Shown: one piece after another, positions 1 to 64,000 of the stretch
How the letters are laid out: every line of letters starts with the position of its first letter
Position numbering within the stretch: position 1 is the first letter of the stretch
Assembly: GCA_013306675.1 (NCBI GenBank)
Contig: JABLUY010000183.1
Coordinates: 1 to 64,000, forward strand
DNA: 64,000 nucleotides
Origin: Thraustochytrium sp. TN22
Lineage: Eukaryota > Sar > Bigyra > Thraustochytrida > Thraustochytriidae
Direction: 5' to 3'
Position numbers and translations under genes: made by a program
Notes under the pieces: model-generated
The model's input: only the letters and a program-made list of their open reading frames with translations
Databases searched by the model: none
Told to the model about the DNA's origin: nothing

Positions 1-361
1 GCCGCCCCGGGGCCGCGCCGGCGGACCGTGGCGGGCGCGGCGCCGGGGCGGCAGACCCGCGGCGCGGCGCGGCGCGGCGCGACGCGGCGGGCGCTGGCGG
101 GGCCGGGTCGCCGCCAGGGATCGTCGGGTCGGTGGCTGGGTGCGTGTGGGGACCATCTCACGAAAAGAGGGAAGAGGCGGGGCTTCCGCGCCTGCGCGCA
201 CGAGGCCTCCGGGTCGGGCGCTGCTTGCGCGGCCGTACGCCACGCGGCTGTGGCGCGGGCGGCGCGCCCGGGCACTCGCAGCCCCGGGCTGAGCCCCCGC
301 GCGGCCAGAACCGCTTGGCCCCCGCCGGCGGAGCCAGGCGGCGCGGCGCGGCGCAGCAGCT

Positions 362-400
<39 letters not shown>

Positions 401-482
401 CGAGCTGGGACCAGACTCGGCTCGGCACGGCACCCAGGCTGAGAGCGCGAGGAGGCGAGACGCGGAGGCCAGACGCGGAAGG
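1..482. other. 5' flank of bZIP gene with CAG repeat
   Basis: GC-rich leader before the preferred bZIP start. It contains a (CAG)n tract at about 357-399. A frame open from an ATG at 132 runs through this tract as polyglutamine and joins the bZIP frame, so the protein could be longer at its N-terminus. The stretch is otherwise Gly/Ala/Arg-rich without recognisable domains, and I treat it as probable 5' UTR and promoter. Confidence 0.4.
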
Positions 483-2393
483 ATGCAGCACTCGCGAGAG
501 CAGCAGCAGTTTGCGGGAGGGCAGCAGCCGTACGACACGGGCTTCGAGGCGGAGGACAACGAGTTTGCGATTGATCTGGGCGATGATGGGCTCTTTGCGG
601 TGGGCGAGGGCGCGCTGGGGTTCTCGCAGGCGCTACCGCCACCGGCCTTGCCGCAGGCACACATGCAGCACGTGGCGCCGCAGCACGTGGCGCCCTCCGC
701 GTCCTCCTCCTTTGTGCCGACTTCTTCGGCTTCCTCGTCGACCTCCTCGGCGTCGCCGCCGGCCACTTGGTCGCCGTCCGGGTCACCGCCTGCCGCGCAG
801 CCAAAGGGCAGGACCAAACGGCCCGCGCCCACCGAGAGCAGCGAGGCCGGACTCTCCTTCCCCCCCTTGTCGTCCTCATCCTCGTCGTCGTCCCCCACGA
901 CGGGTGGCCAGGGCGAGGACCTGGAGGCCAAGGCATGGCTGAAACGCAGGAGGGAGCAGATTGCGCGGGCCAGCCGCAAGGCGCGAGAGAAACGGCGCAA
1001 CGAGGTGCACGAACTGCAGCGCGAGAACGACCGCCTGCGCAGCGAGCGCGCCGGTTTCCTCAAGAAGATCGACGACCTGCAGCTCAAGATGAATGCTATG
1101 CGCAAGTCCGGCCAGATCAATGTGCGCATCGAGAACGAGCTACTGCGCGCACAGCTCGAGGAGCACAAGCAGTTCCTCAGCGGATGCTTCAAGCTGCACC
1201 ACGGCGTGCCCTCCTCCAGCGACGCCCTTGCCAACCTTTACTCGCAAGGCCAGAGCTTCGCAACCACTTCCGTGCACGCGCTTCTCTCGCGCTCCGTGCG
1301 TGAGTCGTGGACGCCCACCAGGCTGCCGGCGCAACGCTTCCGCACGCTTCGCCCGGGCTACCATCTCACCGTGAGCCACCGCCTGCTCGAGCAGTCGGGC
1401 AAGACCGCACTGCTCATGCGCATGGACTATGCATTCCAAAATATCACCGCGGACGCCGTGGCTGAGGCGCATTGGCGCATCTGGACGCACGAGAACGTCG
1501 CCCGCCAGGCGTTCGGGCTCAACTTCCCCTTTGAACTCAAGCGCCTGCAGGTCCCGGGCCAGAGCCCTGAGCGCTTTGGCGTCTGGTGCTACCACGAGCG
1601 CCTGCCCGACACGCCGCAGGACGTCAACCACAACGAGTGGGTCTACGTCACCTCGCGCAACCGCGAGAAGCTTGTCAAGTCCACGCTCGCGCCGCAGACC
1701 GCGCTCACGCCCGGCCTCGCGCTCGGCCTCACCAGCTCCGAGGCGGAGCAGGCCTGGGCCAAGACCTGTGCCAAGGCCGCCGAGAACCACCCGGAAGCCG
1801 GCAGCGCCGCCGACACTGAGGCCGCCAGGGCCGACGCAAGCGAGGATCGCGACAACGAGGAGACTGCGACCTCCACCACGTCCACGTCCAGCAGCGCTGC
1901 GGCGCGGGCCCGGGCCGCCGCTGACAAGCGCAAGCGCAAGGAGAGCCAGCCAGGGACCTTTGGCAGGTCCAACGGCTGGCTGCTCGCGCGCTGCACGACG
2001 GAGCACGCCCCCGTGGACAACTCACAGAGCAACGTGCGCCGCATCGCCTCCCTCATTACCGAGGGCAGCGTGGTCTGGGAGCAGGAGATTCTTCGCGAGG
2101 ACCGTCCCGCCGAGGCCGCCGGCCTCAGCTCGGCGCCCGCCTTGCCGGGCGCCGAAGCTAGACGCCGCGCCCAGCAGGAAGCGGCGGCCGCCGCCGACAA
2201 TGACACCTGCGTCCGCGTCGCCATCGTTGTCAAGCTTCCGACCAACGTTTCCATGACGGGCCTCAAGTCCCACAAGGACATTCTTGACGATGATGGCTCC
2301 CTTTCGGAGCGCTTCTGCCGCGTCTCGGAAGCCCTGTACGAGTCCGCACAGCTCGTGCACGAGCAGATGCAGGCCTCTCAGCAGGCCAACTAG
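483..2393 (+). CDS. bZIP transcription factor, oomycete-like
   Basis: Predicted nuclear DNA-binding regulator of about 636 residues. Residues about 150-180 form an Arg/Lys-rich basic region (LKRRREQIARASRKAREKRR). It is followed by a leucine-zipper coiled coil with heptad Leu/Phe/Leu/Met to about residue 225. The usual invariant Asn eight residues before the Ser-Arg pair appears to be replaced. The N-terminus is acidic and Gln/Ser-rich, which suits an activation region. The C-terminal 400 residues are hydrophobic and folded-looking, with Trp-rich blocks and a Glu/Ala/Thr linker; they resemble the START-like ligand modules behind bZIPs in stramenopiles, but I cannot prove that. The start at 483 was chosen because conserved-looking sequence begins there; an in-frame ATG at 132 would add a polyQ leader. 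Family call is firm, targets unknown. Confidence 0.82.
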   Translation: MQHSREQQQFAGGQQPYDTGFEAEDNEFAIDLGDDGLFAVGEGALGFSQALPPPALPQAHMQHVAPQHVAPSASSSFVPTSSASSSTSSASPPATWSPSGSPPAAQPKGRTKRPAPTESSEAGLSFPPLSSSSSSSSPTTGGQGEDLEAKAWLKRRREQIARASRKAREKRRNEVHELQRENDRLRSERAGFLKKIDDLQLKMNAMRKSGQINVRIENELLRAQLEEHKQFLSGCFKLHHGVPSSSDALANLYSQGQSFATTSVHALLSRSVRESWTPTRLPAQRFRTLRPGYHLTVSHRLLEQSGKTALLMRMDYAFQNITADAVAEAHWRIWTHENVARQAFGLNFPFELKRLQVPGQSPERFGVWCYHERLPDTPQDVNHNEWVYVTSRNREKLVKSTLAPQTALTPGLALGLTSSEAEQAWAKTCAKAAENHPEAGSAADTEAARADASEDRDNEETATSTTSTSSSAAARARAAADKRKRKESQPGTFGRSNGWLLARCTTEHAPVDNSQSNVRRIASLITEGSVVWEQEILREDRPAEAAGLSSAPALPGAEARRRAQQEAAAAADNDTCVRVAIVVKLPTNVSMTGLKSHKDILDDDGSLSERFCRVSEALYESAQLVHEQMQASQQAN

Positions 2394-2928
2394 TCAGATG
2401 GCAACATCAAACCAAGCGCACTTCACTTGTCTACTTTGCATTGTTTTCTTTTGCCAGAGCTGGCGAACTGCAAAAGTTGCGCTCGACGCTGTTGTCGGTG
2501 ATCACGTTACCGCCTGTCATTTGACAGAGCGACTGTCTCGGCTCGCTTTTGCTTTCCCTCGCAAATGTCGAGCGCTTGAGCGTGCACCTGGCTTTCCCCC
2601 GCCAGTTTAGCCCTTCCCTTGGACTTGGTTGCATCTTCGCATCTCCGCTGACAGTGAGTGTGGCAGCTGGCTAGCTAGCTAGCTAGCTAACCACCTCCGC
2701 GCGTCGCAGTTCGTTCGAAACTGGCGATCACAGACGTCGGCCCAGCAATTCCTGCGCTACAGCGCACGGCCGGCTCCCATGCCGGCCCCCGCCTCTGCAG
2801 CAACCTGTGCCTGCCAGTTGAGCACCTCCGCGGTGCTTGCCGCCACGCAGGCAGCTTCCTCCGGACATTGGTAGACATCACGCACCGCCGACTCACGACT
2901 CACTTGCCGGCCCCGCCTTTGCGGTGGT
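2394..2928. other. Intergenic, no gene seen
   Basis: Convergent spacer between the bZIP gene and the minus-strand receptor gene. It has lower GC than its surroundings and a short (CTAG)n run near 2671-2690. A small hairpin near 2704-2722 was examined as a tRNA arm and dismissed. No convincing coding frame. Confidence 0.6.
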
Positions 2929-3774
2929 CTACATTTGCGAGTTGAGCATCTCCGCTGTGCTGGCCGTCATGCGGTCGGGCTCCTCCGAACGTCTCAGCTC
3001 ATCCGAATCCGTGATCGCGGACGACGTGACCTGCGAGGAGGGCAGGATGCGGCCAAAAAGACGCTTGCGCAGCCAGCGCCGGACCGGGTTTGACCCGAGC
3101 GCAGCGTAGCGTTCCTTCGCATGCCAACAGTCAGTCTCTTCGCTCGACCGCTGCTCCTGTCTGCCGCACTTACCTTCCACGACATGGGTAGGAACGCAAA
3201 AAGCATCGCCTGATAGAGCGTCTTGTTGAGTACACCGTAAATGACGGGCGAGCACAGGCTGCTGAGCGCCGCGGACAGGCCCAGGCAGATCTCGGCCGCC
3301 TCTAGTCCCGGAGGCGCTTGGCCCGTGAAAGCCCCAATTAGAGTGAACAAGAAGTAGATGTAAAGCGGGGTCCACAGCACAAGGATCGACGCGCACATGA
3401 TGATCATGAGTCGCGTCGCGCGCACCTGCTGCGAGTTTTTCGGCTTTCTGATGCGCGTGCTCCGCGGCTTCAGGCGGAATGCGGTACGCGCCGCGCGCCC
3501 GGTCTTGGGCGAAGCTGCCGCGGCCGCCTGCATCGACGAAGCAGGCGTCGCGCTCACCTTACGCACAGCCGCCATTGTCTTGGACATGATCTTGTTTACC
3601 TTGTAGTACGTCAGCACCACGTACGAGATGGGCACACAGGTAAAGGCGCCGGTCGGCAAGAGCACTGCCCACGTGTACACCGGGTTGCAAAAGGCGCCCG
3701 ACGCAATCATACGGGACCTCGTCACCGACGCGTAGTACGCCCCGAGCAAGACAACCCCGCCCCATACCCCAAAG

Positions 3775-3778
3775 ATAT
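3775..3778. repeat. Target-site duplication ATAT (left)
   Basis: Four-base direct repeat flanking the left inverted end of the element at 3779. The same four bases are at 6116-6119. Collapsing the two copies gives a continuous receptor codon series Tyr-Ile-Phe. Confidence 0.8.
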
Positions 3779-6115
3779 CCCAATCCCATCGCCCTAGACG
3801 GAGTTTAATCAGGATAGCCATATTATCCCTAGTAAATCGGCTCTCCTGCTTGCGCTCGACTGACCTGTTGCTATCATGATTCTAATCATTTTTGGAACTT
3901 TCAACTACTGGGTTTGTATGGAAGCGTAAAGTGTTGGTCACTTCCGACTGGCCTGTGCGGATGCTGAGGCCAACTTGGGCTGCATCAAGGGCACGATGGA
4001 CTCGTGCTGAGGCTGCTGCGAGAGGATCTTGAACTATGGCTTGATGGGGTGTCGGTGTAGCTGGCTTGGGCTACGTGGTCGTTCCTGCTCTGCGCTGTAG
4101 GGGTACCGGACGAGGCACTGGCGCTGCTCGAATCGACATGATCGAGGCAAATGGGCGAAGGTGTTCCGTTGACGTTTGTCTTGCGCTTCTTGAAGCCTTC
4201 GTGAGGCTCGACGCGCACGCGCGTGTGCCACTTGGAAAAGCAGGTTGTGCGTTCATTCTTTCTCATGAACACGTGCAGAGGCACACCGCAGATGGTGCAA
4301 CGACGGTGCGTTTGCTTGCCGCAGATGACGCAGAGCCGCTTGGCGGGAATCCTCTTGTTGTTGGCGTTGAAGGATGCCTTTCCCGCTGCCTCTGAGTCAT
4401 GTTGCAGTGCGGCATCGAGGCGGATGTCGCGGGCTTGGCCGTGGTTGAAGAACTTCTGCAACTCGGGGGTTCGCTTGCGCTTACCGGCGGTCACGAGGTC
4501 CCTCGCCGCTTCCCTGGTGAGCCCAGTGGGCTTGGGCATGCTTGGCTGCATGTTGAACTCCACCTGCGCCGTATCGAGCTGCCTGCTCCTGTAGACGTGA
4601 CGGACCATGTCGACAGTGAGGCGGAACGAGACAGTGCTGAGCGCTTCAGAGCGGTTCACCTTGTCGCGGAGGGCCTTTAGCCCGTCGCTGTCTTCGAGGT
4701 TGCTCTTCCTCGCAGCCTGTAAGTAGCGGTAGACCACGATGGCGTTGACAACGAGCTGCTTGTACGTGCGCAACGCGATGTTCTGGTCGCAGCTCAGATT
4801 CATGCACTGCGTGTTGGTGATCTGCTCCACGTACTGTGTGCTTCCGTCGACGCCGCCCTTTGCGACGTTGTATAGCTCCTGCGGTAAGCACTTGATGACA
4901 TGCACGGGCCGCATGGGCCCCTTCAGAGCGACAAGCTTGCGCATGGCGCGCCACAGCCGGAAGTGCGAGCTCAGCACCGCCCCCTCCTCCTCGCCGAAGA
5001 TGGCAGGTGGCTTGGGCGGCGCACCCGCTGTCGATGCTCTGGTGCGCCCATGTCGTGAGCTTGTCCGCCCACGGTTTCAGAGCGCGCTCCATGGCGAGCC
5101 GGGCGTCCGGAGGCACTTCAACGAGGCAGGCGTACAAACACGAACTCGTGCTGGCAGCAACGTAGAGCACGTGATCGATTTGGAGGACCACAGCTTGGTG
5201 CAAGACTTGCGCGCGGTGCTCGGCAGGTATGGCCTTCCACCAAGTCTCGTCCCCCACGTGTTCATCTGGGTGCTCACGATACGTGCGTCTACCGCGCCTC
5301 CAGGCGCGACGCGCGTCTTGATCTCGACGCTGCATAGTACTGACGATGCGTCGCACTCCGCGCCTGGAAGCCGGACGCGAGCGACTCCATCCGGCGAGAC
5401 TGCGAGCCCCGGAACGGGCGTGTGCTGAATGAGGCCGACCTCGAACATGCACTCGCACCACGCGTCGGTTCGTCGACCAACGCAAGTATGTCTTCGAAGT
5501 CTTGCTGCGCAGCGGCCTCAGCACGAGCATCCTCGTCGCCAAGCTCCTCTCCTTCTTCGTCTTCGTCCCCTGTGTCCCGCTTGTCCAGGGGCACGAACTC
5601 GCTGTCGCTGTCGCTGTCGCTGTCGTCCTCCACGCGGTGGTTAGGCCTCGCCGATGCCATGATGTCGCAGTGCGGGCCCGACTCCACGTCCAAGCGCTGC
5701 GGCAGGGGCGTGCGAGCTGAGAGCAGGCACAAGGCACCCGCCAGGGCCGCCTGCAGCCGCGCGCCGCAGCGCCTGCGGCTCCAGCGCGCTCCGCGACGAA
5801 GTCGCGCGCGAGCTCCCCCCAAAGCCGCTCTGGGCGAACTGCCGAGCTCATCTCATCCTAACCACCACGCCTTCGGCCAAAATGAATAGGGGGCAGGAGC
5901 CTTGGGTCGCTTCGAGTGGGCCTCTTCAAGCTCGGCCCCATCGCTGCGTTTTTGATCGAATGCGGAACTAACTTCGCCAGACTCTAGGCCACTTTTTTGG
6001 AGCAAATCGGGAGTAAAGTACCCTCTTAATACGCTTTAGTGCCCCCTGTGCCGGGCGTCACCGAGGGACCCCCGCGTGGTAGGCGGATACGAGTAAGCAT
6101 AGAGGTGTGATTGGG
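3779..6115 (-). mobile_element. TIR DNA transposon, piggyBac-like C-terminus plus YqaJ-like nuclease
   Basis: A 2337-bp element beginning CCCAATCCCATCGCC and ending, read inward on the other strand, CCCAATCACACCTCT. That is 7 perfect bases, with alternating matches beyond. ATAT flanks both sides. CCC ends and a 4-bp duplication recall piggyBac (which uses TTAA). Its minus-strand gene starts with an acidic (DS)n stretch. Next comes a PD-(D/E)XK/YqaJ-like region near 5100-5450, with SPDG, VEIKTR and a Gln-containing helix RAQVLHQ. The stretch 3985-4977 gives YNVAKGGVD, which resembles the YNxxMGGVD block of piggyBac transposases. A C-terminal zinc ribbon follows (CVICGK...CTICG...CF..WH). No DDE core was found upstream of GGVD. 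The gene is broken in at least two or three places, so this copy is probably non-autonomous. Confidence 0.75.
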
Positions 6116-6119
6116 ATAT
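6116..6119. repeat. Target-site duplication ATAT (right)
   Basis: Right-hand copy of the four-base duplication, directly after the element's terminal GATTGGG and before the receptor's upstream coding sequence. Confidence 0.8.
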
Positions 6120-6618
6120 ACAGGTTGCGCACTTGACGGAACGGCACGTTGCGATTGTCCACCACCTTTTTGCGCCGCGTGTACGCAATCCAGCTCAGCG
6201 AGAACACCGTGCAGTGGCACGTGCACACAATACTGAAGCCGTAAAATCCGCACCCAATCCCATGCCCAAAGAGCTCGCCGCCAGACGCCAGCGTCCCGCC
6301 CTGGAAGATAACGATGAGCAGGCCGACAGCCAGATCCGTGAGCGCCTGCCCGACGATTTGCAGAATGAAAATCTGCCGGCGCAGCTTTGGGTCGCGCATG
6401 ACGCCAACCACGATGCTCAGGTTCGACAAGCAGATTAGAATGCCCAGCGTTGTCACAACCCTGTAGTACCACTCCATATTGGCCAGTTCCATCACATTCC
6501 ATCGAATGAAGTCCTCCGGCACATACTCGTTGCAGTCGTGCAGCTGGGAAGCGTGCACCGAGGTCCCACTGACGTTGTTCCAGTCGAAAATGAAGCCGCA
6601 CGCCTCCATGGTATCCAT

Positions 6619-7674
6619 GGCCGACGATGAGGTTTCGCCTAGTCCAATGCCCCGCGAGGAAGGTCTTTGCGGAGTCGAACCTTTCGGCTCTAGCCAAGTT
6701 AGAGCTCTGCAGAGCCGCCGCCTTCTGCGCCTGGCTTCAAACGATGCAAATTTATGGCTCGCTTTCCGCCTCGCTCACACACGTCCGTCATCATTCTCCA
6801 GCTACCCATCATGGCAGGCACGCTCTCAAAGCCTCTCGCTAGCTCGCTAGTGCGTGTCCAATAGATTCGCGCGGCTGAGATGCCCCACGAGAAATCTGCA
6901 GCACAGACTTAGGGACGGAAACGGAAGTTGCTGACCTCCCACATCTTGGTGACCTCCCGCGTCCCTGTCTCGGGACACATGCTCTCTGTCTCGGCCAATG
7001 AGCTTGCGCAGAACAAGGGGCGGTTGGACTGCTCATGATAACTTTACTTAGTCCTAACAAACCACGGACAGGTCTTGCTTTTTACGTGGAGTAAGGACCG
7101 CGCAAACTTTTGTCCGTGACTTCCTCAGTGAGCTACGCAAGAGTACCAACACTACTACGGCCAACTGGGTACTTAGAGAGCTAGCTCGCTCTGGCGTCAC
7201 TCAGCAAAGGCGCACCGAATCAGGTCGACTAGACCCAACTTCCAACATTGTGCTATAGCCAGCACTCATGAGGACAGCGGGCGCGTGAAGCGACCGTAGT
7301 TTGTTGTGCTAAAAGGATTCGCTGGATGGACCTGCACCGAAGATCCGCGCCATGGGCCCGCGCCGCTCATGGCGAGGTCCGTCCGCCGCAGGACTGATGC
7401 CCGTGCCCTCACAGATGAATGCATGCCGTGAGGTCCACAGATTTGAGGGACGCGCTGCCTTCCGAGTTGTAACGCCTGTCCAGTATTCTCTGATGAGCTC
7501 TACTAGCCTCTCTTGCAAATGCGCTCGCGCGGACGCACGTGCGCGGACGGACGCGCGGACGGAAGCATAAGCACGCGAGCGCGTGCAGACTGGCGCACCA
7601 GGATATCTCCGCGAAGGGTGAAGGGCGAAGGGAAACGCACAAACTCAGAAAGCAAGCTTCCCGTGGCGAGCGCC
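6619..7674. promoter_or_regulatory. Shared upstream region of two divergent GPCR genes
   Basis: About 1.05 kb between the start codons of the two paralogous, divergently transcribed receptor genes. Both promoters must lie here or in the leaders. It has visibly lower GC than the coding DNA. No TATA element, tRNA or coding frame can be defended. In-frame ATGs at 7513 and 7519 could extend the plus-strand receptor by about 54 residues of Arg-rich sequence; I treat this as leader. Confidence 0.45.
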
Positions 7675-9095
7675 ATGACATTGAGCGCCGCGGAGTACGT
7701 GCAGGCGTCCTGCGGCCGTGGCGATGACCCAGCGGAGGCCTTCCCCTTTGATATGCGCGAATCGGTGGCAGCCACCGCATTCTGCGACTGCGAAGACGAC
7801 GTTTCGGGCTTTGAGCTGGACTGGGCCGTGCCTTCTGCGCTGCATGGCTATTACGTGCTGCTGGGCGTGCTGGGCGTGCTCGTGGTGGCCATGAACGCCG
7901 CGATCCTGATTGGCGTGGCGCGTGATCCCAAGATCCAGCAGATGCACAACCTCTTGGTCGCTGGCCAAGCCGTGAGCGACCTGGCGGTTGGCGTGCTCGT
8001 GGTCACCTTCAACCTGGGCACCCTCATGAATGGTGGGGTACTGCTCGGCGGGCAGGTTGGCTGCGCCATCTACGGCTACGGCATCGTTATGACCTGCCAG
8101 ACGACTGTCTTTTCTCTTTGCCTCATCGCGTACTCGCGCAAAATGCGTATTCTTGACAACGAGCAAATGTCGGTGCGTCGAATGTCCATTCTCTATGTGG
8201 CTGGCGTGTGGGGCGGCGCGAGCATGCTCTTGGCCCTGTACGCGGTGCTGGCGCCTCCACGCATGTCGTGCTCCGGGGCCTTTTGCAACCCGGTCTGGAA
8301 CGAGGCGCTCATCATTACCAACGGCATCACGCTCGGCGTCCCCATCGCCTACACAATTATGGTGTATTACCGGATTCACCGGCGGCTCAAGGCGACCATG
8401 AAAGCGGTAGCCTCGGCTCTCTACCACCGTAGCGGCAACGATGCCTACGTCCGCAACCGGACGACGCGGCTCATGCTGCTCATGAGCGGTGCCATTCTTG
8501 TCATGTGGACGCCACTGTATATCTTCTTCATCTTCGGCATCGTCAAGAGGGCCACGCACCACGAGCCAGCCGGATCTCCGATCATCGAGCGCCTCTTGGG
8601 AATCGCCGCGGTCGTCAGTAGCCTGACCAGTCCCGTAATTTACGCCTTCAAGAACAAGACGCTCAAGCTTGCCATGCAGTACTGTCTCCTTCCCACGGCG
8701 TGGAAGCATGCGGCTGCAGAGAGAGGCCGGCAGCGTGCCATCATCAAGCAGAGGCGCCGGGACGCCTCGCAGCACAACGCCAGCTCCTCGGACGCCTCGG
8801 CTGTAACGAGCTTCGTAGAGGCCTGCCCGGAATGTGCCGCGTGCGGATGCAGCTGGTCACTCTGCTGCAACCTTTTCGCAGGCATTCAGGGCTCGCGCGC
8901 TGCAGTGGCTTCGGATCTCCCCGGCTTCCATAACGTGGACGGCCATAAGAAGACCCCGCCGAACGGTGCACCCTGGGCTGGCGCCGGCGCCGCAAACCAG
9001 GTCGACCGTAACGCCGCCATCTCGGACTACGCGCGGTCCATGTTGGGGCCCAAGAACTCGTCCACGTGCTTTCCGGACCATCCCTTGACCTTTGC

Positions 9096-9135
<40 letters not shown>

Positions 9136-9390
9136 CAGAACCAGGACCAGGACCAGGACCAGAACCAGAACCAGAACCAGAATCAGGACACGAACGAGGA
9201 TCACACTGCGGACGCGGACGGTGCGCTCGGGGCCTCCGCTAACGCAAAGGGGACTGACGCGGCGTACAGAGACATGGACAGGCGGTTCCTGGGGACGTTT
9301 GCCGAAGGAACCCGTGCGATGAGACGGCACGATGCAGGCGGGGCGGCCTACAGTTCGCATGCCTCGGGCAGCGACATGGCAACCGTCTAA
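7675..9390 (+). CDS. Rhodopsin-like (class A type) GPCR
   Basis: Plasma-membrane receptor of 571 residues, intact paralogue of the interrupted gene next door. A Cys-containing acidic ectodomain precedes TM1 at about residue 57. TM2 carries GQAVSDLAVGVL. TM3 has a Cys and ends AYSRKMR in the DRY position. TM6 contains WTPLYI near residue 278 and TM7 has SPVIY near 317. The cytoplasmic tail of about 230 residues has a Cys-rich patch (CPECAACGCSW), possibly for palmitoylation. It then has a long Asp-Glu / Asp-Gln / Asn-Gln run encoded by a hexanucleotide repeat near 9095-9190. The start is the ATG nearest conserved sequence; an in-frame ATG at 7513 exists. G-protein coupling is inferred from the fold only, and the ligand is unknown. 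Confidence 0.85.
9095..9190 (+). repeat. Hexanucleotide (GAGGAC / CAGGAC / CAGAAC) repeat in GPCR tail
   Basis: Tandem six-base units encoding Glu-Asp dipeptides that grade into Gln-Asp and Gln-Asn dipeptides. The step-wise GAG to CAG and GAC to AAC changes suggest expansion followed by point divergence. Confidence 0.8.
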
Positions 9391-9505
9391 GTAAGATCTA
9401 CTCTACCAGGTAAGATAATCACAGCAAAGCATAAGCTCAGTTTCTCTCTCTTGATGCAGCGCGGGCATCATTTCGTTCCGTCCAAACTTTTTTAAGTTGT
9501 CCCGC

Positions 9506-11302
9506 TCAATCCACCTTCTTGGAAGCAGGGGCGCGCTGCGGCATGGCAATGCCCTTGAGCAGGCGCACAAGGGACTGGGCGCGGCCCATATAGCTGAGGT
9601 CGTAGGCCATGCCAACAAGGCTGGCGGCGGTCTCGTGCGCGTCAAGGGCCGTCGGGTAGACAAAGGGCTCCGGAAGCGAAGTCTGCACGCCCGGGATGCG
9701 GTCCTCCGTGACAGCCTTGACGTTGCAGAGCGCGCGCAGGCCCTCGGGGCCCGCGAACTTGCCAAAGCCGGACGCCTTGCAGCCGCCAAAGGGCAGCTGC
9801 TGGCAGAGGTAGTTCGTGCCGAAGTCGTTGAGGTTGAGCATGCCAGCCTCGATCTTCTCGCCGAGGCGCTTGGCGCGCGCCTTGTCGCGGCAAAACACCG
9901 ACGAGGCGAGCGCGTAGTCGCAGGCGTTGACCTTCTCGAGGAGGTCCTCCTCGGTCTTCCAGGAGCGAATGCACATGACCGGGCCGAAGACCTCCTCCGT
10001 GACGATGAGCATATCCGGGGTGACGTTGGTAAGGATGGTGGGCTCGTAGAACTGGCCGGGCGCCAGCGCCGCGTTGCGCTTACCGCCAATGTGCAGCTTG
10101 GCGCCCTTGGCCACGGCGTCGTCCACAAGGCGCTGGATGTGCGCGATGGCGCCGGGCGGCGTCATGGCGCCAATGTCAGCGTGGCCCTCGAGCGGGCGGC
10201 CCTGCTTCATCTGGCGGACCTTGTTGAGCGAGAGCTCGAGGAACTTGTCGTGCACCGACTCGTGCACGAAGATGCGCTCGATGCCGATGCAGTTGGCCGA
10301 GGCGTTCTGGAAGACACCGCGCGTGGCGGTGGCCACACAGTGCTCCAGATCCACATCCTCGCAGATGACAAAGGGGTCCTTGCCGCCGAGCTCCAGCACG
10401 ACGGGCGTCAGGTTCTTGGAAGCCGACTGCATGACCAGCTTGCCGATCTTGTCCGAGCCCGTGAAGATCATCTTGTTGATGCGCGACTCCGTGAGCGCCG
10501 ACCCGGCCTCGGCCGTGCCCGTGACGATCTGCACGAGGTCGGTCGAATAGCCCATCTCCTTGAGCGCGGCGTGCACCGGGCGCACCAGAAAGTCCGCGGA
10601 CCACGAGGAGAACTCACTCACCTTGCAGACGACGGCGTTGCCGGCAAAGAGGCCCGAGATGACGTGGTTGAGCACGTTGTGGCACACGTAGTTGAAGGGC
10701 GCGATGACGCCAATGACGCCCAGCGGGTGGAACTCCACGCGCGCCGACTTGTGCAGCGTCAGCGGGCCCTGGCCGCCGCGGTACTCGGTCTGCAGGATGC
10801 GCTCGCCCTCGCTGATCATCCAGCGCAGCTTCTCGCACGTCGGCGTGATCTCGCCCAGCACCGCGCAGAGCTTCGTCTTGCCCGTATCGCGCACGCACAC
10901 GCGCACCACGTCATCCACGTGATGCACGTAGTAGTCCATGAGCGCGCGCATGAGCGCGCGCCGCTCGCCAAAGCTGCTCTTGGCCCACTCGCGCTGCGCC
11001 ACGTGCGCGCGGTCCACAATCTCAAACACGCGTTGGCGCGTCATCATCTCCACCTCGCCCAGGTACTGCATCGTCGCCGGGTCGTAGCACTGCAGCTTGC
11101 CGGGGCGGTCCTTGAGCTCCAGCTCCATGCTCTCCTTCACCGGCGCATCGATCTTGTCCTTGGCCTCGTACTCCTTCAGCTCGATCGAGATCTTCGGCGG
11201 CGCCGGGTCCGACGGCGTCAGCAGCCGCCACAGCGCCAGCGCCACGGCCACGGCCGCCACGGCCACGGCCGCCGCCGTGCGCGTGTCCAGGTCCTCCAGC
11301 AT
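9506..11302 (-). CDS. Membrane-anchored aldehyde dehydrogenase (ALDH22/Msc7 type)
   Basis: NAD(P)-dependent oxidation of an aldehyde to an acid. The 598-residue protein starts with a short N-terminal tail and one hydrophobic anchor (about residues 11-28), which suits the endoplasmic reticulum or another endomembrane. The ALDH fold follows. The general-base Glu is at about 304 in VLELGGKDP, and the nucleophile Cys is at about 338 in NASANCIGIER; their 34-residue spacing is canonical. The anchor and the KIGKLVMQSASKNL block match plant ALDH22A1 and yeast Msc7 better than soluble ALDHs. The natural substrate of that subfamily is poorly defined. The start at 11302 is preferred because translation upstream (to 11512) is an Arg-rich low-complexity leader. 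Confidence 0.88.
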   Translation of the reverse strand: MLEDLDTRTAAAVAVAAVAVALALWRLLTPSDPAPPKISIELKEYEAKDKIDAPVKESMELELKDRPGKLQCYDPATMQYLGEVEMMTRQRVFEIVDRAHVAQREWAKSSFGERRALMRALMDYYVHHVDDVVRVCVRDTGKTKLCAVLGEITPTCEKLRWMISEGERILQTEYRGGQGPLTLHKSARVEFHPLGVIGVIAPFNYVCHNVLNHVISGLFAGNAVVCKVSEFSSWSADFLVRPVHAALKEMGYSTDLVQIVTGTAEAGSALTESRINKMIFTGSDKIGKLVMQSASKNLTPVVLELGGKDPFVICEDVDLEHCVATATRGVFQNASANCIGIERIFVHESVHDKFLELSLNKVRQMKQGRPLEGHADIGAMTPPGAIAHIQRLVDDAVAKGAKLHIGGKRNAALAPGQFYEPTILTNVTPDMLIVTEEVFGPVMCIRSWKTEEDLLEKVNACDYALASSVFCRDKARAKRLGEKIEAGMLNLNDFGTNYLCQQLPFGGCKASGFGKFAGPEGLRALCNVKAVTEDRIPGVQTSLPEPFVYPTALDAHETAASLVGMAYDLSYMGRAQSLVRLLKGIAMPQRAPASKKVD

Positions 11303-12026
11303 CCTCTTCCCTCGCTTGCCCTGCCCTGCCTGCTCGCCTCGCCGCCGCTGCTTCCGCCCGCCGCACTGCTCGCCGCGCCGCCCTCTGCCCGCGCGCCGCG
11401 AAGCCTGTCTGCTGCCCTCTGCACGCCTTCGAGGTCTTGACGTCAACTCGGCCTGGCGCAGTGCCACGCAGTGCAGCGCATGCAGCGCAGTGGCGCCGCG
11501 CGACGCGCCCATGATCGCGCCATCGGGGACGCCCGAGCGAGGTCGCCAAGATGACGCAACGCGATCATGGCAGCTCGTACTGACTCAGCTCATCACAGCT
11601 TGGAGGGAGGCTGCGACTGCCTCGGCGAGGCCGCGAGGAGAGAAGCGAAGGGTGGCTTGCTGGACCTGGGGGCGACGGGTGAAGCGAGCTTGGGAAGGTG
11701 GATACCTCCGATGCAGCGGACGAAGAGAGCATCGCGGGCCGCTCGCTGCCTGCCTGCCACGTGCAAGCAGCTCAAGAGATGTAAGTGGACGTGGCCTCGT
11801 GCCCGGCGTGCCCGAGCAAAAGTAAGTCGGAGCGCGCTACGCGTGACTCTTTTTTTCTTTCTCTTTCTCTCTCTTTGTTCTTGGGGGCACGACGAAGGTC
11901 ATCACGCCGCGGAAGAGATTCTGCACGAATGCAGTTTCGCATGACTGACTCTTCTTTCCTTCTTTCTCGCTCTCGCTCTCGCTCTCGCTCTCGCTCTCGC
12001 TCTCTCTCTTGGTTTTAGAACAACTA
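11303..12026. other. Spacer with TC-rich simple repeats
   Basis: Upstream of the ALDH start and downstream of the THOC5 stop, both minus-strand genes. It contains a pyrimidine-rich CTTTCT tract near 11850-11880 and a (TCGCTC)n run at about 11966-12010. No gene was recognised. The ALDH promoter and the THOC5 3' UTR presumably share this space. Confidence 0.55.
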
Positions 12027-14231
12027 TCAGCGGTGCGTGAAGGAACGCGAGGCCGCGTCGTAGACAAAGGCAAGGCGGCGATCGCGGCCACGGAGCTTGC
12101 GGTCCATCTTAGATGCAGCCGCAGCATTGCCAGCGGCGGCGTCATCGTCGGCCGGGGCGTCATCGGCCACGGCCCCGTCCTCGAGGGAGTCAACGGCCTC
12201 CGCGGCGGCCTTTTGGGCTCGCGAGCCCGCGGCAGCAGCCGAAACGACGTCCAAACACATCTGGAGACGACGCAGCTGGTGGGAGAGCAGGCGCAGCTCA
12301 TCGGCGGCGCGCAGCTCATCGGCGTGGTCGTTGACCTCGGTCTGCACGATGCGAAGCATGGAGTCGGTGGCAGGGAGCAGGGTAAACTGAGGCGCGCGCT
12401 GCGGGTAGTCCACGAAGACCTGAACGACGGCCTCGACGGTGGATTTGTCCGCGAGCTCCATGATGCCGTGGAAGCAGCGACGGCCGAAGCTTGCCCAGGA
12501 CGAGGCGGCGCCACCAGCACTACCTGCAGCATCGTCCCCGCCATGACGCCTAAAGACGGGCGCGCCGCCCGCGCGGCTCGTGCGCGCCGCGCCGATGCGG
12601 TCATCGGCCGCCGCGGCGTCGAGTTCCGCCCACTTGACCAGGCGGGTGGTGGCCTTTGTCGGGAAGAGCGCCTCCGCGGAGGGGTGCACCGGGACCGGGT
12701 GCGGGCACTTGGCCAGCGCATGCAACTGCTCGGAAAGCGCCTCCTGCGCGCCCACGCGGTCGATGATGCGCTTGACGATGCTCCCGATTGAGGGCTGCGC
12801 CTCGGCGCCCAGGCCCTCAGGCGGGAGGCTGTACTTGCCCGCCAGCCACTGCAGCCACTTGTAGGGCCGGTCCGCCTTGTCCTCCGGGAACGCCTGTCGC
12901 GCTCCCTGGGTCACGGGGCGCTCCAGGCGCGCGCGAGGCAGATACTGCCCGGTGTCGTTCGGGTAAATGTTTGCCAACAGGCCGCGCTGCTTCTCCGCTT
13001 CCACAGTCACCACGTCAAGTGCTTCGTAGTACTTGAACACGAGCGAGACGTCCACCTTGCGGCTCGGCGACGCGAGCTCCGCCTGCACGGAATAAGAGGA
13101 CGCCTCGAAGGGGTCCGCCTCTGCGGCGCGCGGCCGCTTGCGCGGGCCGTCGGACCCGTCCGGCGCACCGCGGCGCTCCGCCGTGGCATCGCCGGCACCC
13201 CGCGCGCCGCCCTCTTGGCCACCTCCGGCCGAGGCACCACCGTTCGGGGTCTTGGGCCGCCGCCGCTTGCCGCCCTTTGCGCCGGCGCCCGCGGCCTTGT
13301 TGCCGCCCTCGTCGTCCGCGTCGTCGTCCGCATCATCGTCGCGGTCGTCATCGTCCATTTCCATGGGGGCGCTGCTAGCGCCCTCGCCCTCTCCCGCGCC
13401 GCGCCGCGCCGCACGGCGGCCCTGCTTCTCCTGCACGACGCGCAGGGCGACGCCGCCAAAGCTGTCGCTGTAGGCCTCGAGCTGACAGTAGACCAGGTAG
13501 AGCGGCTCCGGGAGCTGCCGACAGAGCTCGTGGCGCGCGAGGCGGTCAATGACGCGCTCGCCGAAGTGGTCCTGCACCGGCTGGCTCGCCTTGGCGATGT
13601 CTTGCATGCGCCGCGGCAGGTCATCGAGGAAGGCAAGGCGGTCCGACGTGGTCTCCTTGACGCGCTGTGTCTCCTCGCGCAGCTCCCTGAGGCGCTGCTG
13701 CAGGTCGCGCCGCAGCTTGAGTTCGTGTGACAGCCGCGACAGCTTCACCTGGTGCTCCCGCGCCTGGCTCTGCTCCGGCAGCGAGCGGATGTCGTCCAGG
13801 AGCGCCTGCGGCGCGGACTGCTCGAACTCCTGCAGCGGCACCAGGTCGATCTTGGTGAACTCGCGCATCTCAAATTTGCGGCAGCGCTCGATCTCGCGCC
13901 GAAGGTACGCCTTCTCATACAGCAGGTTCTGCAGCGAGAGCTGGCGATCCTCCGTGCTCTTCTTGACGGCGTCGAGCTCCTCCAGCAGCGCGGCTGCCGA
14001 CGAGAATGCCTCGCGGCTGCGGCGCTTGAGCTCCAGCAGCGCCAGGCTGCCGTCCGCGTACAGTTTGCGCGCGTCGCCGGCCGCGCCGCCGTGCTTGGAC
14101 GCCGCCAGCGCCGTGGCCGTCTCGCGCAGCCGCGGGCCCAGCGCCGCCAGCTGCCCGCCCGCCGCCGCCAGCGCCGCCAGCGGCGCGCCCGCCGCCGCGC
14201 CGTCGCCGCCGCCCGCCGCCGCGCCCGCCAT
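12027..14231 (-). CDS. THOC5: THO complex subunit 5 (THOC5-like)
   Basis: Component of the nuclear THO/TREX complex, which couples transcription to mRNA packaging and export. The protein has 734 residues. After an Ala/Gly-rich N-terminus it carries the conserved THOC5 coiled-coil block: LQNLLYEKAYLRREIERC, then an IDLVPLQEFEQSAP motif, then a charged helix ending near ASQPVQDHF. These match the family order closely. A Lys/Arg- and Asp-rich linker resembling a nuclear-localisation stretch separates this from the C-terminal half, which is less conserved but has typical THOC5 YPNDTGQYLPRARL-like segments. The start at 14231 (MAGAAAGGG) is preferred; the frame is open further up but reads as antisense of the neighbouring kinesin's acidic repeat. 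It is divergent from the kinesin gene with about 360 bp between starts. Confidence 0.85.
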   Translation of the reverse strand: MAGAAAGGGDGAAAGAPLAALAAAGGQLAALGPRLRETATALAASKHGGAAGDARKLYADGSLALLELKRRSREAFSSAAALLEELDAVKKSTEDRQLSLQNLLYEKAYLRREIERCRKFEMREFTKIDLVPLQEFEQSAPQALLDDIRSLPEQSQAREHQVKLSRLSHELKLRRDLQQRLRELREETQRVKETTSDRLAFLDDLPRRMQDIAKASQPVQDHFGERVIDRLARHELCRQLPEPLYLVYCQLEAYSDSFGGVALRVVQEKQGRRAARRGAGEGEGASSAPMEMDDDDRDDDADDDADDEGGNKAAGAGAKGGKRRRPKTPNGGASAGGGQEGGARGAGDATAERRGAPDGSDGPRKRPRAAEADPFEASSYSVQAELASPSRKVDVSLVFKYYEALDVVTVEAEKQRGLLANIYPNDTGQYLPRARLERPVTQGARQAFPEDKADRPYKWLQWLAGKYSLPPEGLGAEAQPSIGSIVKRIIDRVGAQEALSEQLHALAKCPHPVPVHPSAEALFPTKATTRLVKWAELDAAAADDRIGAARTSRAGGAPVFRRHGGDDAAGSAGGAASSWASFGRRCFHGIMELADKSTVEAVVQVFVDYPQRAPQFTLLPATDSMLRIVQTEVNDHADELRAADELRLLSHQLRRLQMCLDVVSAAAAGSRAQKAAAEAVDSLEDGAVADDAPADDDAAAGNAAAASKMDRKLRGRDRRLAFVYDAASRSFTHR

Positions 14232-14594
14232 CGTGCCGCCGCGGCGCCTCCAGCCGCCGCTCGTACGCGCTCTGCGGCTGCGCCGCCGCCGCAAACTCGT
14301 AGCGATCGGTATCGATTCGCCTCCGTGCACGCTATCGCCGAGCTGGCTGGCTGGCACGCCGGAACCCTGGTTCGCTTTTCGTCCAAGCAACCTCGAGCTC
14401 AAGGCCGTTGCTTGGTCGTCTGGTCCGGGCCCTGCGTGCAGCGGCAGCCGCAGCACCGCGGGCAGGCGACAGAGCCCGTGCGACGGCGAGCTCGCGAGCG
14501 AGCCGACTCGCAGGATCGAGCGGCGCACAGCCATGAGCTCGGGGCGGGCGGGCGGGGCTAGCAAGGCAACTTCTGTTCTAGAGAGGAAGTCAGA
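14232..14594. promoter_or_regulatory. Divergent promoter region, THOC5 / kinesin
   Basis: A 363-bp GC-rich gap between the opposed starts of THOC5 and the kinesin-14 gene, so it must carry both promoters or a bidirectional one. No conserved element could be named by eye. Confidence 0.4.
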
Positions 14595-14680
14595 ATGGGC
14601 TTGTCTGCGTCGACCGGGTACGCGGAGCAGGAGGTGCTCGTGCACGTGAGAGAGGAGGAGGTGGTGGAGGAGGAGGACCA

Positions 14681-14713
<33 letters not shown>

Positions 14714-17567
14714 TGAGGAGCAATATGAGCAGGGACAGAGTGCGCGGAGGGGGAGCGCGGCGACGCGGGAGGCGAGGCCGTCCACCGTGAGGCGAGGGTC
14801 AAGTGTGCGAAGCCGCATCACGGTGATCGAGGCGCCGGACGACGGCTTCGGAGTGAGCCAGGACGAGGAGCTCCCGCACGCAGAGCTGTCTAGCATGCGT
14901 GAGTATGTGCTGCACTCGAACGAGGAGGAGGAGGAGGCCGGAGACGCGGCCCTCGAGTGGTCGTCGTCCAGCCTGAGCAGCAATCCCGGCAATGCCGGCT
15001 TCGTGGTGCTCTCCAACGAAGCGCTCGACTTCCGTGAGCCCGACCCTTCAGTCTTCGTGCTGCTCGATCACCTCGGCGTGAGACCGCAGCAGGGCGCCAC
15101 GGCGCTGCAGGTCATCGAGCAGGTGTTGCCGTTTTGCGGCTCACGACACAGCTTCTACCCGCGCATCGATCGCTTCGTGATGCGCATCCTTGAGCAGGCC
15201 GCGGAGGCGGCCCGCACCGAAGCCGTGGAGACCTGGCGCGACCATCTCGGCAACTCGCTGCTCATGCGCGCGTGCCTAGCGCCGTCGGCGGAGCTCGTCA
15301 GGTACTTGGTGGAGCGCGCAGGCGCAAACCCCAGCGTTGCGCGCGAGGCAACTGGCGAGGCGCCCCTGCACGTCTCTACGCGCCGAGGCGCGTTCCAGCT
15401 GACGGAGCTCTTCCTGCGCTTTGGTGCGCCGCCCTCGCCGGAAGATCGCCGGCGCCGCACGCCGCTGCACTATGCCGCGGCCGCCGGCGACGCCACGACG
15501 CTGGCGCTTCTGCTCCTCTACGGCGCGAATCCTCGGGCGCGGGACGAAGCGGGAAAGTCGGCCATCGATTTTGCGGCCATGCGCGACGATGCCGAGGACT
15601 GCATCTCGTTGCTCCATACGAACGCGAACTGGGTCGCGTACAAGGACCGGCAGACCGGACGCACCTTCTACGAGAATTCCGTCACGCAAGAGACCACCTT
15701 CGAGCGGCCGCTCAACGTGGCTCAGGACATGGCGTCAGTGGTGCACGAGGCCAGCAAGGCACTGGCGGCCGTCGTGCCGGCTGCCAGCACCAAAGCCGAC
15801 GGCTCCGCCTCGGGCAAGCTGCAGCGCGTGGCCGCCATGCTGAGCACCTCGTCCGGCAAGTCGAGCGGGTCCGGCGGATCCGCGCGGCGCATTTTGCAGG
15901 AGCGGAAACGCGCCGTGGCGGCGCGCATGCAGACGTGGCGGGAGCTGGCGTGGCGCGAGGGCGTCCGCAAGGCATCAAAACAGCGCAATCTGCGGTCGCT
16001 CCAGGCGCTACGTGAGTACCAGGACCGCGTGCGGCGCGGCGCGGCGACGGCGGTGGACGTTAAGGAGCTGTCCAAGCTGCGCATGGAGCTCTCGGAAGTT
16101 GTCAAGGACCAGCGGATCAAGGAGGACGAGATGGTGTCGCTCCGCGAGCAGCTGCAGCGAGAGCTACAAGAGCGCAGCCGCATCGCGGAGCAGCTCAAGG
16201 AGGCACAAGTGGAGGCGCAGCGCGCCGCTCAGGAGCGCGAGGTCGCCGCGCAGCAGTCCGCCGAGGCGCAGCAGCTGGCGGACCGGCTGGCGGGGCTCGA
16301 GGCGGACCTCGCCACCAAGGCGGAGGAGAATGAGCGCCTCCGCCAGGACGTGCTCACGGAGCGCCAACTGCGCCGTAAGACGCACAATGAACATATGGAC
16401 CTACTCGGCGCAATTCGTGTCTTCTGCCGCATTCGGCCACTTAGTGAGCGCGAACGAGCGCTTCAAGTTACCCAGGCCGGCTCGGAGGCCGCGACCGCGG
16501 CCGTGCTCCCGTCCAGCGAGTGGCGGCCTGGCGGAGACCCGGATACCTGTGCAGTTCCGTCCAGGGATAAAGAGTTCCGCTGCGATGCCTGCCTGGGCCC
16601 GAAGACTACCCAGGAGGAGGTCTTTGGCCAGGTGGAGCCCCTCGTGCAGTCCTGCATCGACGGCTACAACGTGTGCATCTTCGCGTACGGGCAGACCGGC
16701 TCCGGCAAGTCCTTCACCATGTTTGGGCCGGCTGACGAGGCGCGGCCCGAGCTGGACGGCATTGCACCGCGGTCGGTGCGCTCGCTCTTCGCCTTGCTCG
16801 AGCAGGACCGCCAACAGCGGGGCGCCCGCCACGAAGCCGAGGTGCAATGTTGCGGCATCGAGCTCTACAACAACCAGCTGCGGGATCTGCTCGCTGAGAA
16901 CCCGGGCGAGAAAGCTGACGCGCTCAAGGTGCGCAAGGACCGCGCCGGTTCGGTCTACGTGGAGGGCGCCACGATGCAGACGGTGAGTTCCGCGCAAGAG
17001 GCGCTCGACCTCATGCGCCGCATGCAGGGCCAGCGCGTGGTAGCGGCAACCAAGATGAACCAAGAGAGCTCGCGGTCGCACCTTGTGTACAGCCTGACGG
17101 TGCAGTCGTCGAGCCGAACACTCAAGGCAACGACGCGCGGTAAGCTGACCCTCGTGGACCTGGCCGGCTCGGAGAAGGTGCAGCAGTCAGGCGTCTCCGG
17201 TCAAGGGCTCAAAGAGGCTGTCGCCATCAACCAGTCGCTCTCCGCGCTCGGCGACGTCATCTCGGCGCTCACCACAAAGGCCAAGTTTGTGCCGTACCGC
17301 AACCACCTTCTCACGCAACTTATGCAGGATTCCATCGGTGGCAACGCCAAGACGCTCATGTTCATCAATGTGTCGCCGTCCGCCGTTGCCGTGCCAGAGA
17401 CGCTCAACAGCCTGCAGTATGGCACGCGCGTGAAGGACATCAAGAACAAGACGGCGCAGAACCTCGAGACGGAAGAGATTCGCGAGCTGCGCCGCCAGCT
17501 GCAGGAGCTGCAGGACAAACTACAGGCGCGCAAGGTGTCGTCCGTGCAGGCCGTAGAAGGCAAGTGA
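14595..17567 (+). CDS. C-terminal-motor kinesin (kinesin-14) with ankyrin and WW domains
   Basis: Microtubule motor of 990 residues, expected to move toward minus ends. Order: acidic low-complexity N-terminus encoded by a GAGGAC repeat (14683-14715); ankyrin repeats at about residues 215-335 (TGEAPLHVSTRRGA, RRTPLHYAAAAGD); a WW domain at about 345-372, where the second signature Trp is Phe369; coiled coil at about 430-600; motor from Ile607. Motor motifs are intact: P-loop GQTGSGKS 699-706, switch I NQESSRSH 822-829 and switch II LVDLAGSE 853-860. The neck LLGAIRVFCRIRP directly before the motor is the kinesin-14 signature. A short coiled tail follows the motor. Ankyrin and WW domains suggest binding of a Pro-rich cargo or regulator; that is inference. 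Confidence 0.92.
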
Positions 17568-17796
17568 TGATCCCAGACGTGAGAGATTTGTGATCAAGGA
17601 GCATTTTCGACGGAGGAGGGCTTCAAGATGGAGAAGACGCTGCATCGCCAGGTGCATGCACGCATGGTGCTGTTGATGCAGTCTCCAAGCGCTCACAGAT
17701 AGACAGACAGACAGACAGATGGATGCGAACTAGGCCTATCAATAATCGTGAGATCTTTGCGTGTGAAAGTGTTGTTCGTTTTTGAAGTTATTCGAG
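17568..17796. other. Convergent 3' spacer with GACA repeat
   Basis: 229 bp between the stops of the kinesin gene and the CPSF30-YTH gene. It contains a (GACA)n run near 17699-17720. Both 3' ends must be formed here or overlap. Confidence 0.6.
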
Positions 17797-20460
17797 CTAG
17801 TACATGTTGCGACCCCGTGGGGGAGACCGCGAGGGGCCACCGCGACGGCGATCGGCACCGCCGTCGCGAAAGCGCGGTGGTGGCGGGCTCCGGCTGCGCT
17901 CGGAACGGCCGCTGCCCATCGGGCGGCCCATATCCCCACCGCGGCGACGGCGCGGATCCTCGTCGCGGCCAGACATGACACTGCGGTCGTCAAAGTCGCG
18001 CCGGCGGCCCCCGCCACGGCCGTCGCGGCTCTCGCGGCCGTCACGGCGGTCGTCGCGGCCTCGAGGCCCGCCGCGACCTCCAGGACCGCCAGGGCCACCA
18101 CGGGCCAGACCTCGGTCCAGGTCCTCAAAGCGGTCGATAATCTTGTTGGACATTTCAATGACGAGCCGTACAGCGCGCTCGACGTTGTCCTGGTTCTCCG
18201 AGTAGACGAGAACCTCAAAGGGACCAACAATGTTTCCTTGGTTTTGGTTGGTCGGCGCGCCCAGCGCCTTGACGATACAGCGCACGCCGCAGTCCTGGAT
18301 ACGCTGGATATTGCTGCCACCCTTGCCAATGATGCGGTGCGCCGCCTTGAAGTGGGGCGGAAACGGCACGTTGATGGCGACAGATCGGCCAATCTCATTG
18401 TTACGCGAGATGGGCAGGTCGCGCACGCTAATGCCGGGCGCGAAGCTGGCGGCTGCCTCGACCGCGTCTGGCGCTGCGGCAACATTGGTACCGGCGGCGC
18501 GCGCAAAGAGGTTGGCGAGCTGCTGCATACTCTTGGGCTCAATGGGCGCGAAAGCAGAGCTCATCCCACCGTCGGTTGCGAGAACCGTGGCTGGTACCTG
18601 GCGCGCCTGCAGGTCCGGGCCATCCATGACGCGGCGCGTACGCACTTGAATGGGCAGCGCGCTCTCTTCGTCGGCGGGCCCGCTCAGAAAGAAGCCCGGT
18701 TCGAGCATCTCTTCGGCGGGACCCACCGCCTCGAAGACGCCGCTTACTTTGCCAACGCGCGTGTCCAGCAGCACGATGGGCGTCCCAGGCTGGATCATGG
18801 CCATGGCAGACCGATGCGCCGCGTCGCTCGCGAGCACGCCGGTACGGAGCATCTCTGCACACCAGTCCGCGCGCTCGCAGCCGATCACAAAGCCGGGCCG
18901 CTTCACGTGGATGGCGCCCGGCGCTACTGGAACGCCGCCAGGGCCGAGCGCCTGTGTGTGAGAGATGGCATTCACAGGCGCCCCGGGCCCGCCGGGGCCC
19001 GCTGGCCCGCCGTGCCCGCCGGGCGCGCCCGGCCGCCGGCCGCCCATGTCGTCGGCACGCGGACCGCGGCGCGCGGCCGAGGGCGGCCGATAGTTCGGGT
19101 TCTCACGCTCGAACTTGGTCATCTCCTCGATATGCGCGTCGACGGCCTCGTACAGCGACGGGTCCGGGCCCTCCATGTGCACGCCAAGCTTGACGTCACC
19201 GATCTGCGATACATCGACCTCGACCTTGGGCTGGCGATACATCATGACGAGCAGCGCGTGGCCCTCCGGCACGGGCAGCTCGGTACACTCGTATGCCATG
19301 GGCACCGGCAGGTCGACCTTGACCTCCGGCTCCCAGCTGGTGAGCATTGCGGCCGTCATGAAGTCCAGCGAGCACGTGTACACCCACTCGACCTGGAACA
19401 TGAAGGCGTGGCCCTTGGCCTCGGGCGGTAGGTCCACAATCGGCACGTCCAGGTCGGCTTCCACGGGGCTGCGCATGATGGCGCAGCCAGTGAACTGCGA
19501 GCAGTCGTTGGCCGCGAAGAGGATGTGCACCTGCGGCGACCGCTCGAAGAGAATGTTGAGCATCTTCATGTAGCACGGCAGGACAGACCAGGCATTGTAC
19601 TTGAGAGAAGCAGCCACGTGGTCCATGGACGTTGTGCGCATGATGACGTAGGCCGGCGCGCCGAGGCTGCCGTTGGCCTGGTACAGCTCCCGGTCGGGAG
19701 TGTCCAGGTCGGCCCCTAGGTCTTCAAGCGGGGATGCAGGTGCGCCGGACTGGCGCGCCTCATTCTGGTAGTTGCCGATAATATCCAGCAGGAGTGTCTT
19801 GGGTGGGGTCACCGGCCCGCGGTCGCCAGCCTCGTCCAGGCCGCCGCCAGGACCGCCGCGCTGCCTCAGCTCGTGTGCGCCGTGCGCAAAGTGGCAGCGC
19901 TGGCCAAACGGACAGTCGCCCGTCTGTTTCCAGTGCTTGCAGATGGAGACCTTGTAGTTTTCGTTGTGCTGCACGATCGTTTTCTTCTCCACGCCGTCCT
20001 CCGTGCTGGTGATCTCCGTGACGGTCATCTTGGTGTCGCCGATCTCGTCCCAGGGCACCACCTCAGGCAGCTCCTCGGGCGCGCGGCGCACGTGCCTAAA
20101 GTGGCAGGTCTGGCCCTTGCGGCAGAAACCGATCTTGTAGAAGAGGCATTCGACACGGTCCTCCTCCTTGGTGTGCTTAAAGATGCAGTCCGGCACCTGA
20201 CACTTTTCGCCCCAGCGGCACTCCGGCATGCGCGCCGGGTTGAGCTCGTGCAGATACTCACAGTCATCCATCTTCATGCAGAGATCCTTGACCCAGTGCC
20301 TGCAGACAACCGTTTTGAACTGGTGCTCGCGCGACCTGCTCACTTGCTCGTTCTTGCCGCCTTGCTGCACAGCGCGCACTGTGTCCTGTTCGAAATCGAA
20401 CAGCAGGTTGTTGTCATGGTCCGCGCCATCGCGCCGAAAGTCCGCCTTGAGCACCACCAT
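17797..20460 (-). CDS. CPSF30-like CCCH zinc-finger protein fused to YTH and KH domains
   Basis: Nuclear RNA-binding protein of 887 residues. It is predicted to act in pre-mRNA 3'-end processing and to read N6-methyladenosine. Three CCCH fingers from about residue 53 (VVCRHWVKDLC, MPECRWGEKC, VECLFYKIGFC) match plant CPSF30 fingers in order. A fourth, separated by an acidic linker, is of tristetraprolin type (CKHWKQTGDC...FAHGAHELR). A YTH domain at about 268-415 contains YNAWSVLP and VEWVYTC, giving the aromatic-cage tryptophans. A KH domain at about 690-775 has the IIGKGG loop. The tail is Arg/Gly/Asp-rich (RGG-like). The start at 20460 gives a sensible N-terminus; the upstream open frame is Gly/Ala/Arg low complexity. 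The first CPSF30 finger of animals is not seen. Confidence 0.88.
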   Translation of the reverse strand: MVVLKADFRRDGADHDNNLLFDFEQDTVRAVQQGGKNEQVSRSREHQFKTVVCRHWVKDLCMKMDDCEYLHELNPARMPECRWGEKCQVPDCIFKHTKEEDRVECLFYKIGFCRKGQTCHFRHVRRAPEELPEVVPWDEIGDTKMTVTEITSTEDGVEKKTIVQHNENYKVSICKHWKQTGDCPFGQRCHFAHGAHELRQRGGPGGGLDEAGDRGPVTPPKTLLLDIIGNYQNEARQSGAPASPLEDLGADLDTPDRELYQANGSLGAPAYVIMRTTSMDHVAASLKYNAWSVLPCYMKMLNILFERSPQVHILFAANDCSQFTGCAIMRSPVEADLDVPIVDLPPEAKGHAFMFQVEWVYTCSLDFMTAAMLTSWEPEVKVDLPVPMAYECTELPVPEGHALLVMMYRQPKVEVDVSQIGDVKLGVHMEGPDPSLYEAVDAHIEEMTKFERENPNYRPPSAARRGPRADDMGGRRPGAPGGHGGPAGPGGPGAPVNAISHTQALGPGGVPVAPGAIHVKRPGFVIGCERADWCAEMLRTGVLASDAAHRSAMAMIQPGTPIVLLDTRVGKVSGVFEAVGPAEEMLEPGFFLSGPADEESALPIQVRTRRVMDGPDLQARQVPATVLATDGGMSSAFAPIEPKSMQQLANLFARAAGTNVAAAPDAVEAAASFAPGISVRDLPISRNNEIGRSVAINVPFPPHFKAAHRIIGKGGSNIQRIQDCGVRCIVKALGAPTNQNQGNIVGPFEVLVYSENQDNVERAVRLVIEMSNKIIDRFEDLDRGLARGGPGGPGGRGGPRGRDDRRDGRESRDGRGGGRRRDFDDRSVMSGRDEDPRRRRGGDMGRPMGSGRSERSRSPPPPRFRDGGADRRRGGPSRSPPRGRNMY

Positions 20461-20970
20461 CCTGGTCTGGCGCAGGAGAGCCCTACGCGAGAGTACTCGA
20501 GGTCGGGCTCGTCCGGCTCGGGCGTCGGAGCCCAAGCGACGTCGAAGCTGGCTGTCTGCCTGCGCGCCGAAGCCGCCGCCACCACCGCGGCTGCCGGCTT
20601 GCGGCTGCGCGCCGCCGCTGCCCGCGCGCGCCGCCGCCGCCGCGCCCCCGCGCCGCGCCGCGCCGCGCCGCCGTTCAAGCTTTGTCAATCTGGCGGCTTG
20701 CGAGTCGCCGAAGGCTGCAGCAGCGTCGGAACCTCTGGAGCCTTTGGAGCTTCCGGACCCACGTTCGCGAAGGACAAAACGGTGGGCGGCCTGGCGCGGC
20801 ACGTGCGCGTGCAGAGTGCTCAGAGCCGAGCCGAGCCGTGCCGTGCAGTGCAGTGAGCAGCTTGGATGGATGGCACGGGTGGCAATCATTCTCTTTTAAT
20901 CAGCATTGTCAGACTATAGGAAACTACGTGGGCAGGTACAGCGGCCGGCGGCACGCGGGCCGTGACGGAG
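20461..20970. other. Intergenic upstream of CPSF30-YTH gene
   Basis: Promoter and leader side of the CPSF30-YTH gene and 3' side of the next minus-strand gene. Low-complexity GCC/GCG runs near 20570-20680. No coding frame supported. Confidence 0.5.
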
Positions 20971-23115
20971 TCAAAGGAGCGTCTCGCCGTTGCGGCGCGC
21001 GGCGCGGCAAATGGAGCACTCCTCGACGGGGTGGGCCAGCGAAAGGACGAAGTCGACGTCCTCCTTGGTCCAATTGCGCAGCTTCTTCTCGGAGCCGTCA
21101 AACCGTTGATACATGGACGAGCCGAAGTCGCGGTGCAGCTCGAGGATGCGGCGCATGAGGCCGGCCTTCTCGCGGGACCAGTGCAGGCGAAGCTGCGTCT
21201 CGTTAGCGCGCATGTCGGGGGTCAGGTTCCAGTCCTCGGCGCACTCTGTGCACTCGCACGCGGAGAGCAGTCCGAGCTCGACGTCGGCGAGGGAGAAGAG
21301 GTCGCGAAAGTGCGACTGGACATGGTGAAAGGGGCGGCCTGGGTAGTAAACCGTATGCAACTCGACCATCTTGGAGGTGACGTCTTTGCGCATGGGGTCA
21401 TTCCACTCCAGAAGGTTGCCCGGACTCTTCTTGTTGGCGGCAACGAGCGAGGCGAGGTGGTCCGCGAGGCGCTGCGCGAAGTCGTCATCGAGCGCTGGGT
21501 GCTGGCCCAACATGCTACGCACCATCGGGAGGAGTTTGGAGACGTCGCCGGCGCTGGACTTGGCCTTGTCCCAGAACCGCAAGTGCCGACGATCGCGGCG
21601 CTCCTGCAGGACGCGCTTGGTCTTTTGCTTGACGTGCTTGGCGCGGCACTCGGGATAGTCGCGGCAGGCGCGGTCCAAGGCGGTCCAGTCGCGTGTGCGG
21701 CGGTCGTTCGACTTGAGCGTCGTCTCAATGAGTTCGTAGAACTTGATGTGACCGTCCAAGGAGATCGCGTTGGCCGCTTGCGCCAAGGCGTTGAGTGTGT
21801 TGGATCCGGCCTTGCTTCCCTGACCGCGACTGCGCTTGGCCGGCGCGGTCCCGGCTGTCGTTGGATCGGCGGCGCCGGGCCCTTCCAGCGCCCGCTTGCT
21901 GCCGCGCGCCGCTTGGGCGCCCGTGGCCAGGGCCAGCGGTGGTGGTGGTGGCGGCGGCGGCGGCAGCGGCGAAGAGGCGGCTGGGATCGACTCCGTCAGT
22001 GCAGCATCCGCTGGGAGCTTGTTTGTTTGGCCCTGCTCAAGCAATGGTCCAGCACGTTCAATGCTGTGCTCTTGCGTGTGCTGCTGCTGCTGCTGCTGCT
22101 GCTGCTCTAGCTGCGGCTGTCGGTGGGCGTCGGACATGGTAGTGGTCTCGCGTGCGGCGCGTCCCAAAACCTCCGCAAGGACGGCAGTCGGGTTGGCGGA
22201 GGCGCCGCTGGAGCGCGCGGCGCAATCGCCCAGTGACTCCAGCAGTCCGGGCACGAGGGGCTTGAAGGCGGACAGCCCCAGCGCGGCGCTGGCCACGACG
22301 GAGGCGCCAACAAGCGGGTAGGGCGTGAGAACGTGGGCGTCAGATGGCGGGTTTCCGGAGCCTGCCGTCCCCACGGCGGCCGAGAGCGCGCTCAGCGGCG
22401 GAATGGGCCCGGTGGTGTCCGCGAAGGCGCGGCAGGCGCCGAGCAGGGCCTTGACGTGGTCATGGTGCGCGGTGCCCGAGACCGGCAGCCTGCCGAGCGC
22501 GTCGAGCGCGAGCACGGCTGCGCGCACAGGTGCAGCCTCGGAGATCGCTGCCGGGTCGACGGTGGTGGCCGGCTCGAGCGCGGCGAAGGCTTGCGCGCGT
22601 GCTGCGTCCGCGAGGTCCGGCACGGCCACAGAAAGTCCCAGCGCGGTTCGGTCGAGCGTGGCCTGCGTCTCAACGACGGCGAGATCCTCGGCGGAGAGCA
22701 GGACGACCTCGGCGTGCGGGTCCGGGCCGACCAAGGCTGCATCGGCGCCGTCCAACGGCGGCGCGAGCCCGTGGGAGGCGAGCAGCAAGCGGATCGCCGG
22801 TACCAGCCACTCGCGCAGCGTCTCGACGCGCGCCGTGCTCGGGTGCACAACGACCGCGGTCTGGAGCGCAAGGGCGTCCATGCCTGGCTGCTGGGCGGCG
22901 GGCACGGCCTGACGCGCCTGGAAGGCGACCTGCTGGAAGACGAGCTCGACGGCCGTGGCGTCGGTTGCGTCAAGGTTCCTGGCGACCAGGCCTAGCGTCG
23001 AGAAGTGCATCTCGATAATCTCCGCCGCCACATCGGTCCACGCTTGCGCGTGCGTGGTGCGCGTCGCCGCGTACGGCTGCAGCGCCGCCTTGAGGGCCGC
23101 CATGCTCACCGACAT
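20971..23115 (-). CDS. Uncharacterised protein with polyQ/polyP linker and C-terminal Cys motifs
   Basis: Not recognised. The predicted protein has 714 residues starting MSVSMAALK. The N-terminal third is Ala/Leu/Val-rich and helical. A polyglutamine run (CTG/CAG repeat, 22079-22109, about residues 336-345) and a polyproline run (about 375-390) form a linker. A basic nuclear-localisation-like patch (PAKRSRGQGSK) follows. The C-terminal third is charged and helical, with Trp-rich segments, a CECTEC cluster near residue 616 and CSIC near 698, which could bind zinc. The polyQ/basic/Cys layout would suit a nuclear protein, but no family is claimed. It is divergent from the aldo/keto reductase gene. 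The frame is open further upstream antisense to that gene, which I discount. Confidence 0.6.
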   Translation of the reverse strand: MSVSMAALKAALQPYAATRTTHAQAWTDVAAEIIEMHFSTLGLVARNLDATDATAVELVFQQVAFQARQAVPAAQQPGMDALALQTAVVVHPSTARVETLREWLVPAIRLLLASHGLAPPLDGADAALVGPDPHAEVVLLSAEDLAVVETQATLDRTALGLSVAVPDLADAARAQAFAALEPATTVDPAAISEAAPVRAAVLALDALGRLPVSGTAHHDHVKALLGACRAFADTTGPIPPLSALSAAVGTAGSGNPPSDAHVLTPYPLVGASVVASAALGLSAFKPLVPGLLESLGDCAARSSGASANPTAVLAEVLGRAARETTTMSDAHRQPQLEQQQQQQQQHTQEHSIERAGPLLEQGQTNKLPADAALTESIPAASSPLPPPPPPPPPLALATGAQAARGSKRALEGPGAADPTTAGTAPAKRSRGQGSKAGSNTLNALAQAANAISLDGHIKFYELIETTLKSNDRRTRDWTALDRACRDYPECRAKHVKQKTKRVLQERRDRRHLRFWDKAKSSAGDVSKLLPMVRSMLGQHPALDDDFAQRLADHLASLVAANKKSPGNLLEWNDPMRKDVTSKMVELHTVYYPGRPFHHVQSHFRDLFSLADVELGLLSACECTECAEDWNLTPDMRANETQLRLHWSREKAGLMRRILELHRDFGSSMYQRFDGSEKKLRNWTKEDVDFVLSLAHPVEECSICRAARRNGETLL

Positions 23116-23382
23116 GTCGCGGCGCGGGTCGCCGCAGCTCCAGCTCCGCCCCCCCCCCCCCGGAGGGCCGGGCGCGAGCGCGGGCGCCGGGCCAGCGCTG
23201 CTGCCCGCCGCTGCTGCTGCCGCCGCCCCAGCCGCCGTCGCCGCCGCTTGCTGCGCGCGGTGTCGTTGAAGGGCAGTCTGCAGCGGCGCGGCGCGGCGCG
23301 GCTCGGCGCGGCGCGGCGGCGCAGCAGTCGCGCATGGCGGTCGCCGCGTACGAGCACCTCGAGACGCCCGGTGGCGGCCGCA

Positions 23383-23422
<40 letters not shown>

Positions 23423-23511
23423 GTGTTGCAGCGGCGGCGTGTGAGGGCCGCGGCGGAGCGGGCTAGCGGCCAGGCCCGGGCCCGGGCGCGGCGTCCCTGG
23501 TTGGTGGCGCC
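23116..23511. promoter_or_regulatory. Divergent promoter region with poly-C and CGG tracts
   Basis: About 400 bp between opposed start codons. It holds a 13-base C tract (23149-23161), GCGGC-rich runs and a (CGG)n tract at about 23379-23420. Both promoters must lie here. The homopolymer is a likely site of sequencing or replication slippage. Confidence 0.45.
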
Positions 23512-24966
23512 ATGGCGGGGCTCCTGCGGCTGGGCGTGGGCAGCTACCGGCTGGTGGCGGGCGACGCGGCGCACTCGGGCGTGGTGCGGCGCGCGCTGCA
23601 GGCCGGGTTCTCCGTGGTGGACACGAGCGCGAACTACGGCGATGGGCTTGCGGAGGCGCTCATTGGCGACGTGCTGCAGTCTGCCGGCCGGGACGGCGTG
23701 CCGGCGCGCGAGGACGTGGAGGTGATTAGCAAGTTCGGGTTCATCCAGGGGCGCGACCTGGAGCAGCACGCAGAGCAACCGTGGGAGGGCGCGGTCCAGT
23801 ACACGGAGGACTGCTGGCACTCGCTGCACCCTTCGCTCATGAAACATCAGCTGAGCGGGTCGCTCGAGCGGCTCGGCTTGGAGCGCATCGACACATACCT
23901 GGTGCACAATCCGGAGCACTTTCTGATGGGTCAGATCCCTCCCGAGACCAGCATGGAGACGGGCGCGCCGCTTGTGGAGGCGCTGCGCGACCAGCTGGCA
24001 GAGCGACTCGCGGACGCCTTCGAGGCGTTGGAGCGCGAGGTGGACGCCGGACGCATCGGCGGCTACGGCGTGAGCAGCAACTCGTTTGCGCTGCCGCAGG
24101 AGCACCCGCACTTTGTGCCGTTCGAGAGCCTGGTGAGCCTGGCCAGCGAGGCGGCACGGCGCGTGCGCGGGTCCACCGGGACGCACTCGCTGACAACGCT
24201 CGAGTTCCCGGCCAACGTGATTGAGCGCACAGCGCTGACGCCAGTGGCGGCGGGCGGCAACGGCTGCGCGCAGTGGGCGCACGCGCAGGGGCTGCGCACG
24301 GTGATCAACCGCGCCCTGACGGCCTTCGACGACGTTGGTAGCTGGCGCCTCGCCGAGGCGGCCTTCCCGCCAGAGTACGCCGACAAGCGCGACGCCCTCC
24401 TGGCGCACCTGAGCCCAGAACCGCTCAGCGCGGAGGAGGCGCGCTCGCTGTCGTCGGAGGAGCGCACCGAGTGGGAGGAGACCCTGGAGGCGTGCGCCTG
24501 GCTGCGGCAGCTCGTGACGGACCTGGACGCTCAGATGAGCGCCTTTTCCAGCGTCATGCACTACCAGGACGACCTCATGCGCAAGGTGGTGCCCATGATC
24601 AACGCCAAGCTGGACGGTATGGACGAGGACACCTCGGGCCGCCTGTTCGCCTTCTTTGCCGAGTACGAGCTTGCGGTGCGGTCCGTGGCGGGCCAGCAGA
24701 CACGAACGCACGTCTTCGAGAGCATTAGCGGCGACGCACCGCTCGCAGCCGCGCGCGCGGACTGCGACCGGACCGCCTTCGTACCGCCCGACCTCCCCAT
24801 CGGTCTTGACCCGGCCGCGCAGGTCCCGCTCGAGGAGTTCGCGCTGGGTTGGCTGGCGAGCCAGCCCTGCGTGTCCACCATTCTCGTTGGCACCACCCGC
24901 GAGGAGTACGTCGACACTGCGTTGCGCGTGTTGAAGCGCGCCAACGCGACGAGGGAAGGACCTTGA
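23512..24966 (+). CDS. Aldo/keto reductase family protein
   Basis: Predicted NAD(P)H-dependent oxidoreductase with an (alpha/beta)8 barrel, 484 residues. The catalytic tetrad is visible: Asp37 and Tyr42 in DTSANYGDG, Lys74 in VISKFGF, and His132 in TYLVHNPEH. The protein is about 150 residues longer than typical family members. The extra sequence lies mainly after strand 6, with an acidic helical segment (EEARSLSSEERTEWEE) and a predicted helical domain before the C-terminal cofactor-binding stretch (ILVGTTREEYV). No signal peptide. The insert suggests a specialised subfamily; the substrate cannot be named. ATG at 23512 gives the canonical first strand LRLGVGSYRL at once, so the start looks right. 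Confidence 0.8.
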   Translation: MAGLLRLGVGSYRLVAGDAAHSGVVRRALQAGFSVVDTSANYGDGLAEALIGDVLQSAGRDGVPAREDVEVISKFGFIQGRDLEQHAEQPWEGAVQYTEDCWHSLHPSLMKHQLSGSLERLGLERIDTYLVHNPEHFLMGQIPPETSMETGAPLVEALRDQLAERLADAFEALEREVDAGRIGGYGVSSNSFALPQEHPHFVPFESLVSLASEAARRVRGSTGTHSLTTLEFPANVIERTALTPVAAGGNGCAQWAHAQGLRTVINRALTAFDDVGSWRLAEAAFPPEYADKRDALLAHLSPEPLSAEEARSLSSEERTEWEETLEACAWLRQLVTDLDAQMSAFSSVMHYQDDLMRKVVPMINAKLDGMDEDTSGRLFAFFAEYELAVRSVAGQQTRTHVFESISGDAPLAAARADCDRTAFVPPDLPIGLDPAAQVPLEEFALGWLASQPCVSTILVGTTREEYVDTALRVLKRANATREGP

Positions 24967-25296
24967 GCGAGGTAGTGGTGGTAAGCTTATCTTACCTGGT
25001 GATAGGTTAAGTTAGAAGAGACTTGTCGAGGCTTGAGCAAGCGCCAGGCGCGGCGCGGCACGGCATCGCTGCGCCAGCGCGCGGTCTGAATCCGCAGACG
25101 AGATGGCTGAAGTCTGCGCCTGGTGAGAGAGAACATGAGCACAGAGAAATGGTCAAATACAACTGGTTGCTAGCAAAGGGGCGCCCGGAGGAAGGAAACT
25201 ACACTGGACCTCAGTGTCAAGGTCCACCCGACCCGTGTGACGCGGAGCCGAGAACGCGAGGAGAAGGAGAGCGGAGTCAGCGTGAGTGCGTCGTCG
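24967..25296. other. Convergent 3' spacer
   Basis: 330 bp between the aldo/keto reductase and acyltransferase stops, with lower GC than the coding DNA. Nothing recognised. Confidence 0.6.
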
Positions 25297-26691
25297 TCAC
25301 CAGGTGGCGGCTCGCAGATGGGCGAGTGCAAAGTCCTGAAACGAGAGCAGCTGGCTGGGCCCTGCCTTGTCCGCGACCGCAGCCCATGACAAGGCCGGGG
25401 AGATGTCGAGCGAGGAGGCGGCGATCGGGGCGATCGCGTCGAACTGGATCTGGTCGAGGCGCGGGCGCGCTTTCCCCACGCCGGGTGCCTTGGCAAAACA
25501 GATGAGAAGACCACGCAAACGGTCGAAGAGACGCGAATCGTCGGCGATGGCCTTGGGCAGCTTGGAGCGGAACGCGACATAGGTGAAGGGCAGGACGGCG
25601 GCCGGCTTGAGCTTGTTCTTGGCGGCGACCTGGGCGAGGAACATGTCCGAGTAGGAGTGATCAGAGACCGGAAGCTTGAGCGAAGCGGCCATGACGTCGC
25701 GCACGTTCTGGCAATAAAGGAGCGAGTCGGCCGCCTCCTCCGGCGAGGGCTGGTAGAGCGGAAGGAATTCAACCGTGACGGCGTTGAATACCTGCGAGAG
25801 CGTCCGGAGCGCGATGAGCGAGCGCGAGGGCGCGCCGGCGCACCACGTCGGGTCGAAGTTTGTGTAGGCCCAGTGCAGCACGATGGGCTGCACGGGCGCG
25901 CCGGGCTCAAAGGCGCCGCGGCGGAAGGAGATGAGGCTGGTGCGGTTCGTGCAGGTGCCCTCGGGAAAGATCATGATCTGACGGCGCCAGGGCGAATCGG
26001 CGCAGACGCGCGCGCGGATCTCCTCAGCGACGTTGTGGCGGTTGTTCTTGTCGGCGCGGTCCACAAAGATTGTCTGCAGGGCCGAGATGTAGGGCCCGAG
26101 GAAGGTGCGCGCCAGGTCGATTTTGCTCACGGAGGACGGGCCGCGGCACGCGTAGCCAATGACCAGCGCGTCCATGACCGTGGAGTGCGGCGCTACAACG
26201 AGCATGCGCGTGTCCTCGGGCGAGGCCGGCTTGCCCTTGACGCGCACATGGTAGACGCCCATGCAGGCGAGCACCAGGTAGCAGGCAACGGCGGTGATGC
26301 ACTGCTGCGCCCTGCCGCGCACGGGCGGCAGCGGCTTGCTGGCGTCCACGCCCACGAGCGTGAGCGTCATGAAGACCGTGGCCAGGCCGATGACGGCCAG
26401 GATGAGCAGGAAGCGGAGCGGCGCCACCACCAGCACGCCCAGCACCAGCTTGACCCACTCGCGCGCGTTGATGCGCTCCAGCGTCTGAAACGGGTTCATC
26501 TTCTTCTCCGCCTCCTCCAGCGCCATCGCCGCGCTGCTGGCCGCCACGGACTGCACCAGGAGGTCGTACCAGGACCTTCGCTCCGCGCCTCCTGCCGTCA
26601 CGCCCGCGGACAGCTCCTGCGCGGGCGGCGCGCCTGCGTACGCCAGCATCTTGCTGCGCACCACCTCCACCACGGCCTGCGGCGCCCACAT
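25297..26691 (-). CDS. Lysophosphatidylcholine acyltransferase-like (PlsC family)
   Basis: Membrane acyltransferase, 464 residues, predicted to transfer an acyl chain from CoA to a lysophospholipid (Lands-cycle remodelling) in the endoplasmic reticulum. The HX4D motif is His169...Asp174 (HSTVMD). The glycerol-phosphate-binding motif is FPEGTCTN at about 242-249. The following SFRRGAF and LHWAY segments match LPCAT1/2-type enzymes. Two hydrophobic segments at about residues 80-125 should anchor the protein. Animal LPCAT1/2 have C-terminal EF-hands; none is seen here. The start at 26691 (MWAPQAVVEVV) is the first Met before conserved sequence; upstream open frame is Arg/Ala/Pro-rich and discounted. 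The precise lysophospholipid head group cannot be told from sequence. Confidence 0.85.
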   Translation of the reverse strand: MWAPQAVVEVVRSKMLAYAGAPPAQELSAGVTAGGAERRSWYDLLVQSVAASSAAMALEEAEKKMNPFQTLERINAREWVKLVLGVLVVAPLRFLLILAVIGLATVFMTLTLVGVDASKPLPPVRGRAQQCITAVACYLVLACMGVYHVRVKGKPASPEDTRMLVVAPHSTVMDALVIGYACRGPSSVSKIDLARTFLGPYISALQTIFVDRADKNNRHNVAEEIRARVCADSPWRRQIMIFPEGTCTNRTSLISFRRGAFEPGAPVQPIVLHWAYTNFDPTWCAGAPSRSLIALRTLSQVFNAVTVEFLPLYQPSPEEAADSLLYCQNVRDVMAASLKLPVSDHSYSDMFLAQVAAKNKLKPAAVLPFTYVAFRSKLPKAIADDSRLFDRLRGLLICFAKAPGVGKARPRLDQIQFDAIAPIAASSLDISPALSWAAVADKAGPSQLLSFQDFALAHLRAATW

Positions 26692-26812
26692 CCTCCTCCT
26701 CCCGCGCGCCGCCGCGCCGCGCCGCGCCGCCCCTCGCCCGGCTTTCCCGGTTCTGCTGCGCCGGGTCCCGCGCGTGCGTAGCCCCGCCTCGGCCTCGCAG
26801 CCCCGGCCGCCG

Positions 26813-26848
<36 letters not shown>

Positions 26849-28075
26849 CTCCTGCCTGCTGCCTGCCTGCCTGCTGCGCCGCTCGCTCGCTCGGGTTTGC
26901 CGCCGCCGCGCGCCGCCGCGCGCGGCCGGGCCTCGGACTCGGACTCGGCGCTGCGCGCGTCAACGTCGCCGCCCTGCGTCGTGGCGGCGGGACGGCGGCC
27001 GGCGGTCCCGGAACGCGGCGGCGGAACGCGCGGCGCCTGCTCGCGCGGGTGGCGGAACGCGGCGGCGGGGGCGCCGCGGCGGCGCGCACCGGGGGGCGCG
27101 GCGGCGCGCAAGCGGCGCGCACCGGGGCGCGGCACTCGGCGCGGCACTCGGCGTCACGCGGCTCGGGCGGCGTCGTCGCCTTCGTAGGAGGAGGAGGAGG
27201 CGCGGCCGGTGGGCAGAAAGGGAGAAAGGCGACGAGAGCGGCGGCGTGGACAAGTCCGGGCGCCTTGCGTCGGGTGGCGCGCGCGGCGGGCTGGTGAGGG
27301 CAGCCTGGCTTTCGAGCACGGGATGGGTCATCGCATCGCCAGTCATCATCTTTCGTGCTCTCTTTCACCCGCGCCGAGGCCTCTTTCGCGCGCTGCAGGT
27401 CCGTGCTGCTCAGCTGCTGGTGCAGGAGGGAGTGGTCATGGCGAGCCAAGGATACGTGCGAGTCAGGCCTGGCTGCCGGACCAGTGCCAGCTACGTCGGG
27501 AGCAGGCGCACTGCGGCGCAGGGCAGGCCGGCCGCCACTGACAGCCGCGAGCGAGTCGCGGCTGAGCAGGCCCACTGCTCTGTCTGCCAGTGCACTGTGG
27601 CCGGTGGCTCGAGTGCAAAAACTTAGGGAATTGTTCGCGGATGCGTGAGCGACGCAAGCGCTCGATGACGCCGCACAGATGGAAGAGCAACAGTTCGCCG
27701 GCGGCCGACGTCGTGTCTCTTCGGGTCGGCAGCGGTCGGCAGGACATGGAGTTGGAGGACTCGGCGGCGGCTGCGGCCGGATGCGGCCGTTTCCTTGCTC
27801 GACGGTGCGGACCGCGCCATGCCGAGCTTCTGTGGTGGTGTTGTTGGCACACACAAGCGAAGCGTAGTAGTGGCTCGTGGCCCGGTGGCCGTGGTGCGAC
27901 GTTGTGCAAGGCAAGCTTGGTGGCGGAGGAGTCCTAAGCTTAGGCGAGGCCGGCAGCATGTGCGACACACAGAGCTGCAGCGTCGCTGCAGCAAAGGCTG
28001 CTGCTGCACTTGCTTGAGCTGCAGGCAGGCAACAACAACGCCGGCGGGTAGTTAACTAACGTTACCACCACTTCT
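26692..28075. other. Long GC-rich intergenic region with (TGCC)n repeat
   Basis: About 1.4 kb between the acyltransferase start and the IFT88 stop. It contains a (CCTG)n run near 26815-26870 and very GC-rich, low-complexity DNA to about 27300, then mixed sequence. Several open frames cross it, but none shows a domain, codon-like pattern or hydrophobic/charged periodicity. The acyltransferase promoter should be at its left end. No RNA gene recognised. Confidence 0.5.
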
Positions 28076-28109
28076 TCACGTTACTCTACTCTGAAGGCTA
28101 CGACCCAGC

Positions 28110-30760
28110 TCACTCGGCGAGCAAGTCATCGAGGTCGGCGTCGGCCCAGTCATCTTCGTCGTCGGGCCGCGTGGCCTTAATGGCGGCACCGCGGTCGCCG
28201 ACAGAGTGGGCAATGTTGCGCTCGGGGGCGCAAGGTCGAGGCCGTCGTCGCGGTCCTGTTTGGCCTCCTCGGCACGGCGGTCAGGCACCGGGTCGTCCGC
28301 GGCGGAGCGCGGGTGCGGCTTCTTCTTGTGCAGCGTGGGCGTCGGCCCGCCGCCGCTGACGGCGCCAGCGGCGTGCGTGAGCGGGCCGGGCCCGGCGGGC
28401 CCGGCGCGAAAGGCGGCCGTGGCGAGCCCTGCTGTGGCGGTCGGCGCGGACCGCTCGAGCTTGGCGAGCTGCGTCTGGTACTCGTCGTAAGGCATGCCCA
28501 TATCCTTGCAGAGCGCGACGAGGTAGCGTAGGCACTCGACGTTGGTTGGATAGTCGCGGTGGATGTGCTCGTAGAGCTCGAGCGCCTTCTGATAGGCTCC
28601 CATGCGGCGGTAACACGAGGTGACCATGAGGCGCCACTTGACCTCGGCCGGTTGAATCTGCGAGGCGCGCTGGAAGAACTCGATGGCCTTCTCGTAGAGC
28701 TCGCTCTTGACGTACCAGACACCGAGCCAGGAGATGACATCGAGGTTGACGGGAAAGTAGCGGTAGCTTTCGTGGTGGAAGTGCAGCGCCTGCGTCTCGT
28801 CGTCGTCCTTGTTAAAGATCTGGCCCATGCGCGACAGGACGTGCGGGTCGGTCGGGATGCGCGAGATGAGGATGTTGAACCACTTGGTGGCCGTGCGAAA
28901 GTCCAGCAGCTGGTCGTGCAAGCTGGCGATCTGGAAGATGACCTCGGGCGAGTTCGGCACGATGCTGTGCAGCTTCTCAAAGGCCTGCAGGGCCTCCTCC
29001 AGGTGGCCCATGCGCTTGTTCACCAGGCCCAGGTTGTAGATGGCCTCGCTGCAGTCCGCCTCCACGCCGATCGCCTCCAGGTACATCTCGCGCGCGCGCT
29101 CGTGCTCGCCCTGGACAAAGAGGCAGTTGCCCTTATTCACCAGCGCCTTGGCGTTGTACCGGTCGTGGCGCACCGCCAAATTGGCATACTTGTCCGCGCT
29201 AGCGAACTCGCCCTCGAGAAAGTACAAAAAGCTCAGGTTCGTCGCGGCCTTGGCCTTGAGGTGCTGATCCTTCTTCTCGAACGCCTTGAGCACCTCAATC
29301 GCCTTGTCGAACTGCTTGCGTCGCAAGAATTCGATTGCCTTAGCGATCTCCACCTCGCTCGCGATGTGCGCGTGCGCCGAGTCGCGCAGCGCGCCAATCA
29401 CCCAGTCATACCCGGCCACCCAGCTCTTGGGTTCAATCACCGGTGCGATTAGCCGCGCCGCGTCCAGGATGAAGTCGCGCGCGCGCTTGCTGCGCGCGCG
29501 CACCTCCTCGCGCAGCAGGTCCTCGTGGGCGCGCCGTTGCGCACCGGGGCCCTCGCCGCCGCTGCCCTCGCCGCTGCTGCCGCCGTGGTGACCGCCGTCC
29601 CCCTCCTTGCCCTCGCCGTGCCCGTGACCGTCCTCATCCAGGCCGCCGTAGCCCTTGCCGGCGGCGCCAAGGCCGCCCGGGCCTCCCTCATTCCGCTTCG
29701 CCTCGTCGTTCTCGTCCGACCCAGCGTGGTCGTCATGGTCGTCGCCATGGCCATCCTCGTCCTCGTGGTCGTCCTCGCCGCGGCCCGGGATGGGCACGTC
29801 TACGAGCCGCGTGAACGCCTTGCGCATCTGCTCCGCGTCGCCCAGTGCGAACTGGCAAATCACCATGTTGAAGCCGCTCTGCAGGTCCGGCGCCCCGTCC
29901 ATGACGGCCTCCAGATTCTGGATGGCCTCTTGGAACTGCCCAGTGCGGATCAGCGCAATCGCGATGTTACGCATGATCTTGAACCGCACCTCCTTGGCCG
30001 TGTTCGGGATCTGGTCCAGCGCCATGCGATACATGCGCACTGCCTTGGAATAGTCCTGCTGCTTGAAGTGGATGTTGCCCATGTTCACGCGCAGCCGCCC
30101 TGCCTGTGGATACTGCTTGTTCTTGACGAGCAGCGAGTACGTGTTGAGTGCCTCGTTGTCCATGTTGTTCGCCGCGTACGCGTTCGCCAGGTTCGTCGAC
30201 ACCGCGTACGTCAGCTCCAGGTTCTGCTGGTCGCCGAGCCCGTTCTGCTCGCGGAACTTGCACAGGTTCCGCTCGCGCTTTGCTGCCTCCTTGGCGCGCT
30301 CCAGCGCCGCCAGCAGCTGCCGCTTCACGCAGGCCTCTGCGGACTGCTCCAGCAGCCGGTTCACCGTCTTCTCCTGCTCCTTGGCGCGCTCCTCCGGCGA
30401 GCTCTCCGACTTCTCCGCAAGCGCCGGCGCCGGCCCGCGGTGGCCCTGGTTCAGGGGGTCAAAGCCGCCGCGGGACCCGCCAGCTCCCGACGAGTACCCG
30501 GCGCCCTGCACCGAGGTCATCGGCCGCGCCTCGCCGGCGCTCTGCTGCTGGCCCGTCATGAGCCGCGACCCCATCTGCGTGCCGGGCGGCCCGCGCCCCA
30601 GCGACGACGGCGGCGGCGCCTGCTGCGCGCCGCGCCCGCCCCCAAACCCGGGCGCCATCGACATGGCTGCCTGGAACGTGTCCTGCTCCTCGTCCTCGAA
30701 GCCGCCGTACAGGTCGTCCTCCTCGTCCTCCGCCGACGCGAACCTGCGCTGCCCGAACAT
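28110..30760 (-). CDS. IFT88: Intraflagellar transport protein 88 (IFT88), apparent frameshift near C-terminus
   Basis: TPR-repeat core subunit of the IFT-B complex, needed to build flagella. The N-terminus has the family's EDDLYGGFEDEE acidic block and the RPMTSVQGAGYSSG motif. Many TPRs follow from about residue 180 to 780 (for example AKALVNKGNCLF, AIYNLGLVNKRMG, SWLGVWYVKSELYEKA). In the uninterrupted frame the protein runs 894 residues to a stop at 28076 and ends in unrelated Pro/Thr-rich sequence. The neighbouring frame right after a G5 run at 28224-28228 (C5 on the coding strand) reads DDEDDWADADLDDLLAE and stops at 28110-28112. That is the expected IFT88 ending, so one base is probably missing. 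The coordinates given use that ending. Start 30760 (MFGQRRFAS). Confidence 0.9.
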
Positions 30761-31510
30761 CTTCTCTTCTCTGCTCTTCTCTCCTCTGCCGCCCGCGCCG
30801 TCCGCGCCGTCTGCGCTGCCCGCGCCCGCAGGCCTGCCTTGCCGCTCTGCCGTCGCCGCCGCGCGCGGCGTCCTCCGGCTGCGCCTGGCGCCCCACGAGC
30901 TTGGTCTCGACCTCGACCTCGGACTCGGACTCGGCTCGACAAGTGCCTCCAAACGGCCATATCTCCTGCGCTTGCACCTCCGACGCCGCGCCGGGTCCCA
31001 TTGAGCACAGCTCTCGACTCACAGAGCTAGGCTAGCTAGCTAGCAGGAACCAGGCGCGGGAGGACGTTGACCGAGGGCTCGCCCTGACCTCGTCCGAGTC
31101 CTGCCGGCCGGCAGAGATCCTGAAGAGGTCGTCGTCGCTCGTCACGATGATTTCCCAGTTCTTGCTCCAAGTCGTTCTCCGCCGTCGGCAGGCGTCCGAC
31201 TCTACCGATGGGAATGCTCGGAAGAGCGAACGAAGCGAAGGCTCGCGAGCTTGCCAGGCAGACGCTCGGTGACGGGCGGCGAGGTATGGGAGCGTTGACT
31301 TCTCCGGTGGAGTACTTACTCCTCAGCCTGGCCTGAGCGGAGCACCTAGCTAGTCGTCCAAGGGAGAACAGGGGGTGAGAACAGTTCTATGCGGCGAGCA
31401 GGGCGGTGTTCTTCTTCTCTGACGGGGATGATCATGATGATGATCTTCTTCGAGCCCGGCGGCAGACCCGACGCGGGCTCGGAGCGCGGCGCGCGGCGCG
31501 CGGCCGCGCG
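30761..31510. promoter_or_regulatory. Divergent promoter region, IFT88 / VPS16
   Basis: About 750 bp between opposed start codons. It is GC-rich near IFT88 and mixed sequence at 31020-31400, with a GCTAGC-rich patch near 31028-31043. No gene seen. An in-frame ATG at 31406 would add 35 residues to VPS16. Confidence 0.45.
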
Positions 31511-31782
31511 ATGGAGGGGGCGTGGGAGCGCGCACGGGGCGCGGCATACCACGCTTCCGTGGTGGCGGAGCTGGAGTGGGCCGCGCAGGCGGCGCGCGAG
31601 CGGCGCAGGCAGCGGCGGCGCAAGCGCAGTCGCGACGCTGTGGCAGCGGCACCCTTCGGCGGCTACGTGGCCGTGCTGGCCGTGGACGACTTCCTGGGCA
31701 ACAACGAGGCCGAGGAGGCGGCCTCGCCCGGCACGACAAAGCAGCAGCAAGCGCCAACGCCGCCGCAACCGCCGCCGCCGCT

Positions 31783-31816
<34 letters not shown>

Positions 31817-34654
31817 GGGCAAGCCTTGGCGAGGCAGCAGTCCGTGGGCGGCGACAGCGTCGCGCAGGCGGAAGAGGACTGGGATGGCGACCTGCGCGTG
31901 TACACGTCGACGGGGCGCTCGGTGTTTGAGCGGCCATGGTTCGAAGGCAGGCTGGCGCCCGGCGGCTTCGGCTGGACGCAGGCAGGCCTGCTGGTCTGCC
32001 TGCCAGCGGCCGGGGATAGCGTGGAGATCTTCAGCGCCGGCGCCGCGCAGGGACCCGGCCAGGGCGGCGCCTCCTGGGTGCTGGAGCTGCCCACTACCGG
32101 GGACCGCCGTCTAGCTTGCGCGCGCGTCTGGGCTGGCGGCTTCGTCGCCATTACCGAAGATCTCGAGGTGGTCGAGGGCTTCAAGCTGGATGACCCCATC
32201 GAACGTGTCGTGCGCGTGCGCGCCCGGCTGCCGCCAGCGCTTGTCAGCGCCGGCGCACCAGCGCCCGACGACGCAGTGCCTTCCAATCCATTTCTGGATG
32301 CAAGCAGCGGGGCGTACGGGCTCGGGCCGGACGGGAGCGGCAACACCAAAGTCTCCTCCGCGCCCCGCGCCGTCGCGGTGCTGCGGCCATTCGTGAGCCG
32401 CGACGACCCGGCGCGCGCCACGATCATCGTGGGCAACCCGACGCGCGCCGGCATTCTCGCTATTGAGGGCGACGGTGCCGTGCGGTCGCAGTTTGCGCTC
32501 TCCCCCGACGTGGCGCGCAGTCGTTGGCTCGTGCCGCACCCGACTTACAGGCTGCTGGCGAGCTACGGCGAAGATGGCGTGCTGAGCGTACTGCCCATGG
32601 ACTTTTGTCAAGTTCTCGTGCGCCACGACTGCGGCCTGGAGGCCGCCTCCGGCCGCGCCCCGCCGCCGGCCAGCGTACAGTGGTGCGGGCTTGCCACCTT
32701 TGCGGTCTGCGTGTCCTGGACGGAGGCGCCCTGGAGCGGCACGCCGCAGGCTGGCATGCTCGTCGTCTCCATGGAGCACGAGTTCGCCCTGCTCTCGGCC
32801 GCGCACCTGCGTGGGAGCGACGCCGTTGGCATTAGCCCAGACGGAGACGACGATGGGACCGGCCTTCCCTCGACGCCGCAGACGGACCTGGAGCGCAGTG
32901 CACGTTTCGACTTCCCGCCTGGCAGCCGCGCCTTTGAGGACGCCGACGGCGTGCGTGTCGTCGGCGCGGAGCGCGCCTGGGTCGTGCGCCAGGTCCCGGA
33001 CAGCTACCACCGCGTATTCGGGCTTGGGTCCACTGACCCTGGCGCCCTGCTCATGGACAGCGTCGAGATGCTGGACGGCGGCGACGCCGACGCTGACGGC
33101 GGCCTTCGCGCGCTCGTGGAGAGCGACAAGGTAGCCGAAGCCGTCCACGTCTGCCTGGACGCTGCCGAGCACGCCACGGGCGTCGGCGAGGCGCAGCTGC
33201 GGCTCTTGCGCGCCGCCGCCTACGGAAAGCGCTTCGTGCCGGCCGCGGAGGCAGGGCGCCGCAGCCTGCGCGCTCGCGCGCGCCTGGCGCGCCGCTTCGT
33301 CGAGGTCTGCCGCCTCTGCCGCCTCTGTCGCGCGGCGCGTGTCGAAGGCGGCATGGCCGTCACGCTCAAGCAGCTCCGCGTCATGACGCCGCGCGTGCTC
33401 ATTGACCGCCTCCTCTTCGCCGGCAACTTCTTCCTCGCCTCGCGCCTGTGCGGCCTGGGCGGCGTACCCGCATCTCATGTCGTCACGCAGTGGGCGGCCG
33501 CCAAGATCCGCGCGTCCTCCGCCTCCGCCTCGGACGACGAGGTCGCACTCATGGAGGCCATCGCGGCTCGCGTCGAGGCCTGCCGCGCCAAGGATGGCAC
33601 CAGCGTGCCCTTCGCCACACTCGCCGCCGTCGCGGCCTCGCTCGGCCGCAACGACCTTGCCAAGCGCCTCTGCGACCGCGAGACGCAGCTCTCGCGCCGC
33701 GTGCTCCTTCTGCTGCGCGTCGAAGACTACGAGGGCGCCCTGCGCACCATCGCCACCGAGACCGGCGGGGACCCAGACCTGCACATGTTCACCGTCTCGC
33801 GCTGCGCCAACGCGCTGCCCATGGAGCGCCTCGTCAAGCTGGCGGCCGACTCAACGCGCATGCGCGAGCTCTTCTTGCTCTTTTTTCGGGCCACCGACCG
33901 CACCAGCTACAAGCGCCTGCTGCTCGGGCTCGATCTCAAGCGCGAGAAGGCCTTCGTGCTCGCCGACGAGTCCTGCATGGCGCTGCGCGCCGATGAGCGC
34001 GCGGGCCTGGCCAAGGATGCCTCGGCCGAGTTTGCCGCGCTCGGCCGCCGCGGGCTCGCTGCGATCGCCAGCGACCATGCGCGCCTCGTCGGCCGCCAGC
34101 ACGAGCTCGCCGACAGCCTCGTCGGCCTCTCGCTCGCCGACACCGTGCTCGACTGCTTTCGCCGCGGCCTTGACAAAGAGGCGGAAGATTTCGCCCGTGA
34201 CTTCAAACTCGGCGAGCGCGCCTTTCGCAGGGTCCAGCTGCGCGGCCTCGCCGCTCGCAAGGCTTGGGACAGCATCAGGAGCCTCTCGGACCAGGCCGAC
34301 GTGCGCGCCGTATTGGATGATGCCGACTTTGCCGAGGTCTTCCTTGCCGGGGGGCAGCGCGACGACGCCGAGCTCTTCGCGCGCAACCTCGACGATGCCA
34401 GCGACCGCAAGGCGCCGCTCCTGCTCCGCCTCGGTCTCTACCGGGAGGCCGCAGAAGCCGCCTTCCAGGTTGGCAACGCCTCCGCACTCGAGGCCGTCCG
34501 CCGCCGCGACCCTTCTTGCGACGCCCTAGTCCGCGAGAAGCTCGACCTGCTCATGCAGCACGGCCCACCAATCAAGCCTACTTCTTCCAAGGCCCCACTC
34601 GCCGCGTTCAACGCCGCCAGAGACAAGGCTGCCCAGGGTTGTGCGCAGCAGTGA
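31511..34654 (+). CDS. VPS16: Vacuolar protein sorting 16 (VPS16), HOPS/CORVET core
   Basis: Scaffold subunit of the HOPS and CORVET tethering complexes on endosomes and lysosomes or vacuoles, where it binds VPS33. 1047 residues. The N-terminal ~500 residues form the beta-propeller half; a polyQ insertion (about residues 91-101, CAG repeat) interrupts it after a Pro/Gln stretch. The C-terminal half is the alpha-solenoid with family landmarks: VLIDRLLFAGNFFLASRLC, HVVTQWAAAKI, SLGRNDLAKRLCDRE, and a DSLVGLSLADTVLDCF block followed by AEDFARDFKLGERAFRRVQL. These match VPS16 rather than VPS18 or VPS41, and there is no RING finger. Start 31511 (MEGAWERARG) is preferred over an in-frame ATG at 31406. 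Confidence 0.88.
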
Positions 34655-34795
34655 AAGCCGTCGCAAACGCGGAAGCAGAGAATGTGCGCTTGCGCGCGCG
34701 CTCTCTCTCTCTCTCTCCCTTCCCCGCCTCGTGGCGATCCCAAACACCCTTAGTTCCATAGTGATCATCACACGTTTTCGCTGCTGCCTTTCTTG
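34655..34795. other. Convergent 3' spacer, CT repeat
   Basis: 141 bp between the VPS16 and DCP2 stops, with a (CT)n run at 34702-34718. Nothing else recognised. Confidence 0.6.
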
Positions 34796-34970
34796 TTAGT
34801 ACACGAGGTGGGGCTCCATGGCAGCCATGACGGCGTCAAAGTCCGCGACGAAGGTGCCAGGCGCTGCCGCCTTTCGCGACGCTTGCTGGTGCCGCTCCTG
34901 AGAAGTTTTGGCCCCGACAGGCGCTCCTTGTTGTTGCTGCTGCTTTTGCTGACTTTGCTGCTTTTGCTTT

Positions 34971-35002
<32 letters not shown>

Positions 35003-36106
35003 AGGTGGCGGCGTCTTCTTGCGGCCCGTCTTATCCTTGTCCTTGTCATTGGGCGCAGGCGACGGCGCGGCGCCCCCCGCCTTGGCGCCGCGCCCGCGGC
35101 GGTCCAGGCGCCGGTGCTTCTGAATCCACTTGACGAGCTGCGGCGTGAAATTGTGCAGTGACCAGAACTTCGTGGACGCTTGCTGGCGCGAGATGGGAAG
35201 CTCAGACACGTTAAAGAACTGCACGCCAGCAATCTCCTTGCGAACGCGGGGCGCAAAAGGGAAGGACTCATCCACGCCGCGGACGATAAAGAGCTTGATG
35301 CGCTTGCCCTGCTTGCTCGACGTCTCCACAAAGTCCTGCGGGTTCACCATGCCCTCACAATTGTACCCGATCTCCTCGTAGACCTCGCGCACCGCGCAGG
35401 TGACCTCGTCCTCATGCTCGTTCACCTTGCCCTTGGGAAATCCCCAGGACTTGCCCTTGTAGCTCTGCACAAGCAGCACACGGGTCATGTCCTGATTCAG
35501 GAGCACGGCGCCAAAGACCGGGATGCGCGCCCTGTACGCGCGAAACTGCTCGAAGAGCTCCGCGAAGTGCTCGCGCACGGGCTCGAGCGTCTCGCACCTG
35601 TTGAACATCTCCTGTGCGAACGCACGAAAGTCATGAAAGTGCCGCAGGTGCTCATGCTTGTCCGCGAGGAAGTCCTCGTAGAACCAATGCGCCTGCCGAG
35701 AGCCTACGTTAGCCAGCGTCTTCGTGCTGCACCCAGCCTCTTCGTGCTGCACCCCTGCCGCTGCGACTCGCGCGCGCGCAACGTTCCTGGCCGGCCGTGC
35801 AAGAAGTCCTTGCGCCCTCGAATGCCGGCCAAGCGCGAGCGCGCACGGCTGCGGCGGGCGGCGCGTGAGGCAGATCGCACCACGACCGGCGGCGCCCGCG
35901 GTGGGGGGGGGGCTTGTCGTCGTCGTCGTCGTCGTCGTCGTCGAAGTTGTGGCGGCGGCGGGAGGATCCTTCATTCAACTCACCTGCTCGATCTGAAAGA
36001 AGAGGCGCTCCGCAGACTCCAGCTCGCTCTCCGGGAGGTTCAGGAGAAAGCGAAACTCGAGCGACTCGAAGGCCTCCTCCAGCGACTCCGGCGCCTCGCC
36101 TTCCAT
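34796..36106 (-). CDS. DCP2: mRNA-decapping enzyme DCP2, two exons
   Basis: Nudix hydrolase that removes the m7GpppN cap from mRNA in the cytoplasm or P-bodies. Exon 1 (36106-35984, 41 codons) begins MEGEAPESLEEAF and ends in LFFQIEQ. Exon 2 (35692-34796) resumes AHWFYEDF, so the conserved Dcp2 N-domain is complete only when the intron is removed. The Nudix box GKVNEHEDE...REVYEEIG fits GX5EX7REUXEEXGU exactly and follows RIPVFGAVLLN; SWGFPKGK is also canonical. A box-B-like helix ends near HNFTPQLVKWIQKH. The C-terminus is basic with a polyQ/Lys-Gln run (CTG repeat 34950-35001). Total about 339 residues. Reading exon 2 upstream without splicing gives a Thr/Pro/Arg-rich false N-terminus. Confidence 0.9.
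35693..35983 (-). other. DCP2 intron
   Basis: A 291-nt phase-0 intron. The donor is CAG|GTGAGT and the acceptor CTCTCGGCAG|GC, with a CTAAC branch-point-like sequence about 20 nt before the acceptor. It contains a 20-bp tandem duplication (copies at 35719-35734 and 35739-35754) and a (GTC)n run at about 35918-35944. Splicing joins the conserved FFQIEQ and AHWFYEDF blocks. Confidence 0.88.
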
Positions 36107-36415
36107 CGTGCCGAGCGCTCGGTCGATGCGCGTCTGAGAGATCGCGGCCGGCAGCGCCGACGCCGGCGCGGCGAAGAGCGATAGTCCTCTTCATAGTCCC
36201 ATTTCAGCAAAATTACAGTTGTCTCACGTCATCAAACCTGAATGAATGTGATGCTAGGCTCTCATACTCTCCCTGACATGAGACCTATCGTCATCAAATT
36301 TGAATGAAATGAAAGCGATGCGTTCTGAATGGCTGGAGATTTGGCATACCTAAGGCCGAAGAGGCTGGTCGGTGGTAGGGCAGGGCAGTGCTGCATGGCC
36401 GCGTCTTTAGATGTT
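36107..36415. other. Spacer between DCP2 start and giant gene stop
   Basis: About 310 bp holding the DCP2 promoter side and the 3' UTR of the minus-strand giant gene. An imperfect direct repeat of CATCAAA(C/T)(C/T)TGAATGAA lies near 36230 and 36292. No gene. Confidence 0.5.
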
Positions 36416-39400
36416 TTAGAAGCGTGTGTTGAGGAGGGACGGGCGGCTGCGATCGCAGCTCTCGCAGTACATGTGCGTTGATGCATTGTGGCGCGTGCAG
36501 TAATTGCACTCCCACATGCCGTCCGGGAGGGGAACCTCGCCGGTGGCGGTGAGGCCGCAGACGGCGCAGACTGTGGCGGAGGCCTCGTTGAAGGCAAAGG
36601 TGCAGGTGGGGCAGACCCATGTCTCCTGCTCGCGGAGCGCGTCCAGGTCGATACGGTCCGGGTCGATGGTCTGAAGATCGGCCGGAACCGCGAAGACCTC
36701 GACGAAGCGGTCAAAACTGGTGAGGCCGTGACCATCCTGGTTGATGAGACCGACAACGAGGGCGATGTCGGCCGGGGAGAAGCCGAGCTTGAGGTCCTGG
36801 AGCATGCGCTGAAGCTCGGCATGCGTGAGCTTGCCGTCGCCGTCCGAGTCGCGCTGGGTCCACTGTGCGAGCAGGTCAATTTCGGAGCCCTTGCGACGCA
36901 GCGCCTTGACGAGCGCGACACCGAGCTGCTGCATCTTTGCTCGCGCCGGGAGCAGGTGGCGCTCGCTGGCCTCGGTGAAGAGCTTGGCAAGCGGCGTGTC
37001 GCCCCAAAGCATCTTGGTGCGCCGGCGCAGGCGCAGCAGACCCTCGTAGTGATCGATGCGCTCCTTGATGGTGTTGGCGGCGAAGCAGCCCTCGAGCAGC
37101 TCGAGCTCGCGGTCCGAGAAGTGCATCGCATTGTTGGCAAACTTGAGGGCCGCCATGACGATTTCCTTCTCCTCGCCCGAGCCGAGCTGCATGCGTGGGC
37201 TGCGATCGAAGCAGCTGCCGTCCTCGATGGTGAGCAGCGCAAAGTCGCTCGTGAGCTCGGCCTGCGGCGTGTGCAGGATGCGGCGCAGTGTCTCGGCCTC
37301 GGACAGCGAGACTGCCACGTAGACCTTGTCCTGCGCGTAGGCCGCGGCGGAGGCCGCGTCCATGACCAGGCGCTCCGCCACGGTGCGGCGCAGGCGGAAG
37401 TCCTCGCCGCTCGTTGGCGCCGTGGCAACCGTGAGCGCACGCACCGCGGCGGCGTTGGGCGTAAGGCGCGCTGTCGTCATGAGGTGCTGGTGCAGCAGCG
37501 GTACAAGCTTGCTGAGCTCCCGCGTAAAGGAGAGCGGGGACCACTCCAGCACGACCAAGATGTTCTTGAGGCGGCGGTCGCCGGTCCCGACCCAGCGCAC
37601 GCGAAAGTAGTTGTCGGAGAGCATCAGATTGCTCGGGTAGTCCAGCGTGGGCTGGCTCGTGCGAACGCGAAAGTCCGCAAAGTGGTAGAAGGGCTGCTCA
37701 CCCGCCACGCCCGAGGGCTTGGCGTTGAGGTGCGCCACGTTCCACGGATTGGCCTGCTCGTCGTCGCGCGAGAAGCGGCTCACCTTCTCCTGCTCCTCCT
37801 CGGCCTCCTCCTCCTGCTGCTGCTGCTGCTCCTGCTCGTTCTCGTTGACGATCTCCGCTTCGAGCTCCTCGGACTTGAGCTCCTTGGTGTAGCGCACGCG
37901 CTCCACCACATCCGCAACGAGTGCCTGCGCCTCGTCCGAGGGCGCAAACTGGGCGTTCTGCTGCACGAGGTCTCGCACCTTGGCGTGGAAGGGCTGCGGG
38001 TCTGGGACGACGCTTGGCACGACAAAGCCCACCGGTTCGCGGAAGAGCTGCACACATTCGCTGAGCCACTGGCGCTCCTCGGGCGCCAAACCGGCGTCGC
38101 CGCCCTCCTCGAGGAAGCGCATGAGCCGCTGCGCATGGCCCACCGGGTCCGGGGCGTCCTTGAGCAGCGGCGAGTGCGCCTTGACGTCGCCCACCAGGGC
38201 GCTGAGCGCCGACTTGCGCCAGCAGTTGAAGAGCTCCTGGTAGCTGAGCATGCTGTGCTGCAGGCGCTCCTGGTGCATGGAGTTCACCAGGAGCCAGGCC
38301 GGCACGTCCAGCGGCTTGACCGCCTTGTGGCGCAGGCTGAGGTCCTTGCGGATCAGCTGCTCCACCTCGGCAATCAGATAGACCTCCACCTTTTGGCCTG
38401 CACCGATACCGCGCATGCGGAAGGCTCCCTGCGAATAGTCGCGAAAGGTCATGTCCTTGCCAATGGTCACCACGGCGCGTGCATCGGGCGCCTGCTTGAT
38501 GTCCATGCCGGTGGTGTGGATCTGGTCATAAAAGGTAAAGCGCCGCGCCCACGCCGCACTGCGAGAGGTGCAGGCTCTTGCCCGAGGAGCGCTGCAAAAA
38601 CATCTTGCGGTCCTGGCGGTCCAGGTACACGACGCCGTCGAACTTGGAGCGCGGCAGAAAGTCCAGCAGGTAGTGCGCCACCTGCTCGTTGTCCATGCCG
38701 GTGATGAGGGCGCCCGTGTCGATGAGCGCGTGCACGGGCGGCTCGCTGGCCGCCACGTCGCGCAGGAGCGACTTGGCCGTCCACTCCTCCTTGTGCTTGA
38801 CCGTGACCACCTCGTCAGAGCTAAGCACGTGCATGATCTTGCCGTCCGAACCGGGCTCGTACATGCACGAGCCCAGATCATTCGGCAGCAGGTTGCTGGG
38901 CGTGCCGGAGAAGCCGATGCGCTTGCGGAAGAGCAGGTTCGACCCAAGCTCGTGGCCGCAGGCGGAGATCTTGATGGATTGGAAGTTCATACAGGCCGGG
39001 AAGACGTGCTGCTGCAGGTAGTGCACGATGACGCGCTCCTCCTTGCGCAGGAGGTGGAAGAGGCGCTCCAGCTGCTTGGGGTCGTTCACCTGGAAGAGCG
39101 GCAGCGGCAGCACCGGGAGCTGCTCGCCCAGGCCGCGCGAGGCGTGCTCGAGCCAGCCGCGGAAGAGCTTGCTCGAGGGACGCTGGTCGCGCGGCCCCAC
39201 CTCGCGCGAAAAGTCCGCCTTGAGCTGCGTCACGATGGTGCGCATGTCCGACAGTCGCAAGCCCTCGTAGCGGTAGCCGAGGAAGGTGAGTCCGATGACG
39301 ACATCCGGGTGCGCGAACTCGGACGAGCGCGACGGCACGTCCTTGCCGACAAAGGGAACGGCCATGAGCTTGCGCGAGAGCGGCGTGCGCCGCTGGTCAA

Positions 39401-42400
39401 TGTTGGCCAGGTCCACGTGGTTCAGGATGCCAAAGGAGACGCGGTCGATCTTGGCCAGCACGTGCGGGAGCAGCACGCGGATCCAGTCGCGTGCCAGGTT
39501 CATGAGCTTCATGGCATCGCCCTCCTGCTCGCGCCACATCTCCAGGAACGCCTCGGTCTCCTTGTCGCGCGCACCGCCCTCCTGCCAGAGGTCGTCCACC
39601 ACCATATAGCGAACGAGCGCGTCCGTGGGCGGCAGGTCGTGCGCGTTGCGCTGGATCCACAGCGCGCACCACTCCGCGGCAGGCCGCATCAGGCGCGCGT
39701 GGTAAAAGGCGTCGTCCAGGAGCACCAGGTGCGGGTTGCGCTGCAGTGCGTGCGCCTGATAGCCCTCGTGCACAGCGGCCTCGATCTCCTCCAGAAGCGC
39801 GCTCGCCTCGGCGCGCGTCTCCTCGGTGGTGAAGAAAGCCTCCAGGCCCTCGCGCGCGTCCTCCGGGAAGAAGGCGCCCAGCAAGTGGATGGGCATGTCC
39901 CAGCGCGCGCCCGACATGTCGATCGGGTCCTTGAGCCCAATGGGGAAGTTGAGCTCGGAGCGCAGCGGGTGCAGCAGGACGTCCACCTCGTCCATGATGA
40001 GCACGCCGTCGCGCCACATGTCGAAGATAGGCACCATGGAGTCGGCCATGTCGCAGCGCGCCTGCATCGTGTCGCGCAGGTGCATGATCTCCTTGTTTTG
40101 CCGCAGGCTCGACGTCGGCTTGAGCACGTCCGGGTCTACGCTCTCCAGGGAGTGCATGTGCTCCACGAACTTGAGGAAGAGCGACTTGATGGCGTCCGGC
40201 GACGCCACCACCACGGACCGCGAGCGACGCGCCTCATCCAGCTTGTCGAAGACCGCGTTGGCCATGCCCACGTCGTCGGCGCACGAGCGGTCAAACTCAA
40301 GCGTGAAGACGCGCTTGGTGATGATGGCCGCGAAGCGCGACCGCATGATGTGTCGCGTCTGCTCCAGGAGCGCCGTCGGCATCACCTGCGTCACCAGTGT
40401 ATCGCCGTCCGCCAGCAGGAGCGTCAGCAGCGGCGCCACCACCGTCGTCTTGCCGGCGCCCATGATCATCTGCTGCACGTGCGAGCGCCCGTGCGCCACG
40501 TCGTCCGCGAACGACCGCACGATGTCCACCTGCCGCTCACGGAGCACGATGTCGAAGACGTATTCGAACACCAAGAAGCGCGGGTCGAAGGACCCGTCGT
40601 CCTCCACGTAGTGGCGAACCGTGGCCAGCGTCTCCGCGAGACTGCGCGCAAGCTGGTCGGCCCGGAAGTCGGCGCCCGACGCGGTCGATCGCTGCGCGCG
40701 CTTCAGGTCGCGCGCCAGCTTGGCCGCACGGTTCGCGTGTGACACGCGGTTCGTGTGCACCAGGACGGGCACCACGCGAGCCAGAAGAGAGTCCACCTGG
40801 GCCGCGTCCAAGCTCGGGTTCACCTTGGTCAGGTCGTCCGCGGCCTTGCGCGAGAGCAGCGCCTGCGTCAGCAGCGAGAAGCTGATGGAGTCACGCAGCT
40901 GCGCGTACCCGCGCAGCCGGAGCCGGCCGTCCGGGTCCTCCACGTGATTGGCCTCGGCCAGAACGTCCGCGATGGTCTCCTGCACGATGCGCGCGTCCTC
41001 CATCTGCATCGCCTCGAGACTGGCCACGATGCGGTCCAGCGCCGAGTCGGACCGCGACTTGAGCACAGGCTCCAGCTGCCGCCGGTAAGCAGCCGCGTAG
41101 CCGGCCACGTCCTCCTCAAGGCGGGTCAGCATATCGCGCGCCACGTTGGTCTGCGCCGCCGGGTGGGTCGACAGATCGAAGGGCAGGGCGTCCGCCGGCG
41201 GGTCCGCCGTGGACTTGACCACCTCGATGAAGTCGTCCCACAGGTCGGCCAGCGGCCGCTGCATCAAGTCCGCCAGCGAGCGCGACGCTGCGTCGCTCGA
41301 AGCGTGGCCGTTCCCGTTGCCCACGGCGGAGCCTTCCTGGTCACGCGCGTGCATCGAGTCGCGGCCCGTGTCGCGGATGGCCGCAGGCTGGATCGGGTGC
41401 TCAATGCCGTTCGGGATGTCCTTGAGCACGAAGGCGTCCCGGAAGCGGAGGCGCGGGTCGTTGTCCGCGTTAATGCCAGGCCAGACCTCGCGGAACTCGA
41501 CGTCGATGAGGTCGAGCCACGTCTTGACGTCTGACTGGCGGCCCTGCGCCGACTGCAGGTTGATGCCGTTGCGCAGCAGGCCGAGCGAGCCCGGGTCCGT
41601 GGGAACAGCGGGCCAGCCGCGACGCGGTTGCTTGAGGACCGCATACAGCTGCGCCATGTGGCGCGAGTTGGAGGCCTCCACCTCGCCGTCGTTGACGCTC
41701 TCGCGCCCCCAGCGAGAGAGCTTCAGGTGCAGATAGCGCACCATGATCTCGCCGAACCAGTGCGGGTTTGCAGCCTCCTGCGTGCCCATGGGCGAGGTGA
41801 CCATCTGATACAGAAAGGTGAAGCCGAGCTGGCGGTTGACGCCGCTCTCCTCGTCCATGATGATCTGCTCGTCGAAGATGACCTCGGTCAAAAAGCCGGC
41901 GAACGAGCTCGTGCCCTCGCCGAAGCGCGGTTGGAAGTGCAGCCGGCGCAGCGTAGTCCCGTGCGCATCGTAGTAGTCGAGCGTCTGGCTCTGCACCTTG
42001 TGCCATGGCGCGCCGCCGACGCGCGGCGCCGGCGCCTTGAGCTCCACCGGCGTCAGCTCCGGGACCGCCAGGCCGGCGAGGCGGTTCTTGACGAGCGGCG
42101 TGCCGGACGAGGTCAGCCGGCACGCCTTGAGCTCCTCGTCGTGCGAGAGACGGCAGGCCGCCGACACGCGCGGCAGCTTGCCCAGGTAGCTGTCAAACTC
42201 GCGATGCACCTCCCACGGCGAGCGGATGTGGTCGCGCGCGTACATGGTGGCCAGCGAGAGCCGCAGGCGGACGGCGTGCGCATCCGGGTGACAGTCATCC
42301 GAGGTGTCGTCGAGCATCTCCCAGATGAATCCCTCGTCCGGGGAGAACGGCACGTCCACCGTGCAGGTGGGCGCCAGCTTGTAAGCCTGCTCGTACTCGC

Positions 42401-45400
42401 GCTTGAGCAGCTTGAGGTGGACCAGATACAGACTCGCGCTGAGCTCCTGGCTCACCAGGTACGTGGAGCTGGTGTGCACCGGGTACAAAAAGTAGCGCGT
42501 ATCCATGGTCTGCAGCCAGGCGAAGGAACCGCGGTCGCAGAGGATATCCGTGCTAAAGGGCTTACCCTTGAGGCGCGGCCGCGTTGCCGGGTGGTTGGGC
42601 ACCAGGAACTGTACCTCGCGCAGGCCGTTCATAAGCAGGAGCGCGTGCGCATCCAGGAGCTCGCGGTAGCGCGGGCTCATGTTGCACACAAACCAGCCCG
42701 CCTGATCAGTCAGCTCCAAACGGCCGTTCACAGGCTGGATGCGCAGCTTCAGCCGTGGCAGCTCCACCATGACGACGCCGCCCTTCTCGTCCTCCACGGG
42801 CGCCCAGGCGAGAATGTGCGAGATGTCCTCGACCTTGGTGAGGAGCGTGATCATGCGAAAGAGCGCCGTGCCGCGGGCCGGCACCTCTAGGAGGTTCACC
42901 AGGCGCATCTGGTTGGCCGGGTCCTCCTCGTCGAGGTCCTCGATCTCCTGAGCGCGCCGGCGCGCCGCCTCCTCGGCTTGCGCAGCCTCTCGCGCGCGCC
43001 GCCTCTCCTCGGCCTTGGCCTCGGCGGCCTCCACAGCGCGGCGCGCGGCCGCGTCCATGTCGACGCCGTCGCCGCCAGCGCCCACGTCCTCCTCCTCATC
43101 GGAGATGGCCTCCAGGATCATGCCGCGCTCAGGGTGAAAGGCGAGGACCCAGGCCTCGCGGTTCGGCTGCCGCTCATCCTCAATGCGCACCCACTCGCCG
43201 GAGCGCGCCACGGCCGTCACAACCTGGCCGAAGCCCAGCGTGCCGGTCTGATTGCGCACCACGCCCTGGTCGCCGTCCTCCGTGGGAGCGTTGCGCACGC
43301 GCGCCCCATCGTGGCTCACGACGCGGTAGCGCTGGCGCTCCGTGACAAGCTGCTCGGCGCTGGCGATCTGCGCCTCGTTTTGCGGGTTGAGCAGCCACTC
43401 CGCCGCAAAGGCGGAGTTGCCGTCCGTTTTGGAGAGCGCCAGGCGCGCCGCCGCCGGCGTGAAGCCAAGAGCACACAGGTCCAGCACGGTGGTCTGATCA
43501 AACTCGCGCGGCGCCTCGTCCGCGCCGGCTTGCGAAGCGGACACGTCCTCCACGACCAGGCGACGCTGCTCAGCCGCGTCGACGCCTGCAATCACGGTGC
43601 GTGAGAGCGTGAGCGACTTGCGCTTGGAGGCGGTCGAGTAGGGTTTCTGCACGATGCTGCAATCCTCCCTGATCTCGAGCTGCTTGGAGCCGAACCAGGT
43701 GGACTCGTCGTCGAGCGGCTCGCCGCGCACGACGCCATCCGCGCCGTGCCAGAACTGGTACGCCTCTAGCAGCGCGCTAGGCAGCACGCCAAAGAGGAGG
43801 CGGCTCGGCACAAAGGTCTCCACGACGCCGTTCCGGTTGCGGTCCACCACGAGCGATTCCTCCAGGTTAAAGATGGCCTTGAGGTCGCCACAGGCGCCAA
43901 ACATGGCCGTGCTGGCCTGCAGCGAGTGGTGCGAGAAGCTGGCACGCGAGCTGAAGACCAGCTGCCGGTAGATGCGGCGGCCGTGGCTCACTAGGTTGAA
44001 GACCTGGAGCACCTGGCGATCCTGGTACATGACGAACTCCTTCCAGGTGGACGTGACGACCTTGCGCACGGTGGGCTGGCGGCTGGCGGCGCCGCCGCGC
44101 ATCAGCTGCGCGAAGCTGCCACCGCCGGGCCCGGACGGGAGCGAAGGCTCCTGCTCCACCTCGTGTTCCGTGTGCACGCAGCCCATTGCGCGCGCCACAA
44201 TGGCGCCGCTGGACGCATTGTCGTGAGGGAGAAGCACGCGGTACGGCATGCCATCCTTGTAATGGCTCTGCAGCGCGGGCACCAGGAGCTGCAAGATCCA
44301 ACGCTCCTCCTCGACGCCCAGCATCTCAGTGACCTTGTCCTCGTCAAAGGCGTCCACGTGGCGGTCGTAGAGAATGCCATGGTAGCGGATGGCCTTCACG
44401 GCGTTCGGATCCTCCTCCTGCTCGCCCTGGCCACCCCCCTGGGCGGCGCCGTTGGGGCCCCTGCCGGTGGGCGACCGCCCGTCCTGCACGCTCACAGCGC
44501 TCCGCTGCGTGCCGCAAACTTGGCACTGGCCCGCGCCGGCCGCATTGCGGAAGGTACAGACGCCGCACATCCAGCCTTCGCCGCCTGCGGGGGCGGCGTT
44601 GCTGCCGCCCGGGGCGGGGCGGCTGTCACGGTCATCCTGGACCTCGTCGCTCGCGTCCGTGGGGCAGTCCACGCCATGGTCGTCATCCTTGGGCTCGTCC
44701 CAGAGCTTGAGGTCGTACTGCGTGCCAACGACGTGCACCCAGTTCCGGTGCTGCTGCTGCGCGACGATGCCGCAATGGAGCTGGCGCTTGCCAAAGATGG
44801 TATGGAAGTCGTTGAAGTGCGTCATGCTGTCCGGGAGCGGCTTGAGCTCGTCGTTGCGCCACATGATCTGCGCGGCCTGGATGTCCAGCGTCATTTCCTT
44901 GTCGGGGGAGAGGAACTTACCGCGCGTCTCGAGCGACCAGCCGCCGGCCTCGCTCGGGAGGTCCTCTACCGTCTCCGTCAAGCTCTCGCCCTTGGTGTCG
45001 AGCGCCATGCGCACGATTCGAGTCAGCGTCTGGTCAAAGACCGCCTGCGAGGTGTTGCGCAGACGGCCGAGAAAGCCGACCAGGGGCGCGCGCTGCGTCT
45101 GGAGCATGGCGAAGAGCTTCTGCTCTGGCACGTTCGCGAGCAGTCGCTTCTTGGCCTGGCCGTTCTCGTCCACTTCCTCGCGCGGGCTCAGATTCGGCAC
45201 GCGCATGGTCTTGGAGCCGACGCGCAGGTACAGCGGGCGGCTCTGGCCGAGGTACTTGGCCAGCGACCCCGGCGCGAGGCGCGAGGTGTCGACGCCGTGC
45301 GCCTGCAGAAAGCGCGTGAGGCGCTGCTCGGGCGGCGCCGTGGACTCCACCGAGGAGCCGTAGCCCAGGAGCGCGGACGGCTCGCCGAGGCCGAAGCCAT

Positions 45401-48400
45401 GCCAGTTGCGCACGAAGCACAGGCTGCCAAGGAGCTCGCTGACGTTCTCCGCGTCGAGGCGGTCAGCGCGCAGGTTGGCCCAGAGCAGCGCCAGGTACGC
45501 GTGGATCATGCAGCTGGTCTCGATGTCGTTGTTCGCGAAGGCCTCGCCGAGCCAGCGCTTGAGGATGCCGCGGCAGGTGCCGGTGAGGAAGTCGGCCATC
45601 TCCTGCTCGAGGGCGTCGCCCACCTTGACGCGCAGAAAGAAGGATTGCACGTCGACGGCGAGCTCCACGAGGTAGAGCGAGAGCGCGGCGTCGGGCGAGT
45701 ACACCGATGCCTCCGCCAGGTCGTTGATGGACCGAAGCATCTTCATGAGCGGGCGCATGGTTGCCTCGGGTGCGTGCTGCAGCTCGTTGATGAGCAGGCC
45801 CTCGGCCGTGCCGAGGATGGCGTGGCGCTTGTTGGCAGCCGGTCGCGCCGGCCCGTGTGTGGAGTTTGGGCCAACGTCGAGTTGCGAGCGAAATCCGTAC
45901 TCCTTGCCGGCGGGCACAGTGGCGATGCGGTCCTGCTTGCCGCGCGGCACCCAGTCGGCGGCGTCGAAGAGAACGGCGCGCAGGAGGCCTTGGATCTGGT
46001 GGTTGAACAGGTAGGTGACGCGGTCGCCCGTGGCAAAGAAGGCGAGAACCAGCGGGATGCGCATGTACGGCACAGTCAGGTACGAGAGCAGCATCTCGGA
46101 CTCCTGGCGGCTGAGCGTGTCGCCAAAGTTGGGCAGGGAGTCGGCGTGCAAGATGTCGTCCTCCGTGGGGCGGTGGCTGCCGGAGTGGCCCAGAACGGCG
46201 GCCACGTCGGCCGGCGAGTGCACCACAAGGCCCTCGCCGAAGAAGATCTTGCGGTCGCCGAAGATGGTCACCTGCACGTCGGCCGTATCGAGGTCGAGGC
46301 CGCGGTAGTTGACCACCTCCCAGCGCAGCGCCCCACCGCCGATGAAGTTGCGGCGCGTGTGAAAGGCTCCGGACTCCATGGAGGTGTCTTCGAAGGAGAG
46401 GCCCCAGGAGACGTAGTCGCTGGAGGCGATGCGCTGGCGCTGCAGCTCGGACTCGCGCGACTCCATGGTGCTGAGAAATTTATACATGCAGGCCATGTCG
46501 CGCAGGAGGCCAAACTCGGGGTGGTCGCGCGCGAGCGGCGTGCCGGGCGAGGTCATCCACTCCAGGAGCGCCTCGATCTCGGGCGGCGGGTTCGGGTTGT
46601 CGCGCGGAATGAGCTCGTAGCCGAGGCGCTCCATGAGCTTGCGCAAGAACATGACCGAGGTGCCGTACTTCTTGACCTCGATCTTATCCGTGGGCATGCG
46701 CAGCACGAAAAGGTCCTTGTAGCGGCACGAGGCTTGCACGCTCTCAAAGTACTCGAGGCAGCGCGAGCGCGCGAGCGCCAGCGACGGCGCGTGCAGCTCC
46801 ATGGTGGACGAGAGGCGGTACAGGCTGAGGTTAGCAACACAGACCGAGGTGGACAGCGCATAGCCGCCGTCGTCGTTGAGCACGTTAGCCAGTTCCATGT
46901 CGAAGTGGTCGTGGCGCAGCGTGCAGTCGAAGAGGGCAAGCAGGTTGAGCGCCACCACGGCGCGCTCCGAGTCGAAGGCGCGGGTGGGCGCGTCAAAGGA
47001 CTGCCACGCCTGCCCGTACGTCATGGCAAGCTTGTGCAACAGGCGCATGCAGGTCATCTCGAGCTCCAGGCTCGGGAAGTTCTTCCAGATGCACTCGTCC
47101 GTGGTGGCGAGCGGCTTGGGCTGCGGCAGCACCTGCGTCACGACCGGGCGGATGAGCTCGGCGATCTGGTACTGCAGTGCGATGCGCGATGAAAAGGAGG
47201 ATCCGTCCTTGCAGCGCTGGTTCAGCTCCATGCAGACCGCGTCGCAGCGCACGAGCACCACTACGGCGTCCTCGACCGTCGTCACGCGGCGCATGGGCAC
47301 CTGGAGGATGTCGCACACCAAGGAGGTGCGCGGCGCCTGCGCAAGACCCGCATAGCGCTCGACGCTCTTGGAGCTGAGCTCGATGCTGGGGAAGATGGCG
47401 TCAGGCTCCTCGATGTCGCCGGCCTCAAAGGCCGTGGGGAAGAGCTCCTGGCCGGCGTCTGGCTCCTCTTCGAACTTGCGGCGGTCCTCGGCCTCCTTGT
47501 CGTCGAGCTCCTTGAGCTTGGCCTCGACGGTGTCCACCAGCGCGAGGACCTGCTCGCGCTTGCGATCCGGCAGGTAGCCGAGCTTGAGCACGGCGTGCGC
47601 CACCGTGCTGCAGCCCATGCGAATGAGGCGCCGAAAGTCCGGCTCGGGCGGGGGGCGCGTCTCGTCTTGCATATCGCCGAGCGCCATGTTGAGCATCTCC
47701 ACCTTGAGCGTCGTGGTGAACTCCTTCATCTCGCCGCGCGAGGCGCCCTGGTGCTCCATCTGGTAGTACCGCACGGCCTCCAACAGGTTGCGCCACGGGC
47801 TCGAGGTGCCAGCGCGCGAGCAGGTGCGCCACTCCGGGTCGCCGGCCGCCTCGGCGTGGTCCAGCGCCTTGGCCAGCGTCGGCTCGCCTGTCAGCCACGG
47901 CAGCAGCACGTCGTAGATCACCTCGACGCGGTGAAACTCGCTCGCGCTCAACCAGAGAGAAAACATGGTGGTCCACACCGCGCGGTCCAGGAAGCGGTTC
48001 TCCGAGAGCCGCTCCAGCTTGAAGCACGTCAAGTACTTGATCTTGGTCGGGTCCTCCTCACACACTCGGCACGGGTGGTAGTTGAGCCCGGCGCCGGCGT
48101 TGCACACCACCAGGTTGAAGGTCTGGTCCGAGTTGCGCTCCGCCACGAGCACGAGGAAGCCGCGCGTCGTGCTGCCGATCCACCCGGCCGGCACGAAGAG
48201 GGCCTCGCCGGCGGGCAGCCCGCGCATCGTGTCCAGGAACGCCGTCACGTACTCGTGGCATTTTTCCGCCTCGTCAATCTCCGCGGCGGCCAGTTTGCGC
48301 AGGATGGTCACCTTGGGCATCATGGGGTTCTGCTGCCACGCCTCCAGCTGCGTCGACTCGTGCACGAGGATTTCCAGCACGGCGCACGCCGTCGCCAGCC

Positions 48401-48521
48401 CGCCCGTCGGCACCTCATTGTTGTTGTCTACAAAGGGGTCCGCCAGCAGCGCGCAGAAGGGCCCGGTCTCCCAGATATTGGGGCGCTTCTGCTCCTCCTG
48501 CGGCTGCCCGGGGGCCGCCAT
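36416..48521 (-). CDS. Giant DUF3638/DUF3645 helicase-like ATPase with NZF fingers, UBA and EF-hands (one apparent frameshift)
   Basis: About 4,000 residues. The first segment (48521 to about 38550) begins with a ~200-residue domain containing NAGAGLNYHP. It then has an NZF/RanBP2 finger near residue 1317 (WMCGVCTFRN), a UBA-like domain near 1678-1715, an SH3-like segment and a charged coiled coil. DUF3638 follows with Walker A MGAGKTT at 2687-2693 and DEVD near 2844. DUF3645 has VPFVGKDVPSRSSEFAHPDV. After a frame change at the GGG of 38548-38550 the protein continues FTFYDQIHTTGMD and QGAFRMRGIG, the SF2-like C-terminal motifs. Two EF-hand-like loops (DSDGDGKLTHAE) and two terminal NZF fingers follow (CPTCTF, CNYCTR). 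TF after CxxC is the ubiquitin-binding form. Homologues are often labelled ubiquitin hydrolases; activity is unproven. Confidence 0.82.
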
Positions 48522-48808
48522 TCTCGCCCTCTCGCTCGCTCGCTTTCTGGCCGGTCGCCGCGTCCACTACCTGCGCCTCGCGAAGATCCTAGCTCCGCTC
48601 GCGCGCCTCGGGCTCTTTGGCCCCTTTCACTCGTACAGCGCGGCGCCCACGCCCACGTTCACGCGCTGGTTCCGTGAATCGAGCGGGCGGGCGATCGATT
48701 GAAGGGCCGATCTAGGCGGGCGAGCCGCCGCGCCGCGCCGCCGCGCTGCGCCGCGCCGCGCCGCGCCGCCGCGCGCCGCGCCCGGCCGCGCCGCGTGGGC
48801 CGCCGCTC

Positions 48809-48845
<37 letters not shown>

Positions 48846-49345
48846 GCCGCCGCTGAGCCGCGCGCGTCCGCCGCGCACGCACGCGCCTCGCGATGCCGAT
48901 TTGAATGCGAACGAGCGCGCGCGCGCGCCGCCCCGCCGCGCGCCCGCCCCCGCCGCGGTTCCGCCGCCCGCCGCGCGCCGCGAGGGCCCGCGGTCCCGCC
49001 GCGCAGCGCGCGCGCGCCGCCGCCGCCGGCGCCGGCCGCCGGCCGCGCGCGCGCCGCCGCCGCGCCCGGCGCCGCCGCGCGCCGCGCCCGCGGGCAGCGG
49101 CGGCGGCAGCTGCGCGCGACGTTCTCTCGCGAGGAACGAAGCTTCGTCCCGCGAGCGAGCGCTGCCCGCTCGCTCGCGCGCGGCGGCCGCGCAAAACAAA
49201 GGCTCGCCCGGCCGGCAGCCAGGCGCGGCGGCGGCGCGCGCAAACTCCGACGCGGACGAGACTCGGCCGGGCGCGGACTCGGGAGTCCGCGCGGCAGGGC
49301 TGGACGCGGGCCGGGACGCCGCGCCCGAGCGTCCGGCCGCGGCCC
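48522..49345. promoter_or_regulatory. Very GC-rich divergent promoter region
   Basis: About 820 bp between the opposed starts of the giant ATPase and snurportin genes. It has (CCG)n at about 48808-48845 and dense CGCG runs to about 49110. Frames here are open on both strands purely because of composition; none has gene-like content. Confidence 0.5.
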
Positions 49346-50788
49346 ATGGAGGGCCTCGGCCTGCAGGGCGCAACGATGCGGGGCGTGAACGGCCTCGACG
49401 GCCTCGCGCAGCAGGGCAAGGACGCGCTCGGGCTGCAGACGCAGCTCGGGACGCAGGCGCAAAACGTCTCGAGCTGGAAACACACGGACCTCCGCGTGCA
49501 GGGCCAGAACGCGCGGCGGCAGCGCGTGGTGGCGCGCCAAAGGGAGGCGCGACAGCGTCAGCTGGCGGCGGCCCGCGCGCAGACGCTCCTGAGCGGCGCG
49601 GATGACGCTGGGACGGATGAGGACATGGAGACGGGCGCGGATGAGGCAAGCAGGCAAGGCAAGGGCCACAAGCGGGGCTCGCAAAGGGCCAAGTGGCACG
49701 CACAACGCCGCCGCGCCGAGGAAGAGGCCTACGCAGATCAGATGCAGAGGCCAGAGTGGATGCTCGAGGTGCCCTCGGACCTCGGCGCGGAAGCGTGGTG
49801 CGTCGCGCCCCGGCCAGAGGGCCAGTATGTCCTCGTGATCGCCTCGCAAGGCAGAACCGTGGCCCGGCGCAAAGATGGCCGCATCCTGCGCGAGTTCGCC
49901 TCTGCGCTGCCCCATGGCTCGCCGCGGACTGGCACCGGCGCCGACGAGTTCACCATGCTACAGTGCGTCTTTCACGAGCCGGACCAGACCTTGTACGTGC
50001 TGGACGTGTCGTGGTGGAAGGGGCTCGACGTGGGCGAATCAGACTTTGCCTTTCGCCAGTTTTGGCTGCACAGCAAGCTGGCCGAGATCCCGGCCGTGTG
50101 CGCGGTTGGCGCGGGAAACGAGCTTCGCTTCCAACCAACGCCCATGCACGAGTGTTCGCGCGAGGGCCTCGGGCTGGCGTACCAAGGCTCGGTGCCCTTC
50201 ACCCGCGATGGCCTGCTCTTCTTCTACAAGCAGGGACGCTACGAGGGGGGGCTCTCGCCGTGCGTTCTTGCGTGGAAGGACGCCCACACGTCGCGCTTCC
50301 CGGTCGACTCCCCGGATGGTGTCACGCCGTACCCGATCCAGACCTGCGTGCTGCGCGTCGCCGAGGTCCGCGGGGAGCTCTTCGCTCAGGCCATGGGTCT
50401 CGACCTGGTGGGCAGGGTCGACCCAGCCGATGTCGCCGCCCAGGACTTGCGCGACGGCTCAGTGGCGCGCTTTGCGGTCCCACCGGCGAGCATGAAGTAC
50501 GCCCGGCAGGAGGAGGTGAGCAGCGCCGTGGCGTCGGAAAAGGAGGCCGCCGGGGATGGAAGCGCGAATGCAGACGCTGACGCGGACGCGGGCGCCGGCG
50601 GGGCCACGGACGAGGGCGAGCAGCGCGAGACGATCGCGCACGTGTGGTTTGAGGGCCTGCGCTTTCACAGCGGCTGCCGGCCGACCACGCGGCCCGACTC
50701 AAGCTGCCGCGTCGCCTTTCAGTACCTGATGCGCTACTCGCCCCTCTCTATCGAGCATCTAGTGAGCCAACTCGTGGGCAACGCGTGA
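49346..50788 (+). CDS. SNUPN: Snurportin-1 (snRNP nuclear import adaptor)
   Basis: Adaptor that recognises the m3G cap of U snRNPs and hands them to importin beta. 480 residues. The N-terminal ~100 residues are basic and helical (RRQRVVARQREARQRQLAAA), as expected for the importin-beta-binding segment. The cap-binding domain has the family landmarks EWMLEVPSDL, EGQYVLVIASQGRTVARR, TMLQCVFHEPDQTLYVLDV, WWKGLDV and FRQFWLHSKL. The next blocks, VPFTRDGLLFFYKQGRYEGG and a PCVLAWKD strand, complete the fold. An acidic Ala/Asp linker near the C-terminus is lineage-specific. The start at 49346 (MEGLGLQGATM) is preferred to an in-frame ATG at 48905, whose product would be Arg/Pro/Ala low complexity. 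Confidence 0.88.
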   Translation: MEGLGLQGATMRGVNGLDGLAQQGKDALGLQTQLGTQAQNVSSWKHTDLRVQGQNARRQRVVARQREARQRQLAAARAQTLLSGADDAGTDEDMETGADEASRQGKGHKRGSQRAKWHAQRRRAEEEAYADQMQRPEWMLEVPSDLGAEAWCVAPRPEGQYVLVIASQGRTVARRKDGRILREFASALPHGSPRTGTGADEFTMLQCVFHEPDQTLYVLDVSWWKGLDVGESDFAFRQFWLHSKLAEIPAVCAVGAGNELRFQPTPMHECSREGLGLAYQGSVPFTRDGLLFFYKQGRYEGGLSPCVLAWKDAHTSRFPVDSPDGVTPYPIQTCVLRVAEVRGELFAQAMGLDLVGRVDPADVAAQDLRDGSVARFAVPPASMKYARQEEVSSAVASEKEAAGDGSANADADADAGAGGATDEGEQRETIAHVWFEGLRFHSGCRPTTRPDSSCRVAFQYLMRYSPLSIEHLVSQLVGNA

Positions 50789-50924
50789 GTTCATTTGCGC
50801 CTGCCTGTGAGGAGCGTGCAGGACGAGGAAGAATGAAGCAGTCGCCAGGGGCGTCCCTGCAGCAGTACAGTACACAGTATTCTTTTCGTCACGGGCAGTG
50901 TTAGAGCTGGTATTCGCTGGAAGC
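50789..50924. other. Convergent 3' spacer
   Basis: 136 bp between the snurportin and katanin p80 stops. Nothing recognised. Confidence 0.6.
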
Positions 50925-53684
50925 TCAGGTAGTTGCCGCCCCCGTTGGTGGCGGCGGCAGCGCCGTGCTCGGCGGACTCACGTCCGCGAGAAAGCGCTCG
51001 AGCTTGTCGTGCAGGTTGGTGGCCTCGGCGCGCGTGCGCGCCATGTTCTCCATGACGGCTGAGTGCAGGAGCTTGTGCAGAGAAGCCACCAGGAGGCGAA
51101 AGCCGCGGGCGCATCGCCGGCATTTGTGCACACGTTCTTCTCGGGAGATGTCCACATTGGAGCGCGCGGCACCGTGGCGCGTCTTGCGGTGGTGCTCCAG
51201 GGTGGCGGTGATCATGCCGGCAAAGCTGTCGAAGAGGAATTTGCCCGTCGCCAGCGCGCTCTTGATGTGGGTCTCAAAGGGCGACTCGGTCATGACCACC
51301 AACACCGGGAGGGCGGCCGCGCAAATGTCCAGCGTGGCGGACTGCCCGTTGCGGAAGTTGACGCATCGGAAGAAGTCGTGCGAGATGCTCGCGTTGGCCA
51401 GCGCCTCCAGGCACTCCAATGCCCGCGTCGCCTCGCCGTCGCGCCACATTCCCAGCGCGCGGTCCAGCTCGTCCAGGCGCTCCTGCAAGATGCCGCGAAA
51501 CTTGGCGTGCTCACGCATCACTTCCGTTGTCACCTGCACCTTGGCGTCTGCGCGCACGGTCCGCGACTCGACCGACTTGGCCGGCGCCGCCGAGGACCAC
51601 GCGCCGCGCGAGAACTCCGAGTAGCTCATGTCCAGCGGGCCGTCCTGCGCAGCCCACTGACTCACGAGCCGCCGCCGTTGCCGTTCCGCCTTGGCGGGCG
51701 CCTGCTCCTTGGCTTCGGCCGCCTCGCGATGCTCCTGTCGAGCGGATTCAGCCGCGTCGGCCTCGGGAGCGCCGATCTCTTCTTGATTTGGCCTGGCGTT
51801 CTCCTGTTGTTCACGGGTGCGTGGTGGCTTGCGGATGCGCCTTCCCCGCGCCGAGTTGGCCCGACCACTGGAGACTGCAGGGCTTCGCTTCCCGTCGATA
51901 TGCTCCAGGTCGCTCGGGTCCTCGTCCTCCAGGGCTTCAGGCGTCGAGGTACGTCTGGCCGAGTCTTTGGACGAGCGCGCCGTGGAGGCACGTCCAGAGT
52001 GCCTTGTTCCAAGGTCGGCGCTGCCCGACGCATCGTTTGCGGTGGAGGCACGCCCTGACTGCCTTCTCTCATGGTTCCCCTTGGCCATGGACCGGGGCCC
52101 GGACCGCTTCGCGACATCGTTGTCGCTTGGCGACGAGCGATGTCCGGAGCGCCTCGCATCAAGGCTCTCCCCAGGTGCGTCGTCGTCTTTCTCTGCAGTC
52201 GCAGGCGTCGGGGACCGTCGGCTGGACGAATCCTGGGACGAGCGCGCTGTGGAGGCCCGCCCAGAACGTCTTGCGGAGTGGTTGTCGTCCGCAGGCGCCG
52301 TCCGGGCAGATCTCCTGCCGGACACGGTCCTCGAGGTTCCCCTGCCGGAAGCGCGGCCTGAGCGACTCGCCGACCCCAGGCTTGAGGTCGGGCTCGAGCG
52401 AGAGGGCAGCCGCAGCCTGAGGTCCGGACGTGACGTTGAGGCGTCGCTACCCTCCTCAGAAGGAGCGGCAGACCGCGCGGGCGCCCGAATGAGCGCGTGC
52501 TCGGTGACCATCTCGTCGCAGTCTGGCACGGCCGTGGGGGCATTCTCCTGCTCTCGGAGAACCGCACTCACGTCCACCGTCCAGATAGACACCATGGTGC
52601 GGTCCTGAAGGGCGCAGGCGACGATGTGGTGGTCGCCGTGCGCGTCGCGCGTGAGGTGCGCGTCCTGAAAGGCGGACCATGCGACGGGCTCTGCGGCCAG
52701 GCTCCGACAGGGCTGGAGCGCCCAGACGCGTACGCCCTCGTCCGTGGCGCAGACGAGGTTGTGCGGCGTATGCTGGCCGTCGAGGTCGGGCCCGGGCCCG
52801 GGCCCGGGCCCGGGGCCGGGGCCCGCGTCGAGGAAGCTGATGTGATTGACGGCATGGGAGCGGTCGCGCGGCGTCGCACCGACCTGGCGGAAGGTCTCAA
52901 GATCCCAATAGCGCACGGTGCCATCCTTGGAGCCGGACGCGAGCCAGAACTCCTCGGGGTGAAACTTGAGTGTGGTGATGGCACCGCGATGACCGACGAA
53001 TTCGTGCAGCAATTTGTCGGCCTGGAGGTCCCAGAGGCGTACCGTGCGGTCGTCGGAGCCGGCGGCGACCCACTTGCCGTCCGGGCTGAAGACGAGGCAA
53101 CGCACGGTATCCTCGTGGTCCTCGAAGGCGCGCACGCAGTTGCGTGTGCGAATATCCCACACGCGTACCTCGGTGTCCTGACCGCCCGAGGCGAGCAGAT
53201 TGCCGAGCGGGTGGAAGGCCACAGTGGTGCACTCGGTGCGGTGGCCGGTGAGGCGGCAGCGGGTGCGGCCGTCCGCATTGAGCGCGAGGAGCTTGACGCT
53301 ACCGCTGCGGGAGCCGACGGCCGCGACCTTTTCGTCCGCGTCGAAGGCGACGCATTGCACCGGACGCTTGGCGACCTGGATGCTCTGTAGACAGGCCGGC
53401 CGGCCGACCTTCCACAGGTTCAGCTTGCCGTCTTCGCCGCCTGTGGCGAGCGTCTGGCCTGTCCTCGGGCCCAGTTGCGCGCAGGTGACGCCGCGCGCGT
53501 GCGCGACAAGGGTCTGCAGCTTCCTGGTGGGGCCCTTGCCGGGTCGCGCGGCGGCCTTGGGCGGCGCCGCGTCCCACTTTTGCTCATCGTGGCGGCGACC
53601 AGGCCATCCTGTCTCTCCTCCTTCCTCGTCCTCCTCATAGTCCTCCTCGTAGTCCTCCTCCTCGTCGTCCTCTGACGCGGACAT
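50925..53684 (-). CDS. KATNB1: Katanin p80 regulatory subunit (WD40)
   Basis: Targeting subunit of the microtubule-severing ATPase katanin. About 919 residues. After an acidic Asp/Glu/Tyr N-terminus come WD40 repeats at about residues 55-375 (GEDGKLNLW, GGQDTEVRVWDIRTRNC, SDDRTVRLWDLQ, SGSKDGTVRYWDLE). An inserted (Gly-Pro)n loop is encoded by a GGGCCC repeat near 52788-52815. The middle, about 460-640, is Ser/Arg-rich with imperfect repeats of a RxSGRASTA unit. The C-terminal con80 domain at about 715-905 (FRGILQERLDELDRALGMW, then IKSALATGKFLFDSFAGMI) binds the p60 ATPase. It is longer than animal p80 because of the repeat linker. Start: ATG at 53684 (MSASEDDEE); an in-frame ATG at 53711 is equally possible. 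Confidence 0.9.
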   Translation of the reverse strand: MSASEDDEEEDYEEDYEEDEEGGETGWPGRRHDEQKWDAAPPKAAARPGKGPTRKLQTLVAHARGVTCAQLGPRTGQTLATGGEDGKLNLWKVGRPACLQSIQVAKRPVQCVAFDADEKVAAVGSRSGSVKLLALNADGRTRCRLTGHRTECTTVAFHPLGNLLASGGQDTEVRVWDIRTRNCVRAFEDHEDTVRCLVFSPDGKWVAAGSDDRTVRLWDLQADKLLHEFVGHRGAITTLKFHPEEFWLASGSKDGTVRYWDLETFRQVGATPRDRSHAVNHISFLDAGPGPGPGPGPGPDLDGQHTPHNLVCATDEGVRVWALQPCRSLAAEPVAWSAFQDAHLTRDAHGDHHIVACALQDRTMVSIWTVDVSAVLREQENAPTAVPDCDEMVTEHALIRAPARSAAPSEEGSDASTSRPDLRLRLPSRSSPTSSLGSASRSGRASGRGTSRTVSGRRSARTAPADDNHSARRSGRASTARSSQDSSSRRSPTPATAEKDDDAPGESLDARRSGHRSSPSDNDVAKRSGPRSMAKGNHERRQSGRASTANDASGSADLGTRHSGRASTARSSKDSARRTSTPEALEDEDPSDLEHIDGKRSPAVSSGRANSARGRRIRKPPRTREQQENARPNQEEIGAPEADAAESARQEHREAAEAKEQAPAKAERQRRRLVSQWAAQDGPLDMSYSEFSRGAWSSAAPAKSVESRTVRADAKVQVTTEVMREHAKFRGILQERLDELDRALGMWRDGEATRALECLEALANASISHDFFRCVNFRNGQSATLDICAAALPVLVVMTESPFETHIKSALATGKFLFDSFAGMITATLEHHRKTRHGAARSNVDISREERVHKCRRCARGFRLLVASLHKLLHSAVMENMARTRAEATNLHDKLERFLADVSPPSTALPPPPTGAATT

Positions 53685-54186
53685 GGTCGCCCTGCTCCGC
53701 CTCGCTTGCATCCGGGCGAGCAGCGCCGAGAAGGGCGCACGGCTGCGTGGGCCCTCGCCAAGCCTGGCGGCTTGCGCCGAGTTCGGGCGCTGCTCTCGCA
53801 CTTGTCCTGCTGGTCCTGCTCCTGGTGCTGCTGCAAAGTCTGGTGCTGCTGCTGCTCTCTGGGCGCTACTTGCGCTTGCTTGAGGAAAAGACGTTGAAGA
53901 GGTCCCCTGGCGCGGGCGCGCGTTGCGCAGGCCGCGGCGAGGGCACGGCCGCGCAGCATCGATGTGGCCGCAAAGACAAACGGAGGAGGCCGCGCGCGCG
54001 CGCGTCTCCGCGCGCTCGCGCTCGGGGCGGCGGCGGCGCGGCGCGTGGCGGCGCGGAGCGGCGCCGGAGCGCGCGTCCGTGCGGCCGCAGCGACGCGCTC
54101 GCACAAAGGGGTGCGGGAGCGCGGGCGCGGCGAGGCCGAGCCCGGCCAAGGCTAGGCTAAGCCAGGCCAGGCCAGGCGACGCAACC
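53685..54186. promoter_or_regulatory. Divergent promoter region, katanin p80 / GT90
   Basis: 502 bp between opposed starts. There are short CTG-rich runs near 53800-53870, then GC-rich DNA. No gene seen. Confidence 0.45.
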
Positions 54187-56220
54187 ATGGCGCAGCAGGG
54201 CGGCGCGGCGGCGGGCGGTGTGCTGCGCGGCATCCACGCGGCGGAGAAGGAGCAGCTGGAGACGTTCCGCGGCGGGGTGCCGCTGTTCGACTCGGTGGAG
54301 GAGTGCCTGCAGTGGATGCGCGCCAACAGCGTGCCCGGGTCGAATCCGGCGGACCCGAACCTGCGGCACATCTTCACGCACGCGGTGGACTGGGAGCAGG
54401 TGAACGAGTACCTGCTGCGTGAGCTCCGGGCCTACCGGCCGCGCAAGATGCATGAGGAGGGCGAGAAGTATTACCTGGAGCGCGCGTGCCCGCCCGAAGA
54501 AGTGAGCGCCGCGGAAGACGACGAGGACGCGGACGTGGCCATGGCGGAGGCCGGCAAGAAGGAGTTCTTGCCGTCACGCGCGAACCGCGTGGCGAGCAAC
54601 TTCGAGTTCAAGCCTGTGGTGAGCGAGCTGGACGCGCGGCTGGCGCTGCCATTCCACGCGCGCGTGAACCGCGCGTCCTCGCTCAACACGTTGAGCTACT
54701 TGTTCAACCACATGCGATGCGGGGTGTTCGTGCTCATCCACGAGAACCAGCTTCGCATGTTCGTGCCGTTTGTGAACCGGAATTACCGCAACAACTGGAG
54801 CCAGTACCTTACGACGGACCCGGCAAACATGGACGACTACTTCCGGCTCAAGTGGAAGAACTATCGCAAGGAGAACATCCTGCCGGTGGAACGATGGTGG
54901 GCGAACGGCAACATCATCTGCAACGAGGAGAGCCGGCCGGGCGAGCGGCACTCTCAGGTGTGGGGAGACAACCTGCTGGCGCCCTTTAAGCACATGTTGG
55001 AGACGCTGTGCCGCGAGCGCTGCGTGCCAGACTGCGAGTTCTTCTTCAACAAGCGCGACTACCCGCACCTCAAGGCGAACTTGACGGAGCCATACGACTT
55101 TTGCTTTGATGAGGAGGACAAGCCACTGGAGCGCGAAAAGTACAACTCCTACGCGCCCATCCTCAGCTTCTACTGCAGCCCCTCGTTCGCGGACTTGCCG
55201 GTGCCGACCACGGAGGACTGGGCCTCGGCGATTGGGCGCGTCTTCCCGTCGTCCTTCATCCCTGACGTGCGCACCAAGGAGCTGCGCAAGCCGGGCGACA
55301 TGTTCCTCAAGGCGAACTTTGACAAGTTCCACGTGGACTGGAACAAGAAGGTGAACACGTGCTTCTTCCGCGGCAACGCCACGGGCGGCGGCACGACGCC
55401 CGAGAACAACCAGCGCTTGCGGCTGTCCAAGATGTGCCACGACTGGAACGCCTCCGGCACCAACGGGCCGGGTGAGCCGCTGCTGGACGCCGGCTACATC
55501 AAGGAGAACGTGCGAGACAAGAAGCGCTTTGGCGAGCCCATGCGGTTTACGCGCAAGGGTGAGCTCGGCTTCGGCGGCGTCAACTACGTGGACATGTACA
55601 AGCAAGGCCGCTACAAGTACATCCTCTACGTGGAGGGCCACTGCGCCGCGAACCGCTACTCCTTCCTCATGCGCCTAGGCAGCGTCATCCTCAAGGTGGA
55701 GTCGCAGTGCGTCGCCTCGGAGATGTGGTTCTTCCCACTGCTCAAGCCGTATGAGGGCTCGCGCGAGAACAATGTCGACGTGCAGGCGGGCGTCTTTGGC
55801 GCCGACCACGTCCCGGTCAAGGCGGACCTGTCGAACCTGCGCGAGCAGATCCTCTGGTGCCGCGAGAACGACGAGGCCTGCAAGCAGATCGCTGAGAACG
55901 CGCGTCAAAAGTACCAGCGTTGCCTGGGCAAGGACGCCATCCTCGACTACCTGCAGGTCATGGCCATCAAAATGGCCAAGCGCTTCGTGAACGCGCCGTC
56001 TTGGTGGAACGTGCCCGAGCCGCTCGCGCAGCCGCCGCAGTCTGCACCGCCTGAGAAGCGCTGTGCGCGCGATCCGGTCACCGGCCAACAGGTCTTTTGT
56101 CGCCGTTGTGCCATGGAGCGCAAGCACGGTCCTCCTGCGCCGGCGACGGCGGCCTTGGGGCTGCGCGACGATGACGGGGCTCACTTCCAGCAGAACCCGC
56201 GCAAGCGTTCCCGTCGATAG
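54187..56220 (+). CDS. GT90 / CAP10-like glycosyltransferase without signal peptide
   Basis: 677 residues with the CAP10/POGLUT (GT90) signature: CFFRGNATGGG near residue 394, an RLRLSKMCHDW block, YKYILYVEGHCAANRYSF near 475, LGSVILKVESQ, and VPVKADLSNLREQILWCREND near 540-560. Family members transfer glucose or xylose from UDP-sugars, usually in the secretory pathway. Here the N-terminus (MAQQGGAAAGG) has no signal peptide or membrane anchor, and the C-terminus has a CxxC pair (FCRRCAMERKHG) instead of a KDEL-type signal. The protein may therefore act outside the ER. Proteins of this soluble type also occur in large DNA viruses of protists, so transfer in either direction is possible but not shown. 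Start: ATG 54187 right before conserved sequence. Confidence 0.82.
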   Translation: MAQQGGAAAGGVLRGIHAAEKEQLETFRGGVPLFDSVEECLQWMRANSVPGSNPADPNLRHIFTHAVDWEQVNEYLLRELRAYRPRKMHEEGEKYYLERACPPEEVSAAEDDEDADVAMAEAGKKEFLPSRANRVASNFEFKPVVSELDARLALPFHARVNRASSLNTLSYLFNHMRCGVFVLIHENQLRMFVPFVNRNYRNNWSQYLTTDPANMDDYFRLKWKNYRKENILPVERWWANGNIICNEESRPGERHSQVWGDNLLAPFKHMLETLCRERCVPDCEFFFNKRDYPHLKANLTEPYDFCFDEEDKPLEREKYNSYAPILSFYCSPSFADLPVPTTEDWASAIGRVFPSSFIPDVRTKELRKPGDMFLKANFDKFHVDWNKKVNTCFFRGNATGGGTTPENNQRLRLSKMCHDWNASGTNGPGEPLLDAGYIKENVRDKKRFGEPMRFTRKGELGFGGVNYVDMYKQGRYKYILYVEGHCAANRYSFLMRLGSVILKVESQCVASEMWFFPLLKPYEGSRENNVDVQAGVFGADHVPVKADLSNLREQILWCRENDEACKQIAENARQKYQRCLGKDAILDYLQVMAIKMAKRFVNAPSWWNVPEPLAQPPQSAPPEKRCARDPVTGQQVFCRRCAMERKHGPPAPATAALGLRDDDGAHFQQNPRKRSRR

Positions 56221-56493
56221 CTGGCTGCCCGGGCGAGCTCGAGCTGTTCGTGACACGTGGAAAAAAGGAGCTCACAGTCAGTGTGATGTTAGCTAGCTTG
56301 GGAGGAGACCTGTTTCGAGAGGTCATGGTCGCGCGATGTTAGACAAGCGCCAAGTAAACACACGGAAAACTGCTACATTTGTTCGGTTTGCTCTAGGCTA
56401 GCTTGGCAGCAGCGAGAAGAGAGAGAGAGAGAGAGAGGAGAGAGCCCGCAAGAGATTGTGTGTGCGTGTGTTCTTTTTTTTTTTCTTGAGAAA
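56221..56493. other. 3' flank of GT90 gene
   Basis: Convergent spacer with a (GA)n run at about 56416-56440 and a T11 tract near 56474. No gene. Confidence 0.6.
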
Positions 56494-56907
56494 GCAAACT
56501 TCGTTACTCGAGCGTTCAGGAAAAGTCGATGCTTTGAGCCAAGGGCAAGGTCTTGCCAAAGCTGATTGCGCATGAGGAGCGGCGCATGTACTGCTTCCAG
56601 GCGTCAGAGCCACACTCGCGGTTGGGCCAAGAAAAAGCAAACTTCGTTACTCGAGCGTTCAGGAAAAGTCGATGCCCTGAGCCAAGGGCAAGCTCTTGCC
56701 AAAGTTGATTGCGCATGAGGAGCGGCGCATGTACTGCTTCCAGGCGTCAGAGCCACACTCGCGGTTGGGCCAAGAAAAAGCAAACTTCGTTACTCGAGCG
56801 TTCAGGAAAAGTCGATGCCCTGAGCCAAGGGCAAGGTCTTGCCAAAGTTGATTGCGCATGAGGAGCGGCGCATGTACTGCTTCCAGGCGTCAGAGCCACA
56901 CTCGCGG
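56494..56907 (-). repeat. 143-bp tandem triplication of the ALDH7A1 3' end
   Basis: Three head-to-tail copies begin at 56494, 56637 and 56780, a period of exactly 143 bp. Each has a 128-bp block identical or nearly so to the ALDH7A1 3' end (last ~106 coding bases, stop, ~22 bp of 3' UTR). A 15-bp linker (TTGGGCCAAGAAAAA) joins copies. The copy at 56780-56907 is the functional gene end; the other two lie downstream of the stop. Copies differ at a few positions, for example GCTTTGAG in the outer copy against GCCCTGAG in the others. Confidence 0.92.
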
Positions 56908-58442
56908 CCCCAACCGGTGGTGCCATTGCCGCCAAAAGCGAGGCCACACTCGGCGCCGCTGCAGCTGGTGTTACAGTTGACGATGCCCTGGGTGGCGCCG
57001 GCCGGGCCAAGCCAGGTGAAGACCTCGCGCATGTCGGTGGAAAAGAGCGAGGAGGAGAGGCCCTGCTCAACCTGATTGTTGATGGCAATGGCCTCGTCAA
57101 AACTCTTGACCTTGCAGAGGTAGAGCACGGGCACGAAGCGCTCCTCCTGCACAATCTCGGCGTGCGGGTCGATTTCGAAGATGGTGGGCTGCACGAAGTT
57201 GCCGTTGGCGAGATCGGCACTGGGCAGGTCAGAAGCGTCCGGGCGGCCGCCACCGACGAGAAGGGTGCCGCCCTGCGCCTTGGCATCCTCGACAGTCTTC
57301 TCAAAGAGCGCAATGCCGGCCTTGTTGTGGATGGGGCCGACGAGTGTCTTGGGGTGCAGCGGGTTGCCGTAGGGCAGCTTCTTGTACGCGTCAACGAGGC
57401 GCGGCTTGAGCTCGTCGTATACGTCCTCGTGCACGAGCAGGCGGCGCAGCGAGGTGCAGCGCTGGCCGCAGGTGCCGGCGGCGGCGAAGACGCAGGAGCG
57501 CAGCGCGAGCTCGAGGTCGGCGCTGGGCATGACGAGGATGGCGTTGTTGCCGCCGAGCTCCATGACGGTTTGGCCGGAGCGATCATGCACGAGGCGCTGA
57601 ACCATCTTGCCGGTCTTGGTGGAGCCGGTGAAGGAGAGCAGGTCGACGCGCGGGTCGCGCGCGAGCGCGTCGCCCACGACGGCGCCCGGGCCCTGGCAGA
57701 GCGTGGCGACGCCGCCGTCGACGCCGTTGGCCTTGAGCACGTCGCCCACGACCTTTTGCGTGGCGATGGTGACGAGCGAGGCGGACTCGGCGCCCTTGAC
57801 GATCTGCGTGTTGCCGCACACGAGCGAGACGGCGCTGTTCCAGCCCCAGACGGCGTGCGGGAAGTTGAAGGCCGTGATGATGCCCACGGTGCCGAGCGGC
57901 TTCCAGATCTCCATGAGCGCGTGCTCCGTGCGCTCCGACGGCACGACCTGGCCGGGCAGGCTGCGCGAGAGCCCGCAGGCGATGAAGCAGATGTCAATGA
58001 ACTCCTGCACCTCGCCCTTGCCCTCGGCGTGGATCTTGCCCATCTCCAGCGACAGCAGCGCGCCCATGGCGTCGCGCTTCTCCATGAGCGCCGTGCCGAT
58101 CTGCCTCACGATCTCGCCGCGCTGCGGCGCCGGCATGAGCGCCCACTCGCGCTGCGCCTTGACCGCGCGCGCCGCGCACCGCTCATAGTCCTCCTTGGTC
58201 CCCCACTGCACCTTGGCCAGCACCTCGCCCGTGCTCGGGTTGAGCGCCTCGTGCACCTCGCCGTTGGCCGCCCACGCGTCGCCGTCAAAAACGCCCGGGT
58301 TCACCTCCGTGGCGCTCAGCCCGAAGGCCTCCAGCGCCGTCGCCGCGTCCCACGTCGCCATCCCGCGCGTCCCCGCTGCTGCCGCCGCGCGCCCCGCCCG
58401 CCGCGCCGCGCCGCTCGCCAGCATCCACCGCGCGCGCCCCAC
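56802..58442 (-). CDS. ALDH7A1: Alpha-aminoadipic semialdehyde dehydrogenase (ALDH7A1, antiquitin)
   Basis: Oxidises alpha-aminoadipic semialdehyde, the product of LKR/SDH, to alpha-aminoadipate in lysine breakdown; also acts on betaine aldehyde in animals. 546 residues. The N-terminal ~28 residues ([20 protein letters not shown]) are Arg/Ala-rich without acids, as in a mitochondrial presequence. The catalytic Glu is at about 295 (MELGGNN) and the nucleophile Cys at about 329 (GQRCTSLRR), with canonical 34-residue spacing. [26 protein letters not shown] and the tail [14 protein letters not shown] with LPLAQGI are ALDH7A1-specific. It is divergent from the LKR/SDH gene, which supplies its substrate. 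Its last ~128 bp are tandemly repeated downstream. Confidence 0.95.
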
Positions 58443-59789
58443 TGGCCCTCGCTGCTGCCCGCGCCCGCGCCGCGCCGCTGCCCGCGCCCGCTCCTAGCTC
58501 CTCCGCGCGCGCTCGATTCGGGTCTGCCCGCTCGCTTGCAGTTGCTTGCTTGCTTGCTTGCTCGCTTGCTTGCTTGCCAACCCGGCGGTGCCGGATCCGG
58601 GTCTGCGCGCCGGGATGCCAACGCCCGAGGTGAAGGCCGGCACCGTCCAAGTTCAAATGGCCAGCCGGTTGGGCCGGTTGCGCCGCCGCTTTAGCTGACT
58701 TGTCCCCTGCCACTGCCACTGTGGCCGCCGGCGTGGAAGTCTCGCCCTCGAGGGCCTCGACAGCCTCGATCGACAGCCAGAGCGAAGCTTCGAGACGGTC
58801 CGGCCGCCCAAGGCCGCCCAAAACTCCGCCAGCCCGGCCAGGCGGGCCGGCGCGCGCCCCGTCGCTCGGCGCGCTCTTGACCCGGCCCCTGGCCGCGGAG
58901 CCCGGCCTGCCTGCCTGCCTGGCCGGCCGCACGCGGCGCGGCAGGCAGGCTGTAGTTCCTGGCCGGCGCGAGCTTGAGAGCTTGGAGAATCCTCATGCTC
59001 GAGGCCTGCGAGGCGCGTGGGACGCGTGCGACGCGCACAGGACGCGGAGTGCTACGAAGCGCGCGGAGCAGGCGCGGCCGCCGGGTCGCGTGCGGCGACG
59101 AGGCCACAAATTTCAAATTTCGAACGAGGTCGGCTGCCCGCCTGCCGGCCTGCCTGCCGCGCGGCGCCGCGCCGCGCCGAGCCGCGCCGCGGGCGGGAGG
59201 CGCCCGCGCGCGCGCGATCCCTCGCTCGCCCCCGCGCGCGCGCGCCCGGCCCGGCGCGCGCCGCCCCGCGCGCGGCCCGGCCTCGGGCAGAGATGGCGGC
59301 GGCGAGGCGTGCTGCCAGCCTGATGTGAAAAATTGAATGCTGTGCTGAGAGGAACGAACGATCGATACAGAACCCGAGCGAGCGAGCGAGCGCAGACTCT
59401 GGCGCGCGCGCCGCGAGTCGCGAGTCGCGAGTCGAGCTCGGCGCGGGCGAGCCGGGCGGCCAGCTCGCTCGGCGCGGGCCCGGCCGGCAACCGTCACGCG
59501 CGCGGCGCGGCGCGGCCAACGGCTGCGGCGCGGCGCTGACAGTGAGCGAGCGGGCGAGCGAGGCGCCCTCGCGGCGGCCGTTGTGGGCTGTGCTGTGCAA
59601 GACAATTCCGTGAGTGCGGACTCGGACAGGACCGGGGCCGCGGCGGCGGCGGCGGCGGCGGCGGCGGGCAAACCGCGGGCGGTCGGCTGGTCGGCGCGTG
59701 GCTGGCTCGGTCGGCTGGTCGGCGCGTAGCTGACTCGGTCGGCTGGTCGGCGCGTAGCTGGCTCGGCCGGCGGGCGCCGGCAAGCCAGC
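58443..59789. promoter_or_regulatory. Shared upstream region of ALDH7A1 and LKR/SDH with repeats
   Basis: About 1.35 kb between divergent lysine-catabolism genes, so it is a good candidate for shared control. It contains a (GCTT)n run at about 58537-58577, GC-rich low-complexity DNA, a GCGAGCGA run near 59376, a (CGG)n tract near 59638-59667 and a 28-bp triple repeat next to the LKR/SDH start. Open frames on both strands are compositional. Confidence 0.5.
59682..59765 (+). repeat. 28-bp tandem repeat x3 in LKR/SDH leader
   Basis: Three adjacent 28-bp units (59682-59709, 59710-59737, 59738-59765). They differ only at one or two bases (GTGGCTGGC, GTAGCTGAC, GTAGCTGGC). The array ends 24 bp before the ATG at 59790, so it is in the 5' UTR or core promoter. 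It includes an in-frame stop at 59727. Confidence 0.88.
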
Positions 59790-62700
59790 ATGTCGCGCAG
59801 GCCGTGCGTGGGCGTGGTGCGCGAGGCGTACAGCGCGTGGGAGCGACGGTCACCCTTCACCCCGGAGCAGGTGGGCCGGCTTGTGAAGCGGTACGGCGTG
59901 GACGTGGTGGTGCAGCCGAGCGGCAAGCGCGTGTTTCCGGACGGCGACTACGCGCGCGCCGGGGCGCGCCTGAGCGATGACCTGTCGGAGTGCGCGGCCA
60001 TCTTCGGCGTGAAGCAGGTGCCGATCGAGTCACTGCTGGAGGACAAGACGTACCTCTTCTTCAGCCACACCATCAAGGGCCAACTGGAGAACATGGAGTT
60101 GCTCGACAACCTGCTGACCAAGCGTGTCCGGCTCATCGACTACGAGTGCATCACCAAGAATGGCGAGGCGGGCGCCCCGCGGCTCGTGGCCTTTGGCCAG
60201 TACGCCGGCATGGCCGGCATGATTGACAGCCTGCGCGGCGTGGGCCAGCAGCTGCTGCACCACGGGCTCAGCTCGCCGCTGCTCAACGTGGGGTCCGCCT
60301 ACATGTATCCCTCATACGAGGCGGCGACGCAGGCGATTCGCGCGGCTGGCCACGCGCTCGCGCGTCAGCGCGCGCAGCAGGTCTGGCCGGACCGCTTCGA
60401 TCCGCTCGTCTTCCTCTTCACGGGCCGTGGCAACGTGAACCAGGGCGCGCGCCACGTCTTCAACCACCTGCCGCACCGCATGCTGGCGCCGGGCGATCTG
60501 GCCGAGACGCTCGCCTCGCCAGAGCGCCGCGCGGAGCTGCCTGCCATTGTGGGCTGCCAGGTCGACCTGCAGCACATGGTGGAGCGCCGCTCCGACGGCG
60601 GCTTTGACCGCCAGGAGTACTACGCGGCGCCGGAGCTGTACCGGTCCGTCTTTTACGAGCGCCTCGCGCGCCACTGCAACGTGCTGGTCAACGGCATCTA
60701 CTGGGATGCGCGATTTCCGCGCGTGCTCTCCAAGAAGGACCTGCAGCGTGACCTGGACGCGGGCCACGATCGCAGGCTGCACTTCATCGCCGACATCTCC
60801 TGCGACGTGGGCGGCGGCATTGAGGTACTGGAGCGCGCCACGAGCGTGGAGGACCCTTTTCTGCGCTGTGTGGGGCCCGGCAAGGACCTCGACATCATGG
60901 GCGTCGACATTTTGCCCAGCGAGCTGCCGCGCGAAGCGAGCCAGCACTTCGGCGACTACCTGCTGCCCTTTGTGGCGCAGCTCGCCGCTGGCACGCGCAC
61001 AGCGGACCTGGCGCCGGAGCTGCGCGGTGCCTGCATCACCGACGAGGGCGCCTTGCGGCCGCGCTACAGCTATATTGAGCAGCTGCGCCGCGAGCGCCTG
61101 CGCGAGCTCAACGGCCTGCCTTCTTCGGACGAGACGTCCTCGCTGCAGGTGGAGGGTAGCACGGTGGTGCGCCTGACGGGCCACATCTTCGACACGGGGC
61201 TCATCAACCGCATCTTGGACATTGTCGAGGCGCAGGACCCGCACGGCCGCTTCCGCATCCTCGAGTGCATGGTCGGCTCGCGCTGCGAAAGCACGCTGCT
61301 GCTGCAACTCACGCTCGACGGCGGCCGCGCGCAGCTGGACCAGGTCCTCACGCGCATGCATACGCTGGCGGCCGACCCGGAGTTTGCCACCGCCGAGGCG
61401 CGCGTCGAGGAGATGCCCTCTACCTTTTGCAACGGCGACTATCGCGCCACAGTGACGGCGCCAGCGCCGGCCGCCTCGGCCCCGGCCTCCTCGGGGACCC
61501 AGCCGTACTCGGGCGGCCGGCAGAGGGCGGGCGTGCAGATGGCGCGTCGCGACTCGCAGGCCAACAAGGAGACGGCGGCATTCTTGGACCGCGGCACCTC
61601 GCCCTCGCCCAAGCTCGTGGCGCCCTCGCTCACGCGCGTCGCCATCCTGGGCGCCGGCATGGTGGCCAAGCCGTGCGCCGAGCTGCTCTCGCGCGACTCG
61701 AGCCGGCACATCGTGGTGGCCTCGGCGCTGCGCGGCGAGGCGGACGCGCTGTGCAAGCGCGTGGGCCGCACCAATCTGGAGCCCGTACTTCTGGACGCCC
61801 AGGGCGACGACGCGGCGTTGAAGAAGCTCATCAGCGGCTGCGACGCTGTCATCTCGCTGCTGCCGCAGACCATGCATGTGACGGTGGCGCGGCACTGCCT
61901 GGCGAGCGGCGTGCCACTCGTGACGGCCAGCTACGTTAGCCCGGAGATGCGTGCGCTGGACGCCGAGGCGCGCGAGCGCGGCGTGCCGATCCTCTGCGAG
62001 ATGGGGCTGGACCCGGGCATGGACCACATGAGCGCGCAGCAGGTCATTGACGAGATGCACGAGGCCGGCCAGCAGGTGACGAGCTTCACCTCGGTCTGCG
62101 GCGGTCTCCCGGCGCCTGAGGCAGCCGACAACCCGTTCGGCTACCGCTTCTCCTGGTCGCCGCGGGGCGTGCTGATGGCCATGCGCAACCCGGCACTCTA
62201 CCTGCGCGATGGCCGCCGTGTCGAGGTGCGCGGCGAGGACCTGCTCACCGCCGCGGAGCCATTCCGTATGCACAACCTGCCCTCGCTCGCGCTCGAGCAG
62301 CTGCCGAACCGCGACTCGCTTGTCTACGCCGACACCTATCGCATCCCGGAGGCCAAGACCTGCTTTCGCGGCACGCTTCGCTACGAGGGCTTTTCCGCCG
62401 TCATGCGCGAGCTCGCGGCCGCCGGGTTTTTGCGCGAGGACCGCGCCCTCTCGGACGTGCTCGCTGCCTTTCCGCGGTCCGGTTCGCCCGGCGCTGACGC
62501 CGTGCAATGGCTGCTCGATGCCAACTACGAGGAGGCCAGGCACGGCGGCCAGCCAGCCATGGACGGCCTCTGCACGCTCCTTCAGGCCAAGCTCGCGCTC
62601 AACCCGGGCGACCGCGACATGACCATCATGCAGCACAGCTTCAATGATGGCGAGCGCACCAGCAAGCTCCTGGTCTACGGCAACAAGACCGATACCGCCA

Positions 62701-62870
62701 TGGCGCGCACCGTCGGCCTAACGGCCGCCATCGGCGCCGAGCTTATGCTCGACCCGGTCGACCCGCTCGCAGCCCGCGCCTCCGGCGTCCTCGTGCCGAC
62801 ACTTCGTAGCGTCTACGAGCCTGCGCTGGACCGACTGCGACACGAGGGACTCGTGTTTGTCGAGTCTTGA
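59790..62870 (+). CDS. AASS: Bifunctional lysine-ketoglutarate reductase / saccharopine dehydrogenase (AASS)
   Basis: Catalyses lysine + 2-oxoglutarate to saccharopine, then saccharopine to glutamate + alpha-aminoadipic semialdehyde. 1026 residues. LKR half: VGVVREAYSAWERRSPFTP at the N-terminus, FFSHTIKGQ, and FLFTGRGNVNQGA (about residues 1-460). A linker of about 60 residues rich in Ala/Pro/Ser follows. SDH half: Rossmann loop AILGAGMVAKP near 616, AVISLLPQTMHV, and EMGLDPGMDHMSAQ (substrate-binding block), to the C-terminus. An in-frame stop at 59727 with no intervening ATG fixes the start at 59790. The N-terminus lacks an evident mitochondrial presequence, unlike the partner ALDH7A1, so the enzyme may be cytosolic as in plants or imported by a cryptic signal. 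Confidence 0.95.
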   Translation: MSRRPCVGVVREAYSAWERRSPFTPEQVGRLVKRYGVDVVVQPSGKRVFPDGDYARAGARLSDDLSECAAIFGVKQVPIESLLEDKTYLFFSHTIKGQLENMELLDNLLTKRVRLIDYECITKNGEAGAPRLVAFGQYAGMAGMIDSLRGVGQQLLHHGLSSPLLNVGSAYMYPSYEAATQAIRAAGHALARQRAQQVWPDRFDPLVFLFTGRGNVNQGARHVFNHLPHRMLAPGDLAETLASPERRAELPAIVGCQVDLQHMVERRSDGGFDRQEYYAAPELYRSVFYERLARHCNVLVNGIYWDARFPRVLSKKDLQRDLDAGHDRRLHFIADISCDVGGGIEVLERATSVEDPFLRCVGPGKDLDIMGVDILPSELPREASQHFGDYLLPFVAQLAAGTRTADLAPELRGACITDEGALRPRYSYIEQLRRERLRELNGLPSSDETSSLQVEGSTVVRLTGHIFDTGLINRILDIVEAQDPHGRFRILECMVGSRCESTLLLQLTLDGGRAQLDQVLTRMHTLAADPEFATAEARVEEMPSTFCNGDYRATVTAPAPAASAPASSGTQPYSGGRQRAGVQMARRDSQANKETAAFLDRGTSPSPKLVAPSLTRVAILGAGMVAKPCAELLSRDSSRHIVVASALRGEADALCKRVGRTNLEPVLLDAQGDDAALKKLISGCDAVISLLPQTMHVTVARHCLASGVPLVTASYVSPEMRALDAEARERGVPILCEMGLDPGMDHMSAQQVIDEMHEAGQQVTSFTSVCGGLPAPEAADNPFGYRFSWSPRGVLMAMRNPALYLRDGRRVEVRGEDLLTAAEPFRMHNLPSLALEQLPNRDSLVYADTYRIPEAKTCFRGTLRYEGFSAVMRELAAAGFLREDRALSDVLAAFPRSGSPGADAVQWLLDANYEEARHGGQPAMDGLCTLLQAKLALNPGDRDMTIMQHSFNDGERTSKLLVYGNKTDTAMARTVGLTAAIGAELMLDPVDPLAARASGVLVPTLRSVYEPALDRLRHEGLVFVES

Positions 62871-62993
62871 CTGTGAATGCGGATAAGGAAGAGAAAGGGG
62901 AAGAGAAAAGATATTTCTCATTGTCCACACGCCACGCGGCGTACCTGAGGTCGCCCTGTTGGTGGTAACATACCGATCGGGCCTGTTCAAGCT
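62871..62993. other. Convergent 3' spacer
   Basis: 123 bp between the LKR/SDH stop and the next minus-strand stop. Nothing recognised. Confidence 0.6.
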
Positions 62994-63392
62994 CTACTTG
63001 ACGCAGACAAAGCCCGCCCAGGATAAGGGCTCCTCCACAAAGCTCGCATCCGGGTGCGGGTCATGCACGTTCTCGAAGTGAACGCCGTCCTTGGCCACGG
63101 CGCAAACCACGCAGTGCTTGAAATCTCCGCGCGGCGACTTGCCCGCGACCACGGCTCTCGTCCCGGGCGCCGCCGGAAAGGGCAGCTTACCGTCCTTGAG
63201 CTCAACCTTGACGAGCGCCAAAGGCGGGAAGTTGCGACCCAGGAAGCTGTTCACCGAGTCCATGTATTGCGCGCCCGCCTCGAGGAAGTTCGGCACCTCC
63301 TCCAGCGTCTCTGTGCGCAGCAGCGTCGCCACGCACGCCTGCAGCGCGTTGCCGGCGCCGCCCTCGAAGATGGTCTGCAGGTGGCCCGTCAT
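62994..63392 (-). CDS. Small papain-like cysteine-peptidase-fold protein
   Basis: 132 residues. Cys20 lies in a helix start (NALQACVATLL), His93 in FKHCVV and Asp111 in HDPHP. The order Cys-His-Asp, the VPNF and SPRG motifs, and the small size resemble a family of short papain-like proteins known mainly from bacteria and phages. No signal peptide. Activity, if any, is unknown. The canonical position before the Cys (often Asn-Cys) is Gln-Ala here. Codon use looks like that of the neighbours, so if it was transferred it was long ago. The start at 63392 follows an 11-bp repeat array. Annotation as a catalytically competent peptidase is inference. Confidence 0.65.
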   Translation of the reverse strand: MTGHLQTIFEGGAGNALQACVATLLRTETLEEVPNFLEAGAQYMDSVNSFLGRNFPPLALVKVELKDGKLPFPAAPGTRAVVAGKSPRGDFKHCVVCAVAKDGVHFENVHDPHPDASFVEEPLSWAGFVCVK

Positions 63393-63755
63393 GGCTGCGC
63401 GAGCACGGCGGGCACGGCGGGCGGCGCTGTGCTCGGCCAGCAGCTCTGCACGCTCTGCAGTCTCTGCCCGGTCTCTGCCCGGTCTCTGCCCGGTCTCTGC
63501 CCGGTCTTTGCCCGGCGCTCTGCCCGGCGCTCTGCCGGCTCTGCCTGCTCTGCCCTCTCTGGCTGGGCCCGCTCCGGCCTGCGGCGCTGCAGATCCTCCG
63601 GCCCGCGCAGGGCTTGTCCGGCAAAAGCATCACTTTCACGAATCAGTGGTCAAAGCCCTGTGAGATTGCGTCGAGATTGCCTTACTACAAATTTACCAGC
63701 ACCATCACCATTCCTGGGACCTGGGACCACGAGCTACGAGCTACTACACCTAAGA
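63393..63755. other. Spacer with 11-bp tandem repeat
   Basis: Leader side of the small papain-like gene and 3' side of the next minus-strand gene. The array at 63461-63515 is five copies of an 11-bp unit TCTCTGCCCGG, the last slightly divergent, followed by related CTCTGCC units to about 63555. No coding frame supported. Confidence 0.7.
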
Positions 63756-64000
63756 CTACTGCTTCGCCGAGCGGGTGGCGGCCGCATCGAGGTCGTAAAT
63801 GAGGCGTTGAGCCCAAAATTGATCCAGGGGTTCGGGCGCAATGACCTCCTCGTCGTTGAAGAGAACACGGACGAAGAACTCGCCGTCCGAATCCGCTTGG
63901 AGTAGCTCAAAGAGCATAGTGGAAGCGTAAGGCGGCCAGTCGCGCTCAAAGTTAGGTTCCTTGAGCGCGTGCTGGCGCAGGCCGAGCGCGCAGAGCAAGG
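63756..64000 (-). CDS. Histidine acid phosphatase-like protein, 3' end only
   Basis: The C-terminal ~80 residues of a gene whose start lies beyond the right edge. The block WPPYASTMLFELLQ followed by FFVRVLFNDEEV matches the C-terminal strands of histidine acid phosphatases (lysophosphatidic-acid / acid phosphatase family). The catalytic RHG and HD motifs would lie outside the window, so function cannot be confirmed here. The tail ends LDAAATRSAKQ. Confidence 0.6.
   Translation of the reverse strand, partial: LLCALGLRQHALKEPNFERDWPPYASTMLFELLQADSDGEFFVRVLFNDEEVIAPEPLDQFWAQRLIYDLDAAATRSAKQ

Follow-up and report, generated by a model that had tools for sequence, protein, structure and literature searches.

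A transposon insertion in a receptor gene of Thraustochytrium sp. TN22, with a piggyBac-like tail and a probable remnant of a YqaJ-type nuclease

We found that a class-A GPCR gene on the minus strand of a Thraustochytrium sp. TN22 contig is split by a 2337-bp transposon (positions 3779-6115) with ATAT on both sides. As an event this is an ordinary transposon insertion into a receptor gene; what adds interest is a nuclease remnant inside the element, which was absent from the initial annotation of this DNA. The reading towards which we lean, as somewhat probable, is that the element derives from a piggyBac-related cut-and-paste DNA transposon, as a dead and non-autonomous copy that was internally deleted and moved in trans, and whose parent carried the nuclease.

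The window (the whole stretch of 64,000 nucleotides analysed here) has a GC content of 0.671 and a eukaryotic gene content, including a kinesin with ankyrin and WW domains, THOC5, a YTH/CCCH/KH protein, Vps16, a snurportin-like protein, and GPCR genes. The ORF at 14595-17567 (plus strand) encodes ankyrin repeats followed by a WW domain and a C-terminal kinesin motor, and that at 17800-20889 (minus strand) encodes a CCCH zinc finger, a YTH domain, a sub-cut-off match to Dev_Cell_Death and a KH domain. An open frame of 3331 aa occupies positions 38526-48521 on the minus strand.

The interrupted receptor gene lies in two parts on the minus strand, a 5' half at 6120-6618 and a 3' half at 2994-3774, both delimited by Pfam and by a scan of possible joins. 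We presume that the break falls near the start of TM4. An intact neighbouring GPCR paralogue on the plus strand (7675-9390, aligned over 7675-9387; Pfam and join scan) served as the reference. This paralogue continues beyond its seven-helix part into a long tail of Asp/Glu/Gln/Asn repeats (about 9085-9200). For the scan, 625 flank joins around the ends of the element were scored against the paralogue. An open frame of more than 300 aa was kept in 203 of the 625, all open removals being of length 3n+1, and the best join removed 2341 bp (score 679; the next removal length, 2344, scored 669). The receptor joined in this way is open for 427 codons and aligns to the paralogue in 158 gap-free columns across the join, 73 of them identical. 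It matches the 7tm_1 profile at 50.3 bits (profile positions 2 to 260; cut-off 30.5), as compared to 24.9 and 21.9 bits, both below the cut-off, for the two interrupted ORFs, which extend slightly into the element. The join scan and the rise in the 7tm_1 score thus bear out the initial annotation in two respects, namely that a DNA transposon entered a receptor gene with a 4-bp (or TA) duplication, and that removing 2341 bp restores a receptor frame matching the neighbouring paralogue.

The element, delimited by sequence, repeat analysis and join scan, starts with CCCAATC (3779-3785) and ends with GATTGGG (6109-6115). The target duplication copies adjoin it at 3775-3778 and 6116-6119, as seen in the sequence and the receptor join scan. 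Its terminal inverted repeats (3779-3788, plus strand, and 6106-6115, minus strand) are exact over 7 bp and match at 9/10 of the first ten bases, or at 13/14 positions when ATAT is counted in, so that the ends are shorter than the 15 bp first described. The window has 621 pairs of perfect 7-bp inverted ends that are flanked by 4-bp direct repeats and lie 0.5-6 kb apart, five base-shuffled windows have 255-283 each, and such short ends are therefore non-significant alone. The case for insertion rests on where the ends lie: both coincide with the break of receptor homology, for which the chance is about 4e-5 (ends no more than 6 bp from the break on both sides, with equal base frequencies used).

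ATAT is its own reverse complement, and ATAT with CCC...GGG ends would leave the same empty site, AAAGATATACAG, as TA with TCCC...GGGA ends. Since the two partitions share one empty site, this locus is compatible with either set of ends, and the earlier statement that it defines them to the base was too strong. Symmetric AT duplications correspond to the removal of 2339 or 2343 bp and put the receptor out of frame, on the assumption that the pre-insertion gene had been in frame. The GC content of the element is 0.61 overall, 0.48 in its first 200 bases and 0.568 in its last 250. A search for further copies within the window returned only low-complexity matches. Inside the element there is also a 20-nt inverted repeat (4001-4020 and 5508-5527, 95% complementary), which may be due to chance. 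We rejected splicing of the element as an intron on the basis of a few GT and AG sites near its ends, tried by eye, none of which was in frame.

The coding remains of the element all read on the minus strand, in four pieces. Piece A (5466-5660) is an acidic N-terminal stretch with 25 D/E and 5 K/R among its 65 aa. Piece B (5284-5466) holds a stretch resembling the YqaJ-type active site, with SPDG (Asp codon 5389-5391) and VEIKT (E-x-K codons 5317-5325). Piece C (5045-5287) holds the C-terminal YqaJ motif IPAEHRAQVLHQ (Gln codon 5207-5209), and piece D (3988-5037) consists of 350 open codons resembling the C-terminal part of a piggyBac transposase. The order along the element is hence the acidic stretch, SPDG...VEIKT, IPAEHRAQVLHQ, and the 350-codon frame with YNVAKGGVDGSTQ and a Cys/His cluster. 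Codon scoring in 40-codon windows, with usage taken from four stretches of the window, gave as the top minus-strand frame f0 for starts 5755-5635, f1 at 5575 only, f2 for 5515-5335, f1 for 5275-5095 and f2 for 5035-4195. The coding frame of the element shifts three times along its length. Scores were positive in the acidic stretch (two windows) and in most of the tail. The nuclease frames were the best of three yet negative, at -0.05 to -0.30 bits per codon, and three plus-strand windows also scored positive (+0.19 to +0.22). Because of these negative scores and the positive plus-strand ones, the argument for coding in the nuclease part leans on the profile match. We rejected sequencing errors as the source of the frame changes, short of proof, as long ORFs elsewhere are intact, up to 3331 aa.

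The presence of half of a YqaJ-type nuclease, which we take to be of the PD-(D/E)XK kind, is supported by comparison with a broad profile of 73 rows, made of lambda exonuclease and 72 ORFs from 72 PF09588 loci. The PF09588 matches that fed this profile came from 13/299, 12/296, 8/296 and 30/299 genomes. At least 4 of the 72 loci are lambda copies by their lambda-identical score, so the real diversity is below 73, and the first profile seed was 19 ORFs chosen by a D..E-x-K..Q pattern, which biases it towards the tested motif. Pieces B and C together scored 17.2 bits; none of 5000 and none of 10,000 shuffles did as well (best shuffle 14.1), and the only ORF of the window close to this score (13.5) belongs to the same element. 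Piece C alone scored 16.9 bits, equalled by 0/10,000 shuffles, and piece B alone 2.4 bits, equalled by 25/10,000, with its alignment on the catalytic SPDG. The broad profile is to be weighed in the light of its history, as it was built only after a narrow A118-type profile (13 exonucleases retained from 79 ORFs) had missed the nuclease at -1.4 bits, with scores at least as high in 106/5000 shuffles and 4/405 window ORFs.

In the catalytic columns, for which we assumed lambda exonuclease residue numbering, D and K occupy all 73 rows, E 68 and Q 72, and all four residues are present in the element in the same order. The D-to-E spacing of 22 lies inside the 8-26 of the profile rows; the K-to-Q spacing, measured across a frame change, is about 36 codons, against 16-30 in the rows. 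Piece B aligns only from profile position 88 of 185 onwards, so that the front half of the domain is missing. Among PHROGs, phrog_434 (RecE-like exonuclease) was the top match for piece C (E 0.018) and for B and C together (E 0.0091), while the whole 564-aa read-through reached an E of just 0.12. Other searches were negative: Pfam gave no YqaJ match for any piece of the element, NCBIfam gave no relevant match for the pieces, phmmer against the PDB recovered neither the piggyBac nor the YqaJ family, and tblastn against phages gave no match for the nuclease. In viral_contigs, queried for piece C by short near-exact peptides, a design without eukaryotic genomes as such in which absence carries little weight, 9 stretches were returned and none was confirmed. 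Lambda exonuclease itself, at 100% identity, turned up in genome_contigs assemblies from several bacteria, among them Shewanella, Leeuwenhoekiella, Oceanobacillus and Streptomyces, probably as lambda DNA contamination.

A piggyBac-type tail is moderately supported by comparisons of piece D. Its sequence YNVAKGGVD (4846-4872, minus strand) is in register with piggyBac Y439-D447, and over piggyBac 439-451 (PDB 6x67) YNVAKGGVDGSTQ is identical at 8/13 positions. Comparison with piggyBat shows the invariant Y, N, G, V, D and Q, together with a later N and Y. The pattern YN...[GK][GA]VD...Q has a single occurrence in the window translated in six frames and none in 200 base-shuffled windows. The core of the tail was matched by 9/2000 shuffles against piggyBac 439-487 and by 32/2000 against piggyBat; for piece D against the whole piggyBac tail (439-594) the figure was 170/2000. 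With a two-sequence piggyBac/piggyBat profile, the ORF of piece D came first among the 570 ORFs of the window, and 5/10,000 shuffles did as well; among 2327 decoy ORFs, one scored above piece D on the core profile. The probability given by hhalign for the tail was 4% (E 0.0095).

Further along piece D lies a Cys/His cluster (4225-4332, minus strand) of the form CxxC-x7-CxxC-x4-H-x10-C-x4-H, with another His 22 residues upstream. The cluster fits the C-terminal domain of PLE-wu and PiggyBat as described in PMC8086355. Together with the upstream His, this pattern, which was written post hoc, occurs in 1/570 window ORFs and 0/2327 decoys and is unique among 20,000 shuffles. On score, the stretch itself could not be aligned with the T. 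ni domain, as 1129/2000 shuffles were as good. The strongest library match of the element was to phrog_1321 (function unknown, 92 positions; E 4.8e-5), at residues 215-242 of piece D, and reaches into the Cys/His cluster from upstream.

The catalytic front of the transposase is a different matter. Pfam found DDE_Tnp_1_7 (PF13843) in none of the pieces, the region of the third aspartate alone being recognisable; of the DDD triad just the D447 position was found, and D268 and D346 were not recognised. The position of D450, which in piggyBac is conserved and reported as required for efficient excision in cells, is Thr in the element. Judged by catalytic domain, the element stands outside formal piggyBac membership and is piggyBac-like only. 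An AlphaFold2 model of piece D alone had a mean pLDDT of 35.8, and its fold was not used. Searches for relatives of piece D by short near-exact peptides, in sets without eukaryotic genomes as such and where absence carries little weight, returned 3 pattern stretches in viral_contigs and 22 stretches in genome_contigs; none was confirmed. Phages gave 11 records with E of about 8 only, the degenerate pattern YN..KGGVD had no match in viral_contigs, and an alignment of piggyBac, piggyBat and piece D returned 74 stretches from viral_contigs, none confirmed.

ATAT can be seen as a variant of TTAA that preserves the central TA, and the site is palindromic. It is also on record as a minority site for piggyBac-type elements: in CsuPLE1 it is found at 2/21 insertion sites, numbers 9 and 16, as given in PMC4273485, and one piggyBac line of Macrostomum lignano has an ATAT insertion site, where TTAA adjoins one end and ATAT the opposite one (PMC8717057); the target variants in the available part of PMC10813416 are other ones, without ATAT. 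In the piggyBac structure as described in PMC7351741, N440 reads A-2 and a pocket with Y439 holds T-3 of the hairpin. The equivalents of both residues are kept in the element, as are the T-3 and A-2 bases in ATAT. The element may hence offer a natural case bearing on which of the TTAA bases are essential. The termini begin with CCC, as in the piggyBac superfamily, for which PMC10813416 describes CCC starts and inverted repeats of 4-24 bp; the termini of CsuPLE1 have CCCAG (PMC4273485). PMC2872659 gives inverted repeats of generally 12-19 bp and a CC[C/T]T start for piggyBac, as against 7 bp exact (9/10) and a CCCA start here. The initial annotation had been reminded of piggyBac by the CCC ends and had held the ATAT site against it. 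The likeness of the ends stands and is now joined by a piggyBac-looking tail, found by means other than a library profile. The objection was too cautious, since ATAT, being reported for CsuPLE1 and Macrostomum, is no argument against piggyBac.

These observations could be accounted for as follows. A full transposase from elsewhere in the genome would have inserted the CCC...GGG ends at ATAT with a 4-nt stagger, splitting the GPCR gene. The parent element would have encoded a transposase and a YqaJ/RecE-type PD-(D/E)XK nuclease, perhaps employed in end processing or donor-site repair, and internal deletions would have cost this copy the front parts of both, including D268 and D346 of the transposase, with one small frameshift in addition. 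At each edge of the nuclease, a frame change falls where protein is missing, namely the YqaJ front and the first two transposase aspartates. Two deletions would account for these losses if the parent had its nuclease gene ahead of its transposase gene; the third frame change lies inside the nuclease. The three frame changes, set against the 427 open codons of the receptor, mildly favour a copy that was defective before its transposition. The initial annotation took the insertion to be recent, which goes beyond this evidence.

Several other readings bear on parts of this evidence. An element targeting TA (Tc1/mariner-like or other), with TCCC...GGGA ends and a transposase lost or never recognisable, would leave the identical empty site, and the weakness of the piggyBac similarity by profile would suit it, the likeness being then due to chance. 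We regard it as unlikely: Pfam found no Tc1/mariner-type domain (DDE/D transposase) in any piece, two piggyBac-type tail features stand in the correct order, and the ends begin with CCC. The YqaJ half-domain might instead suggest an ISL2EU-like element (PHIS superfamily) reduced to its second ORF, as most autonomous ISL2EU candidates in the available literature have a YqaJ-bearing second ORF. However, ISL2EU duplicates AT, and the symmetric AT partitions break the receptor frame; its ends are described as usually starting with GG, and the families of one survey, in its available part, are all from animals. In addition, Pfam found no THAP/HTH or PHIS transposase domain in this copy, which may be incomplete, and the tail reads YN..KGGVD. 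An ISL2EU origin is therefore improbable. About equally improbable is that the YqaJ likeness is itself due to chance, the element being an ordinary decayed piggyBac-like copy. The unmatched Pfam YqaJ domain, the failure of the first profile, the empty tblastn in phages and codon scores below zero for pieces B and C all speak for this; against it, each of the two pieces scores by itself on the broad profile and in the right order, D, E-x-K and Q are in place, and phrog_434 is the top PHROG for piece C.

The nuclease and the tail may also be one genuine fusion, merely frameshifted, in which a PD-(D/E)XK nuclease stands ahead of a piggyBac-type tail and which is not a deletion product. The best coding frames do adjoin without a gap, and the acidic N-terminus, nuclease, third-aspartate region and Cys/His cluster follow the piggyBac order with the core replaced. 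Yet the absence of the YqaJ front half (the match of piece B starting at 88/185) suggests deletion, and two of the three frame changes lie at the edges of the YqaJ domain, so that we give this reading a small chance. A smaller one still goes to a parent that was a single fused transposase, in which a YqaJ-type nuclease replaced the RNase H-like catalytic front and the target-reading and end-binding piggyBac tail was kept; if true, the catalytic core of a cut-and-paste transposase would have been exchanged. A deleted piggyBac-related copy with a nuclease-bearing parent remains the reading that we prefer.

In comparison with known systems, the element shares with the piggyBac superfamily (T. ni piggyBac, piggyBat, CsuPLE1, PLE-wu) its CCC...GGG ends, an acidic stretch at the N-terminus, YN..KGGVD at the third aspartate, a cluster of one His plus seven Cys/His and, if the duplication is ATAT and not TA, a 4-bp palindromic TA-centred target. 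Unlike that superfamily it is without the D268/D346 region and DDE_Tnp_1_7, has Thr for D450 and a shorter inverted repeat, and carries a nuclease half-domain mid-element. With the YqaJ, lambda-exo and RecE nucleases (PF09588) it shares SPDG, E-x-K and I-P-x-x-(Y/H)-x-x-Q-V-x-x-Q, in that order; it differs from them in that the front half is gone and the remainder is divergent, undetected by Pfam, and placed within a eukaryotic transposon. Among the literature naming both YqaJ and piggyBac (mostly open-access, with few subscription papers and preprints, and in the parts available), there was no report of the two in one element.

ISL2EU (PHIS) transposons carry a gene for a YqaJ-type exonuclease, of which the element described here would have a half-domain, but as described in PMC4482050 and PMC9179366 they have an AT duplication, ends that usually begin with GG, a THAP/PHIS transposase and a separate YqaJ ORF, and are known from animals. 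If another transposon family, unrelated to ISL2EU, also has a nuclease of this type, the enzyme may well be useful to cut-and-paste elements, for example in handling the donor gap. KolobokP, as described in PMC9587614, differs by its His-Me finger nuclease, the 5'-RR ends of Kolobok and long terminal direct repeats, whereas the element described here has 5'-CC ends and the site ATAT. It is nonetheless the closest published idea that we met in the literature as available, being a eukaryotic DDD/E transposon with an acquired nuclease, from a superfamily that duplicates 4-bp TTAA (PMC9587614).
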